From Paulownia fortunei (lineage: Eukaryota > Streptophyta > Magnoliopsida > Lamiales > Paulowniaceae), in the NCBI GenBank assembly GCA_019321725.1, contig CM033107.1, positions 12,267,445 to 12,331,444 of the forward strand: DNA of 64,000 nt, given 5' to 3'. The notes below the pieces were generated by a model. The model made no database searches and had not been told where the DNA came from. It saw only the letters and a list, made by a program, of their open reading frames with translations. A program made the translations under genes and the position numbers. Of this stretch, positions 1 through 64,000 are shown piece by piece. Each line of letters begins with the position of its first letter. The first letter of the stretch is position 1.

Positions 1-420
1 ATCCCAGCGTGGAGTACTGGAAAGCCATAAAGACAATCCTTAAGTACTTATAAAAGATAAATAATGTCTTATTGGTTTACGACAATGGATAACTAAAGCT
101 AGAAGGTTCCAAGAATCTAGCTTTTAGTCCGATATAGATGATTTGAGGTATGTGTTAGGGTTTGTATTCATGCTAAATGGTGGGGCGGTCAGCTAAGAGA
201 GTTCCAAGCAAGAGATGATATTGGATTCTACCGCTCAGGCTGAATACATTGTTGTATATGATATAGCAAAAGAGAGTGCTCAGATGAGGCACTTTATCCA
301 AGAGTTGAGTGCAGTCCCTTCTGTTGATGATTCAGTTATAGTCTACTGTGATAACAATAAGGTTGTTGCACAAGAAGAGGAGCCAATATCTCATCAAAGA
401 TCCAAACACATTATGAGGTG
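1..420 (+). pseudogene. Ty1/copia polyprotein, RNase H segment (first part)
   Basis: This is the end of a Ty1/copia pol reading rightwards; the element begins outside the window. Frames must be switched to read it. Positions 1-60 match the conserved stretch leading into RNase H (YWKAIKTILKYLK), about 200-250 carry DSTAQAEYI, and about 385-415 carry SHQRSKHI just before the H-x-REII block. The RNase H would degrade the RNA strand during reverse transcription in the virus-like particle. The longest open stretch is only 68 codons, so the copy is dead. The coding sequence stops at 420 because another LTR is inserted there; the continuation is at 2089-2250. Confidence 0.85.
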
Positions 421-425
421 ATATC

Positions 426-2088
426 TGATAAGCTCATAATTTGATATATTTTCGACACTCTCAAAAGCTTAAATTTAGATCTTTTATCTCGTAATTGATG
501 GGATTGTGTCTTATCTTGTGATATTTATTGCATAGGTTCAAGAATTGAAGAAATGGAGTTGAGAGTTGGAAAAAATAGGTTAAACAATCAACAGTGGACT
601 GAAATTTCCTGATGTGGTAGTTGTCATATTTTGGCATAACATTAGCTAAAAATATGACATTGAGCTAATTCAAGTGGTTAGAGAAAGCTAATAGATAGTG
701 CTATAATTTTTATGAAGAGACCAAAATCCAGTTTGTCTTACAAAGAGGTTAAAAATTGATTGAAAAAGGTTGAACAGTGTAATCCAAACCAATCAGGCGC
801 CTAAGGAACTAGGGATCTCACACCACGGTGCGAGGAGCGAAAATTAGACAATAACTAGTAGCATTTTTGGCGCCGCGACACACCTAAGCAAAAAAAAATT
901 ATGTTGCAGATATTGAGGTACAAGTGGCAATGTGAGGCATAACATGGAATCTTTCTTGTTATGCACCACTACACCCTCACACACCATATGACACTCTATT
1001 AGATACACTATACACACGCAATTACATAACACAAATGAGAGATACACATATGCTTACATATAATTTCTTCAGCTACACACATGAAAAATATACATCATAC
1101 AATTCATCACCCACACACACTTTACACCTAAATTCTCACATACTTTTCGCTCCATTAAAATACTCATTCTCCCATACAACTCCATACATTTCACCAAGAA
1201 CACACATACCTATTACCAAGGAGCTGGGGATTTGAAAACAAGATGAGGAGGAGCTTCATTGGGTATTGAAGATTTTGAAGAAGAAGTGAAGAAACACTTA
1301 GTGGTTGTAACCTTCTACAATAAGAATCATGATGTTGGGAAACACTTGGTACTATTTCAATAATGAACTAAACCACTTTTGTCAAGGCTTGGAAAGCCAT
1401 CTTGATGGAGTTATGAGTTGATGTTTATATTGTGATTGGAATGTTGTTTTTATTGTGATGTGCATATACTATATTTTTAATGCTTCTTGAGACTTGGTCA
1501 ATTTCAAGTTGATTTTAATTGTTGCAATTAAGACCGAAAGGTGTAGTTGTAGCAACGGATTGGGTAGTATATGTCATTGACTAACCCTTAGAGAGATATA
1601 GATATAGGTACGTGATGTAGTCTTAGGTGTGAAATCCGAAAGCTAGTGGAATTCATAAAGCTCAAGGCACTCTTAGTAGGATGGCCCATAGCTAGAGATA
1701 GTGTCGGTGGCCTACTAGGGGTAGATTTGGTCCAACTCAAGAAAGAGCAGTAATTACATTAGAAAGACCCCTTCACACAACCCACATCATTTCTAATCAC
1801 AATTGAGCTAGGTTCATAACCACATAGGATGGCTAGCAAATGCCTTGACTCTCCTTAGTATTGAATTCAATTCATTAATCTCATTGGGTTTTAGTTTGTT
1901 TTGTTAAATTTGGCAGTTGTTTAATCTTAGTTCATTCACCACTATAATTGTTAGGTCAAATATAGCATAGGTAATCTATATTTGGTAATTACAGGCGCAT
2001 TCCCCAGGGATAGGATACTCTACTTACTCTTTATTACTTGTTGACATTATGCACTTACAATTTTGTTACCATCGTTTTAGGGTCACTA
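426..2088 (+). mobile_element. Candidate solo LTR (Ty3-type) inside copia RNase H
   Basis: The insert begins TGATAAGCTC at 426 and ends GGTCACTA at 2088. It is flanked by ATATC (421-425) and ATACC (2089-2093), which fit a 5-bp target-site duplication with one later mutation. Removing it joins the copia frame SKHIMR to YHLIREIIGRGD, so both edges are set by the broken gene. No repeated ends and no pol motif occur inside, so a solo LTR is the simplest reading. The TGATAAGC start and the TTTTGGCGCCG stretch near 865 recall Athila/Tat-type elements; that family placement is inference. Its last base pair is TA rather than CA. A rearranged element rather than a pure LTR is the alternative. Confidence 0.6.
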
Positions 2089-2250
2089 ATACCATTTGAT
2101 CTGAGAGATAATTGGTAGAGGTGATGTTCGAGTGGAGCGAGTATCTTTAGAAGAAAATATAGCAAATCCACTGACAAAGCCCTTAGCTCAAAAAATATTT
2201 AAAGGATATCTTGAGAAGATAGGTCTTAGGGCCATGGGCAATTGCCTCTA
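2089..2250 (+). pseudogene. Ty1/copia polyprotein, RNase H C-terminus (second part)
   Basis: This continues the frame broken at 420: HLIREIIGRGDVRVERVS, then EENIANPLTKPL (about 2150-2185), and a C-terminal FKGYLEKIGLRAMG block ending in a TAG near 2250. The (V/A)DPLTKPL signature is the standard end of copia pol in plants. The stop lies just before the polypurine tract and 3' LTR, which is the usual spacing. Together with 1-420 it covers only the last part of the polyprotein. Confidence 0.85.
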
Positions 2251-2265
2251 GAGCAAGTGAGAGAT
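2251..2265 (+). promoter_or_regulatory. Copia polypurine tract
   Basis: The purine-rich GAGCAAGTGAGAGA immediately precedes the TG of the LTR at 2266. In copia elements this tract resists RNase H and primes plus-strand DNA synthesis. Position and composition are the only evidence. Confidence 0.7.
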
Positions 2266-4170
2266 TGTTAAAGTAATGCCCAGCGAGCCAATTAATGGCG
2301 AGCTTTTATACTTTTGTAAGAACAATCTTATTCATGATATTTATTAATTAAAGGTGTTTTATTTATCATTAATTATCTTAGCAAATAGATACCCTAGATT
2401 ATAAACAACTGTGGGGCAGGTAACACATATTATGGCAATCATGGAACATCCCTTTATGGATTTTATCTTAAACTTATTCAGAGTTAGAGTTTCATTGAGA
2501 CGGGACATCGATAAGCCCGATAGACTAGCACACACGATGCATGCTCGAAAGGACGATATCTTATTCTATAGGCATCTTATTCATAGCCCATGAGAAACTC
2601 TCAATTGGAAACATTATTCGTCGAATGAGAATTTTCTAGTTATGATAGTACATTAACTAGTCCTTAACTTAAGGCACCATGGTGACCTTGTTCACGATAT
2701 CATGCACTTTGATATATTTTCCAAATGCATGACAATTACAAGAGGTTTATGTTGGGTGTATAATCTTCACGTATGAAACAGTGAGTGACCAACAAAGGAT
2801 CTGTTACCTATCTAGTTGAATAGGTGAATCTTCTCTTTTTTATAGTCCTTGATCCCCAAGAACTTGGCCAAGGTAGGATGGATACTAGATGTGGGGTTTT
2901 CTAATTATTTGTCAAAGGATCAATGTGACTTGAAATAAAATCATAGTTATTAAGTCAAAATAGGATTTTGACTAATAATTCACGTCCTAAACTTAATCGA
3001 TAAATTAGTTGCATAGTACTCGTAATCGAAATAGGTTCGTTTGCTATTCATCTAAGACTAGGTAGTCAATATGAACTGTTAGGTGCTTCTCTTGACTTGT
3101 GAGGTTCTTGAAATTAAGAAGTTAATTCTGTGTGGAATTAATTTGATTAATTAATTAAAATAATTAATTTATTCATAAGTTGCAAAAGTTGCAAACCTAC
3201 TGCTACCTTAGTTGTGAACCTAAGGAGTCATACACAAAATATGATAGTCCACCTATAATCAAATTCCATGATCCAAGGTGTTGGATTAAGTTAATTAATA
3301 GAGATTAATTAACTTTAGCTAGAATTAATTTAAAGAGTTAAATTAATTCATCTAGTTAAATAATATAATTATTTAATTGGACCTAATTTGATTAGGAGCT
3401 TTTGGGAGTGAATTAATTAATTGATTGGATCAATTATTTAATAGACTATAGATTAATTTAAAGTATTAAGATTAATTTAACCAATTAAAATAATTTCCAT
3501 TATTTTAATTGGATCCAATTTGATTAGGTAGCCTCTTTAAACCAATTAATTCATTGATTGGATCAATTAATTAATGTAAATCAATTAATTAGACCTCTAA
3601 TTAATTAAAAGTTCAAGCCCTATTTTAATAGGAGTCATGGAAAGCAAGATATTGAGACCTAGTTAAAATGAGGAAAGGATAGGACGAGGAGAGAAAGAGG
3701 AAGAGTCCTAATTGGATTAGGGTTGGACCTCAAGTGTGTATAAATACACATTTGAGGGGCCGAAAATTCAAGAAAGAAAAGCCCAAGGAAAAACCAGCCA
3801 CTCTCCCTCTCTCTTTCTCTCTATTTTTTCTTCTCCAACACATAAAAGGTTCCAAGCTTGATCAATTCAATTCTCTAAACACAAGTTATTTTTGGAATTG
3901 AATTACACTCTCAACTTTAGATTAGGGACAAGAACTTTGATTTACTAGCAAGGATCAAGTGTTCGTAGATTTGCCCGGCGTGTTGAAGGAAAGATAATTA
4001 GATTCCTTGCGAACCAATTTCGATCGGGTTGTTAGGAATTTGGATTCTTTCAATCCCTACATCAATCGTGTTAATTCCCACGATGCATATTTGATATGCA
4101 TAGTTTTATATTTTTTTCAATATTTAAATTTTCATTGCGTTATCCAACCTGGGATATACAGAACCTAACA
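2266..4170 (+). mobile_element. Ty1/copia 3' LTR, 1905 bp
   Basis: It starts TGTTAAAGTAATGCCC and ends ACCTAACA, so the termini form the short inverted repeat TGTTA/TAACA. It follows directly on the copia pol end and polypurine tract. Related LTRs lie on the minus strand at 5375-7482 and, split and truncated, at 25670-29883. Shared blocks include the TGTTA-AGTAxTGCCC start and the many ATTAATTAATT stretches. The 5' LTR is outside the window, so the target duplication cannot be checked; ATCAA follows at 4171. Confidence 0.85.
3739..3746 (+). promoter_or_regulatory. LTR promoter TATA box
   Basis: TATAAATA lies inside the symmetric context GTGTATAAATACAC, about 430 bp before the LTR end. That is a plausible U3/R boundary position for a 1.9-kb copia LTR. 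A pyrimidine-rich CTCTCCCTCTC stretch follows about 60 bp downstream. The minus-strand relative at 5375-7482 has its own TATA at a comparable place, which supports the assignment. Confidence 0.55.
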
Positions 4171-5374
4171 ATCAAAAACCTTGAAACACATGAATAAACT
4201 AGGGGTGAACTAACTGATATAAAAGTTGTAGGCCCGAACAACCTCCACTAATTAAGGATGATGAGGAATGGAAAAAATCTAATCATAAATTATGACAAAT
4301 ACACAGTAAAATATCCCTACGAAGGGGTCGTGATTCTCTAACCCGAAGAATGGAGAACAAAATTATACAATGAGGGTAAGCTTAACTTCCTCTAACATAA
4401 TTTAAACTCACCGCTAGTCATTACGCTATCTAATACATCAACACTTATCGCTCTTCATCTAGTATAACTCAAATATCAAGTTGAGGGAAGACTTTCTCAC
4501 TCAGAAGGTATAATTCAATTTAACTCCTGAGATGACTCATAATGGTTGTCATTCTTAAATGAAGGAGTCAAAGAGACACTCATGCAAACCCAGAATTGCC
4601 TCAATCAACTCGAGGGATTCTCTCACCAGAAATATCATAGTCACAGATCTCCTACCAATCTTACCTGCGAAAGAGGTCATTAACTAAGGTAAAACCTAGA
4701 AGGACTGGGGCATACGTGCCCCAGCCGCATGGGGTAAAGCCCAGTGTAGATGAGGTATCACTTCGAATGGGTGAGGACAAGCCTTTCCCGGCTAAGGCAA
4801 TCACACCTGGCATAGGCGAGTCATGGCCTCACCTACACCAAACAATGTCGTCCACTAAGACCTTACGAAAAATACTACCCTCATGGTCTTCATGCATCAA
4901 CCCCCAAATAAGGACATTCTCATCCATCCATACATTTTTCGAATCTTTCCAAACATGATTGAACCTGGAGAAAAAAGAAAGAGAGGAAAGATAGAGATTA
5001 AAAGAATATTGAAATTAGGAAAGAAAGTTATGAGGAAAAAACATACCTTGAGAGTCCAAGACTTCTGAATATAAAGAGTGTGAAAAATGCCTATCCTAGA
5101 ATACAATGCTATTCTTATATATATCTCTTGAAAAATAAGTAAGCCTAAACTACTTAATTACTCAACTCCCAGCTAACCTACCCTTAGCAGCGTACTTGGG
5201 AATTAGGATGGGCATAATTTAGTTAAGCCCAAACAATATTATAAAGGGCCCAAGTCCCATAATTACAACTATAAATAACCCTCTATCTAATATGATGTCT
5301 AATATGGTGTCTCTCTCATGACCTGCTTTTTTTGGGTGTCAAAATGCAAACAAGAGTATTTGATTTGGCCACTA
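4171..5374. other. Unassigned spacer between two copia LTRs
   Basis: I recognise no gene here. The 80- and 69-codon open frames at 4716-5106 overlap on opposite strands and resemble no family I know. A short perfect hairpin sits at 4705-4724 (8-bp stems CTGGGGCA/TGCCCCAG around TACG) at the start of a locally GC-richer block of about 150 bp. The stretch at 5205-5300 (GGGCCCAAGTCCC, ATAAATAACCC) has the look of LTR promoter DNA, so the spacer may be further retroelement debris. Confidence 0.4.
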
Positions 5375-7482
5375 CGTTAGGTTTTCGTGGTCCTGGGAGA
5401 TGCATACGTAGTGGAATTTAAAAGTTTTTCATAAATAAAAATATACATTACATCACATGTAATAAAACGAATCTCAAAACCCTTTCACGATTTCTCAATT
5501 GTGCATTTCTTAATACCTAGATGAAGATTTCAAAAACCTTTATCTTGATTTGCACTCCAACTGATGAAATAGTATAAAATAATTTAATATTTTTTCTCTC
5601 CACAAATGCCTTTGTGAATAGTGAATCCAACCCCTCTTGTTGCAAACAATTCGCTTAGAATCTCAAGTGTTACCCTTCTAAGTGTATCTGTATGTTGAAA
5701 ATCTCTACATCAATGAATCCATACTAGTAGGTTCAAAAGGCCTTATTCTACTCTAGAATATGTGGATAATTCTTAATTCAACTTGTGAATAGAAGAATTG
5801 AACCATGATCAAAAGGTGGAACCTTTTGATGTTAGAAAAGAATCAAGAAGAAGCGAGAAGGACGGCAATTTTTCTCCTTATATTGTTGGCCAATTTTTTG
5901 CTTCTAAAAGACTCATAAATTCGGCCAACAATGGGAGTCCTTATATAGGACTCCTCTAATTCTAGTCCCATTAGGTTTCCACTTGCTTGTTTCCTTATTT
6001 AATTCCCTTTTTCTATCAAACTTTAAGACAAGTTTAATTCTTATAATTAAACTTTCTAATAGGCCTCCTACGAACCCATTAACTTGGACTTGGACTTTAA
6101 TTAATTGATCTCCATCAATTAAATAAGCCCAACTTAATTAATAAATCTGATCGATTAATTAATTGGTTTCATTTGGGCTTTCTAATCTTATTAGAACCTA
6201 TTATATAATCTTATTATTTAATATGTCTAATTTAATTAATTGATCATATATAGGCTCCTAATTATATTAGATCCAATTAAATACCCATATTATTTAATCA
6301 GATAAATTAATTTAACTTCTTAAAATTAATGTATTAATTAGATATTAATTTAAATCCTTAAATCATATTATTTAATCTCTATTAATTAATTTGATCCAAC
6401 CTTTGGATATATTATAGCTTGAAGTGTACTCTTTTCAACTTAGTGTGTGATCCTAAGGTTAACTTTAAACTAGTCGTTGGCTCATAATTCTTGTAACTTA
6501 GTTGAACAAATTAATTATTTTAATTAACTAATTCAAGTAATTAATTCTCTCGAAATTAACCCATTAATTTCAAGAACTCACAAGTCATGGGAAGCAGCTA
6601 GCAGTGCATAATGACTCCTAGCCTTAGGTGAACTGCGAACCTATTCTAATTATAAATATCATACAAGTATAATCCTTCTGTTATCTAATCTTCCAATTGA
6701 GTTTAGGGCATTGATTATAAGTTGAAACTCTAATAACTCAACAACTATGTATTCATTCATAATAGCTTGACTGTATGATGAATAAGTAGAAAACCCCATA
6801 TCTATTTTTATCCAATCTTAGCTAAGGATTTTAGATTCAAGTACAGTAGAACACCAACGAGATTCACCTATTCATCTAGATAGGTGGTGGATCCTTTGTT
6901 GGCCACTCATTAACCTCCATACATGAAGATGTTACATCCAAAGTAAACCTCTTGTGATTGTCTTGCAATCAAAAAACACATCAAAGTGCAACATGTCATG
7001 TACAAGGTTACCATCATACCTCAAGTTCAAGGATTAATTATTACACTATCGTAATAAGAAAATTCTCATTTGACAATAGAATATTTCCAATTGAGAATTT
7101 TTAGGCGTGGTAGTTTAGTGTATTTGTTTCCCAACAAGCACTCGCATACATGCACTAGTATCACCACACCAATGCCCATGGAGCAATGCATCCTCCTTTG
7201 GAGCCTACATCGTATGCACAAGTTTCAACGGGATGATTTATGTCCCATCTCAATGATCCTTGACTTAGAATATTTTTAAGACCACAACTTTGAAGGCATA
7301 TTCTACGATCCCCATTATTTGTGCAACCACGCCCCATAACTGTGTATGATTTAAGAACTTTGCCTAATTCTTATGATGAATTTAAGAAGACTATTTTTTA
7401 ATGATATTAATACGAATAAGATCGTTTGTATTAAAGTATGAGGATCGTTAAATCAATTGAATCATCGGGCACTACTCTAATA
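5375..7482 (-). mobile_element. Ty1/copia LTR, minus strand, about 2.1 kb
   Basis: Read on the minus strand it begins TATTAGAGTAGTGCCCGATG (expected TGTTAGAG...) at 7482 and ends CACGAAAACCTAACG (expected ...TAACA) at 5375. Both terminal mutations are transitions. The body shares many blocks with the 2266-4170 LTR and closely resembles 28536-29883. No copia coding sequence adjoins either end, so it behaves as a solo LTR, but the flanks CACTA and CTCTT do not match. The insertion is therefore either old or its boundary is rearranged. Confidence 0.75.
5940..5947 (-). promoter_or_regulatory. LTR promoter TATA box within a palindrome
   Basis: On the minus strand TATATAAG lies in an imperfect palindrome at about 5934-5953 (GAGTCC and GGACTC arms). 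It sits roughly 560 bp before the LTR end, matching the position of the TATA box in the related LTR at 2266-4170. It marks the probable U3/R junction. Confidence 0.45.
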
Positions 7483-7489
7483 CTCTTTC

Positions 7490-8025
7490 TATCTATATTA
7501 CAAAATCGAGATGGAATAATGGATCATTTATTTATAAACTGTAGTAATGGGTTTGGTCTTTCATTGATGATTCTTTTCATATTATTCAGCCTGCCACATA
7601 AAAGGTAGAACTACTAAATTGTTGGTTTTTTTAAGGATATAATGGCCAATATATTCATGCTCGAAAGGTGATTGCTCTTCTTATCTTGTGGTATATATGG
7701 TGTTCTAGGAATGATGCAAAAATACTGGGGTATGTAGTGCCCTGCTTATTAGATTATTTTGAGTATTTTCCAACATCTCCTTCGGGCTCACACAATGGAC
7801 TTACTTGGGAATTTATTTTGGAAAGGGTACTCAGAGATTACTCTAAATTGGGGATTTATGCCTGTGAGAAAAGCTCAACCATTAACATGATGCATTACTT
7901 AGAAAAGGCCACAAACAAGTTGGTTGAAACTCAATTGTGATGGGGCTACCAAAGAAAACACTAGGGCTACCAGAGTTGGGGGATTATAAGAAATCATGAT
8001 GAACAACCAATTTTTGCATGCTTTT
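7490..8025 (+). pseudogene. Non-LTR retroelement tail: zinc-binding and RNase H domain (part 1)
   Basis: Positions 7500-7545 read QNRDGIMDHLFINC, the H-L-F...C end of the reverse-transcriptase zinc-binding domain found after plant LINE reverse transcriptases. A linker follows with LILWYIWCSRNDAK (about 7680-7720). After a frame change, about 7920-8000 reads WLKLNCDGATKENT...GGI(I)RNHD, the first strands of the plant-type RNase H (RVT_3) with the key D of NCDGA. Frameshifts and stops show it is inactive. The sequence breaks at 8025 where an LTR element is inserted and resumes at 10949. The upstream reverse transcriptase is missing. Confidence 0.75.
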
Positions 8026-8451
8026 TGATGTGGTATTACTCCTTTTAGTAGTACTCCTTCTAAACTCGGGTTGTTGAGTGGGTCACTACCTACATCACAA
8101 AATTCATTAGGGGTGTCAGGGATTGACCCGATGAAGATCCACTGACGCTCAAATCAGTTCCAAATCAAATAGATGCAAGCCAGAAATTTTAAAAGCGTAT
8201 AAGTGCATAATTAATCGTGTACCTTTCAATAATAAATACTATGGGTATTTATAGTGTTGATGTGAAGGTCTTCATAGGAATGGGTCTTATGGCCTAATGG
8301 GCTTAACCTAAGCATTATAGCCTAATTTGTCTTATTATCTTGTGGAGCCCAAGAACTTGATCTATTGGGTTATGTCTTTATTCCGACCCATAATCTAGAC
8401 AGACCTCTTGAACTTAGCCTCTTAGGCTTATTTTGGGCTCATGTCCTCTTA
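8026..8451 (-). repeat. 3' LTR of the non-autonomous element
   Basis: It is about 426 bp and aligns end to end with 10521-10943; both carry TGATGTGGTAT at the low-coordinate end and CTCATGTCC near the other. The polypurine tract (minus strand GAGAGTGGGGGG, about 8456-8468) adjoins it. The outer TG at 8026 is intact. The inner terminus reads CTCTTA where the other LTR has CCATCA, so the copies have diverged. Differences every 10-20 bases suggest an old insertion. Confidence 0.85.
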
Positions 8452-8489
8452 TAAGCCCCCCACTCTCAGTCAAGCCTTACATAGGGAAG

Positions 8490-8706
8490 TGTTAGAGTGT
8501 CACCTGTTGAGTTGAATAGCTCGGGGTAAATCACCTCTTGGGGTGAGTAGCTAGGGGCATGTCTCCTCTTGGGGTGAGTAGCTCAGGGTATGTCATCTCT
8601 TAGGGTGAGTAGCTTGGGGCATATCACCTCTCAGGGTGTGTAGCTTGTGGCATGTCATTTTTTGGGATGAATAGCTCGGGGTAGGTTACCTCTTGGGGTA
8701 AGAAGT
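8490..8706. repeat. 31-bp tandem repeat, about 6-7 copies
   Basis: The unit GTGAGTAGCTCGGGGCATGT plus CACCTCTTGGG recurs with phase starts near 8512, 8543, 8574, 8605, 8636, 8667 and 8698, an exact 31-bp period. Copies differ by a few substitutions and no indels. It is the first of five repeat blocks in the interior of the non-autonomous element and lies next to its polypurine tract. Confidence 0.85.
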
Positions 8707-8784
8707 TTTGAGTTACATTCCTTATCTGTCAAGTTGATTTTTGAGTCGAGTGTGTAGGCTCTTTGTTGTGATTATGCATAGGTT

Positions 8785-8985
8785 AAGCGAGCAGGTCACA
8801 TGAGCTTGTTGAGCATAGGTCAAGCACGACAGGTGCACAGGACGAGCACGCAGGTCACGCGAGCTTGTCAAGCGTAAGTTGAGCATGATAGGTGCGCAAA
8901 TCAAGCATGTCAATGCGTAGGTCAAGCATGTAGGTGCGTAGGTCGAGCACGGCAAGTGTGCAGTCTAGTATGTAGGTCACGCGAG
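8785..8985. repeat. Irregular short repeats (AGGTCAAGCAYG type)
   Basis: Variants of AGGTCAAGCATG and CAGGTCACGCGAGCTTGT occur about ten times, in irregular order without one fixed period. The block is GC-richer than most of the window. It looks like a decayed higher-order minisatellite inside the non-autonomous LTR element. Confidence 0.65.
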
Positions 8986-9361
8986 CTTATTGAGGGCAGG
9001 TCAAGCTTATTGTGAATGTGTTGTGATTGCTAATTGTCACCTCTACGTCCCTTTCAGTTTGATCTCTTCATCTAGTCAGGGAGTTGGTTGGAGTGGTCCT
9101 GTTGAGTCCAATTACTTAGTGATATTTTTGCTTGGGTTTATAGAGACCATTTATTCTTTACCCCATGGTTCTGTAAGTTTAGGGAGTCTGGTCCTTCATG
9201 CACTCTTAGTGAAAGGGGCACGCCGCCTACTCTAGGCGAGAGGAATGGAGTTGATAGATGTGGCACTATGCAAAGGTGGTGGTGTGTCTTCTCCCCCTTT
9301 GAAGGGCAACGAACATAAGTCGTCGTGAGGTCATTCTTTTTTACTTTGTTATTTTATGTGG

Positions 9362-9545
9362 AGCTCCTCTTGGAGGCTCGAGAACTTCTCTTAGGGGCGC
9401 AATGATGCGTGAGGTCCTCCAAGGAGACGATGGTGCCAGGACTCCTCTTGGGGATGCAATAGCACGAGAGCTCCTCATGGGGCGCGAGATCACCTCTTAA
9501 GGGCACATTGGCGTGTGAGCTCCACTTGAGGCCACGATGATATAG
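9362..9545. repeat. Degenerate tandem repeat of about 28 bp, about 7 copies
   Basis: Variants of GAGCTCCTCTTGGGG followed by a G/C-rich spacer with GCG or ATG recur roughly every 24-30 bp. Copies are strongly diverged, so period and copy number are approximate. It is the third repeat block of the element interior. Confidence 0.55.
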
Positions 9546-9586
9546 ATGACTTCTTCTTCTTCTTCTTTTTCTCTTTGTTTTTTTTT

Positions 9587-9745
9587 AGGTCGAGCCATGC
9601 TTGGCTCGACCTGACCAACTGACCAGGTCGAGCTTGTTTGGCTCGACCTAGTTTTGGTTTTTTTTTTTCAGGTTGAGCCATGCTTGGCTCGACCTGACCA
9701 AGTCGAGTGCGTCAAGCTCGTTGGGCTCAACCTAGATTTAATTTG
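9587..9745. repeat. Cluster of short inverted repeats (hairpins)
   Basis: Three near-perfect 25-26-nt inverted repeats lie in a row: 9587-9612 (AGGTCGAGCC/GGCTCGACCT, 6-nt loop), 9625-9649 (AGGTCGAGC.../GGCTCGACCT) and 9670-9695 (AGGTTGAGCC/GGCTCGACCT). A weaker fourth lies at about 9702-9733. Arms are the same sequence each time, so this is also a tandem repeat of a palindrome, spaced by poly-T runs. In RNA of either strand it would fold into a row of 10-bp stems. Confidence 0.8.
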
Positions 9746-9958
9746 GAGTGGTCCTCCTTTGTGTGCGAGCGAGGTTGTTTGTCTTCTCCTAATCGCAGTC
9801 CACATGGTCGTAACTCATCAAGGGGCTTAGCCCGGGTGAATTGTTCATCTTCTTCATATGCTTAGTTTATTTACTTAGATTTTTTTTATCACTTTATGTA
9901 ATGATTATTTGTTTTATACTGCCCTTGATGGAATAAGTTAGCTTCTAATATTTATATG

Positions 9959-10385
9959 TTGGTAGGGCTCCTCAAGGTTGGAGGTCTGGCGGACCTCTCA
10001 AGTGTGAGAGCCAGTAGGGCTGCTGTGGAGGTTAGTATGACCTATCAAGTGTGGAAGTTGGCAGGGCTCCTCGAAGGTGGAGATTGATAGGACCTCTCAA
10101 GTGTGAGAGTCGGTAGGGTTCCTCAAAAGTGGAGGTCGGTAAGACCTCTCAAGTGTTGGAGTCGGTAGGACTCCTCAAAGGTGGAGGTCGGTAGGACCTC
10201 TCAAGTGTGGGAGCCGGTGGGGCTTATTTAAGGTGGAGGTCGATAGGACCTCTCAAGTATGGGAGCTAGTAGGACTCCTTGAGGGTGGAGGTCAATAGGA
10301 CCTCTTAAGTGTGAGAGTCAATAGGGCTCCTCGAGAGTAGAGGTTCATAGGACCTCTTAAGTGTGGAAGCCGGTAGGGCTCTTAA
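9959..10385. repeat. 53-bp minisatellite, about 8 copies
   Basis: The core ACCTCTCAAGTGTGGGAG, followed by CCGGTAGGGCTCCTC and AAGGTGGAGGTCGGTAGG, recurs eight times from about 9959 to 10385, an average period of about 53 bp. ACCTC and GAGGT halves within each unit make it internally dyad-symmetric. It is the largest repeat block of the element and lies nearest its leader end. Confidence 0.85.
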
Positions 10386-10502
10386 GTTTTTTGTCTCATG
10401 GGGATTCCCTTAAATCATCTAAAGCTAAGCTTTTGCCTTGGGTGTTGGCTGCTTCTTAACTTTAGATTTTGACTGCAATCTGAATAACTAGGTAGTAGTT
10501 TC

Positions 10503-10520
10503 CCACAGATAGCGCCAAAA
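10503..10520 (-). promoter_or_regulatory. Leader/primer-binding region of the non-autonomous element
   Basis: Immediately inside the right-hand (5') LTR the minus strand reads TTTTGGCGCTATCTGTGGGA. A TGGCGC-type sequence at this point is where minus-strand DNA synthesis is primed in many plant gypsy elements. The exact tRNA partner cannot be settled without alignment. The position fixes the element's orientation. Confidence 0.55.
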
Positions 10521-10943
10521 TGATGTGGTATCACTTCTTTTAATAGTACTCCTTCTGAACTCGAGTTGTTGAGTGGGTCACTGCCTACATCACAAAAGTC
10601 GTTAGAGGTGCCGGGGGTTAACCCGACGAAGACCTTCTGACGCTCAAGTTAGTTCCAGAGCAAATAGATACAAGTCATAAATTTTGAGAGCATACAAGTG
10701 CGTAATTAATCGCATATCTTTCAATAATGAAAATTAAGGGTATTTATAGTGTTGATGTGGGGGTTTTCGTGGGAATGAGTATGGCCTAATAGGCTTAGCT
10801 TGGGCATTATAGCCCAATTTATCTGATTATCTTGTGGAACCCATGAACTCGATTCATTGGGTTATGCCTTTATTTCGCCCTATAATCTAAACAAACCTCT
10901 TGAACTTAGTCTTTTGCACTTATTTTAGGCTCATGTCCCATCA
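10521..10943 (-). repeat. 5' LTR of the non-autonomous element
   Basis: It is 423 bp, with minus-strand ends TGATGGGACATGAGCC and ...ACCACATCA, i.e. canonical TG...CA. It is the partner of 8026-8451 and is directly followed by the CTTTT target duplication. A TATTTATAG motif near 10739 on the plus strand (CTATAAATA on the minus strand) is a plausible TATA box, conserved in the partner LTR near 8250. Confidence 0.85.
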
Positions 10944-10948
10944 CTTTT

Positions 10949-11490
10949 CATACCTTGAAGAAACAATGAATACAATTGCTGAGTTTTCAGCCTTGGAGAG
11001 GGTATAGATTTATGCTTTGATAAAGGTTTTATTAGATGGTGGATTGAGCTTGATCCAATGGCTATCATACAAATCTTGCAAGGATAGCACAAGGGATACT
11101 GGCGACTGCAATAGATGATGTCTCGGATCTCCTTCTTTAAGAAACACATGGGCATTCAATTCGCAAGCATTTATAGGGAGGGCAACCAGATTGTGGACTT
11201 TCTCGCAAACCATGCTTGCACAAGCCAAACTTCAAGAATTTAGGCACTAGAGGAGTTCCCTTCTTTTGTTTGCCTGCCATATTAGATAAGATGCTTGGAA
11301 TTTTTCTAGTTTCAGATTCTACTAAATTCTTTTTCGGTTATGTTTTTTATTTAAAAGGTAGTATACTCCTCTTTTCCTATTTTTGAGTAATTTGGGTCTC
11401 ATGATAATAAACCAGTAGGATCTCACCAAACCCTGCTTCTAGGCATAGGCAATTTTGAGCAAATAAAAAATAAAAAATATGCCTCCATGT
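10949..11490 (+). pseudogene. Non-LTR retroelement tail: RNase H domain (part 2) and 3' end
   Basis: Directly after the target duplication the LINE frame resumes (YLEETMNTIAEFSALERG...). It continues through WWIELDPMAIIQILQ (about 11040-11085) to YREGNQIVDFLAN (about 11172-11212), the D-containing C-terminal motif of plant RVT_3 RNase H (usual form EGNxxADxLA). Reading it needs frame changes. The coding end is followed by 200 bp of T-rich DNA and an A-rich AAATAAAAAATAAAAAAT stretch at about 11461-11478, a likely LINE 3' terminus. Confidence 0.75.
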
Positions 11491-13277
11491 CATTTTCAAA
11501 ATTACATTAGTTCATTTGCATATTGTTGATTTTTCTGTTCATTTCTTATTCTCTATGAATAATTGCTAATTTAAATATTGGATGGTTTTTTCCAAGACAA
11601 CCCCGGCCCCTAATCGTCAGTTCGTGTAGCTGGAGAGTTTTTTTCAAGACAACCCCAACCCCTAACCTTCTGTTCGTGTCACATATAATGACAAGCATCC
11701 AAACAGCATTCTGGGAAGGAGTTGTTGACTTTCTATCATTTTGACTTCTATCAAGATACTTACCGCATCACCTAGAAACATACTTCATGCTCTTCCGAAC
11801 ATACTTGAGCACAAATGGTCTCGGTCCATACACTGGCTTGGGCCCAAAAACATTCCCTGCTGCGGGAAATTCCATCTGTGCTGAGGCATGAGAGTAGCCT
11901 GGTGCTGTCACTGGTATTCATAACATGCTTTTTGTCTTGAATTTGTATTGGGCTCATTCCTACGCATGATACAGAGTAGAATTGTGTTCTGACACAACTA
12001 ATATTGCTATTGCTAAAGATATAATATATATATATATATATATCAATATATATCTGCATATAGATACATATGATCCATCAATTTTAATTTGGTGAACTGC
12101 GAAAATCTGCTCTTACGGCTACGTGTGGTTCCTTGGATCTCATCTAAATTCGGTTTTCAGACTAACGTAAGCCAATCAAATTTTCACAGGCTCCCATATG
12201 GAGACAATAAGCCAAGAACTGTTCGTGCTGGAAAACGAAGAATTACATTCACACTGTTTGGATCTCAACTTGCAGGAAAATATAAATCTTAAGTTTCAAT
12301 AAAGCTGAGATTTGGAGTATTACAGAAGTTCCTAGAACTGCGAGTCTGAGTGCTAGTTTTTGGCATTTGCTGGAATGAGCATCTCAATTAATTAGCAGTT
12401 TTTCACTTTTTATGTTGCACTCAAATTGACAGTAATAATGATTTAAATTAAAAGTTATTTTGGCATTTGCCTTCAAAATTGAGCAAATGGGAACTGCAAG
12501 AAATCCGAACAGGGTTATGGAAATTCATGCTCTTGCATGAATATCACCTAGGTATAAAGATGCCACCTAAACCCAATTATTGCATTGCTCCCGGGTCAAA
12601 GTGCGAGAATATAGGCAAACATTGCCGTTGTATTTGGCTAAATTGAGATTGTGAACATCAACCAGATTTTGGCTAATGCTTAGAACAGAGCAAAAGTATA
12701 GGGAGTCAAATTCTCCGCAAGCAAAGCAAGGAATATGACACTGACCACATTGACTTGTTCTCCTTCAAGCACATTTGTGAAAACTAACGAAAAGGATCGG
12801 AGACTATTATCATTCTGTGCTGTTTCAATGAGGAAACATGGTAACATAATCAAATAACTTCCAGACATTTCCTAACCAACTCCCCCATCAATTAACAGCA
12901 CATGGTCCCAAACACTAGGGTGTCTGGTATTCGGCACTGCAAATCTGATAAGAGTCCATGTATAAATTGCATAACAAGGAAGTGCAGTTAGTTTATCACC
13001 TCCAAATACACATTTTCACAAGTAATTATCCGAGACAAATTAAATTGTGACAAGTAAACAGGACAGAAGATATCAAGCGAAATTGAATTTTGAATGGAAG
13101 AAGATTGTTTTGGATGCTAAGAGAATTTTCACAGCTCCCAGGCTAACTGGACCCAGAATCCTAGATTGACTAAACTATATGTTCTTACTTAGAAAATGTA
13201 TTTAAAATTATCACCTCAACCACAAAATCTGATATAACAAAACAGATGACAAACAAAGAAAAAACATAAACACATCT
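11491..13277. other. Intergenic DNA downstream of the Alba gene
   Basis: No gene is assigned. The part next to the Alba stop (about 12900-13277) should include its 3' UTR on the minus strand. Two stretches look faintly gene-like: 11770-11990, read on the minus strand, and 12180-12400 on the plus strand, which reads ELFVLENEELHSHC and then, in another frame, EIWSITEVPRTASL before an AATAAA near 12298. Neither gives a convincing exon set. An (AT)n run lies at about 12026-12043. Confidence 0.4.
11586..11685. repeat. 52-bp tandem duplication
   Basis: Two adjacent copies of a block containing CAAGACAACCCC, CCCCTAA and TTCGTGT lie at about 11586-11637 and 11638-11685, with several substitutions. 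No function is apparent. Confidence 0.7.
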
Positions 13278-16200
13278 TTAACTTTGCTCTTCACCATTTC
13301 CAGATCTCTCCTCTGCAGCAGCTGCCATCAATTCGTCAAATTTCTCCGTCTTCCCCAGCACTATCTCAATCTAATTAACAAATAGGAGTACATTCAAGGG
13401 AAAAATATATAAAATAGTGTCGTAGCAACATTATGAAACTTAAGCAGAAGAAGTCAAGCATGCATAACAACTACCTTCCCAACCAAAAAAGCCAAGAAGA
13501 AATGGAGAAAGAAAAATTAAAATAGTGTATCACCTAATTATAGCAATTTGAGCAAAATCGAATTGAAAAAATTGGAGGTGCAACACTGACAGCACAAATA
13601 ACGGAAATTTTTAACCGCAATATCATAGACATTAACCGCAGATTGTAAACCTACTTTGGCTTTTGAGATAGGTCGCCCTCTTGATTCATCTCTGATTTCA
13701 ACAGTGGATGTCATAATCTCTGCAGAGTGTCACAATCATCTTTGTTAGCTGTGCATATCATGTAAAACATTTCAAACTGCGCCAACAATATGATCTAAAG
13801 AAAATCTGAGTGAGAGCTGAGAGCCTTACTCTTCTCAACAGCAAATCCATTATTCTTCAGGATTTCAGCAACACTCACAACTGTGGAAATAGCTGCGAAA
13901 AATAGAAAAGCACTAACCATCAATAGTAATAAACTAAAGAAGGCTTCCGTGAAATGGAAGAAGTCCACTTTCTATATACTGCAGTTCAACAGTAAACTAA
14001 GATTTGCGGCTAAAAAAAATACACAACTCAATTTGAATGGCAGGATATATGTTGAAAGTGCTGCTGTAAATAGCTCAATAATAAAAAGAACAAAAATGGC
14101 ATCATACTATAATCCACAGGGGACTAACAGCCCAAGACACTCCATCTGTCCAGAGAAGGATAACCTCCTACAAGTCTAGGGACTGCAACTGTTGTCACCC
14201 ACTGTCTTATCCTATTAGCTTGGATTCAGATCAGATATTATATGTTCTTGTTTATCTTTTTAAATTTAAAGAAGATAGGGTTTGTCTTATCCATATCGGT
14301 TTTAAGCATGTGTTTTTTATTTTTTTGCATTATCAGTTGTTGTAATCCTAGCCTATATATTTCCACTTTCAAATTATGGATAAATCAGATCAAAGAATTT
14401 TATCTCTGTTTTCATGGTGCCAGATTCTCTGAAAACCAAAATTCCTCCATGGTAAAACCAGCCATGATGATGAATAGAGGAGAAGAAACCTCTTCTGCCA
14501 CTTCCGGTCAGACCTAGACTGAACAAAACCCTATTTCTACCCTTCAAGTCAATAAAAATTCGTCCCTGCATATTACTGCACATAAGCCCAATGGAAAGAA
14601 TTATTTCCAATGGGCTCAATCAGTGAAGCTCGTGATTTGTGGCAAAGGAAAATTAGCCTATCTTATTGGCAACGTGCAAGCTCCACTGAAGAATGATCCA
14701 AAAAACTTCACATGGCGGACAGAAAACCGACCTTGACAGCATGGTTAATAAACTCCATGGAACCAAAAATCAACAGGACGTACCTATTTTTCACTACCGC
14801 CAAAGCAATATGGGATGCAGCAAAACAAACATACTCGGACCTCCGGGTTGTGCAGAATGCGGTGTGAAGTGGAGAAAGAGTTTTGAAAAAGAGGGGGTTT
14901 GAGATCCTGGCCAGGCTAAATAAGGGGTTGGATGAGCTCCGTGGTAGGATTTTGGGTAGAGAGCCATCTCCGTTGACTGAAGCTGCTTTCTCAGATGTCC
15001 AAAAGGAGTAAAGCCGACGCAGTTTTATGCTTTTAGACAGTAGAACACGGCAAAACTCAGAGATTTCAGCTCTTACTGTAAAAGTAACACCAAAAAATAA
15101 TCGTGCTATGGATAACAAGAACAATCATGTGGAGAGAAAATGTGGTGTGAAAACAGCCTGGTCACACGAAGGATATCTGCTCGAAATTACATGGAAAACC
15201 TGCTAATTGGGTCCCACATAGTTAAGGTCAAGGCTTCCAAGCTCAGACGTCCAATTTGGAGCATGTTAGGGAGAAAAACCAAGTGACACACATGGCACAA
15301 CTCTTAAATAGATCTAATTCTACTCCCACAAATACCGATATCAGTTATTGTTCACTGTCTAAGTCTGGTAATTTTTCTTCAGCCCTTAAGAGTCTTAGTA
15401 AATTCTAGTCCTTGAATTGTAGACTAGTGCATTTGACCATGTGACAAGTGCTTCTGATTTGTTTATCTCCTCTTATCCTCCATGTGCTAGAAATACTACA
15501 TTCAAGATTGCAGATGGGTCCCTCTCTACAATGGCTGGACAAGGGATCAATAAAATTATCCAACCACTTGACAATAAATTTTGTACTCCATTTTCCAAAT
15601 CTTACCGGCAATCTTTTGTTTGTCAACAAGTTAATTCTTCAACATAATTGTGTTGCCAAGTTTTTCCCTCTTAGGTGTCAATTTCAGGAACTATCATTAG
15701 GGAGAACAATTGCCAGTGCTAGGATGAGCGAAGGACTTTTATTTTTATTTTTTTTATGAAGACATAGAGGATAGACAAGCTTTTAGATTTGGTTTAAACT
15801 CTGTTTCTGTTTCTAGTGATAAGAAAATAATGCTGAGGCACCATAAATTTGGTTACCCGAGTTCTCTGTATTCAAAAACAAAAACACTAAAAATCCACAT
15901 TTCCTTCAATTATCCATACTAAAAATCCAAGTACCTTTCAATTGGATGTGTATCAATTAGCTAAACATGTCCAGAGTTTCTATCCTCTAAAGCATATACC
16001 AATCATCACCCTTTACCCTAATTAATAGTGATATGGTCATTCCAGAGTTGCTACTTTCATCACGACGATGGTTTGTTATGTTTATTGATGATCATACATG
16101 GGTTACCTAGTTGTACCTTTTAAGAGACAAATCTGAAACCTCTCCAATTTTAAAAAAAAATCCATACCATGACAAAAACACAGTTTCAAACAATTTAGAT

Positions 16201-19200
16201 CTCGCATATAAATAATGCCTAGAATATTATAACTCTATTCTTAGAGATTTTCTATGTGAACAGAGAATTCTGCATCAAAACTCATGCATTGATACCCCTC
16301 AACAAAATTGGGTAGCCGAACGAAAAAACAGACACATGCTAGAGGTTACCCGTGCTCTTATGTTCATTATGCATATTCCTAAATACCTATTAGGTGATGC
16401 AATCTTACAACTTTTTTTATAAATCAATCTTAATTCTCCTCTCTCTCTTCTCACCAAATCCTACCCAAGGCTCAAACTAATCAATTCTCTTCCACTGAAA
16501 ACATTTGGTTCTACAGATTCCGTCCATATTTAACCCCATAACCAATCCAAAACTTGACCCTCGTGCATTAAAACCAATTTTCCTTGGGTATTCACCTACA
16601 TAGAAAGGTTACCTTTGTTACTTTCCCACTATCGTAAAATACTACACTACTCGGGATGTCACCTTTTTGAAGACCAACCATTTTTTCTCAACATCTTAGC
16701 ATCTTCACTTCAGGGGGAGATCATAATGATGAAGCTCGATTTTGGAAACAATTTCTTTACCCTTAGAAAATTTTCAATATGTCATCATGAATCTACAAAA
16801 GATACTACCACAACAATAGAAAAGTATCATCCAAGAACCTATCTTGAGTTAAGAGAGAGAGAGCTTCATGTTATACTCATACAAAATCAAACTTAAGGGA
16901 ATAAATACAATATTGAGTCTCAACACTGCCATGAGCCCGATCTGGTGGCATCTGAGTATATAGACAATTCAGGTAATTCTAATAACTCCTCATCTCATTA
17001 TCATAACAATCTAGATTTATCGATTGCTTTTAGAAAGGGAACTAGGACTTGTACTCTCCATCCAACAACAAATTTTGTGACCTATGAAAAACTCTCACTA
17101 TCTTTTCAGGCTTTTACTACTAAAATGTCTAGTGTTTAGATACCTAGGTCCATCCAAGAAGCTCTTGTAGATCCAGATTGGAGATCCAGATAGAAGAAAG
17201 CAATTATGGAGGAGATGGAGCCGTTGAGGAGAAAGGTACCTAGGACATAGTCGAATTGCCATAAAGGAAACTTGTTGTTGGTTGCAAGTGGTCTTCCCAG
17301 TGAAGTACAAGTCAATCGGAGAATTAAAAAACGGTGAAGTACAAGTCAACCAAAGAATTGGAATAGATAAAGCATGTTGGTAGCTAAAGGATTTACCCAT
17401 ACTTATGTTATAGATATACGAAGACATTTGCTTAGTGGCCAAGCTTAATACCATCCGGATTTTATCTTGCGGTTAATATGGACGTACTATTATTCCTACT
17501 TAACATGAAGAATGTCGTCCTCAATGGTATGGTGAGTTGTAAGAAGTTTACACGAAAATACCTATTGGACTTGAAGAAGATGGGAAGAATAGCTGAGTGT
17601 CTTCTTTAAGCATTAGAGAGGCAAGGAGATAGCTATCTGGATAGTATAGATAGTATATTTTGATGAATTTATGTTGACTGGAAGTGACTTATAAGCACTC
17701 AAGAACTTAAAGAAGTTGATGGCTGATGAATTTAAGGTCAAAGATCTCGGTCCCTTAAAGTACTTTCTAGGAGATGGCAAGGAATAGACAAGGGATTTCA
17801 ATTTCTCAGAGAATACATTTTAGATTTACTAAAAGAAACTAGCATGCTAGGATGTAAACTTGCTAACACACCAATTGAGTTTAGTTGATTTATCTATAAC
17901 ACACAAGGCCTGATACAGCATTCAGTGTGAGTTTGGTTGGTCAGTTTATGCATTCTCCATGTTAAGCACATCTAATTGCATGCAGTCTACATATTCTTAA
18001 ATACTTGAAGAAGACTCCTGGAAAAGGTTAATACTTTGGAAGACATGAAGACAGGAAAGTAGAAGCTTACGCTAATGTTGACTGGGCCTCGGGTTATTGT
18101 ACGTTGTGTGGGGAAATTTAGTGACATGTCGAAGTAAAAAACAAATAGTTGTAGCCAGGACCACTGCACAGGCTGAGTTCACAACAGTGGTAAATTGTGT
18201 TTGTGTAGCAATTTGGATTGGAAGATTGCTTGAAGAACTAAAGATAGATAGCATTGCCTATAACTTACATCACGATAAAACTAAGCATGTGGAAATTGAT
18301 TGGCATTTTATAGAATTGAATCTAGACAGTGGAGTTAATATTGCAATTTATGTGCCTACAGTTAAGCAAACAGCAGATTTGTTTATCAACGGTCTTCTTG
18401 GATAGGCTTTTGAATATTTGGTCGGCAAGCTCGGCATGATAAACATTTACAGCCAAGCTTGAGGGAGAGCGATGTCGCCCATGACTTATCCGATTAGCCA
18501 GGATTTAAACAAGGCATTATCAGCTATTATTTATCTTTTTAAAATTTGAAGTAAAGTAGATTGAGTTCAATTTATCTATATCGGTTGTTTAGGATGCGTT
18601 TTTTTATTTTTTGCATTGTCAATTAGTTGTATTCCTAGCCTATATATTGGTAATTTTCATATTATGAATAAATTTGATCAGAGAATTTTATCTTTGTTTT
18701 CAAAAACCACAATCAATCATCAGGTCTAGTGGAAAAGCCAAATTGTCTCCAAGCATATAGAAGAAATAGAGGTTAACAGCAACCACAGGGGCACCAAATT
18801 GCCTTTCTTATTACCTCAATCAAAGGTAGAACTGTCAAAATTGGCTTGTTTCATTGTCATCATTCCACTAGAGTAAAGACAGTTTCGTAACTATTAGACA
18901 AAAACTACTGAATAGAATAGTGAATATAACACTTAGTCTCATGATTTCCAAGCTTAGCTTTCTGAATGAGTTTATCAAACTTGCCTAAAGACTGCAAAAT
19001 AATTTAAGAATCATTACGTACATCTATTTCGCTCAGAAATTCTTTTTTCCTTTTGTGGAGGGGTTTTGCAGGCTGGGTGTCCAGGGATATGATTTTATCT
19101 TCAGCATCACCATATGTAAAATTGTATAAGCCAAAAATTACCTTAAATACTGCTTAAGTTTCATTTGAACATTGTTCTTTGTCCTAGTTTAAAGAAGTAT

Positions 19201-20739
19201 AAAACTCAAATTTCAGTAGTCCAAGGGCAATAAACTTTTCTACAGCAGTATCCATAAAGTATAAAATTTGCTGGTTATGATGATTTTCAGCATCTATCCT
19301 GCTTACAAGGTTTACCAAGATAAGACGATTTGACAATTCCTATGGTTGTTTAAGGGAATAAATACCATGTCCTTATGAGTAATTTCAAGCCATTCTAAAG
19401 TGAACTTTGCTTATTAGAAACTATTGATTGGAAAACATGAAAATGTTTGCGCTTTCACAACAAATATTAAATGAACCTTGGCCATAATAGCTAAAATATT
19501 GTCACTCACATAAATAATGCCAATGGAGACAAGCCCGAAACTCACTAGTTTGAGGGAGTCTGAGATAATTAACTACATTGATTCTACACTTATCTAATGC
19601 ATAGAAGTGAGAACAAAAGGTAACAGAAGCCACACAACCAGCATATTGTAATCATGAAAATATTGTTCATTGAGTTCTGTAGCTCGAAAAAGGACAACTG
19701 ATTGAGCGACTAGCCAAGTTCTCAGTTTGTTAAAGAAACAATAGTCAAATTGCAATAAAAGAACTGCAAAACCCTTGCAGCTTTTAATTATGTTGAAGCC
19801 TTGGTCAATTTTGAACTACTTTAAGCAAGTAGTGAATTTAGGAACATGGCTCTGCAACTCCAATGTATTTTCATTCTTAATAATTGCCAAAAAAAATGAA
19901 ACAGAAAGAAAGAGTAGCACTGGAAAGGGGCAAACCAGAAAGGCGGTTGGTTTATAATTGTCATCTAGAATATTATGGTTGCTTGAAATCAAGCAACACC
20001 ATATGGTATGGTAGCTTGAAATGAAGCAATGGATAAATGGTAGTACAGAGAAGGACCTTAATATTAACACAATATCTAACAAATTTTCAAATAGCCTGAT
20101 TCTGATTACGTAAACATAGTGTAAAAGAGTATTTTCAGAAGACCCTACTGGAGAAATTCTTAGTGTGGAGTAGTCATCAAATCAGTAATTGCACAACCAG
20201 AACCTAATCCAATATTCTTGACAACAACGTAGTACATCAACCAATATATCAGTAAAATGCAAAGACATGATACATTAAACCAACTCCCAACAGATACAAG
20301 AATGCTCAATCTACAGCTCAAAACAAAGGACATAAGAGCATAATATAAACAAGATTGTTATTACGGAAAAGAAAGAAATGAATGAGGCGAAAAATACCCA
20401 TCCCGAGAGCTGAAAGCTCGACCTCGTTGTGCTGCTGCATGTACCTCTGCACACGTTTCAAATTCCCAATTTCAGATCCACAAAATCAAAACCCAGATTC
20501 ATTCTTCTCATTATTTACACATATGCGAAAATATATAAGCACGAGACATCAACTATTTTGGAGAAAGAGCAAAAAAGGAGAAAAAATATCTAACAACCGT
20601 GACAATAGAAAGGATGTACCTTGGCGAGGTTGACGTAGAAGAAGAGGGGCTTTTTAGTATTGGAGACCTGGATTCGATTCTTCTTCTGAGAGTCTCCAGC
20701 GACGTTAATGTTGCTCACTCCCTCTGTAATTTCCTCCAT
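13278..20739 (-). CDS. Alba-domain DNA/RNA-binding protein, five exons, 129 aa
   Basis: Alba proteins are small basic dimers that bind RNA and DNA; plant members are nuclear or cytosolic and linked to translation and stress granules. Exons on the minus strand: 20739-20620, 20446-20398, 13892-13830, 13719-13655, 13370-13278. All introns are GT-AG and phases join exactly (390 nt including TAA). The start gives MEEITEGVSNINVAGDSQKK; the Alba fold follows from KKPLFFYVNLAKRYMQ through VVSVAEILKNNGFAVEK and IMTSTVEIRDESRGRP to IEIVLGKTEKFDEL, then a short acidic tail. This matches the usual length of about 130 aa for the short plant class. Every exon is open and conserved motifs are intact, so the gene is probably functional. 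Intron 2 spans 6.5 kb because of a copia insertion. The upstream region carries a telo-box and a site II motif. Recognition is from memory of the family, not a search. Confidence 0.93.
13893..14189 (-). other. Alba intron 2, host sequence 3' of the insertion
   Basis: This is AT-rich intron sequence with no coding features of its own. It carries the acceptor side of intron 2 (polypyrimidine then GCAG before exon 3 at 13892). The copia element starts at 14190. Confidence 0.7.
14190..14414 (+). repeat. 5' LTR of intronic copia
   Basis: It starts TGTTGTCACCC and ends CTCTGTTTTCA. It shares with 18470-18702 the blocks TTATCTTTTTAAA, TATCGGTT, TTTTGCATT, CCTAGCCTATATAT and GAGAATTTTATCT. The TATATAT at about 14354-14360, conserved in both LTRs, is the probable promoter TATA box. 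Confidence 0.88.
14415..14431 (+). promoter_or_regulatory. Copia primer-binding site (initiator Met tRNA type)
   Basis: TGGTGCCAGATTCTCTG directly after the LTR resembles the usual TGGTATCAGAGC of initiator-methionine-tRNA-primed elements, with several substitutions. It is the start point of minus-strand cDNA synthesis. Confidence 0.7.
14500..15230 (+). pseudogene. Copia gag remnant
   Basis: Across several frames it reads WLINSMEPKINRTYLFF and TAKAIWDAAKQTYSDL (about 14735-14840), typical of copia gag. It then jumps near 14850-14900 to RGFEILARLNKGLDELRGRI, a block that normally lies farther downstream. About 50-60 residues between them are missing, so there is an internal deletion. The zinc-knuckle region is visible but decayed near 15130-15210 (EITWKTC for the usual CWKLHGKP). 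No continuous frame exists. Confidence 0.7.
15425..16720 (+). pseudogene. Copia protease and integrase remnant
   Basis: Positions 15425-15530 carry the protease-side block DHVTSASDLFISSYPPCAR then KIADGSLSTMAGQG; the DSGA active-site box just upstream is not preserved. The following frame (LSNHLTINFVLHFPNLTGN) leads to the pre-integrase region. Integrase core motifs are visible at about 16078-16110 (MFIDDHTWVT then a TAG where W is expected) and 16290-16350 (PQQNWVAERKNRHMLEVTRA). At least five frame changes are needed. Confidence 0.75.
17140..18460 (+). pseudogene. Copia reverse transcriptase and RNase H remnant
   Basis: Reverse transcriptase begins near 17190 (KKAIMEEMEPLRRK-like, for WxxAMxxEMxAL). 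It continues through the KARLVAKGFTHTYG region (17370-17405, frame-shifted) to VYFDEFMLTG at 17653-17682, where the family has YVDD: the second catalytic Asp is Glu. DEFKVKDLGPLKYFLG is at 17726-17773. RNase H follows, with TTAQAEF near 18160-18180 and HHDKTKHVEIDWHFI (18271-18315). It ends TVKQTADLFINGL and VGKLGMINIYS before the polypurine tract. Confidence 0.8.
18470..18702 (+). repeat. 3' LTR of intronic copia
   Basis: This 233-bp LTR pairs with 14190-14414. Its first bases read CGATGTCGCCC instead of TGTTGTCACCC. It ends TTTGTTTTCA at 18702. Several small indels relative to the 5' LTR indicate an old insertion. Confidence 0.85.
18703..20397 (-). other. Alba intron 2, host sequence 5' of the insertion
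   Basis: No mobile-element or coding signature was recognised. It runs up to the exon 2 donor (minus-strand GTATTTTT directly below 20398). If both flanks are original intron, the ancestral intron 2 was about 2 kb before the copia insertion. Confidence 0.6.
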
Positions 20740-20831
20740 CGTTTATCAACTAGATTAAATGAAAAAAGTAATGGATTGATGGATTTTAGCGTTACGCACC
20801 AAAAATCTTGAGATAATAGCCCTATTTCAGA

Positions 20832-20854
20832 GGCCCAGGATTAACTATAGGGTT
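20832..20854 (-). promoter_or_regulatory. Alba promoter: site II motif and telo-box
   Basis: On the minus strand TGGGCC (20837-20832) lies about 95 bp upstream of the start codon, with AACCCTA (20854-20848) 10 bp further up. Telo-box plus site II (TGGGCC/Y) pairs are known in plant promoters of ribosomal-protein and other translation-linked genes. The match is by eye; the transcription start is unknown. Confidence 0.5.
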
Positions 20855-21027
20855 ATCAATACATACAATATGTTCTTATATTATGGGTTGTGTTTTCTCG
20901 GAGATGAATGAGAGTAATTAGCGTAGGAATGGGGATAGCATTCAGTTTTATTTCCCGTGTAGGAGAGGTGGGGGAGGAGGTTGCGTTTGTCGCTGTGTTG
21001 TGAACTTCGCATTTTTGGCCTTTTTGT

Positions 21028-21044
21028 CCCCCCCCCCCCCCCCC
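21028..21044. repeat. 17-base poly-C tract
   Basis: There are 17 consecutive C (G on the Alba sense strand) in otherwise AT-rich DNA, about 290 bp upstream of the Alba start codon. A long homopolymer of this kind is unstable and its length in an assembly is uncertain. Confidence 0.9.
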
Positions 21045-21046
21045 TC

Positions 21047-21054
21047 TAGGGTTT
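21047..21054 (-). promoter_or_regulatory. Second telo-box upstream of Alba
   Basis: The minus strand reads AAACCCTA, a perfect telo-box, three bases upstream of the G17 tract. If transcription starts here the 5' UTR would be about 300 nt. Which telo-box is used cannot be told from sequence. Confidence 0.45.
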
Positions 21055-22769
21055 TCATTTTTTTTGTTTTCACTCGCCTTTTTTGTTGGAAAAAATAGGC
21101 TAAGGGAATAAAAACTTTTGAAATAATAAAGTGTACATCAAATTTTAATTAATTAAAGAGAATGAACTACATAAATCTATAAATTATTTTTAAAATAAAT
21201 TTTATTAGAAGCTAGATATGTAGTTAATTCAACAACAATATAACAAATATTAAAAATATTAATTTAGAGAAACTTATTTTGTACTTACATACACGTTATA
21301 AATATTTACTTAAAACATAATAAAGAAATTTTCCCCAATGTATTTTACCTTTTTTTCTTGTGTTGTATTCTTTTAGTAATGTTTGTGATTTCATTTTTTA
21401 CGACCAGCTTTCATATTTTACCTTCATCCGAGTCAAAAAAAAATGAAAATGAAAAATAAGGTTTTCTTATTTTATCATTTTGTCTCTTCATTTAAATTTT
21501 ATTCTTTTCCAATTTTTTTTTTTTTTTTTTGAGAAAGTAAAATGAGAAAATTCATAAAAAAAAATAAGGCCGAATGCGCCTGCACCTATAGGGATGCAAG
21601 GTGTGGCGTTGAAGATATGGATGTGGGTTTTTTGTCATAAATTTATCTCTTTCTTCACCAAAGGTAGTCTAGTGAATTTATTGATACAAGTGGTGGAGGC
21701 AGCATATGCAGCTCTGGCTCCAAGTATGATTTGAGTAATTTGTAAATTTGAGTAATCTCTGATCTTTATATATAATTTATTTATACAAGTGGTAGAGGCA
21801 TATGCAGCTTTGGCTCCAAGCATGATTTGAGTAATTTTTAAATTTGAGTAATCTCTGATCTTTATGTTTTATTTTTTAATACAAGTGGTAAAGGCATTTG
21901 TAACTTTAGCTCAAATGTGATTTCAGAAATTTACAAATTTGAGTAATCCGTTATCTTTAAATAGTTGATGTGTCCTTTATCATTTCTAAAATCCTAATCC
22001 CTTTTGCTTATTTTTTCCTTTTTGGTCTGGTTCTTTTGTATTCGTTTCGTATTGGTTTCACTTTTTTCTTTAGTTTTTATCTCTTATTTCAGTTTTAAAA
22101 AATAATCAAGAATGAACTAAAACTGTTTTTTCTTTTCTTTTCTTCCAAAAGTGTTTTAGATTTGGTATTTAGTTTTCTTGGTTGGCACTTAAAAGGGCCG
22201 ATTTCCTTTGCATGAAAAAGAATGGGACCCCTTTTTTGGCTTGATGATTATGGTCAAATAAAGGGTAAGTGTGAGCTAGAAATAGGATGTCTAAGTAAAA
22301 AATAGTTTACTTTTTGCAATATTATAACTAGTTTATTCTTACAAATAAATGTTAGACTTGAAACAATTGATATTGTGATTTAGTCACATATATCTTCTTA
22401 ATGTGTATATCAATATCAAAGATGTCAATGTAGTTCATATGACAAAAAAATGGTGTGATACCCTCTTTGTTGTGCAATTGAGTTGTATTTCATATTTTAA
22501 TATACAAGTAGTGTTTTTGCAAAACTTTTTTTTTTTCAAGTTTCAATGATTTTTTATGAATCCACATTTATCCTGCCCTAACCAAAATTTTTGAATTATG
22601 AACTATAAAAATACAAGATATTCTCTTATTAAATAAAAGACAAGTGTCGAATTTTATATTGACTACTGATAAACCTTCATGCACACCAGTGCATTTATTG
22701 CATGTCTTTTTCTTTTGTCAAAAAAGGTTGAAAATAAGAACACACAAAATTTAAAAATTACCTACTTAC
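21055..22769. other. AT-rich intergenic DNA
   Basis: No gene is recognised. There are long T and A runs (for example about 21519-21532) and one tandem repeat, listed separately. The nearby open frames are short and repeat-derived. Confidence 0.5.
21677..21965. repeat. Tandem repeat, three copies of about 98 bp
   Basis: Each copy contains ATACAAGTGGTRGAGGCA, GCTCCAA, TGATTTGAGTAATTT and AAATTTGAGTAATCTCTGAT. Copies start near 21684, 21783 and 21879. Copies 1 and 2 are similar; copy 3 is more diverged, so it is probably oldest. Confidence 0.8.
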
Positions 22770-23413
22770 ACGTGAATATACATGTAGTTGTGATTGTGGC
22801 TCACATCTTCCTCTAGTTTTACGTCCAATAACGGTTTAAACACCCTCTATTGGTCGAGGATATATTTCCCATCCAGTTTTCTTATAAACTGATAAACAAG
22901 GTTTTTTAATGTTAGATTCTCGAGAATATAAAGCACATATTCATTTTGAGAATGATCTCATAAATCAAGAATTGCACGATGTACTCCACATGAATGCGTC
23001 CCAAGAGTCAATATAATGTGATCTAAAGACTGCTTACTCAATCTATCCATATTGAATTTAAGTTTATCTTTTCGATTTTTAGAGATTATTCCTAAAGAAC
23101 GACACTTTGCATTGCAATCCCATCTAGCATAATTGTGACAAACTTTTAATTTTTTTGCCCTTCGTTTTTTTGAATATGTGTTTTTACCAAAACTAAGCAT
23201 GTATCTAGTAAGCAAATCTAGAAACTCATGTGAAAACTCACATACTCTTCCCTTTGCTTCAATTATCTATTGTATGTCCTCTGGGATGCCCTTGTGCATA
23301 AGCATTCTCAATCTTTCAATCCTGATTTTATAAATTTTCAAAATTGCATTTTTAGGAAGAAAAGGAAATCGCTTCTTAAGAGTTAGAAAAATATCACCCA
23401 ATTTGAAAAGAAT
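22770..23413 (-). pseudogene. Unknown exon-like coding block with three stops
   Basis: I do not recognise the protein. One minus-strand frame runs about 210 codons with only three stops. Segments include FPFLPKNAILKIYKIRIERL, MLMHKGIPEDIQ, FSHEFLDLLTRYMLSFGKN, KKRRAKKLKVCHNYARWDCN, LGTHSCGVHRAILDL and YQFIRKLDGKYILDQ. Stops are TAG after EDIQ, TGA after AILDL and TAG after ILDQ; at least the TGA fits CGA to TGA. The frame ends at a canonical donor GTAAGT (22769-22764). At its start is a pyrimidine-rich run (about 23416-23446) followed by CAA where CAG would be an acceptor. A basic patch and scattered Cys/His are visible. It could be a decayed host exon or a domesticated or transposon protein. 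Confidence 0.45.
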
Positions 23414-23619
23414 GAGAAAAGCAAAGAAAATTTGTACAAAGATTTAAGTTGTTTGGGAAATTGACAAGTCCGACTTTAATAGTCACGGAATATCGTTATC
23501 CGCCACTTAACTGAGAAAAAAAAAATCAAAACAAAGAAAGTCGGAGAAAATAGGTATGTATATATACAACACTAATCATAACAAGCATTAAAAAGAAAAA
23601 GAATGTCGTCTTGTGAAAA

Positions 23620-23990
23620 TTAATTTTCTAAAAATGGTTTAACTCTTTATCCATTTACTTTGAATATGCTACCATTTTTAGGATTCTCAATATCAATTGC
23701 CCCTATAAGGATATACCTTTTTTACAACAAAAAGTCCACTCCATCTTGATCTCAGTTTTCCAAGAAACAAATATAATCGAGAATTATAAAACAAAACCTT
23801 TCGACCAACCTCAAATATTTTTCTTAAAATTTTATTATCATGAAAATATTTGATTCTTGCTTTATAAATTTTAGAATTCTCATATACATCATTTCTCAGT
23901 TCTTGAAGTTCATTGATTTGCAATTTGAGCAATTTTGAAGTTTCATCAAGGTTAACAACAATATTTTCACAATTTTCGTCAACAACAAAT
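23620..23990 (-). pseudogene. Ty3/gypsy polyprotein tail (post-integrase region)
   Basis: The minus-strand 79-codon frame (23932-23693) reads [20 protein letters not shown], then [20 protein letters not shown] and [20 protein letters not shown]. This is the segment after the integrase core of plant Athila/Tat-like gypsy elements (usual form FxxGxxVLL(Y/F)NSRL...GKLRSRWxGPF). The frame extends upstream ([15 protein letters not shown]) to about 23990 and downstream to about 23650. No integrase core or LTR accompanies it. Confidence 0.75.
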
Positions 23991-25005
23991 CAAGATTTTA
24001 TATTAGCAGTCGGTGGGGTAAAACTATATAATAAGCTAAATAAACACAAGTATTTTTTATGTCATTGGAGATACATAAATCAAGAATCACTACAAAACAA
24101 ACAGGGTTTAGATAAAAACTTAAAATAATAATACAATATATTTAAATATTTTTTATTCTTATAGCCATTCCTCTTCCTCAATCAAGAGGTTCACCCTTTT
24201 TCCTCAACAAAATGAAATTTAGAAAGACATAATAAAAGTAGCAAAGACTAAAAATAGAAGAGAAACTAGAGAATCCATTTCTATTACTACTAGAAAACTT
24301 ACATTACTAGAAAACATACATACAAGAATACTTAGCCTAAAGAAACCCTCTAGCCCCCTTCTCTTACAAGTTTAATACATGGCTTATTTATAGTATGTGG
24401 AGTAAGCTAGAGGCCAAACAAATAATGGAGAGGTTAATCAAGTGGTATGCTAGTTGCCAATAGTTGATAAGTTGTTACACCAAGTCATCACCTACCCAAT
24501 TGAATTGTATTTTTCGATCAGATACAACCAGCTGTTGAAGATGTGTAAAGAACCAACATTGTAGATATTTCGGTGTTGATATATTTTTATATATTATGTA
24601 TCAAATTTGGTTGTTGGATGAAGGAGATATGGTCAAATTACCGAATCTTGTCTAAGAGTCATCTTTTAACAGTAGCAGCAACTTGCAGCCTATATTTTTA
24701 CCATTTTGACATATTTTCTTACCATCTTGTCTTTAAAAAACTTGTTTATTTCTTTGTGTGTATAACATATCCAAATTTCAACATAAAATAAATTTAGGCT
24801 TAAGAGATATGACCCAATTGGTCAAATAAGTCAATATTGGGCTAAAGTCTGATCCGAATTTTGGTGATTCATTTTGTACAACCACTTGGATGAATTTTAT
24901 ACTATAATCAAGACTAAATTAGACTAAATTTCCAACAAAAAAGTTGTACTTCTATCTCTTGCTTTCAAACGAAACAAGCTTCAGGTCCATAGGGCTTTTT
25001 ATCAT
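23991..25005. other. Unassigned AT-rich DNA, possible LTR remnant
   Basis: No coding feature is seen. On the minus strand CTATAAATAAGCC (about 24386-24398) followed by GAGAAGGGGGCTAGAGGG looks like an LTR promoter region. TGTTGGTTC on the minus strand near 24558 could be an LTR start, but I cannot define two ends. Confidence 0.3.
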
Positions 25006-25640
25006 GAAGTTATGCTCAAAATACAAAAATTGCATAAGTCTGAAAACATGTTTCTTTTGATCTTTTTATATTCATTGATTTCCTAACACAAAACATTAAT
25101 AAAACAATAATATTAATAAAAATAAAGCAAGAAAAGTATAAAGGATTTGATACAAAAATATGTCAAAAGGTACATATAACCATACCTAGAGAAGTTATCC
25201 GTAAAGGTTAAGAAGTAGTTATTGTTCCCTCGGACACTAACTTTTAGTGGCCCACACACATCTATATAGGTCAAATCTAATAGATGTTTGGCTCGGTCCA
25301 CTTGTCCAACAAATGGAGATTTAGTCATATTTTCTTTGAGACAAGATTCACAGGTTGACAGTCTTACTCGTTCTTTAGATCAAGCAATTGTGCTAACTTG
25401 TTAATTATTTTCTCATAAATATGTCATAATCTTGCATGTCATAGGTTCATGGAACTACGATTATCTAATTTTCTTTTATTTTGTTGAATTGTGTAAATGG
25501 GTTTATAGGGAGTAATAGTATATAAACAATTTATCAAGGAATCTAAATAAATAAAATCAGTACGTTTGATAATAGAACAATTTCCATTCTAACATGTGAA
25601 AGGGGATAATTTTTCCTTGCTTTGCTGTAACTGAAAAATT
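25006..25640 (-). pseudogene. Copia pre-integrase and integrase N-terminus fragment
   Basis: The minus-strand frame at 25328-25113 reads MTKSPFVGQVDRAKHLLDLT, then VCGPLKVSVRGNNNYFLTFT and DNFSRYGYMYLL. These are the hallmark of the copia integrase start (HTDVCGP...YFxTFxDDxSRYGYxYL). Just upstream, to about 25640, a frame-broken GAG-pre-integrase zinc region can be followed. A related but distinct copy lies at 31993-32400. It abuts a truncated copia LTR at 25670 with no gag or primer-binding site between, implying a deletion or chimeric junction. Confidence 0.75.
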
Positions 25641-25669
25641 ACTTGTGTAACTCATGCAATACACTCGTC

Positions 25670-25859
25670 CAACCCCTAATCTATTAGGTTTTAATTCTTT
25701 CAATATTTATATTATCCCTTTATTTCCATTCTAAGATTAGAAGTGTTTGACTTGCTCATCAAGACTCCTTATGTGCCTCTCCTATAGGCCCATCAATTTG
25801 GGCTTGGACTTTAATTAATTTAATTAAGTCAACTTAATTGATTCTACTTGGGCAACCTA
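25670..25859 (-). mobile_element. Copia LTR, distal fragment
   Basis: This matches part of the 5375-7482 LTR (shared GGACTTTAATTAATT, ATTAAATTAAG-type blocks). It is continuous with 28536-29883 once the solo LTR at 25860-28535 is removed, because GGGCAACCTA joins to AACAAACTAGG. About 550 bp of the LTR end expected beyond 25670 are absent. Confidence 0.7.
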
Positions 25860-28535
25860 TGTGATACCCGAGCATCTTACTACTCACATGGCCAAATATG
25901 ATTCATGCATTACATATTAATTGCGTGCTATTTTCATTGATATGACATCATATAATTTATTTTATTTTATACGGCATTCTTAATCATTAAACTTAATTTT
26001 GAAACTCTCGCACGGTATTGATTATCGAATCCCCTAACCTAAGTGGTTGATTTTGTATTGAAATAAGAAGAAATTTAGGTATCAATATAGTGAATAGTGG
26101 TAGGTTACACATGGTAACCTTAGGAGTTCGAAAGGTGTTACCAAAAAGTTTATAGAAAGTAAGTCGGTTCGATCATGAATTTTAATATTATATGTATATT
26201 TAAATCATACACTTGGGACAACTAGACATACAATACTATAATTTAAATGTTATATAACTAGGTTCATAGGTTTGTAACACCATCGGTGCACAAACATATC
26301 AATCGGGCAAGAATCGATAATTTTTCGGGTGAAGAACCTAATGAATAGACATAGAAATTAGCTACGGGAATGAATGGTGATGAAGATAGGTTGCAACCAA
26401 ATAAGAATATATGAGACACACAAGATTAGGGCTGCAAGATAAGGGAGAAAATCAGATATACCATTACATGCCACCTCATGCTTAGACTTATCAAGCTAGT
26501 ACCTTAACCTATTCTTCACTCTTAAGCTAACAACCACACCTTAAACCTTATTCTGAACTATTTCAGCTTCTAAATACATGGAAAAAGCTCTCTAAATAGG
26601 TGCTAAGTGATTTCAACCAAAAAATGAGGCAAAATAAGCAAATGGAAGGAGAAATAACTAAGTTCAAGTAGAAAACTGTGCAAGGTGAGCTTAACCTACG
26701 GGTTTGGCATGACGTTCAGATTTATTTTGAGGTTTATTGGCCTATTAAGATTTGAATATTATTTATAAATGTGTTAGGATGTTATTAGATAGGCTTTGAT
26801 GTATAAAGAAAGGGTTTGTGGTTGGAAATATTTGATAGAAAACATTTATGCTAGAAACTGTCACCTTGCTATTTTTTTGTGTTTTAGGCATCAAAAGTAT
26901 ATGGTATGTTGAATAAAACCTGTAATTATCATCATATACATGTTTATATATGGGTTAAGAGTATTGGAATAAATTTTCATCGATTAGAAATTGAAATTGG
27001 GCATGATATTAAAGAAAACACTCAAAGCTACCAAAGTAAGAATATATGTTCTGGTATGTTGTGAAAGGGGACTAAATTATAGGACCTAGACCCATGTGTT
27101 TTGGAAATTTTGTGGCATTTTTATATTTTTCTACATGTTATCTAAGTGTGGTAAGAATTTTAGAGTGAATAAATATTCCTAAGGATGTCAACATGTCTAT
27201 GAAACCTAATGTGGCAGCAAGGAAATTAGAGGTAAAAATTTGTCCTATTTAATAACTTAGTATGTTTTAGCCTAAACATGTTGCTATTGAGTTCTAACAA
27301 TTAGGTACATGCTATTAGAGTGATAATACTTCAATTACGTGATGTTTACATGTATTTAAGATGAGAAATTAAGATATTTGAGGGATTATATTGGGTTCTA
27401 GTTTATGAAAGTCTAATTGTTACCTAGATAGCTTGGTGTTTAAAGTCTTAGTATGAGATTTTGTGCTTTCAACTTACCAAATTGGGAATGGTGTTTGATG
27501 TTGGGTAATATTACAGGCGATTTTATATCTAAGATTGGAGAGAAATACTAAATAAATCTAGACTAAGCCACCAATCAAGTGAAAAATAAGTAAAGATTTA
27601 TTTGCAACTACAATGCATAGACATAGTAGATGTGTGAATTATATATAATATCATAAATCATATGTCATAGTAGAGGGCTCTTCATTGAGCATACATACAT
27701 GGGCATTGTCATTGGCACGTGCATGCATCATATACGAGCATTGTGATAAATCTTGCATTGCACGGCATGATTCTGAGAAAGGAAAATATTTTGCTGACAA
27801 CTACTAGTGCACCGAAGCATGCATGGATTTGTAAGTTCACGTGCATGGATTTGCATGCGTATGAGTATGCATGGATTTGCATGCTTATATGATGATTGAC
27901 CATTGGATTATGACGGTGTATAGAGCTCTTTTCCATTGCATGGGATAGTAACATTGGTTAGGGGCCCAAGAAAGAAATAATTTTGAAAGAAATATTTTGA
28001 TGCATAAAATTGTATTGTGGGCATAGCATTTTGAGATGCATGACTTGATATTGTGGATTATTCTTTGACATGCATAATCTTTACTTGCTGAGCGTTAGCT
28101 CATATAGTTTATGCATTGTAGGTGAGTACGACGATGCTTGAAGCATCTTTTACTAGTTGGGCGGCTGTTGGAGCTCCTGCAGGTGTCTAAGAGAATGTGT
28201 ATATGGATGACGACCTGTTGGGCTATTTTGTTGACTTGTTATATTTTAAGTCCGTTGTATTATATTTTTAGACTGGTACTATATTTTGTTTTTAAAACTT
28301 TACTATAAATAAGTGTGTAAATATTGTGGTCGTTGCGGTGTTGTGCTTTATATAAATACTAATCCTGCTATATACATGACATGTGTGAGAAAGTATTTTA
28401 AATAGGATTGTGCATATAAAAAGTGATTTATCTTTTCTTAAAGTGTTACAAAAAAAAATATTCCTTGCATGCACACAAATTCTATCTTGTCAAATTATAT
28501 TATATATATAGTTGTCTAGTAATGAGGGTGTTACA
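25860..28535 (+). mobile_element. Ty3/gypsy solo LTR of the G1 family, 2676 bp
   Basis: It begins TGTGATACCCGAGC and ends GAGGGTGTTACA, the same ends as the LTRs at 35119 and 52173. The flanks are exact: ACCTA at 25855-25859 and 28536-28540. No internal sequence is present, so recombination between the two LTRs removed it. By eye it is about 90% identical to the G1 5' LTR over its first 300 bp. A CATGCATGGATTTGCAT repeat occurs three times near 27815-27880. It sits inside a minus-strand copia LTR. Confidence 0.92.
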
Positions 28536-29883
28536 ACCTAAACAAACTAGGCTCAATTTAATTATTATATTATTTAATTGGATAAATTATCTAACCTTTA
28601 AAATTAATTTATGTATATCTTAATTAATTTATCCAATAAATTAATTATTTAACTCTTCATGAACCCCTAATCCTAATCTTATTACTTATTAGGTTCAATT
28701 AAGTAAACATATTATTTAATTGAATAAATTAATTTATCTCTTTAAATTAATTTGAGCTCAAATTAATTAATCTTCATTAATTAATTTAATCCTACTCATT
28801 TGATTACCTTGTATATTAGAAGTTGACTTTCTTGAGTTATTTGTAACCCCTTAGGTTCATAACTAAGCTAGCAGTGGGCTCGCAACTCTTGCGACGTAGT
28901 TTGAACAAATAAATTATTTTGATTAATTGATCTAATTAATTAATCATCTTTGAACTAACTCTTTAATTCCAAGAACCTCATAAGTTATGAGAAGCACCTA
29001 ACAGTGCATCATGACTACCTAGTTTTAGGTGAAAAGATATCGAACATATTTCTTATTAAAAGTATCATGTAAGTACGACCCTTCTATCTCCTAATCTCTT
29101 GATTAAGTCTAAAGCATGGATTGTTAATCGAAACTCTATTTAACTTAAAAACTATGATTCTATTCTCAGTCACATTGGCTCTTTAATGAATTAATAAAAA
29201 ACCCTTATTTAACATTCATCCTATCTTGGCCAAGGACTTTTGAGTCAAAGACCATGGAATGCATAGGAGATTAACTTATTTCAGCTAGATAGGTGATGGA
29301 TCCATTGTTAACCTCTATATACGAATATATTACACCAAATATAATTCTCTTATGATTATCTAGCAATTAGGAAACATATCAAAGTGCAATATTTTGTGGA
29401 CAAGATTACAATAGTGCCTCAAGTCTAATGACTAATTTGTGCACTATTGTAACGGGACATTCCCATTCGACAAATAACATTTCCAATTAGAATTTCCAAG
29501 CAAAGTTATTTAGTGTACTTATTATCCAACAGGCACCCGCACACATGTACTAACATCCCTAGACTGAAGCCTATGGAGCGAGATATTCTTCTTTCGAACA
29601 TATATCTTGTGCTTAAGTCTTGATTGGCTTATTGATGTCCTATCTTGATGAACCCTCGACTTGGAATAAATTTAAGACCAAAGCCATAAAGGTATATTCC
29701 ATGATCACCATCATATACGTAACTATAACCCATAGCAGTATAGCCTATGGACTTTATCTGATTGATTAAAGATAATGGAAGATAAAAAAATTATCATTTT
29801 ATGAATAAATTTTGAGTATGATTGTCTATTGCAAGAGTATAAATGTAGCCACTAAAATTAGCACATCGGGCACTACTCACACA
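28536..29883 (-). mobile_element. Copia LTR, proximal fragment
   Basis: Read on the minus strand it begins TGTGTGAGTAGTGCCCGATG at 29883, directly after the polypurine tract GTGGGAGAT. It closely follows the 5375-7482 LTR, including the blocks around 28970-29060 (CTCATAAGTTATG, GTGCATCATGACT). It is the 3' LTR of the copia pol at 29898-32505. Confidence 0.85.
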
Positions 29884-32505
29884 ATCTCCCACGTAATTTA
29901 GAGCCAGTTACCCATATATTTTGGGCTCATTTTCTCAAGGGGTTTTTCAAATACCCTTCACGCTAGGGGTTTAGTTAGTGGATCTACTATATTTTTAGCT
30001 GAGGTAACGCCTTCCACTTTGATGTTGCCTCTACCGATGATCTCTTGCATTAAATAGTATTGCCTCAAAATATGCTTAGATTATTGATGAGATCTTAACT
30101 CCTTTACTTGTGTAATTGCCATATTGCTATTATATTACACCGAGACTAGATCACCAACAGCTATGGCTACGCCAAACTGTTGGGCAAAGCTCTATATCTA
30201 AATAGCATATTTCGCAACATTACATGTTGCAATGTACTTAGGTAGTGCGAATCCACAGTTGTCTCCTACTTGGAACTCTTCAGCTGACCACCCTGCGATT
30301 TAGGGTAAATATGAATCTGTGTATTGAGTTTGAATTGTCTATATGAAACCAGAAGCTAAAAACAATAAAGTTAAAAGCTTTAATTCTCCCCAATCGTACA
30401 CCAAGAAGACATCCTTAGTCTTTTGTAAGTACTTAAGGATTGCCTTTATGGATTTCTGGTGTTGCTTGCCTAAATTTGACTGATATCTACTTGTGACATT
30501 CAAAGCATATAAGTAAATCAAATCTCTATATAGCATAGCATACATTATACTTCCTCTCACGGATGCATAAAGTATGTGAGTCTCTTTCCATCTTCTCCAG
30601 AGTCTTTGAGGACATAGACTTCAAAAAAGAGATACCTTGACTCATCAAGAGGTATCCCCTCTTAGATTCATCCATGTTAAACCTCATTAGCATCATATCT
30701 ATATATATAGATTGAGATAGTTCGATCATCCTCTTAGATCTATCTCTATGGATTTTAGTCTCCCAAATATAGGAATAATATAGGGTGTCATCAACATAAA
30801 GGATAATAAATTTCACTATGCTCTCAGTAACCTTCTTGTACACACAAGTATCATCTAGATTTTTGAGGAAACCAAATGATTTGATTACCTTGTCGAATTG
30901 GATGTTCTAATTTCAGGAAGCTTGTTTGAGTCCATAAATGAAACTCTAAAGCTTGCAAACCTTTTGCTCGCTTCCTTGGGATATAAAGCCCTTTGGCTGC
31001 TTTATGTAGATCACTTCATCAATATTTCCATTAAGGAATGATGTCTTCATATCCATTTACCATATCTTGTTGTCATAATACGCCCAACAAGATATGAGTA
31101 GATTTTAGCATCTCCACTAGCGGGAAGGTTTCCTCATAGTTAATACCTTGTCTATGAGTGTAACACTTTGCAATTAGTCATGCCTTATAGGTCGCTACCT
31201 CTCTATCTACTCCAAGCTTCCACTTATACACTCATTTGCAGCCAATTGACATTATACCTTGACCCTGTCCACCAAGGTTGGACCTTGTTGGAGTGCATAG
31301 AGTCCATTTCAGATTGTATGGCCTCTCGATCTTCCTGAGTTGATGTCAAACATTACTTCTCCATACTTCCTTGATCATTATCCAAAAAATGCTCCATTTT
31401 ATTGTTCTTTAACAAGAAGCCATAAGTTGCTTCGAGATCCTTTTGGATCTCCTCGGAGGTTGTGTTAGAAGTGTTAGTTGTGGGTCATTAAACACTACTG
31501 CCTCTTGTGAGACGTTTTGTAGCTCTTGAGTTTCTTTAATATCTACAACCTCGACTTTTTATTTAATAGAAACTCCTTCTCTTGAAAGGTGGCATTCTTC
31601 AAAACAAACTTCTTTTGCTCCATGGGGTCATAGAAGTAGTATCCAATGGATTCAATTGGATACCCCATAAACTCACATAAAATAGATCTCATATCCCAAC
31701 TTATCTTTGACTTGCTGCTTCACATAAACAAGGCACCTCATACCCTAGGTATTTTTGAGAAGGGATCTTGCCAACCACATCTCATATGGTGTTTTGGGCA
31801 CAACTTGGATGACACTCTAAATAATAAAAATGTCGTTGTTTGCAGAGCATAGACTCAGAATGAAAGAGAAAGTCCAATGAAATTCTTCATAGACCGAACC
31901 ATATCCAACAAATTTTAGTTCTTTCTCTTAGCTACCCCTATTGGGCTGTGGAGTAGAAGGCAGAGTCTACTGCACGAGAGTCCCATTCTCTTTTAGATAA
32001 TCAAGAAACTCCGAGCATAAGAAATCACCCCCTTGATTAGATTGAAGAACCTTGATACTTTACCTAGTTTTCTTCTCAACTTCATGTCTAAATTCTTTGA
32101 ACTTTTCAAAGGCTTAAGACTTGTATCATAAGATACACATCTATACCTTGAACGATTATCATTAAAGGTAATACAAAAATGGTAGTTTTCTTGGACACTA
32201 ACACTTAGTGGCCTGCATATATCCATATGAATCAAATCCAATAGATTTGCGACATGCTCCACTTGTTTAACAAATGGTGATTTGGCACTTTTTCTTAAAG
32301 TAAGATTTATATGTTGGCATTTTTTTGCTCGTTTGTGAGGCCAAGCAATTATTCTATCTTGTGAATTCTCTTCATGGAGATATAACCTAATCTAGCATGT
32401 CACAAGTATGTGCAACTATGATCATCTAAGAAATTATTTTTGACAATATCTAATACCAAGACAAATATTTAAAACTACCTTAAATCTATCCAAAGCTAAG
32501 AGGAC
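29884..32505 (-). pseudogene. Ty1/copia pol remnant: integrase, reverse transcriptase, RNase H
   Basis: The minus-strand order runs from 32505 down to 29884. Integrase N-region: MEHVANLLDLIHMDICRPLS (32262 on). Reverse transcriptase: RLIAKCYTHRQGINYEETFP near 31190-31130 and ILYVDD at about 30805-30788, the latter with both catalytic Asp intact. A C-terminal block IHRDRSKRMIELSQSIYIDM follows, then YALNVTSRYQSNLGKQHQKS and ILKYLQKTKDVFLVYDWGEL of RNase H. The final DPLTKPLA lies near 29940. Stops and frameshifts are frequent and gag and protease are gone. The PPT (minus GTGGGAGAT) abuts the LTR. Confidence 0.8.
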
Positions 32506-34518
32506 TGTAATGTCCAATTCTCTCCAACATAGCCAATAGTAAGCATATTGTGTGAATATGCATCTAATCAATATGTATTATCAAATTATGGCATACAAAT
32601 AACATGATAGCATGAACATATATAATTGTTACTATATGCTCCAGTAATGCTTTAACATGCATTAATACATGAAATATGAGATCAAACTTTTATTTCTTGA
32701 TTTAACATATTTCTTAAGTGCCTTTTTGCAGTGAAAAGCTCGGTATCTCAGTTAAGAAAGATTAATGTGTTGAATGGCCATGAAATGAATTATTCTTATT
32801 GCTTCATACTTGTTACATTATAAAGTGATTATTTGCCTAAATATTTGCTTTAAATATGTTACATTTGGCTAAAAACTAAAAGTATACAAAATGGTGCAAT
32901 TTGATTGGTTGACTAGATTGCATGAAATCATTCTAAACCACATTACATTTGATTATAACACCAAAGAATCAATTTTTTGTCATCTCCCTAGCCCATAAAC
33001 GTGGATTTTAGCATGAGAAGATACCAAGCATGATGCAACCAATCATCACTCTCCACTTACCTCTCTTTAAAATGTCAAAGAAGTAATTTTAGCCATATTT
33101 TCTTGTGGAAGCTCCTAAAAAATGACCAGCCCTTCTTCTCCAAGTTTATCCCAAATTTCTACACTCTCATACTCATAATAATTGAATTCAATCCATAGGA
33201 ATCCATTAAACACAAACTAGAACAAGTTTCTACCCTTTTTAAGCTCGAAAACCATTAATTTTGGAGTTTAATTCCAATCAAATCAAGGTATATTCTTTTT
33301 CAATGTTTCTTATGATGAATTTATGGTATCTTGGATGGTTACATATTTTAGTATCTTTTTGTATGATTGAAAACTTAAGTGGATTACACTTGAAGTCAAA
33401 ACTAAACTAGTTAAGTTAGTTTCTAGAAAAATTGATAGCCTTATGAAATATGCCTAATTTATTTGTTTTTATTTATCTTGTAATGCTTATATTGTAAGTG
33501 CAAGTGCCTATGAATGATTGTGAACAATAGCAATTAGATTGCTTAATTGAAGGTTACAATCAATTTAAGTTACAATCGAGTTTATGTCGTGTTAATTTAG
33601 ATTGTGTGCATGTTTAAGGGGCTACCCTAATAATTATGTTTGAATTATTAGTTATTTAATGGATACCCTAATGTTTAATGTCGTGAATTAGTAGTAAATA
33701 TGGAGTATGCATTGTTTTTGAGGTTATGTAATTAATATGAAATTGTTTACAAAAGATTGAAAAGTGTATGTGATTTTAATTAGAATAGATAATGTGTTTT
33801 ATTAAAAGAATATTGAAAGGTTCACGATTTGATTATGGTAGGCCTTTAACACATCCTATCTTCTAAAGAGATTGACGTTTTCACTTAGCACAAAGTGGAC
33901 TTGAGGTAAGTTGAAACTTTCATTTGCTGTATTACAAGAATCATATAATGTTGTGCATGTTTTAATGTAATTGTCATTATTTGTCAAATGATGTAATGTT
34001 TGATGCATTTATGGTTCATGAAATATGATACTAATAAGAATATAATGTGGTTTTTGAAAAAAAAGTATGGTACTTGATAATAATAGTCAGGTAGACAAGG
34101 GACCGGCAGACCTAATAAATGGTAGCAAATACTTGAGGTTGAAAAATCGATATAGGAAAGCCATATTGAATGAAACAGAATACGGCTAATACCTGAGGTT
34201 GAAAGACCAAGTATGGAAAACCTATATTATTTCTCTTATTGGCCAATTATTATGAACATGTTCTAAAAATCTATCGCTATTAGTTAGGTACCACACTTCA
34301 ATAGCTCTAAAGAATGATTTATGAATGAAAGTTATTAAATTAAATAATGCATTTAATAATTTATGAGATGTACATGTAGGCTATTTGTTATTGCATTCGT
34401 TTCACCTTACTGAGTTTTTAGTTCATTAGATTTATGTGATGCAGTAAAAATATACAGGTTTAGAGATTGACTAAGTCTCTAGAGTGATCGGATAGAGATT
34501 TGTTCATATGCCATGTTT
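32506..34518 (+). mobile_element. D-family LTR, copy A (right end truncated)
   Basis: It starts TGTAATGTCCAATTCTC and parallels the complete copy at 55760-58057 (shared ATATGCATCTAATCAAT, GAATGGCCATGAAATGAATT, TCTCTAGAG-type blocks). It ends near CATATGCCATGTTTAT at 34518, just before an (AT)n run; about 270 bp present in the complete copy are missing. The 5-bp left flank is AGGAC; the right flank cannot be tested. Similarity to G1 end sequences suggests a Ty3/gypsy LTR, but no matching internal region is in the window. Confidence 0.75.
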
Positions 34519-35118
34519 ATATATATATATATATATATTTGTCAAATATAGCACTTTGAGAAAGAGTAAAATATTTTTCCACATATAACCCTATATATAG
34601 AAAAATCACCCTTATATAAACACAACACCCATCATAGTCATGCTATTCTCAGGTTGATTTACTATCAAATTTCAAGAGTTATATAAGATACGATATCCTA
34701 AAGTTATAATATGATAGACTCAAAAAATAAAAATAATAGCTATACTTTCGGAAGAAGTAAGGACATTTTGCATCTTATAGCCCTTTATATATAGTTAGTA
34801 ATTTACACAATTATAATGAATGTAAAAATTAGAATATGCCCACAATACAACCCAGCAGGTTGTCATCTATATACATTGATCCTCCAAAGCCTGTAGGAGC
34901 TCCAACAACCATTTCAGTAAGCCACAGAGTCTTAGGTATCGCTATGCTTACCTACAATACATGAACTACATGAGCCAACGGCTAGTAAGCAAAAATTATG
35001 CATGCTGAAGAGATAATCTAATATATATGCGATGCATCTCTATGAAATAATGCCAGGAATGAAAGCTCCTAAACCAAATCAGTTCATTCAAAATTATTTT
35101 CCATCACTGGGCCCTTGG
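34519..35118 (-). mobile_element. G3 gypsy LTR, fragment 1
   Basis: From about 34800 the sequence matches the minus-strand gypsy LTRs at 39240-39480 and 46190-46440 (TGTAGGAGCTCC, CACCTACAATACATGAACTA, CACTGGGCCC). It stops at CTTGG 35118 where G1 is inserted and continues at 54932. The first 280 bp, starting with an (AT)n run, are not clearly assigned. Confidence 0.7.
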
Positions 35119-37995
35119 TGTGATACCTGAACCTCTTACTACTCACATGGCCACATATGATTCATGCATTATATGTTAATTATGTGCTATTTGCATTGGT
35201 ATGACATCCTATAATTCATTTTATTTTATATGGCATTGTTAAACATTAAACTTAATTTTAAAGCTCTCGCATGATATTGATTATCGAATCCCCTAATCTA
35301 AGTGGTTGATTTTGTATTGAGATAAGAAGAAATTTAGGTATCAATATAGTGAATAGTGCTAGGTTACACGTGGTAACCTTAGGAGTTTGAAAGGTGTCAT
35401 CGAAAAGTTTATAGAAAGGGAGTCGGTTCGATCATGAATTTTAATATTATATGTATGTTTAAATCATACACTTGGAACAACTAGACATACAATACTATAA
35501 TTTAAATGTTATATAACTAGGTTCATAGGCTTATAACACTTTTGGTGTACAAACTTATGAATCGGGCAAGAACCGATGATTTTTCGGGTGAAGAACCTAA
35601 TGAACGGACATAGGACTAACTACGGGAATGAATGGTGATGAAGATAGGTTGCAACCAAATAATAATATATGAGACACAAGATTAGGGATGCAAGATAAGA
35701 GAGAAAATCAGATTATACCATTACATGCCACCTCATGTTGAGACTTATCAAGCTAGCACCTCAACCTATTCTTCACTCTTAAGCTAACAGCCATGACTTA
35801 AACCTTCTTCTGAACCATTTCAGCTTCTAAATACATGGAAAACGCTATCTAAATAGGTCCTAAGTGATTCCAACCGAAAAAGGAGGCAAAACAAGCAAAG
35901 GGAAGGAGAAATAACCAAGTTCAAGTAGAAAACTGTGCAATGTGAGCTTAACCTACGGGTTTGGCATGAATTTTAGATTTATTTTGAAGTTTATTGGCTT
36001 ATTAAGCTTTTAATATTATTTATAAATGTGTTAGGATGTTATTAGATAGGCTTTGATACATAAAGAAAGGGTTTGTGGTTGGAAATATTTGATAAAAAAA
36101 CATTTGTGCTAGAAACTGTCACCTTATTGTATTCTTGTATTCTAGACTTCAAAAGTGTATGGTATGTTGAATTAAACCTATAATTATCATCATATACATG
36201 TTTATATATGATTTAAGAGTATTGGAATAAATTTTGATAGGTTAGAAATTGAAATAGAGAATGATATTAGAGAAACACTCAAATTGCCAAAGTAGTAAAA
36301 TCTGTTTTGGTGTACTGTGAAGGAGACTGAATTAGGGGAGCTAAATCCATTAGTTTTGGCAAGAATATAACCTGGTGGTCTCTGTGTATATGTTATATAA
36401 TTGTGGTAAAAATTTTGGAGATATTGAATATACGTAAGGGTGCCAAAACCATTAATGTCATGAAGTGTGCAAAACTATCACAGTAGGAAAATAATCTGTT
36501 TCAGTATGTTGTGAAGGGAGCTGAACTTGGGAAGTTATATCCATGATTTTTATCAATTCTATGATATAATTACACTTATATAGATGTTATCTAAGTGTGG
36601 TAAAAATTTAGGAGTGATTGGATATGTTTAGGGATGTCAAAATTATCATGCAACTAAATTGGACAACAAGTAAATATAAAAATGTGAATCTGTCCCATTT
36701 GATAACTTAGCATATTTCAACCTAGATATGTTCCTATTGAGTGTTAACAATTAGGTACATGATATTAGAGTTATAATAATTCAATTATATGATGTTTACA
36801 TGTATCTAAAATGAGAAATTAAGGTATTGGAGAGACTAGGTTGTGTTCTAGTTTGTAAAACCTAGATAGCTCGGTGTTTAAGGTCTTAATATGATATTTT
36901 ATGCTTTCAAATTGTCAAATTGGGAATGGTGCTTAATGTTGGTAATATTACACGCTATTTTACATTTAAGATTAGAGGGGAACAATAAATAAATCTAGGC
37001 TAAGACACCAACCAAGTGAAAGGTAAGTAAAGATTCATTTGCAACTACAATGCATAGACATAGTAGATGTGTGAATTGTATGTAATATCATAAATCATAT
37101 GTGCATAGTAGAGGGCTCTCCATTGAGCATACATACATGGGCATTGTTATTGGCACGTGCATGCATCATATACATGCATTATGGTAAATCTTGCATTGCA
37201 CGACATGATTGTGAGAAAGGAAAATATTTTGCTGACCACTACTAGTGCACCAAAGCATGCATGGATTTGCATGGTTTTATGCATGGATTTGCAGGTTCGC
37301 ATGCATGGATTTGCATGCGTATGAGTATGCATGGATTTGCATGCTTATGTGATTATTGGCCATTGGATTATAGTGGTGTACAGAGCTCTTTTTTGGTGCA
37401 TGGGATAGCAGCGTTGGTCATGGGCCCAAGAAAGAAATGATTTTGAGAGAAATATTTTGATGCATAAAATTGTATTGTGGGCATAGCTTGTTGAGATGCA
37501 TGACTTGATATTGTGGATTATTCTTTGACATGCATAATCATTACTTGTAGAGTGTTAGCTCATATAGTTTATGCATTGTTGGTGAGTACAATGACGCTTG
37601 AAGCATCTTTGACTGGTTGGGTGGTGGTTGGAGCTCCTACAAGTATCTGAAAGAGTGTGTACATGGATGACGACTTGTTAGACTATTTTGTTGGCTTGTT
37701 ATATTTTGAGACTATTGTATTATATTTTTAAACTGGTACTATATTTTGCTTTTAAAACTTTACTGTAAATAAGTATGTAAATATTGGGTCATTGTGGGTT
37801 TCGTGCTTTTATATAAATATTGATCTTGCTATATACATGATGTGTGAGAAAGTATTTTAAATATGGTTGTGCATGTAAGAAGTGATTTATCTTTTGTTAA
37901 AGTGTTACAAAAAAAAAAAATTCCATGCATGCATACATGTTCTATCATATCAAATTATAATATATATATAGTTGTGTAGTAATGGGGGTGTTACA
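35119..37995 (+). repeat. G1 5' LTR, 2877 bp
   Basis: It ends GGGGGTGTTACA and is followed after GAG by the primer-binding site. It is longer than the 3' LTR (2754 bp) mainly because the latter lacks about 115 bp around a short minisatellite. Sampled stretches differ from the 3' LTR by roughly one base in ten, so the insertion is not recent. Confidence 0.92.
37255..37345. repeat. Minisatellite in G1 LTR (CATGCATGGATTTGCAT)
   Basis: Four copies of the 17-bp core occur at about 37257, 37279, 37300 and 37326, with 5-9-bp linkers. The solo LTR has three copies near 27815-27880, and the 3' LTR has lost the whole block (compare 54295-54310). The core contains CATGCATG, the RY motif of plant seed-gene promoters; any regulatory role is speculation. 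Confidence 0.8.
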
Positions 37996-37998
37996 GAG

Positions 37999-38014
37999 TG
38001 GTATCAGAGCCCAA
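37999..38014 (+). promoter_or_regulatory. G1 primer-binding site (initiator Met tRNA)
   Basis: TGGTATCAGAGCCCAA, three bases after the LTR, is the standard plant initiator-Met-tRNA primer-binding sequence for chromoviruses and many copia elements. It is not a tRNA gene. Confidence 0.95.
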
Positions 38015-38166
38015 GTCTTGATTCTGTAGACTATCCACGTACATAATCTTAGAACTTGCAGAGCGCGGCCACGCCAGTAAGTTTTACATTATCATATATT
38101 GCATTGCATATTCCATGAATTATATTGGTAATTTGTTGTCAAACTTGTGTAAAACAGAGCTACAAA

Positions 38167-38941
38167 ATGGTGAGAACTCATGGTGAGAGCAGTGGTGGTG
38201 CTAGAGCACAGAGGAGTGAGACACCCACTTCGGTTAATGATCGAGATACCATGATTAACTGGTTAACAGAGTTGATTGAACGACAACCCGAACAGATTCA
38301 ATAATTGATTCGGCAGAGGGACAATGGTGAGAAACCGCGAGTGGAGGTAAACCAATAGCGGGCGGACTATATATATATGGTGGGAGAACGATTTAGGAGA
38401 TTGGATCCCCAAATATTTGAGGATGCGATTGATCCTACTACTGCAGAGGATTGGTTGAGGACCTTGGAAAATATGTTCCAGTATAGCAGGGTGCTAGTAG
38501 AGGAGAGAGTAATGTGTGCCACTTTCATGCTTTGCAGAAGTGCAGGCCATTGGTAGGACATGATCAGCAACATAGAGGACATTACTACCATGAGCTGGGA
38601 CAGATTTAAGGAGTTATTCCAAAATAAATATTTTACGGCCCCAGTTCGCATGATGAAGATGAATGAGTTTATACAATTGCGACAAGGAGCGATGACTGTT
38701 GGGGAATATATTTATAAATTTGAACAATTGTCCAGGTTTGCTACGCACATGGTCAGCACTGAAGCACTGAAAGTAGAGAGATTTTTGGAGGGTTCGAGGC
38801 CAGAATTATATCGGGATGTGAATATGGTGGGTACTCAAGGGGTGACATTTTCACAAGTGGCTGAGAGGGCACTAGTGGCAGAACAAGCTAAATTGAGAAT
38901 CGCTCGTGCACAAGAGGCTCGACAGCGATTCAGACAGCAGG
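38167..38941 (+). pseudogene. G1 gag, N-terminal part
   Basis: It starts MVRTHGESSGGARAQRSETP and runs in frame to the G2 insertion. The retrotransposon gag core includes FRRLDPQIFEDAIDPTTAED and SWDRFKELFQNKYFTAPVRM, then EGSRPELYRDVNM and VAERALVAEQAKL. Stops interrupt at about 38303 (after EQIQ), 38358 and 38555, so no full-length Gag is made. From 38560 a 128-codon frame stays open. Gag forms the particle shell. The C-terminal zinc knuckle is displaced to about 48615. Confidence 0.85.
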
Positions 38942-38964
38942 GATAGTGTAACACCCCCAATACT

Positions 38965-39005
<41 letters not shown>

Positions 39006-39490
39006 ATAATTTTGACATGATAAATCCTGTGTGCATGTATAATTTTTTTTTTCTGTAACAGCATAATAAATAATAAACTATTTTTCTCACTCACAAACTA
39101 ATATATATATATATATACCTGTAGAGAACCAACGACAATCATAATATTTACATATCCATGTATATAAAAGTTTTAAAAGTAACACACAGTACAAATCCCA
39201 AAACCTAATATAATAAACTCCAAAATCAAATAAGTTAACAACCAGTCCGACAGGTCGTCATCCATGTACACTCATCCTCAGAACCTGTAGGAACTCCAGC
39301 CGCTCGCTCAGTAAGTCCATGGCTTCAAGTATCATTAAACTCACCTACAATGCATGAACTACGTGAGCTAATGCTCAGTAAATGAAAATCATGCATGCTG
39401 AAGGGGATAATCCAACATAAATGCAATACATTTCTATGAGATTATGACAAGAATGCGAACTTATGCATCAAAATCATTTTATTTAAAAAT

Positions 39491-39931
39491 GATTAAAAAT
39501 GACCAACCTTTCCACACACATAACACCTTTTAGGATCTGTAGGGCAGTTTCCCACATGTTGACCACCACATCTAGGGCATATAGATTGTGGCATTGGCGC
39601 TTTCCCCTACTCTATCTTTCGTTTCTTATTTTGCTCCCACTATTGCTGCTTTGGTTTCGATCGAAATTCGGGTTTCTGGCCTTGAGCTTGGAATGCTCTC
39701 TTCTTTTCACTTCCAACCCACCTCTGTCCTTGTCCTTGCTGAAATTGACGACGAGCTTCCAGCGCACGAACAATTCTAAGTTCAGCTTGCTCAGCAACTA
39801 ATGCTCTCTCAGCAATCTGTGAATATGTGACTCCTTGAATTCCCGCCATATCAACATCTCTATATAGTTCTGGCCTCAAACCTTCAAGGAATCTTTCTAC
39901 TTTCAGTGCATCAGTGCTAATCATCAGTGCA
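39491..39931 (-). pseudogene. Gag segment embedded in G2 3' LTR
   Basis: The minus-strand frame 39924-39640 reads MISTDALKVERFLEGLRPEL, then YSQIAERALVAEQAELRIVR, and reaches the zinc-knuckle lead CPRCGGQHVGNCPTDP in an adjacent frame. The plus-strand DNA matches 44800-45190 of the G2 interior at about 97% by eye, in the same orientation. It also contains codons (LKVERFLEG start) that the G2 interior has lost by deletion near 45193, so it did not come from this copy. The left junction lies near AAAAATGA, the right junction at CAGTGC/AAAAGTATAAC. Confidence 0.88.
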
Positions 39932-40487
39932 AAAGTATAACGTATTAATTTTCATTCTTAATCAATGGGTTTCTATATCAAATCTCATAAGGGGTCTTAA
40001 ATCTTAAATTTAATTAAATAACAATCAAGTCTTAAAATTTATACTCACACCAATTAGAACCTTTTAAATACCTTAATTTCTCATCTCGAATTTATTTTAA
40101 TATTATCTAATTGATGTGTTATAACCCCCGTAACAAATTCCTCAATTAAATTAGCTCTTTCATCCAATTAATACAAGATAATAAAATTAAATCTTTGTAA
40201 CTAATTTCGTATTAAAAGTGCATATTAATTATTGTCTCACAAGAAGATAACTAGTTAATTTGAATCAAAACTTTCTTTCAAATTAAAAATAAACGACATA
40301 AATATATATTTTTATCCGTACAAAAATAATAAGGGACTTACCTAAAATTTTCTCAAATTTCTGCGGTAGAAGTTTGTTCGCGCTATTTCTTCTTCTGCTC
40401 TTTTTTTTTCTTTTCTTCTCTTTTCCTTTCCTTTTCTGTAGTCGTGTGTTTGTGTGGTGTGTTTTAAAATAGCTTTGTTAAGAAAAC

Positions 40488-40700
40488 ATAATGTAATATA
40501 TATATATACTTATCCTTAACATTAGTATTAAACAAGTTTAATATAATATGTTATATATATACTTAGCCTTAATATTAGTATTAAAGTAATCTAATACAAT
40601 ATATTATATATATATGCTTATCCTTATCATATATGCATGTAATATAATATACACTACATATATATGCTTATCCTAATCATGTGTATAAGTATACACTACA
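40488..40700. repeat. AT-rich tandem repeats of about 62 bp in G2 LTR
   Basis: Three to four copies of a unit with TATATATACTTATCCTTAA, TTAGTATTAAA and TAATATAATAT follow each other. The same array lies at about 47640-47830 in the other LTR with small length differences. A (TTA)n run follows at about 40914-40950. Confidence 0.7.
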
Positions 40701-41271
40701 CGTGTAATCATATATATATATATTATATTATACACCATATACTTATATATATTATATTTATATTTATATTATATATATTATATATATTTTTTTTATCAAT
40801 ACAAAATATTATTTATTTATTTATATATATATATTAATTTATAAGCCCCTAAATTTATTTTATATTAAAAATTACACCCTCTTAATTAACATGGTAATAT
40901 CCTTATTTTCTTTTATTATTATTATTATATTATTATTATTATTACTATTACTATTATCATTTTCTCTCTAATTAATTTATTTGTATAGTTTATCCTACAC
41001 CGATAAACACAACGATGCCACCTTTCACTTACGTGTATCATAATATTATTTGATAGTTGACACCTAAATTCTAATTTTAGTACTAACTCAACCAATTAGG
41101 TTAAAGAATCTAGAAACTAATATCGGTGATAACTTTAAAAGTTTAATTATTAAAATACCGTATAAAATATAATGCATTATGAAATATCAATTAAAATGTA
41201 ATGACACATACGTGGCATAAAATGCATGAACTATATTGGCCAGGTGAGTAGTGTGAGGCTCGGGTATTACA

Positions 41272-44225
41272 TCCTTCCCTCCTTATGAAAATTTCATCCT
41301 CGAAATTTTGCTTACTGAAAAAGCTCTGGGTATTTGGCTCTCATTTCATCTTCACTTTCCCATGTAGCCTCTTCCATTGATTGGTCTCTCCACAGTACGT
41401 TGACTAATGGGATTTTCTTATTTCTAAGTTGCTTTATCTCCCGTAGTAGAATCTCGATAGGTCTTTTCTCATAACTCAAATCTGATCTCAACTCTATTGG
41501 TTCGTTTCATAGAATGTGGGATGGATTCGCAACATACTTCCTCAACATGGATACGTGGAATACATTGTGTACTTGAGACATTGATGTAGGCAAATCAAGT
41601 TTGTAAGCAACATCACCTAATCTCTCGGTAATAGGAAATGGACCAACATATCTGGGACTCAAACTTTTCTTTCTTCCCAAATCGCATAATACCTTTCATT
41701 GGTGCTACCTTGAGAAACACTTGATCTCCTATGACAAACTCTAGCATCCTCCTTCTTTGGTTTGCATAACTTTTTTGTTGACTCTGGCCAGTTTCCATTA
41801 TTTTTCGGATTTGCAACACAGCCTCTGTCATTTCCCAAATCATGTCCGGCCCTAAAAGTTTCTTTTCACCTACTTCATCCCAGTGAACTAGAGATCTGCA
41901 TTTCCTATTATACAGTGCTTCATAAGGAGCCATCCCAATTGTAGCTTGATAACTATTGTTATATGAGAATTCTACCAGAGGTAGATACTTGCTCCACTGT
42001 CCTTAGAAATCCAATACGCAAGCTCTAAGCATATCTTCTAAAGTTTGTATTGTTTGTTCAGATTGCCCATCAGTTTGAGGATAATATGCAGTACTAAAAG
42101 ATAGATGCGTTCCCAATGCCCTCTGTAGACTTCTCCAGAAGGTAGACAGAAATCTCGAGTCCCTGTCAGAAGCAATGGATAGTGGTACACCATGGAGTCT
42201 AACCACTTCCTGTATATATATATGTGTATATCGATCTATGGAATAGGTTGAACAAATGGGAAGAAAATGAGCTGATTTAGTTAATCTGTCCACAATCACC
42301 CAAATAGAATTATGACCTTTCACTGTTTTGGGTAAACCTGCCACAAAGTCCATAGTGATTCTTTCCCATTTCTATTTTGGAATAAGCAGAGGTTGCAAAG
42401 TTCCCGCTGGTCTTTGATGTTATGCTTTTATCTGCTGACATGTTAAACATTGGTCCACGTACTGTGCAATATCTCTTTTCATACCTGGCTACCAATAATG
42501 CATTTTCAAGTCTATATACATTTGGGTAGCTCCTGGATGTATTGAATAAGGTGTTGAATGTGCCTCTGTAAAATATCTTTTCTGATGTTATCCACAATGG
42601 GCACATATAATTGTTCCTAAATTGTAGCACTCCATTCACAGATATTTTGAAATCAGACGGTACCCTGAAGCAATATCCTTCTTTACCTTGATAAAATATT
42701 CGTCCCCCTATTATCCCTGTTGAATTTTATCAATTAACGTCGGTTGGAGTGTCAAGGCTACCAACTTTATTTCTATTTCTCCCAATTGTATAATCTCCAC
42801 ATTTATTTTCTGGAATTCAATTAACTCTGGTCTCTGAACAGAAAGAGTAGCTGCGGTACCTTGTATTGATTTTCTGCTCAGTGCATCTGCCACCACATTA
42901 GCCTTACCCGGATGGTAGTTGATAACACAGTCATAATCCTTTACCAGCTCCAACCACCTTCATTGTCGCATATTCAGTTCTTTTTGTGTGAAGAAGTATT
43001 TTAAGCTCTTGTGATCTGTATAGATTTCACATCGTTCCCTATATAGATAGTGCCTCCATATCTTCAATGCAAATACCACTGCAGCAAGCTCCAAATCATG
43101 TGTAGGGTAATTTCTTTCATATTCTTTCAGCTGCCTCGATGCATATGCAATCACTTTTCCATTTTACATCAGTACACATCCCAAGCTATTCTTCGAGGCA
43201 TCACTGTAAACTACAAAGCCTCCCGTACCTGATGGAATTGAAAGGATAGGTACTGATGTCAACCTCTTCTTCAATTATTGGAAATTTTGCTCACATATCT
43301 CTGTCCATTTAAATGTTATACCCTTTCGTGTTAACTGTGTTAAAGGGGAAGTAATCTTGGAAAATCCTTCTACAAATCTACGGTAGTATCCTGCCAAACC
43401 AAGAAAGCTACGTACTTCTGAAAAATTTGTAGGTTGTGACCAGCTATTAATAGCTTCTACTTTACTTGGATCTATTGATATTCCTGCCCCTGATATGACA
43501 TGTCCAAGAATACCACTATGTCCAACCAAAATTCACATTTTTTGAATTTAGCATATAATTGTTTCACCTTTAAAACCTTTAACACCATTTTCAAATGTGT
43601 CACGTGCTCTTCTTTTTTTGGAGTAAATCAGGATGTCATCGATAAACACAATAACAATTTATCTAGAAAATCTTTGAATACCCGATTCATCATTTCCATG
43701 AAAGCTGCTGGGGCATTAGTTAATCCAAATGGCATCACCAGAAACTTATAATGTCCATACCTCGTACGAAATGCTATCTTCGAAATGTCATCTTCATTTA
43801 TTTTCAATTGATGATACCTAGATCGTAAATTAATTTTTGAAAATACTACTGCACCCTGGAGCTGATCGAATAAATCGTCAATTCGAGGTAAAGGGTATTT
43901 ATTCTTGATTGTAACCTTATTTAATTCTCAATAGTCTATGCATAGTCTTATCGTACCATCCTTCTTTCGTACAAACAGGACAGGCGCACCCCACGGTGAA
44001 AAGCTAGGTGTGATAAAACCTTTTTCTTGTAATTCTTGTAATTGTATCTTCAATTCTTTAACTCAGATGGAGCCATTCGATATAGGGATTTTGAGATTGG
44101 AGATGTTCCCGGCTGCAGTTCAATAACAAACTCTATCTCACGATCGAGTGGTAACCCAGGAAGATCATCTGGAAATACTTCAGGGTATTCCTGAACCACT
44201 GGTACTTACTAAGTGTAGGATGGTG
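41272..44225 (-). pseudogene. G2 pol: reverse transcriptase, RNase H, integrase, chromodomain
   Basis: Reading down from 44225: RT motif [15 protein letters not shown] near 43652-43608; RNase H-side block [20 protein letters not shown] and [20 protein letters not shown] (43529-43330). RNase [21 protein letters not shown] (43148 on) and [20 protein letters not shown]. Integrase: [20 protein letters not shown] (42353 on), [20 protein letters not shown]-like [11 protein letters not shown]; then MAPYEALYNRKCRS (41933). C-terminal PTSMSQVHNVFHVSML and the chromodomain IPLVNVLWRDQSMEEATWES near 41440-41350 end before the LTR. Numerous stops and frame changes. Confidence 0.88.
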
Positions 44226-44251
44226 TTGTTATTCAATGCTCATAACACTGA

Positions 44252-44896
44252 CTAAATACCCTCACAACCCGCTTCTAATAAATGTTGTGCTTTCAGCGCT
44301 GATATTAGTGGAATCTGAAGTTCTTCATAATCCCAACAAACATAAAAGGTTCTCTCTCCAGGAGGTTGGAATGTCACTGTCTTTTTCTGGCAATCTATGG
44401 TAGCACAGTACTTTGATAACCAGTCCATGCCCAAAATTATGTCATAGTCATTCATGGCCAATACAATCAGATCAACATATAGTTCTCTATCTTCAATAGG
44501 AATGGCACAAGCTTTCAAAATCTGATTGGTCTGCTTTGAGTCTCTAGAAGGAATCGTCACATTGTAACTAATTTCTATTATGTCAGGTGTCTTACCTAAC
44601 CTCTTCACATACTCAGTGGATGCAAATAAATGTGTAGCTCCTGAATTAAATAGTATGAATGCTGGAGTATCATGGATGAAGAGTTTACCTATCACTACTG
44701 ATGGATTCACCTCTGCGTCTGCTCTAGTGATGGTAAAAACTCTAGCAGGTACATTTTGTTGCTTTATAGAGTTTAGATTCTTCAAGCATGTTCTAGCAAT
44801 ATGACCAACTTTTCCACACACATAACACCTTCTAGGATCTGTAGGGCAATTTCCCACATGTTGACCACCGCATCTAGGGCATATAGATTGTGGCAT
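44252..44896 (-). pseudogene. G2 Gag zinc knuckle and aspartic protease, 214-codon frame
   Basis: This is the longest open frame in the window. It starts MPQSICPRCGGQHVGNCPTD, has a CCHC zinc knuckle CYVCGKVGHIARTC (residues about 24-37) and the chromovirus protease region: ARVFTITRADAEVNPSVVIG, then LFNSGATHLFAS (about residues 82-93). The family has LFDSGAT; here the catalytic Asp is Asn (GAT to AAT, codon 44647-44645). DLIVLAMNDYDIILGMDWLS follows, a conserved protease/linker block. The frame is open but the enzyme should be inactive. It is a fragment of Gag-Pol, not a separate gene. Confidence 0.88.
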
Positions 44897-45740
44897 TGGC
44901 GCTTTCCCCTGCTATATCTTTGATTTCTTATTTTGCTCCCACTGTTGCTGCTTTGGTTTCAATTAAAATTCAGGTTTCTGGCCTTGAGCTTGGAATGGTC
45001 TCTTCTTTTCACTTCAACCCACCTCTGTCCTTGTCCTTGCTGAAATTGACGACGAGCTTCCAGCGCATGAACAATTCTAAGTTCAGCTTGCTCAGCAACT
45101 AATGCTCTCTCAGCAATCTGTGAATATGTGACTCCTTGAATTCCGCCATATTAACATCTCTATATAGTTCTGGCCTCAAACCTTCAAGGAATGTAGTCCC
45201 CAACTGTCATAGCTCCCTGCCGTAGCTGTATAAATTCATTCATCTTATTGCACGAATAGGCGCTGTGAAGTATTTGTTTCTGAATAACTCTTTAAATCTT
45301 TCCCAAGTCATAGTAAAGGGATCCTCTATGCTCCTCATTGTATCCCACCAGTACCCAGCACTTCCACAAAGCATAAACGAGGCGCATATCACCTTCTCTT
45401 CCTTTGGGACTCTGCTATACTGGAATATATTTTCTAGGGTTCTCAGCCAATCCTCTGCAACTGTGGGATCTATCGCATCTTCAAATATTGGTGGATTGAG
45501 TTTTCTGAATCTTTCTCTAACTATCTCCACTGGTTCTGCTCAGGGCTGTGGTTGATTCATTTTAGATCTCTGTTGTCCACCCACATCCCTCTGCTAGATG
45601 AGTTGTTGAATTTGTTCTGATTGTCGTTGAATAAGTTCTGTAAGTCGGTTTATAACAGTGTCCCGTTCGTCATTTGACATAGGTGTCTTTTCTTCTTAGT
45701 TTCTACCTCCATTACTACTTTCACTCCATGTTCTTGTCAT
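44897..45740 (-). pseudogene. G2 gag, N-terminal part
   Basis: The 96-codon frame 45530-45240 reads MEIVRERFRKLNPPIFEDAI, DPTVAEDWLRTLENIFQYSR and FTMTWERFKELFRNKYFTAP, matching G1 gag. The start region near 45738 is MTRTWSESSNGG-like. A deletion of about 70 bp at 45193 removes the FATHMVSTEALKVERF equivalent, and frames change at several points. Confidence 0.8.
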
Positions 45741-45874
45741 GGCTGCAATATTGTTTTAAAACATGACCAATATAATTCATGAAACAATGATGCATAATAA
45801 TAAAACTTATGAGCAAGGCGGTGCTTCCACAAGTTCCAAGTTTATGTACATGGACAGTCTACAGAACCTATAAA

Positions 45875-45890
45875 CGCGCTCTGATACCAC
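45875..45890 (-). promoter_or_regulatory. G2 primer-binding site (initiator Met tRNA)
   Basis: The minus strand reads TGGTATCAGAGCGCG starting two bases inside the 5' LTR, the same class as in G1. It fixes the orientation of G2. Confidence 0.93.
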
Positions 45891-45892
45891 TC

Positions 45893-48397
45893 TGTAACAC
45901 CCCCAATACTACACACACACACACATATATATATATAGATATAATAATTTTGACATGATAAATCCTGTGTGCATATATAAATTTTTTTTTCCTGTAACAG
46001 TATAATATATAATAAACTATTTTTCTCACTCACAAACTAATATATATATATACCTGCAGAGAACCAACGACAATCATAATATTTACATATCTATGTATAG
46101 AAAAGTTTTAAAAGTAACACACAGTACAAATCCCAAAACCTAATATAATAAACTCCAAAATCAAATAAGTTAACAACTAGTCCGATAGGTCGTCATCCAT
46201 GTACACTGGTCCTCAGAACCTGTAGGAACTCCAGCCGCTAGCTCAGTAAGTCCATGCTTCAAGTATCATCAAACTCACCTACAATGCATGAACTACGTGA
46301 GCTAATGCTCAGTAAATGAAAATCATGCTTGCTGAAGGGGATAATCCAACATAAATGCAATACATTTCTATGAGATTATGACAAGAATGCGAACTTATGC
46401 ATCAAAATCATTTTATTTAAAAATCATTTTCCATCACTGGGCCCTTGGCCACCTACTATGTACCGGATAGAGCTCTTGACAATATCAATAATTACATGGC
46501 CATAAACAGATAGACATAATCCGGGGATCATCTCCTGGGATCACCAAAGGTCCACCCTATGTCTTCCCCTGTGACCCTCCAGAAGTATTCCCACTGGCAG
46601 CGTCAATAAGGGCACATTCAAGTGGTCTACCCTCTCGTGACCATCAAAGGCACACCCCTGTCAACCTCTATGATCCTCCGAAAAGTAATACTCGCAGCGC
46701 CCCAAATATCATATAAATAAGCCACACATGGGTCTCGGTACACTAGTAGTGGCCAACCAAAATATTTTATTTCTAAAAATAATGTTATGCATGCAAAACC
46801 TCAACTGTGAGCACGTATTATGCATGCACGTGTAAATGTTGATGAATGGCATGTTAAAAAACACAGTGAATCACATGTCCTGTTATCCAAACAACGTATG
46901 TACTATAAGATATTTATAATATTCATCAAGATACAATGATCACATTTAATATAAATAAGTCAAGAAATACTATGCCCATGTATTATAGTTGCAAATGGAT
47001 TTTCACTTACCTTCCACCTTTGATATCCTATTGAAGGTTAACAAGATTCTCCTCCTAACCTTACATATAAGGTTGCCTGTAAAAGTATAACGTATTAATT
47101 TTCATTCTTAATCAATGGGTTTCTATATCAAATCTCATAAGGGGTCTTAAATCTTAAATTTAATTAAATAACAATCAAGCCTTAAAATTTATACTCACAC
47201 CAATTAGAACCTTTTAAATACCTTAATTTCTCATCTCGAATTTATTTTAATATTATCTAATTGATGTGTTATAACCCCCGTAACAAATTTCTCAATTAAA
47301 TTAGCTCTTTCATCCAATTAATACAAGATAATAAAATTAAATCTTGTAACTAATTTCGAATTAAAAGTGCATATTAATTATTGTCTCACAAGAAAATAAC
47401 TAGTTAATTTGAATCAAAACTTTCTTTCAAATTAAAAATAAACGACATAAATATATATTTTTATCCGTACAAAAATAATAAGGGACTTACCTAAAATTTT
47501 CTCAAATTTCTATGGTAAAAGTTTGTTCGCGCTATTTCTTCTTTCGCCCCTTTTTTTCTTTTCTTCTCTTTTCCTTTCTTTTCTGTAGCCGTGTGTTTGT
47601 GTGGTGTGTTTTCAAATAGCTTTGTTAAGAAAACATAATGTAATATATTATATATATACTTATCCTTAACATTAGTATTAAACAAGTTTAATATATATGT
47701 TATATATATACTTAACCTTAATATTAGTATTAAAGTAATCTAATACAATATATTAATATATATGCTTATCTTTATCATATATGCATGTAATATAATATAC
47801 ACTACTTATATATGCTTATCCTAATCATGTATATATGTATACACTATACGTGTAATCATATATATATATATATTATATTATACACCATATACTTATATAT
47901 ATTATATTTATATTTATATTTATATATATATATTTTATAATCAATACAAAATATTATTTATTTATTTATATATATATTAATTTATAAGCCCCTAAATTTA
48001 TTTTATATTAAAAATTACACCCTCTTAATTAATATGATAATATCATTATTTTTTTTATTATTATTATTATTACTATTACTATTATTATTTTCTCCCTAAT
48101 TAATTTATTTTCATAGTTTATCCTACACCAATAAACACAACGATGCCACCTTTCACTTACGTGTATCATAATATTATCTGATAGTTGACACCTAAATTCT
48201 AATTTTAGTACTAACTCAACCAATTAGGTAAAGAATCTAGAAACTAATATCGGTGATACTTTAAAAGTTTAATTATTAAAATACCGTATAAAATATAATG
48301 TATTATGAAATATCAATTAAAATGCAATGACACATACGTGGCATAAAATGCATGAACTATATTGGCCAGGTGAGTAGTGTGAGGCTCGGGTATTATA
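45893..48397 (-). repeat. G2 5' LTR, 2505 bp
   Basis: This is the intact-format LTR. Minus-strand ends are TATAATACCCG... and ...GGGGGTGTTACA. It retains the 46432-47076 segment that the 3' LTR has lost, including the block shared with G1/G3 LTRs (CATCACTGGGCCCTTGG, CCTACTATG). A (CA)n(TA)n microsatellite lies at about 45910-45936. Confidence 0.92.
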
Positions 48398-49232
48398 GAT
48401 AGAGATGGACTGTGGGGAAAAAAGGCCAATCTAAATGCAGAAGCCGATCCAAATACAGAAGCCGGGATTTAAATTTCAAGGAGAATAAGGCCAACAACAA
48501 GAAGGTCAAAGTAAGAGGCCATGGGTCGAACAAGAAAAAACACCGATGTTAGAAACTGTATGTAAAAAATATGGTAATCGACATACTCGAGGCTGCTATG
48601 TAGATACCAGAATGTGCTTTCGATGTGGAATGCCGGGACATATTGCTAAATTTTGCCCAGGTAAACAAAATCAGACCGCCCAAAAGAATGTACTAGCTAA
48701 AGTGTTCACCATGACAAGGGCGGATGCAGAGGCAAATCCATCGGTGGTGATAGGTAAACTTTATATTTCTAGTGTTCCAACACTTGTGTTATTTGATTTT
48801 GGAGCCACACATTCATTTGCATCCATTGAGTATGTGAAGAGGCTGGGTAGAATACCAGATGTAGCAGAAATCAGTTATAGCGTAACAGTCCCCTCTGGAG
48901 ATGTAAGACAAATCGATAGGATTTTGAGAGCTTGTGCTATACTTGTTGAAGGTAGAGAATTACATGTTGATTTGATTGTACTAGATATGAATGATTACAA
49001 TGTTATTTTGGGCATGGATTGATTGTCAAAGTATGGGGCTACTATCAACTGTAAGGAAAAGACAGTGACATTTCAACTTTCTAGGAAAGAGTCTTTCACA
49101 TTTACCAGCATTGTGAAGAATTTTAGATTCCCTATGATTTCAGCAGTGAAGGCACAACGATTACTTGATGATGGTTGCGAAGGGTACTTGGTGAGTGTCA
49201 TGAACATTGAGGAACAACACCACCAACTCTGA
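48398..49232 (+). pseudogene. G1 gag C-terminus and aspartic protease
   Basis: This resumes G1 after the G2 insertion. The zinc knuckle CFRCGMPGHIAKFC is at about 48616-48657. The protease region follows: AKVFTMTRADAEANPSVVIG, then LFDFGATHSFAS (about 48789-48824), where the family has LFDSGAT: the Asp is kept but Ser became Phe (TCT to TTT). DLIVLDMNDYNVILGMD ends at a TGA (49021) replacing the Trp codon of the conserved GMDWLS. After the stop the frame continues (SKYGATINCKEKTVTFQL). Confidence 0.88.
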
Positions 49233-52115
49233 GTGTAATACCAGTAGTGCGGGAATATACTGAAGTATTCCTAGATAATCTCCCGGGACTGCCACCAGAT
49301 CGTGAAATAGAGTTTGTTATTGACATACAACTAATAACGTCTTCAATTTCTAAAACTCCCTATATAATGGCTCCATTGGAGTTGAAAGAATTGAAAGTAC
49401 AATTGCAGGACTTGTTGGACAAGAGATTCATCAGACCGAGCTTTTTACCTTGGGGAGCACCTATTCTGTTTGTACGTAAGAAGGATGGCACCATGAGACT
49501 GTGCATCGATTATTGAGAGTTGAATAGAGTCATGATTAAGAATAAATATCCGTTTCCCAGAATCGATGATTTATTTGACCAGGTTTAGGGTGCCGCAATA
49601 TTTTCAAAGATTGACTTATGCTCCGGGTACCATCAATTGAAAATAAAGAGAGAGGATATCCCCAAGATGGCATTTTGTACAAGATATGGGCATTATGAAT
49701 TTTTGGTAATGTCGTTCAGATTGACTAACGCTCCAGCAGCATTCATGGATCTGATGAATAGAGTGTTTAAGGAGTTTCTGGATAAATTTATTATTGTATT
49801 CATCGATGACATTCTAGTTTACTCCAAAACAAAATAAGAGCATGCCACACATTTAAAACAAGTATTAGAGGTCCTGAAAACGAAGCAGTTATACGCAAAA
49901 TTCAAGAAATGCGAGTTCTGGTTAGATCGTGTGGTATTCCTGGGATATGTTATATTAGGAGTGGGAATATTAGTAGCTCCAAGTAAAGTTGAAGCTATTA
50001 ACAACTGGATGCAGCCTACTAATCCTTCGGAGGTGCACAATTTTCTGGGTTTACTGGATATTACCAAAGATTTGTGGAGGGGTTCTCTAAGATTTCTATG
50101 CCATTGACACAATTAACTAGAAAATGGGTGATGTTTAGATGGACGGATATGGGTGAGCGAAGTTTTCAAGAGCTAAAAAAGAGGTTGACTTTAGCACCTA
50201 TTCTCTCAATTCCATCAGGTACTAGAGGATTTGTAATTTACAGTGACGCATCGAAGAATGGATTATTATGTGTACTGATGCAGAATGGCAAAGTAATTGT
50301 GTATGCGTCCAGGCAACTTAAAGAGTATGAAAAGAATTACTCCACGCACAACTTGGAACTTGTTGCTATAGTATTTAAGCTTAAAATATGGAGGCACTAT
50401 TTATATGGTGAACGGTGCGAGATCTATACTGATCACAAGAGCCTTAAATACTTCTTCACACAGAAAGAGTTGAATATGAGGCAGTGGAGATGGCTGGAAC
50501 TGGTAAAAGATTATGATTGTATGATCAATTACCACCTGGTAAAACCAACATTGTAGCTGATGCATTGAGCTAAAAATCCACACAAAGTACAATAGCTATG
50601 GCTTTAATTTAGAAACCAAAACTGAATGAGTTGCAAAAAATGAATATAGAGATTTTACAGACAGGAGTAATAGAGGCAAAGTTGGCAACCCTGATGCTTC
50701 AGCCTATGCTAATTGATAGGATCAAACAGAGACAGCGAGATAATGAATATCTCATTAATATGAGAAAATATGTTGTTGCAGAGAAGTCTCCTGAATTTAA
50801 GATGACTCAGAATGATACTTTACAATTTAGAGGGCGGTTTTGTGTGCCAAATATTGATAATATTCAGGAAGACATTTTAAAAGAGGCACATTCAACCCCT
50901 TATTCAGTACATCCAGGGGCTACCAAGATGTATAGAGACTTGAAAATGCATTATTGGTGGCCGGGTATGAAAAAGGACATTGCCTAGCATGTGGAGTAAT
51001 ATCTAACATGTCAACAGATAAAGGCCGAACATCAAAGACCCGTAGGGACTTTGCAACCTCTATTTATTCCAGAATGGAAATGGGAAAGGATTACCATGGA
51101 TTTTGTAACTGGTTTGCCAAAGACTACTAAGGGTTATGATGCTATTTGGGTTATCGTTGACAGATTGACCAAGTCTGCTCATTTTCTTCCCATATGTTCT
51201 ACCTATTCCACGGACCGTTATGCCCAATTATACGTTTAGGAGATTATCAGACTTCATGGAGTACCATTGTCTATAGTTTCTGATAGAGATTCAAGATTTT
51301 TGTCTATTTTTTGGAGGAGTTTACACAAAACTTTGGGAACACAGTTATCATTCAGTACAATATATCATCCTCAGACGGATAGGCAATCTGAACGAACAAT
51401 ACTAACATTGGAGGATATGCTCAGAGCCTATGTATTAGACTTCCAAGGTCAGAGGAGTAAATTCCTATCTTTAGTGGAGTTTACATACAACAATAGCTAT
51501 TAGACTAGTAGTGGAATGGCTCCCTATGAAGCATTATATGGCAAAAAGTGTAGGTCTCCGATACACTAGGATGAAGTTGATGAGAAGAAACTTTTAGGCC
51601 CAGATATGATTTGAGAGATGATAGAAGTTATGTTACAGATTCGACAAAGAATGCAAACTGTCCAAATTTGATAGAAAAGTTATGCAGATCGACGAATAAG
51701 GGTGTTGGAGTTTGTGATATGAGATCAGGTGTTTTTGAAAGTAGCACCAATGAAGGGCATCATGCGTTTAGGAAGAAAGGAAAATTGAGTTCTAGATACA
51801 TTGGTCTATTCCCGGTGATTGAAAGAATTGGTGATGTTTCTTACAAACTGGATCTGCCAACATCTATGTCCCAAATACACAATGTATTTCATGTGTCTAT
51901 GCTAAAAAAATATATTGCTAATCCCTCTCACATTCTGAAGAATGACCTAATGGAATTAAAGGCATATTTGAGCTACAAAAAAAGCCTGTACAGATTTTGT
52001 TACGAGAAGTGAAAAAGCTAAGAAATAAATAGATTCCATTGGTTAAAGTGTTATGGAGAAACCAATTAGTAGAAGAGGCTATTTGAGAAAGGATGACGAA
52101 ATGAGAACTAAGTAT
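49233..52115 (+). pseudogene. G1 pol: reverse transcriptase, RNase H, integrase, chromodomain
   Basis: Reverse transcriptase: [33 protein letters not shown] (stop at 49514-49516), [18 protein letters not shown] and the catalytic [13 protein letters not shown] (49786-49824). RNase [41 protein letters not shown] and [20 protein letters not shown] (50426-50485). Integrase: HPGATKMYRDLKMHYWWPGM (zinc-binding side, about 50907-50972), MDFVTGLPKTTKGYDAIWVI and [12 protein letters not shown] (GR to DR). PTSMSQIHNVFHVSMLKKYI leads to a chromodomain block IPLVKVLWRNQLVEEA at about 52032-52080. About ten stops, mostly CAG to TAG or TGG to TGA/TAG, break the frame. Confidence 0.9.
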
Positions 52116-52159
52116 CCTGAACTTTTTTGGTAAGTGAAATTTTGGGATGAAATTTTTAT

Positions 52160-52172
52160 AAGGAGGGGAAGA
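52160..52172 (+). promoter_or_regulatory. G1 polypurine tract
   Basis: AAGGAGGGGAAGA lies immediately before the 3' LTR TG at 52173, the expected primer for plus-strand synthesis. Confidence 0.88.
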
Positions 52173-54926
52173 TGTGATACCTGAACCTCTTACTACTCAC
52201 ATGGCCATATATGATTCATGTATTACATGTCAATTACGTGCTATTTGCATTGGTATGACATCATATAATTCATTTTATTTTATACGACATTGTTAACCAT
52301 TAAACTTAACTTTGAAACTCTCGTACGGTATTGATTATTGAATTTCCTAACCTAAGTGGTTGATTTTGTATTGAGATAAGAAGATTTAGGTATTAATATA
52401 GTGAATAGTGCTAGGTTACATGTGGTAACCTTAGGAGTTCGAAAGGTGTCACCGAAAAGTTGATAGAAAGGGAGTGGTTCGATCATGAATTTTAATATTA
52501 TATGTATATTTAAATTATACACTTGGGACAACTAGACATACAATACTATAATTTAAATGTTATATAGCTAAGTTCATAGGCTTATAACACTTTCGGTGCA
52601 CAAACTTATCAATCAGGCAAGAACCAATGATTTTTTGGGTGAAGAACCTAATGAACGGACATAGGAACTAGCTACGAGAATGAATGGTGATGAAGATAGG
52701 TTGTAACCAAATAAGAATATGTTAGACACACAAGATTAGGGCTGTAAGATAAGGGAAAAAATCAGATATAACCATTACATGCCACCTTATGCTTAGACTT
52801 ATCAAGCTAGCACCTTAACCTATTCTTCACTCTTAAGGTAACAGCCATGACTTGAAATTTCTTCTGAACCATTTTAGCTTCTAAATACATGAAAAAACCC
52901 TCTAAATAGGTCCTAAGTGATTCCAACCAAAAAAAGAGGCAAAACAAGCAAAGGGAAGGAGAAATAACCAAGTTCAAGTAGAAAACTATGCAAGGTGAGC
53001 TTAACCTACGGGTTTGGCATGACTTTCAAACTTATTTTGAGGTTTATTAGCTTATTAAGCTTTGAATATTATTTATAATTTTTTAGGATGTCATTAGATA
53101 GGCTTTGATGCATAAAAAAAGGGTTTGTGGTTGAAAATATTTGATAGAAAACACTTGTGGTAGAAACTGTCACCTTGCTGTATTCTTGTATTTAGGCTTT
53201 AAAAGTATATGGTATGTTGAATAAAACATGTAATTATCATCATATGCATGTTTATATATGATTTAAGAGTATTGGAATAAATTTGATCGGTTAGAAATTG
53301 AAATAGAGAATGATATTGGAGAAACACTTAAACTGCCAAAGTAGCAAAATCTATTTTGGTGTGCTGTAAAGGAGACTGAATTAGGGGAGCTAAATCCATT
53401 AGTTTTGGAAAGAATATAACCTGGTGGTTTCTGTGTATATGTTATATAAGTGTGGTAAAAGTTGGGAGATATTGAATATACATAAGGGTGACAAAACCAT
53501 TAATGTCATGAAGTGTGCAAAACTGTCACGGTAGGAAAATAATCTGCTTCTGTATGTTGTGAAGGGAGCTGAACTTGGGAAGATATATCCATTAGTTTTA
53601 TCAATTATATGATATGTTTACATTTATATACATATTATCTAAGTGTGGTAGAAATTTGGGAGTGATTGGATATGTTTAGGGATGTCTAAATTATCATGCA
53701 ACTAAATTGGACAACAAGTAAATATGAAAATGTGAATCTGTCCCATTTGATAACATAGAATATTTCAACCTAGACATGTTGCTATTGAGTGTTAACAATT
53801 AGATACATGATATTAGAATTATATATACTTCAATTATATGATGTTTACATGTATCTAAAATGAGAAATTAAGGTATTGGAGGGAGTAGATTGGGTTCTAG
53901 TTTGTAAAACAAATAGCTTGGTGTTTAAGGTCTTAGTATGATATTTTATGCTTTCAACTTGCCAAATTGGGAATGGTTTTGATGTTGGTAATATTATAGG
54001 TTATTTTATATCTAAGATTGGAGGGAAATAATAAACAAATCTAGACTAAGCCACCAACTAAGTGAAAGGTAAGTAAAGATTCATTTGCAACTACTATGTA
54101 TAGACATAGTAGATGTGTGAATTGTATGTAATATCATAAATCATATGTGCATAGTAGAGACTTTCCATTGAGCATACATACATGGGCATTGTTATTGGCA
54201 CATGCATGCATCATATACACGCATTGTGGTAAATCTTGCATTGCACGACATGATTGTGAGAAAGGAAAATATTTTGCTGACCACTACTAGTGCACCAAAG
54301 TATGTGTACAGAGCTCTTTTTCGGTGCATGGGATAGTAGCGTTGGTCATGGGCCCAAGAAAGAAATAATTTTGAAAGAAATATTTTGATGCATAAAATTG
54401 TATTGTGGGGCATAGCATGTTGAAATGCATGACTTGATATTGTGGATTATTCTTTGACATGCATAATCATTACTTGCTGAACGTTAGCTCATATAGTTTA
54501 TGCATTGTAGGTGAGTACGACGACGCTTGATGCATCTTTTACTGGTTGGGTGCGGTTGAAGCTCCTGCAGGTGTCTGAGAGAGTGTGCACATGGATGATG
54601 ACTTGTTAGGCTATTTTGTTGGCTTGTTATATTTTGAGTTTGTTGTATTATATTTTTAGATTGGTACTATATTTTTTGCTTTTAAAACTTTACTGTAAAT
54701 AAGTATGTAAATATTAGGTCGTTGTGGGTGTCGTGCTTTTATATAAATACTGATCTTGCTATATACATGACATATGAGAAAGTATTTTAAATAGGGTTAT
54801 GTATATAAGAAGTGATTTATCTTTTCTTAAAGTGTTACAAAAAAAAAAATATCACATGCATGCACATAGGTTCTATCATATCAAATTATACTATATATAC
54901 AGTTGTGTAGTAATGGGGGTATTACA
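52173..54926 (+). repeat. G1 3' LTR, 2754 bp
   Basis: It starts TGTGATACCTGAACC and ends GGGGGTATTACA. It pairs with 35119-37995 across its length and lacks the minisatellite block between TGCACCAAAG and TGTACAGAGCTC (near 54300). It is followed by the CTTGG duplication. Confidence 0.92.
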
Positions 54927-54931
54927 CTTGG

Positions 54932-55759
54932 CCTACCTACTATGCACTGAATAGAGCTTTGAATAATATGAATAATCACATGGCCATAAATAAATTGATT
55001 CGGTCTAGGGGCATCTCCTGGGATCACCAAAGGTCCACCCCCGTCTTTTCCTGCGATCCTTCCAAAGTCTTCCCATCGATAGAGCTAATAAGGGCATAGT
55101 CAAGTGGTCCACCCTCTCGTGACCATCGGATCCACACCCTATGTCAACCCCTATGATCCTCTAAGAAGTAACACTCGTGGTGCCCTAAAATATCACATAA
55201 GCACACCTCGCATGCCTCGGTACACTAGTAGTGGTAAACTAAAATATTTTCTTTCTGAAAATCATGTCTCAAATCATATTGTGCATGTAAAAACCTCAAC
55301 TATACTCATATGTCATGCATACACATGTAAATGTTCATGAATGGTATGTTTAATATGAAATGCAAGTCATCTTGCTCTCAACATGTTTCAAGAATCATAA
55401 AACTCTTAAGTTACATACTATACTTGTCATCCAATCAATTTAAATGTCATCAACATATTAGGTATAAATTGTTCAAGACATACTATATTCATGCATTGTA
55501 GTTCCAAATGGATTTTCACTTACCTTTGATCGGTTGTGTGTTTCTTCTAGTTTCTTAAGTATTACTTCCCAACCCTAGATGTGAAACAATCTATAAAAAT
55601 ACAAGATATCAATCGCCATTCTCAATTAACAAGTTCATTATACCTAATGTAGTATAAAGATCTTGAATCTCAATTTAACTAAACAACCTTACCATTTAGA
55701 AACTATAACCGAATACAACTTTCTATGCACCTTTGTTCCCCATCTTAAATGTATACTAA
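54932..55759 (-). mobile_element. G3 gypsy LTR, fragment 2
   Basis: This continues fragment 1 across the G1 insertion: CACTGGGCCCTTGG joins to CCTACCTACTATGCAC, exactly as the uninterrupted LTR reads at about 46434-46461. It shares ATCTCCTGGGATCACCAAAG and other blocks with G2 LTR 46520-47040. It stops at ACTAA 55759, where a D solo LTR is inserted. Confidence 0.85.
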
Positions 55760-58057
55760 TGTAATGCCCAATTCTCAATTCTCTCATACATAGCCAATAA
55801 TAAGCATCTTGTATGAATATGCATCTAATCAATGTGCATTATTGAATTATGGCATACAAATAGTATGATTGCACGAACATGTATAATTGTTATTATATGC
55901 TTTAGTTATGCTTTAACATGCATTAGTACATAAAATATGAGATCAAACTTTCATTTCTTGATTTAACATATTCCTTAAGTGTCCTTTTTGCAGTAAAAAC
56001 CTCAGTATCTCGGTTAAGGAAGATTGATGTATTGAATGGCCATGAAATGAATTATTTGTTTTGCTCCATACTAGTTATATGCTAAAGTGATTAATTGCCT
56101 AAATATTTACTTGACTTATGTTACATTTGGCTAAGAACTAAAAGTATGCAAACTGGTGCAATTTGATTGGTTGGTTGACTAGGTTGTATAAAACCATTCT
56201 AAACCACATTGTACTTGATTATAACACCAAAGAATCAATTTTTGTCATCTTCTTAGCCCATGAATGTGGCTTTTGGCATGAGAAGACACCAAGCATGATA
56301 CAACCAATCATCACCCTTCACTTACCTCTCTTTGAAAGGCCAAAGAAATTATTTTCATCTATATTTCTTGTGGAAGCACCTAAAAAATGACCAGCCCTTA
56401 TTATCCTAAGTTTCTCCCAAATTTCTACACTCTCATACTTACACAAATTGAATTCAATCCATAGGAATCCATAGAACACAATCTAGAACAAGTTTCCATC
56501 CTTTTAAGTTTGAAACCATTGATTTTGAAGGTTAATTCCAACTTAATGAAGATATATTCTTTTTTAATGTTTCTTATGTTGAATTTGTAGTATCTTGGAT
56601 GGTTATATGTTTTATTATGGTTTTGTATGATTGAAAACTTAAGTTACACTTGGAGCCAAAACCAAGCTAGTTAAGCTAATTTTAGCAAAATTGATAGTCT
56701 TGTGAAATTGTTTAATTCACTTGTTTCTATTGACTTTGTAATGCTTATATTGTGTTTGGAAGTTTCTTTGAATGATTAAAAATAATAGTAATTAGTTTTC
56801 TTAATTGAAGGGTACAATTAATTTAAGTTAGAACCAAATTTAAGTCATGTTAATTTACATTGTGTGCATATTTTAGGGGTTACCCTAATGATTATGTTTG
56901 AATTATTAGTTATTTAATAGCTGCCCTAATGTTTAATGTCTTGAATTAGTAGTAAAATATGGAGTATGCATTGTTTTTAAGGTTATGTAATTGATATGAA
57001 GTTGTTTACAAAAGATTGAAAAGTGTATATGAACTTTAACTAGAATAGACTAAATAATTTATAAAAAAGGATATTAAATGGTACATGATTTGATTATGTT
57101 AGGCCTTTAACACATCCTATCTTTCAAAGAGATTGGTCTTTTCACTTGCCACAAAGTGAACTTGAGGTAAGTTGAAACTTTCATTTGCTGTATCATAAGA
57201 ATCATATAATGTTATTCATGTTTTAATGTGATTGTTATAATTTATCAAATGATGCAATGCTTGATGCATTTATGGTTCGTGAAGCATGACACTATTAAGA
57301 ATATAATGAGGTTTTTAAAAAGAAAGTATGGTACTTGATTGATGGTCGGGTAGACAAGGGACGCGGGAGGGACCGACGGACCCAACAAATGGTGGTAAAT
57401 ACTTGAGGTTGAAAAACCGATATAGGAAATCCACAATGAATGAGATAGAATATGTCTAATACCTGAGGTTGAAAGACCAAGTATGGAAACCCCGTATTAG
57501 TTCTCTTATTGGCCAATCATTATGAACAGGTTTTGAAAACCATGGTCTATCGCTATTAGTTAGGTACCACACTTCAAGGGCCCTAAAGAATGATTTATGA
57601 AAGAAAGTTATTAAATTGAATACTGCATTTAATCATTATGTGATTTGTATATATGCTATTAGTTATTGTATTAGTTTCACCTTACTGAGCCTTTAGCTTA
57701 TTAGATTCATGTGATGCAGGTGGTAATGTACAGGTTTAGAGGTTAACTAAGTCTCCAGAGCGGTCGGATAGAGATTTGTTCATATGCCATGCTTCGAACT
57801 GTTTTGTATCATATTTTGAAAACTCTGTTTTGTTTTTAAATAAGCTGCTCTGTTATGGTTTTGTAAAGAAAAACAGTTGTACTCAGTTTTGATATATGTA
57901 TATGGTGTGTTTAAAATGATTCAACCTCTTTCTCTTATAGCTAAAAATGGGAACTTTTATTAAAAACCATAACTCTAGTAATGATGAAAAATTAACATTT
58001 CTTGACTTAACTATATTAGCTTGTTTAGGCTCTGCAGTTAGGTTAAGGGGTATGACA
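55760..58057 (+). mobile_element. D-family solo LTR, complete, 2298 bp
   Basis: It starts TGTAATGCCCAATTC and ends AGGGGTATGACA, with exact ACTAA duplications (55755-55759, 58058-58062). No internal sequence is present. Copies A (32506-34518) and C (61313-63026) are truncated relatives. Orientation is inferred from the resemblance of its end (GGGGTATGACA) to G1's GGGGTGTTACA. Weak open frames inside are not conserved among copies. Confidence 0.9.
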
Positions 58058-60141
58058 ACTAACCTCACTTAATTGATGTATTATAACTCTTATAACATCG
58101 CCCTAAATGTTAGGGATCAAATGAACCACATCTATGCTGGAACATGTTAATGAACAAATCAGATAGATTCACAACTTCACATTTTTTTGCTACCATATTA
58201 ATTTGCATGATGATTTTGACATCATTATACATATTCATTCACTCCTAAATTTTTATCACACTTAGCTAAAATAAAAAAAATGTAACCATAACATATAATG
58301 GCTAAAAATCATGGATATGGCTTTCCAAGTTCAGCTCCCTTCGCAACATACTGAAACAGATTTTTCCTACAGTGACAGTTTTGTGCACTTCATGACATTA
58401 ATAGTTTTGCCACTCTTAAGTATATTCAATCACTCCCAAATTTTTGCCATGTTTAGATAACATATACAAAGAGACAACCAGGTTATATTCATGCCAAAAC
58501 TAATGGATTTAATGCTGTAAAACCAGTCCCCTTCACACAGGACATAATCTGAAATTCGATGGAGACAGTTATGAGCATCTCTTTATTTATCATGTCATAT
58601 TTTAATTCCTAATCTATCCAAACCTAAATACATAATCTTAAATCCTACATAAACACATTCATGATGATAAATATAGAATTTACCCAAGGTTTCTTGCATA
58701 TTTCAAGCTCAATAAACTAAAAATCAACATATACACAGATTCTGCCCCTCAGTAGTTCTACTATGTGTTTGCAATCACAAATTATTATTTTATGCATAAT
58801 AACCCTATAAATAACCTCTGAAATCATCATGAACAAGATAATAATATTAATAAATTACAAAACCCTCAAATAATATAGAAATTGATGTCAAAACGGTATA
58901 TGAACCTCACTTATGCCAGTTTCAGCTTCTACTTGTGATTACTACTTTCTTTTGCTTCCTTTGCCCTTTTCTATCACTTGGAATCACTTAGGACCAGCTT
59001 AGAGAGATTTTTACATGAGTTTGGACCCTAAAAATGACTGAAAATGGTTTAGGGTCATGGGTAAATAGCTAAGAGTGGAGGAAAGCTTGAGATGACACTT
59101 GAGGTGTTTGCTCAAGCTTGGTAGCAAGCATGAGGTGGCAAGTTGTGGTATAAATCTAACCTTTCATCCATATTTCAAGCCTAGATCAGATGTATCTTAC
59201 TATACATTAATTTTGTTGCATCCTATTTTAATTACCACAAGATCCCATAGATAATTCATAAGCTAATTTCCTAGCCGTTCATTAATTTCTTACCCGATTG
59301 TCACTTGATTCCTAAATAATTATCCATATTAAAAATTATATAATCTTATACATAAATAAATATTGTAATATCATCTTTGTCCAATGTTCCAAATATGTAA
59401 TTATAAGCATATGAATAATATGTAATGCGTGAAACACCGCCACCACTAAATAAAATAAATAAAAAGGTACATGATCATCGTCTAAAACTTAGTCTTGCAA
59501 TTTCTTATTCCTCATTTTCACATCTCTCTCTTATTAGGAGATTATTATCACTTATCACAAAAAAAACTATTTAAGTGCTTTTTTTGACTTTCATCTTAGT
59601 CTTAACCTTTCATCAACCTTTTTTTGAGCAGTTGAAATTGGATCAATCAAAATCAGTTTTATCAAAATATTAATAAATAGGTAATCCACCATTTACTCTA
59701 ATTCATCTTCTATACAACCCTCAATTCCCATAATAGTTTATGATGTAAAATTTGTATGGATATTAGTCTATTGTGATATTTCATTCCAATGACATCTATA
59801 GTTATATGCATCATACAATATATTCACTTACTAATAATATCCATCCTTTCTTCAAGTTCAATTGCTTTTGAGTATATAGACATTTCAAGTACTTCGATTT
59901 TATAATGTCACATGTAGTATTACCAAAATAATCAAATTAACTCAAAGAGTGTAGAGTAACTTTCTACATTGCATCAAACATATACCAAAACACAATGAGA
60001 TAACACCACTATACACAATACATAACTTATATTTAAAGTTAGAGTCACTACCGAAACTCAAATCAATTCTTTTTAAGTAATTAGAGATTTCTTCCCACTT
60101 AGTGAACCATTTAAATTTCCTATACCTGCATGTATATTACA
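58058..60141 (-). mobile_element. G3 gypsy LTR, fragment 3
   Basis: It continues fragment 2 after the D insertion. On the minus strand the LTR start is TGTAATATACATGCAGG at 60141. Blocks at 58320-58540 match, inverted, the G1 LTR near 36290-36550 (GGAGACTGAATTAGGG-type, ATAACCTGGT). So G3 is a diverged relative of G1 in opposite orientation. Next to it at 60142 the internal region begins, so this is the 3' LTR of a minus-strand element. Confidence 0.8.
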
Positions 60142-61312
60142 TTCTCCCCTCCTTATAAAAATTTCGTCCACAAAATTTTACTTACCAAAAAGTTCTAGAT
60201 ATTTAATTATCATTTTGTGCTTCCTTTCCCAAGTAGTTTCTTCTGTTGATTGACTTATCCTCAGTATTTTAACTAATGATATATTCTCATTTTGAAGTTA
60301 CTTTACATCTCTTAGTGAAATCTCTATAGGTCTTTCTTTATATCTCCGACCTTAATTTACTTCTATTGGTTCCTTCTTCAGTAGATGAGATAAATTCATG
60401 ATATACTTCCTTAAAATGAACACATGAAACACATTGTGAACTTGAGACATTAATGCAAAGAGGTCGAGTTTGTAGGTAATATCCCTAATTTTCTCAGTAA
60501 TGTAAAATAAACTAATGTACCTAGGATCAAGTTTGTATGTAACATCCCTAATTTTTTTTTCTTCCTGCCCAAGCCGCATAATCTCGTTCATTGGAGACAC
60601 CTTCAAAATTGATCTCCTATCATAAATTGCAACATTATTCCTCTTTAATCTATATAATTCTATGGTCACCTCTAACTAGTTTCCATACATTAGCAATTTG
60701 TTCTACCACTTCTATCATTTCCCAAACCATATTTACATTTAGCCTAAAAGAACACCAAATTCATTTCAATAAAATGATGACCTATATTTTCTCACACAAT
60801 GCCTCATAGAGAACTATCCCAAGTAGCCTTATCACTATTGTTATAAAAAAATTCCACCTAAGGAAAAAATTTCTCAATTAATATCAACAATCTAATGTAC
60901 AAGCTCTAAGCATATCCTGCAAAGTCTAATTTGTTTGTTCGGATTGCCCATTGATGCATGGATGATCACAATACTAAAAGATAATTTTGTTCCCAATACC
61001 TGATGTAAGATCTTCTAGTAAGTAGACAAATACCTTAAATCCATATCAGAACTAATAGATACTAATAAACCATAAAGTCTAACCACTTATTATATATTTA
61101 TCTTTCCATAGATTTCCATGGAATACTTAGGGTAAATTGAGAAAGAATGAGCATATTCAGTTAACCTATGAACAATAACCCAATTCCATTATCATATACA
61201 AAATTCACGAATGCCTTCCCATTTCTACCTACAATAAAAGGAGAACTAAATCATTCCTACATATGCACTTTTACATATATATCTCTTTTTTTGTGGCAAA
61301 CCAAATATTAAC
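60142..61312 (-). pseudogene. G3 pol C-terminal remnant (integrase tail and chromodomain)
   Basis: Minus-strand pieces read LMSQVHNVFHVFILRKYIMN and GDQ-like IYDRRSILKVSPMNEIMRLG (60669-60370), the segment after the gypsy integrase core. A partial duplication of the ITEKIRDITYKLD block is visible (VTYKLD occurs twice, about 60470 and 60535). The integrase side from 60820 to 61312 aligns with 42010-42470 of G2 at low identity. The copy is heavily decayed; it is cut at 61312 by D copy C. Confidence 0.75.
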
Positions 61313-63026
61313 TATAATGCTCAATTATCTCCTACATAGCCAATAATAAGCATCTTACATGATTATGCATCTAATCAATACGAATTATTGGATTATGGCA
61401 TACAAATAGCATGATTGCATGAACATGAATAATTGTTACTATATGTTCTAGTTATGCTTTAACATGTATTAGTACATGAAATATGAGATCAAACTTTTGT
61501 TTCTTGATTTAACATATTCTTTAAGTGCCTTTTTGCAGTGAACAGCTCGGTATCTCGGTTAAGGAAGATTGATGTGTTGAATGGCCATGAAATGAATTCT
61601 TTGTATTACTCCATACTAGTTATATGATAAAGTGATTGTTTGCTTAAATATTTACTTTAAATATGTCACATTTAGCTAAGAACTAAAAGTATGTGAAATG
61701 CTGCAATTTGATTTGTAGGTTGACTAAGTTGTATGAAATCATTCTAAACCACATTGCACTTGATTATAATACCAAAGCATCAATTTTTGCCTTCTCCCTA
61801 GCCCATAAATATGGCTTTTGGCATGAGAAGACACCGAGCGTGATGCAACCAATCATCACCCTTCACTTACCTCTCTTTGAAATGTCAAAGAAGTCATTTT
61901 AGCCATATTTTCTTCTGGAAGCTCCTAAAAAATGACCAGCCCTTCTTCTACAAGTTTCTCCCAAATTTATACACTCTCATACTCACAAAAATTGAATTCA
62001 ATCCATAGAACACAAACTAGAACAAGTTTCTACCCTTTTAAGCTTGAAAACCATTGATTTTGGAGTTTAATTCCAATCTAATCAAGGTATATTCTTTTTT
62101 AATGTTTCTTATGATGAATTTATGGTATCTTGGATGGTTACATGTTTTAGTATCTTTTTGTATGATTGAAAACTTAAGTGGGTTGGACTTGAAGCCAAAA
62201 CCAAGCTAGTTAAGCTAGTTTCTAGCAAAATTGATAGTCTTGTGAAAAATGCTTAATTTGCTTGTTTCTATTAATCTTGTAATACTTATATTATGTTTGA
62301 AAGTGCCTACAAATGATTGTGAACAATAGAAATTAGGTTGCTTAATTGAATGTTAAAATTAATTTAAGTTAGAACCGACTTTAAGTCATGTTAATTTGGA
62401 TTGTGTTCAAGTTTTGTGGGCTGCCCTAATAATTATGTTTGAATTATTAGTTATTTAATGGTTACCCTAATGTTTAATGACTTGAATTAGTAGTAAAATA
62501 TATTGAAAAGTGCATATGATTTTAATTAAAATAGATTATGTGATTTATTAAAAGGATATTGAAAGGTACATGATTTAATTATGTTAGGCCTTTAATACAT
62601 CCTATCTTCCAAAGAGATTGACCTTTTCACTTAGCTTAAAGTGGACTTGAGGTAAGTTGAAACTTTTATTTTTTGTATCACAAGAATCATATAATGTTGT
62701 TCATATTTTAATATGATTGTCATTATTTGCTAAATGATGTAATGTGATACTATATTAAGAAAATAATGAAGTTTTTGAAAAGAAAGTATGGTACTTGATT
62801 AATGGTTTGGTAGGCAGGGGATGTGTGAGGGACAGGTAGACCCAATAAATGGTGGCAACCGATATAGGAAAGCCATAATGAATGAGACAGAATACAAACT
62901 AATACGTGAGATTTATTGACCAAGTATGAAAATCCCGTATTATTTCTCTTATTGGCCAATCATTATGAACAAGTTTTGAAAACTACGGTCTATCGCTATT
63001 AGTTAGGTACCACACTTCAAGGGCTC
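61313..63026 (+). mobile_element. D-family LTR, copy C (right end truncated)
   Basis: It starts TATAATGCTCAATTATC (TG mutated to TA) within CCAAATATTAAC and parallels 55760-57580 of copy B. It breaks after CACTTCAAGGGCTC at 63026, so about 480 bp of the LTR end are missing. Gypsy pol sequence follows directly. Internal deletions relative to copy B exist near 62500 and 62745. Confidence 0.8.
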
Positions 63027-63530
63027 TTATCACTGTTGTTATAAAAAAATTCCACCCAAGGAAATTTTTTCTCAATTGACATCAACAATCTAATGCCCAA
63101 GCTCTAAGCATATCTTGCAAAGTCTAATTTGTTTGTTCTGATTGCCTGTTGATGCATGGATGATCACAATACTAAAATATAATTTTGTTCCCAATACCTG
63201 ATGTATTAATAAACTAATATCTTCTAGGAAGTGGACAAAGACCTTAAATCTACATCAGAACTAATAGATATCAATAAACTATAAAGTCTAACCACTTCCT
63301 ATACATTTATCTTTTTATAGATTTCCATGGAATACCTAGGGTAAATTGAGAAAGAATGAGTATATTTAGTCAACCTATTAACAATAACCTAATTCTATTA
63401 TCATATACAAAATTCATGAATGCCTTCCCATTTCAACCTACAAATAAAAGCATAACTAAATCATTCCTACATATGCACTTTTACATATATCTGTCTTTTT
63501 GTGACAAACCAAATATTAACAATAATAGCT
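63027..63530 (-). pseudogene. Second copy of the G3 integrase fragment
   Basis: The sequence repeats 60825-61312 in the same orientation (shared GCATGGATGATCACAATAC, AATTTTGTTCCCAATACCTG, CATTCCTACATATGCACTTT), with scattered substitutions and a small insertion near 63206. It includes the CCAAATATTAAC target of D copy C, here uninterrupted. It is either from a second G3-like element or from a duplication. Confidence 0.75.
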
Positions 63531-63589
63531 CGTCAATATATGATATTTGTAAATTTTCTTGCGATCACAATCATCATTCATTAGACTAA

Positions 63590-64000
63590 ATAAACAAATA
63601 AAAAGGTAAATGATCATTACCTAAAACTTTGTCTTGCAATTTCTTATCCCTTATTTTCACATCTATCTCTTATTAAGAGATTTTTATCACTTATCACAAA
63701 AATCTATTTAAGTGTCTTTTATGTCTTTCATCTTAATCTTAACCCTTCATCAACCTTATTTTGAGCATTTAAAATTGGATCAATCAAATTCAATCTTACC
63801 AAAATATTAATAAATAGGTAATCCACCATTTACTCTAATTCATCCTTTATACAACCCTCAATTCCCAAAAGAGTTTATGAAGTAAAATTTTCATGAATAT
63901 TAGTCTATTAAGACATTTCATTCCAATGACATATGTAGTTATATGGATCATACAATATATTTACTTACTAATAATATCCATCATTTCTTCAATTTCAAAC
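63590..64000 (-). mobile_element. Second copy of G3 LTR interior
   Basis: From about 63590 the sequence repeats 59450-59870 (AATAAAAAGGTA, TTGCAATTTCTTAT, AATAGGTAATCCACCATTTA), same orientation. It runs off the window. The 60 bp before it (63531-63589) are not assigned. Confidence 0.75.

Follow-up and report, generated by a model that had tools for sequence, protein, structure and literature searches.

LTR retrotransposons are dated on the assumption that their two LTRs were identical at insertion. Why, then, does one LTR of a Gypsy element on contig CM033107.1 of Paulownia fortunei hold a piece of gag where its partner holds LTR sequence? The element, here called G2, was analysed within a window of 64,000 nucleotides, the whole stretch of DNA under study, and all coordinates count from its first letter. 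The patch is real in this sequence; it has the look of a scar left by a single rearrangement, not of a new kind of element. Among the published matches covered, which were part of those returned and were considered at the level of titles and abstract openings, no LTR with an inserted gag patch was found.

A single Gypsy insertion in a nest of repeats

G2 is one insertion on the minus strand, at 38947-48395, flanked by an exact 5-bp target-site duplication (TSD), GATAG, at 38942-38946 and 48396-48400. Because this TSD stands at both ends, the two LTRs derive from one insertion, as the preliminary description had held; a fusion of two elements was ruled out by the same intact TSD. The 3' LTR, which bears the gag patch, occupies 38947-41269 and on the plus strand starts with TGTAAC and ends with TTACA. 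The 5' LTR (45893-48395) has kept the ancestral structure. Between them, the interior (41270-45892) holds gag, zinc knuckle, protease, reverse transcriptase and integrase in frames broken by stops and frameshifts; LTRs and interior alike read on the minus strand. Both inner LTR edges carry the motifs expected of them, TGGTATCAGAGC directly downstream of the 5' LTR and AGGAGGGAAGGA before the 3' LTR, which we take to be the primer-binding site (PBS) and the polypurine tract. Matches to PF08284 (protease) and PF00078 (reverse transcriptase) exceed the curated Pfam cut-offs; those to PF03732 (gag), PF00098 (zinc knuckle) and PF00665 (integrase) reach E <0.001 and lie under the curated cut-offs, and the open reading frame at 41613-42002 matched no Pfam family. 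By its paired LTRs with TSD, its domains, and its PBS and polypurine tract, G2 is an LTR retrotransposon of the Ty3/Gypsy type. It may belong to the Tekay/Del chromovirus lineage, a name that we give it from its general layout; as to a chromodomain, the Pfam matches gave only SH3_Tf2-1, in the neighbouring element G1. At the outer end of the 5' LTR (48394-48395) the expected TG has mutated to TA, so that the element orientation reads TATAATACCC. The interior contains further deletions, one of them with an apparent 3-bp microhomology, a point in favour of the break repair discussed below.

Comparison of the window with itself placed G2 inside the gag of G1. This element reads on the plus strand, has its LTRs at 35119-37995 and 52173-54926 and is flanked by the TSD CTTGG. 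It is itself inserted in an LTR of a G2 relative that we term G0 (34857-35118 and 54927-55526), and the nest of three levels extends over 34857-55526. The G1 TSD CTTGG maps to 46444-46448 in the G2 LTR, which is only some 20 bp away from where junction A, described below, is located. The LTRs of G1 are also asymmetric: about 117 bp of its 5' LTR (37259-37376) are missing from the 3' LTR at 54304, and most of this stretch is present in another repeat, L1 (25860-28535). Positions 27023-27191 of L1 align at two neighbouring places in the 5' LTR of G1 (36278-36638), a pattern that either a tandem duplication of about 190 bp in the G1 LTR or the loss of one copy from L1 would produce. Three more related repeats, 82-86% alike, lie at 32504-34518, 55776-57794 and 61311-63027, each with AGGTAAGT once per strand.

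The gag patch and its junctions

What exactly was exchanged? The two G2 LTRs align up to 39490 in the 3' LTR and 46424 in the 5' LTR, and again from 39931 and 47081. Between these points a 440-bp block of the 3' LTR (39491-39930) stands where the 5' LTR has 656 bp (46425-47080, minus strand). The preliminary description had proposed just this, LTRs that match on both sides of a swapped block, and had set its limits (39491-39931 and 46432-47076) correctly to within 7 bases. The 656-bp segment is homologous to the G0 LTR at 54927-55526, and since G0 retains it at 72.6% identity, the unpatched state of the partner is the older one.

Most of the block is a 424-bp piece of gag (39501-39924, minus strand) in sense orientation to the element, which stops inside the zinc knuckle before the last cysteine and contains two TAG stops and no frameshift that we could see. 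In element orientation, 39496-39892 matches the interior gag at 44798-45192 with 95.2% identity over 397 columns (E 8.6e-179), in agreement with the earlier reading of the block as gag and zinc-knuckle sequence in that orientation. At E 0.001 the translated piece by itself (39640-39951, minus strand) had no match in Pfam, and it is therefore the alignments that identify it as gag. The homologous interior gag (44803-45192, minus strand) has suffered two 1-bp deletions, carries stops of its own and lacks about 70 bp at 45192/45193. The gag homology of the patch runs on to about 39924, into this lost stretch: the final 32 bp of the piece lie within it and match the gag of G1 and of the relatives P0001-P0003. 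Identity between the patch and the neighbouring G1 gag is 78.6% over 173 bp. The piece therefore does contain codons that the interior has lost, as had been claimed; the conclusion drawn from this, that the donor was another copy, does not follow, since both the 1-bp losses and the deletion of about 70 bp can postdate the split of piece and interior.

Both junctions carry fillers that repeat sequence close by. On the plus strand, junction A passes from LTR TTTAAAAAT through GATTAAAAAT (39491-39500) into gag GACCAACC, with AT common to LTR and gag; together with its surroundings this filler forms a 10-bp tandem repeat, TTAAAAATGA twice. Under the alternative parse given by the aligner, GATT is LTR with one substitution and the filler is AAAAAT, 6 bp. 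Junction B passes from gag TAATCAT through CAGTGC (39925-39930) into LTR AAAAGTATAAC, and CAGTGC copies sequence 13 bp away (CATCAGTGC twice). Judged by gag relatives, of which there are 11, all from short contigs, gag homology ends at the ATG adjoining this filler. Nine of the 11 cover the site, the other two starting at the adjacent Met and being uninformative for the junction B peptide. All nine have His before Met, six of them as Thr-His, where the piece has GCACTG, encoding Ala-Leu; the second copy of CATCAGTGC is therefore read as filler. In simulations that all used the parse picked after the sequence was seen, the chance of the junction B match was 0.0005 when a 3-nt primer was required and 0.048 when the 6-mer by itself was allowed at any place within 30 bp; for 8/10 bases at junction A it was 0.011. 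The fillers allow both directions of synthesis to be drawn by hand. The block thus has the signature of templated filling, a deletion with insertions templated from the flanks: 656 bp were lost, and the fillers measure 6 bp at junction B and 6-10 bp at junction A, according to the parse.

The age of the patch

When did the piece part from its source? The LTR pair differs by 48 substitutions in 1837 aligned columns, gaps excluded (49 in 1841 with slightly shifted edges), and the piece differs from the interior gag at 16 of 388 sites. A raw comparison (16/388 against 49/1841, Fisher P 0.13) ignores base composition and was superseded by a corrected one; the G2 LTRs are AT-rich, and the changes are mostly transitions. 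When LTR rates were applied to gag as transitions per G/C site and transversions per site, 15.5 differences were expected against the 16 observed. The gag piece and the interior therefore split at about the time that the two LTRs did, or a copy of that age was involved. Another copy as donor, the conclusion of the preliminary description, is possible and is not required by a count that equals the one expected at insertion age.

A recent copy from the element's own gag was rejected. With 75% of the age remaining, the probability of at least 16 differences would be 0.13 (0.006 uncorrected for composition), and with 50% remaining it falls to 0.006 (0.00009 uncorrected), so that P is 0.006 or less if at most half of the age remains; the corrected values treat the LTR rate as exactly known. 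Because later copying is disfavoured, repair that used the element's own gag would have to fall early, unless the donor was another copy. Polarisation by hand against G1 and protein relatives gave about 5-6 substitutions private to the piece and 5-8 private to the interior, with two undecided, and neither is therefore much younger than the other. Timing alone leaves the mechanism undecided, because a donor copy from the same burst gives equal numbers.

The LTR sequence next to the junctions was also compared with the rest, for a conversion tract there, a zone of low divergence, might be left by repair from the partner LTR. Within 100 columns on each side, 2 LTR substitutions were seen against 5.2 expected (hypergeometric P 0.09; 19% of positions are as quiet). 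The figures are 2 against 7.8 within 150 columns (P 0.0095; 9% of LTR positions as quiet), 4 against 10.5 within 200 (P 0.012; 17%), 9 against 13.1 within 250 (P 0.12) and 10 against 15.7 within 300 (P 0.049).

Origin and meaning of the patch

How was the patch made? We lean, with a confidence just short of even, towards a double-strand break in the LTR that was repaired by copying in gag as filler. With G2 already integrated, a break would have arisen in the 3' LTR and its ends would have been trimmed, removing about 650 bp. A free end would then have primed, through 2-3 bases of microhomology, on gag of the same family, either the element's own early in the life of G2 or that of a copy of similar age; 424 bp would have been copied, slippage re-copying a few bases at each border, and the copied end would have been joined to the other LTR end. 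The synthesis was presumably that of Pol theta-like end joining or synthesis-dependent strand annealing, and the order of the steps is likewise presumed. Such repair explains the deletion, the missing homology and the repeated fillers in a single event. Arabidopsis Pol theta end joining is described as leaving a deletion with insertions templated from the flanks (PMC10923293), rice transposon-excision scars are described as holding foreign fillers of 1-123 bp (PMC4423477), and filler repair of breaks in plants is also described in PMC8871565. G2 shares with these scars the recipient deletion, the foreign insert, the microhomology and the short templated repeats at the joins; it differs in a filler that is of the same transposon family, in sense orientation and, at 424 bp, far longer than those described from rice. 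Counts from Triticeae point the same way: about 7 Mb of sequence, holding 400 LTR-retrotransposon insertions, yielded 2 template-switching complexes as opposed to 220 "other recombination events" (PMC1950507). Three features count against break repair because reverse transcription predicts them: the sense orientation, the shared family and the site in the 3' LTR. The divergence between piece and interior, which matches the insertion age, also counts against it, as does the long filler, and the quiet zone at the junctions is unconvincing, since 9-19% of LTR positions are equally quiet.

Could the reverse transcription of G2 itself have made the patch? Minus-strand synthesis would have left LTR RNA for gag RNA, in the same transcript or in a co-packaged one, and then returned; the intact 5' LTR would have come from the plus-strand strong-stop DNA of a second, normal genome. 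We regard this as a serious contender of somewhat lower probability, in a ranking that was judged rather than computed and is nearly a tie, with repair slightly ahead. Orientation, family, 3' position and equal age fit it directly; a sense piece of insertion age is what template switching predicts, and some break-repair scenarios yield both properties too. In HIV-1, 26 of 88 proviruses are described with asymmetric LTRs, 24 of the 26 having an intact 5' LTR and a 3' LTR that has lost a part, for which intermolecular plus-strand transfer has been proposed (PMC9278108). G2 resembles them in its intact 5' and altered 3' LTR within one provirus, but the HIV-1 cases described there are deletions, not inserted patches, whereas in G2 gag has replaced the lost stretch. 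Plant elements do recombine between templates (PMC5668417; PMC1950507). The Triticeae complexes, like G2, combine a flanking TSD with a chimeric structure, there put down to template switching; they have three LTRs, two interiors and R-region homology, in contrast to the non-homologous joins within one LTR of G2 (PMC1950507). The recombinant Onsen LTRs of Arabidopsis, described as mosaics of different family members, offer a further likeness, but they arose from LTR-to-LTR recombination, for the most part attributed to the first switch of template, in R, whereas the G2 exchange is LTR-to-gag (PMC5668417). The reverse-transcription route would also require, on top of two non-homologous jumps, either an intermolecular strand transfer or a heteroduplex that survived, and templated fillers at joins are the mark described for Pol theta (PMC10923293).

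The other explanations are improbable. An assembly or cloning artefact is conceivable in a region of nested repeats, where the patch is known from assembled sequence, but one would expect family copies to be misjoined in shared sequence; both joins here are non-homologous with fillers, and the flanks are 97.4% identical to the partner LTR, gaps excluded. Slightly less probable still is a chimeric LTR lineage already present in the genome, from which the G2 3' LTR received the patch by homologous conversion. Homologous LTR flanks would allow this, and a prediction puts potential converted regions in 25% of the LTR pairs of plants (PMC7251063). Yet the strings of junctions A and B have one match each in the window, with up to 3 mismatches allowed, and the junction B peptide occurs in none of the nine gag relatives spanning the site; junction A was also absent from viral contigs, a non-plant collection that says little about a plant-type element. 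A chimeric LTR that propagates has no support within the window, which shows a single copy. Least probable of all is ordinary homologous gene conversion between gag and LTR after insertion, for which we see nothing in favour beyond its having been suggested in the preliminary description: comparison of the LTR and gag regions yielded nothing but words of 8-9 bp with E above 1, no homology beyond chance, and on this ground such conversion was rejected.

Would the patch matter to the element? The replaced segment corresponds to positions about 1316-1971 of the 2503-bp LTR, past an AT-rich tract at about 47600-48000, and the removed segment holds a block that is conserved among the LTRs of G2, G0 and G1 and includes AAGGTAAGT, a sequence similar to a 5' splice site. 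From this layout the patch lies probably downstream of the promoter, in the transcribed part. In daughter elements both LTRs take their U3 from the 3' LTR, and only this U3 is copied into them; whether the patch could be inherited therefore depends on its position in the LTR. The proposal that gag becomes part of a promoter region is accordingly doubtful. With its frames broken, G2 would need help in trans for remobilisation.

A block of about 40 bp, AAGGTAAGTRAARATYCATTTGSAACTA, is conserved among LTRs of otherwise diverged elements (46965-47015, 37016-37065, 54062-54111, 27574-27650 and 55470-55540). Within it stands GGTAAGT, similar to a 5' splice site; the copy at 27574-27650 is mutated in this motif. 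A second AGGTAAGT is found in the G2 LTRs at 47485 and 40336. TTGCAG right before the G2 gag ATG could serve as acceptor, and the two motifs together suggest a leader intron that begins inside the LTR.

The patch is ordinary in kind and clean in its anatomy. As a repair scar, it would be a well-preserved case of broken repeats patched from relatives. If it was made in reverse transcription, an LTR structural difference of insertion age would be a direct exception to the dating assumption; G2 would then be a plant counterpart of the HIV-1 asymmetric LTRs, with gag inserted, and plant LTR pairs would not always be identical at birth.
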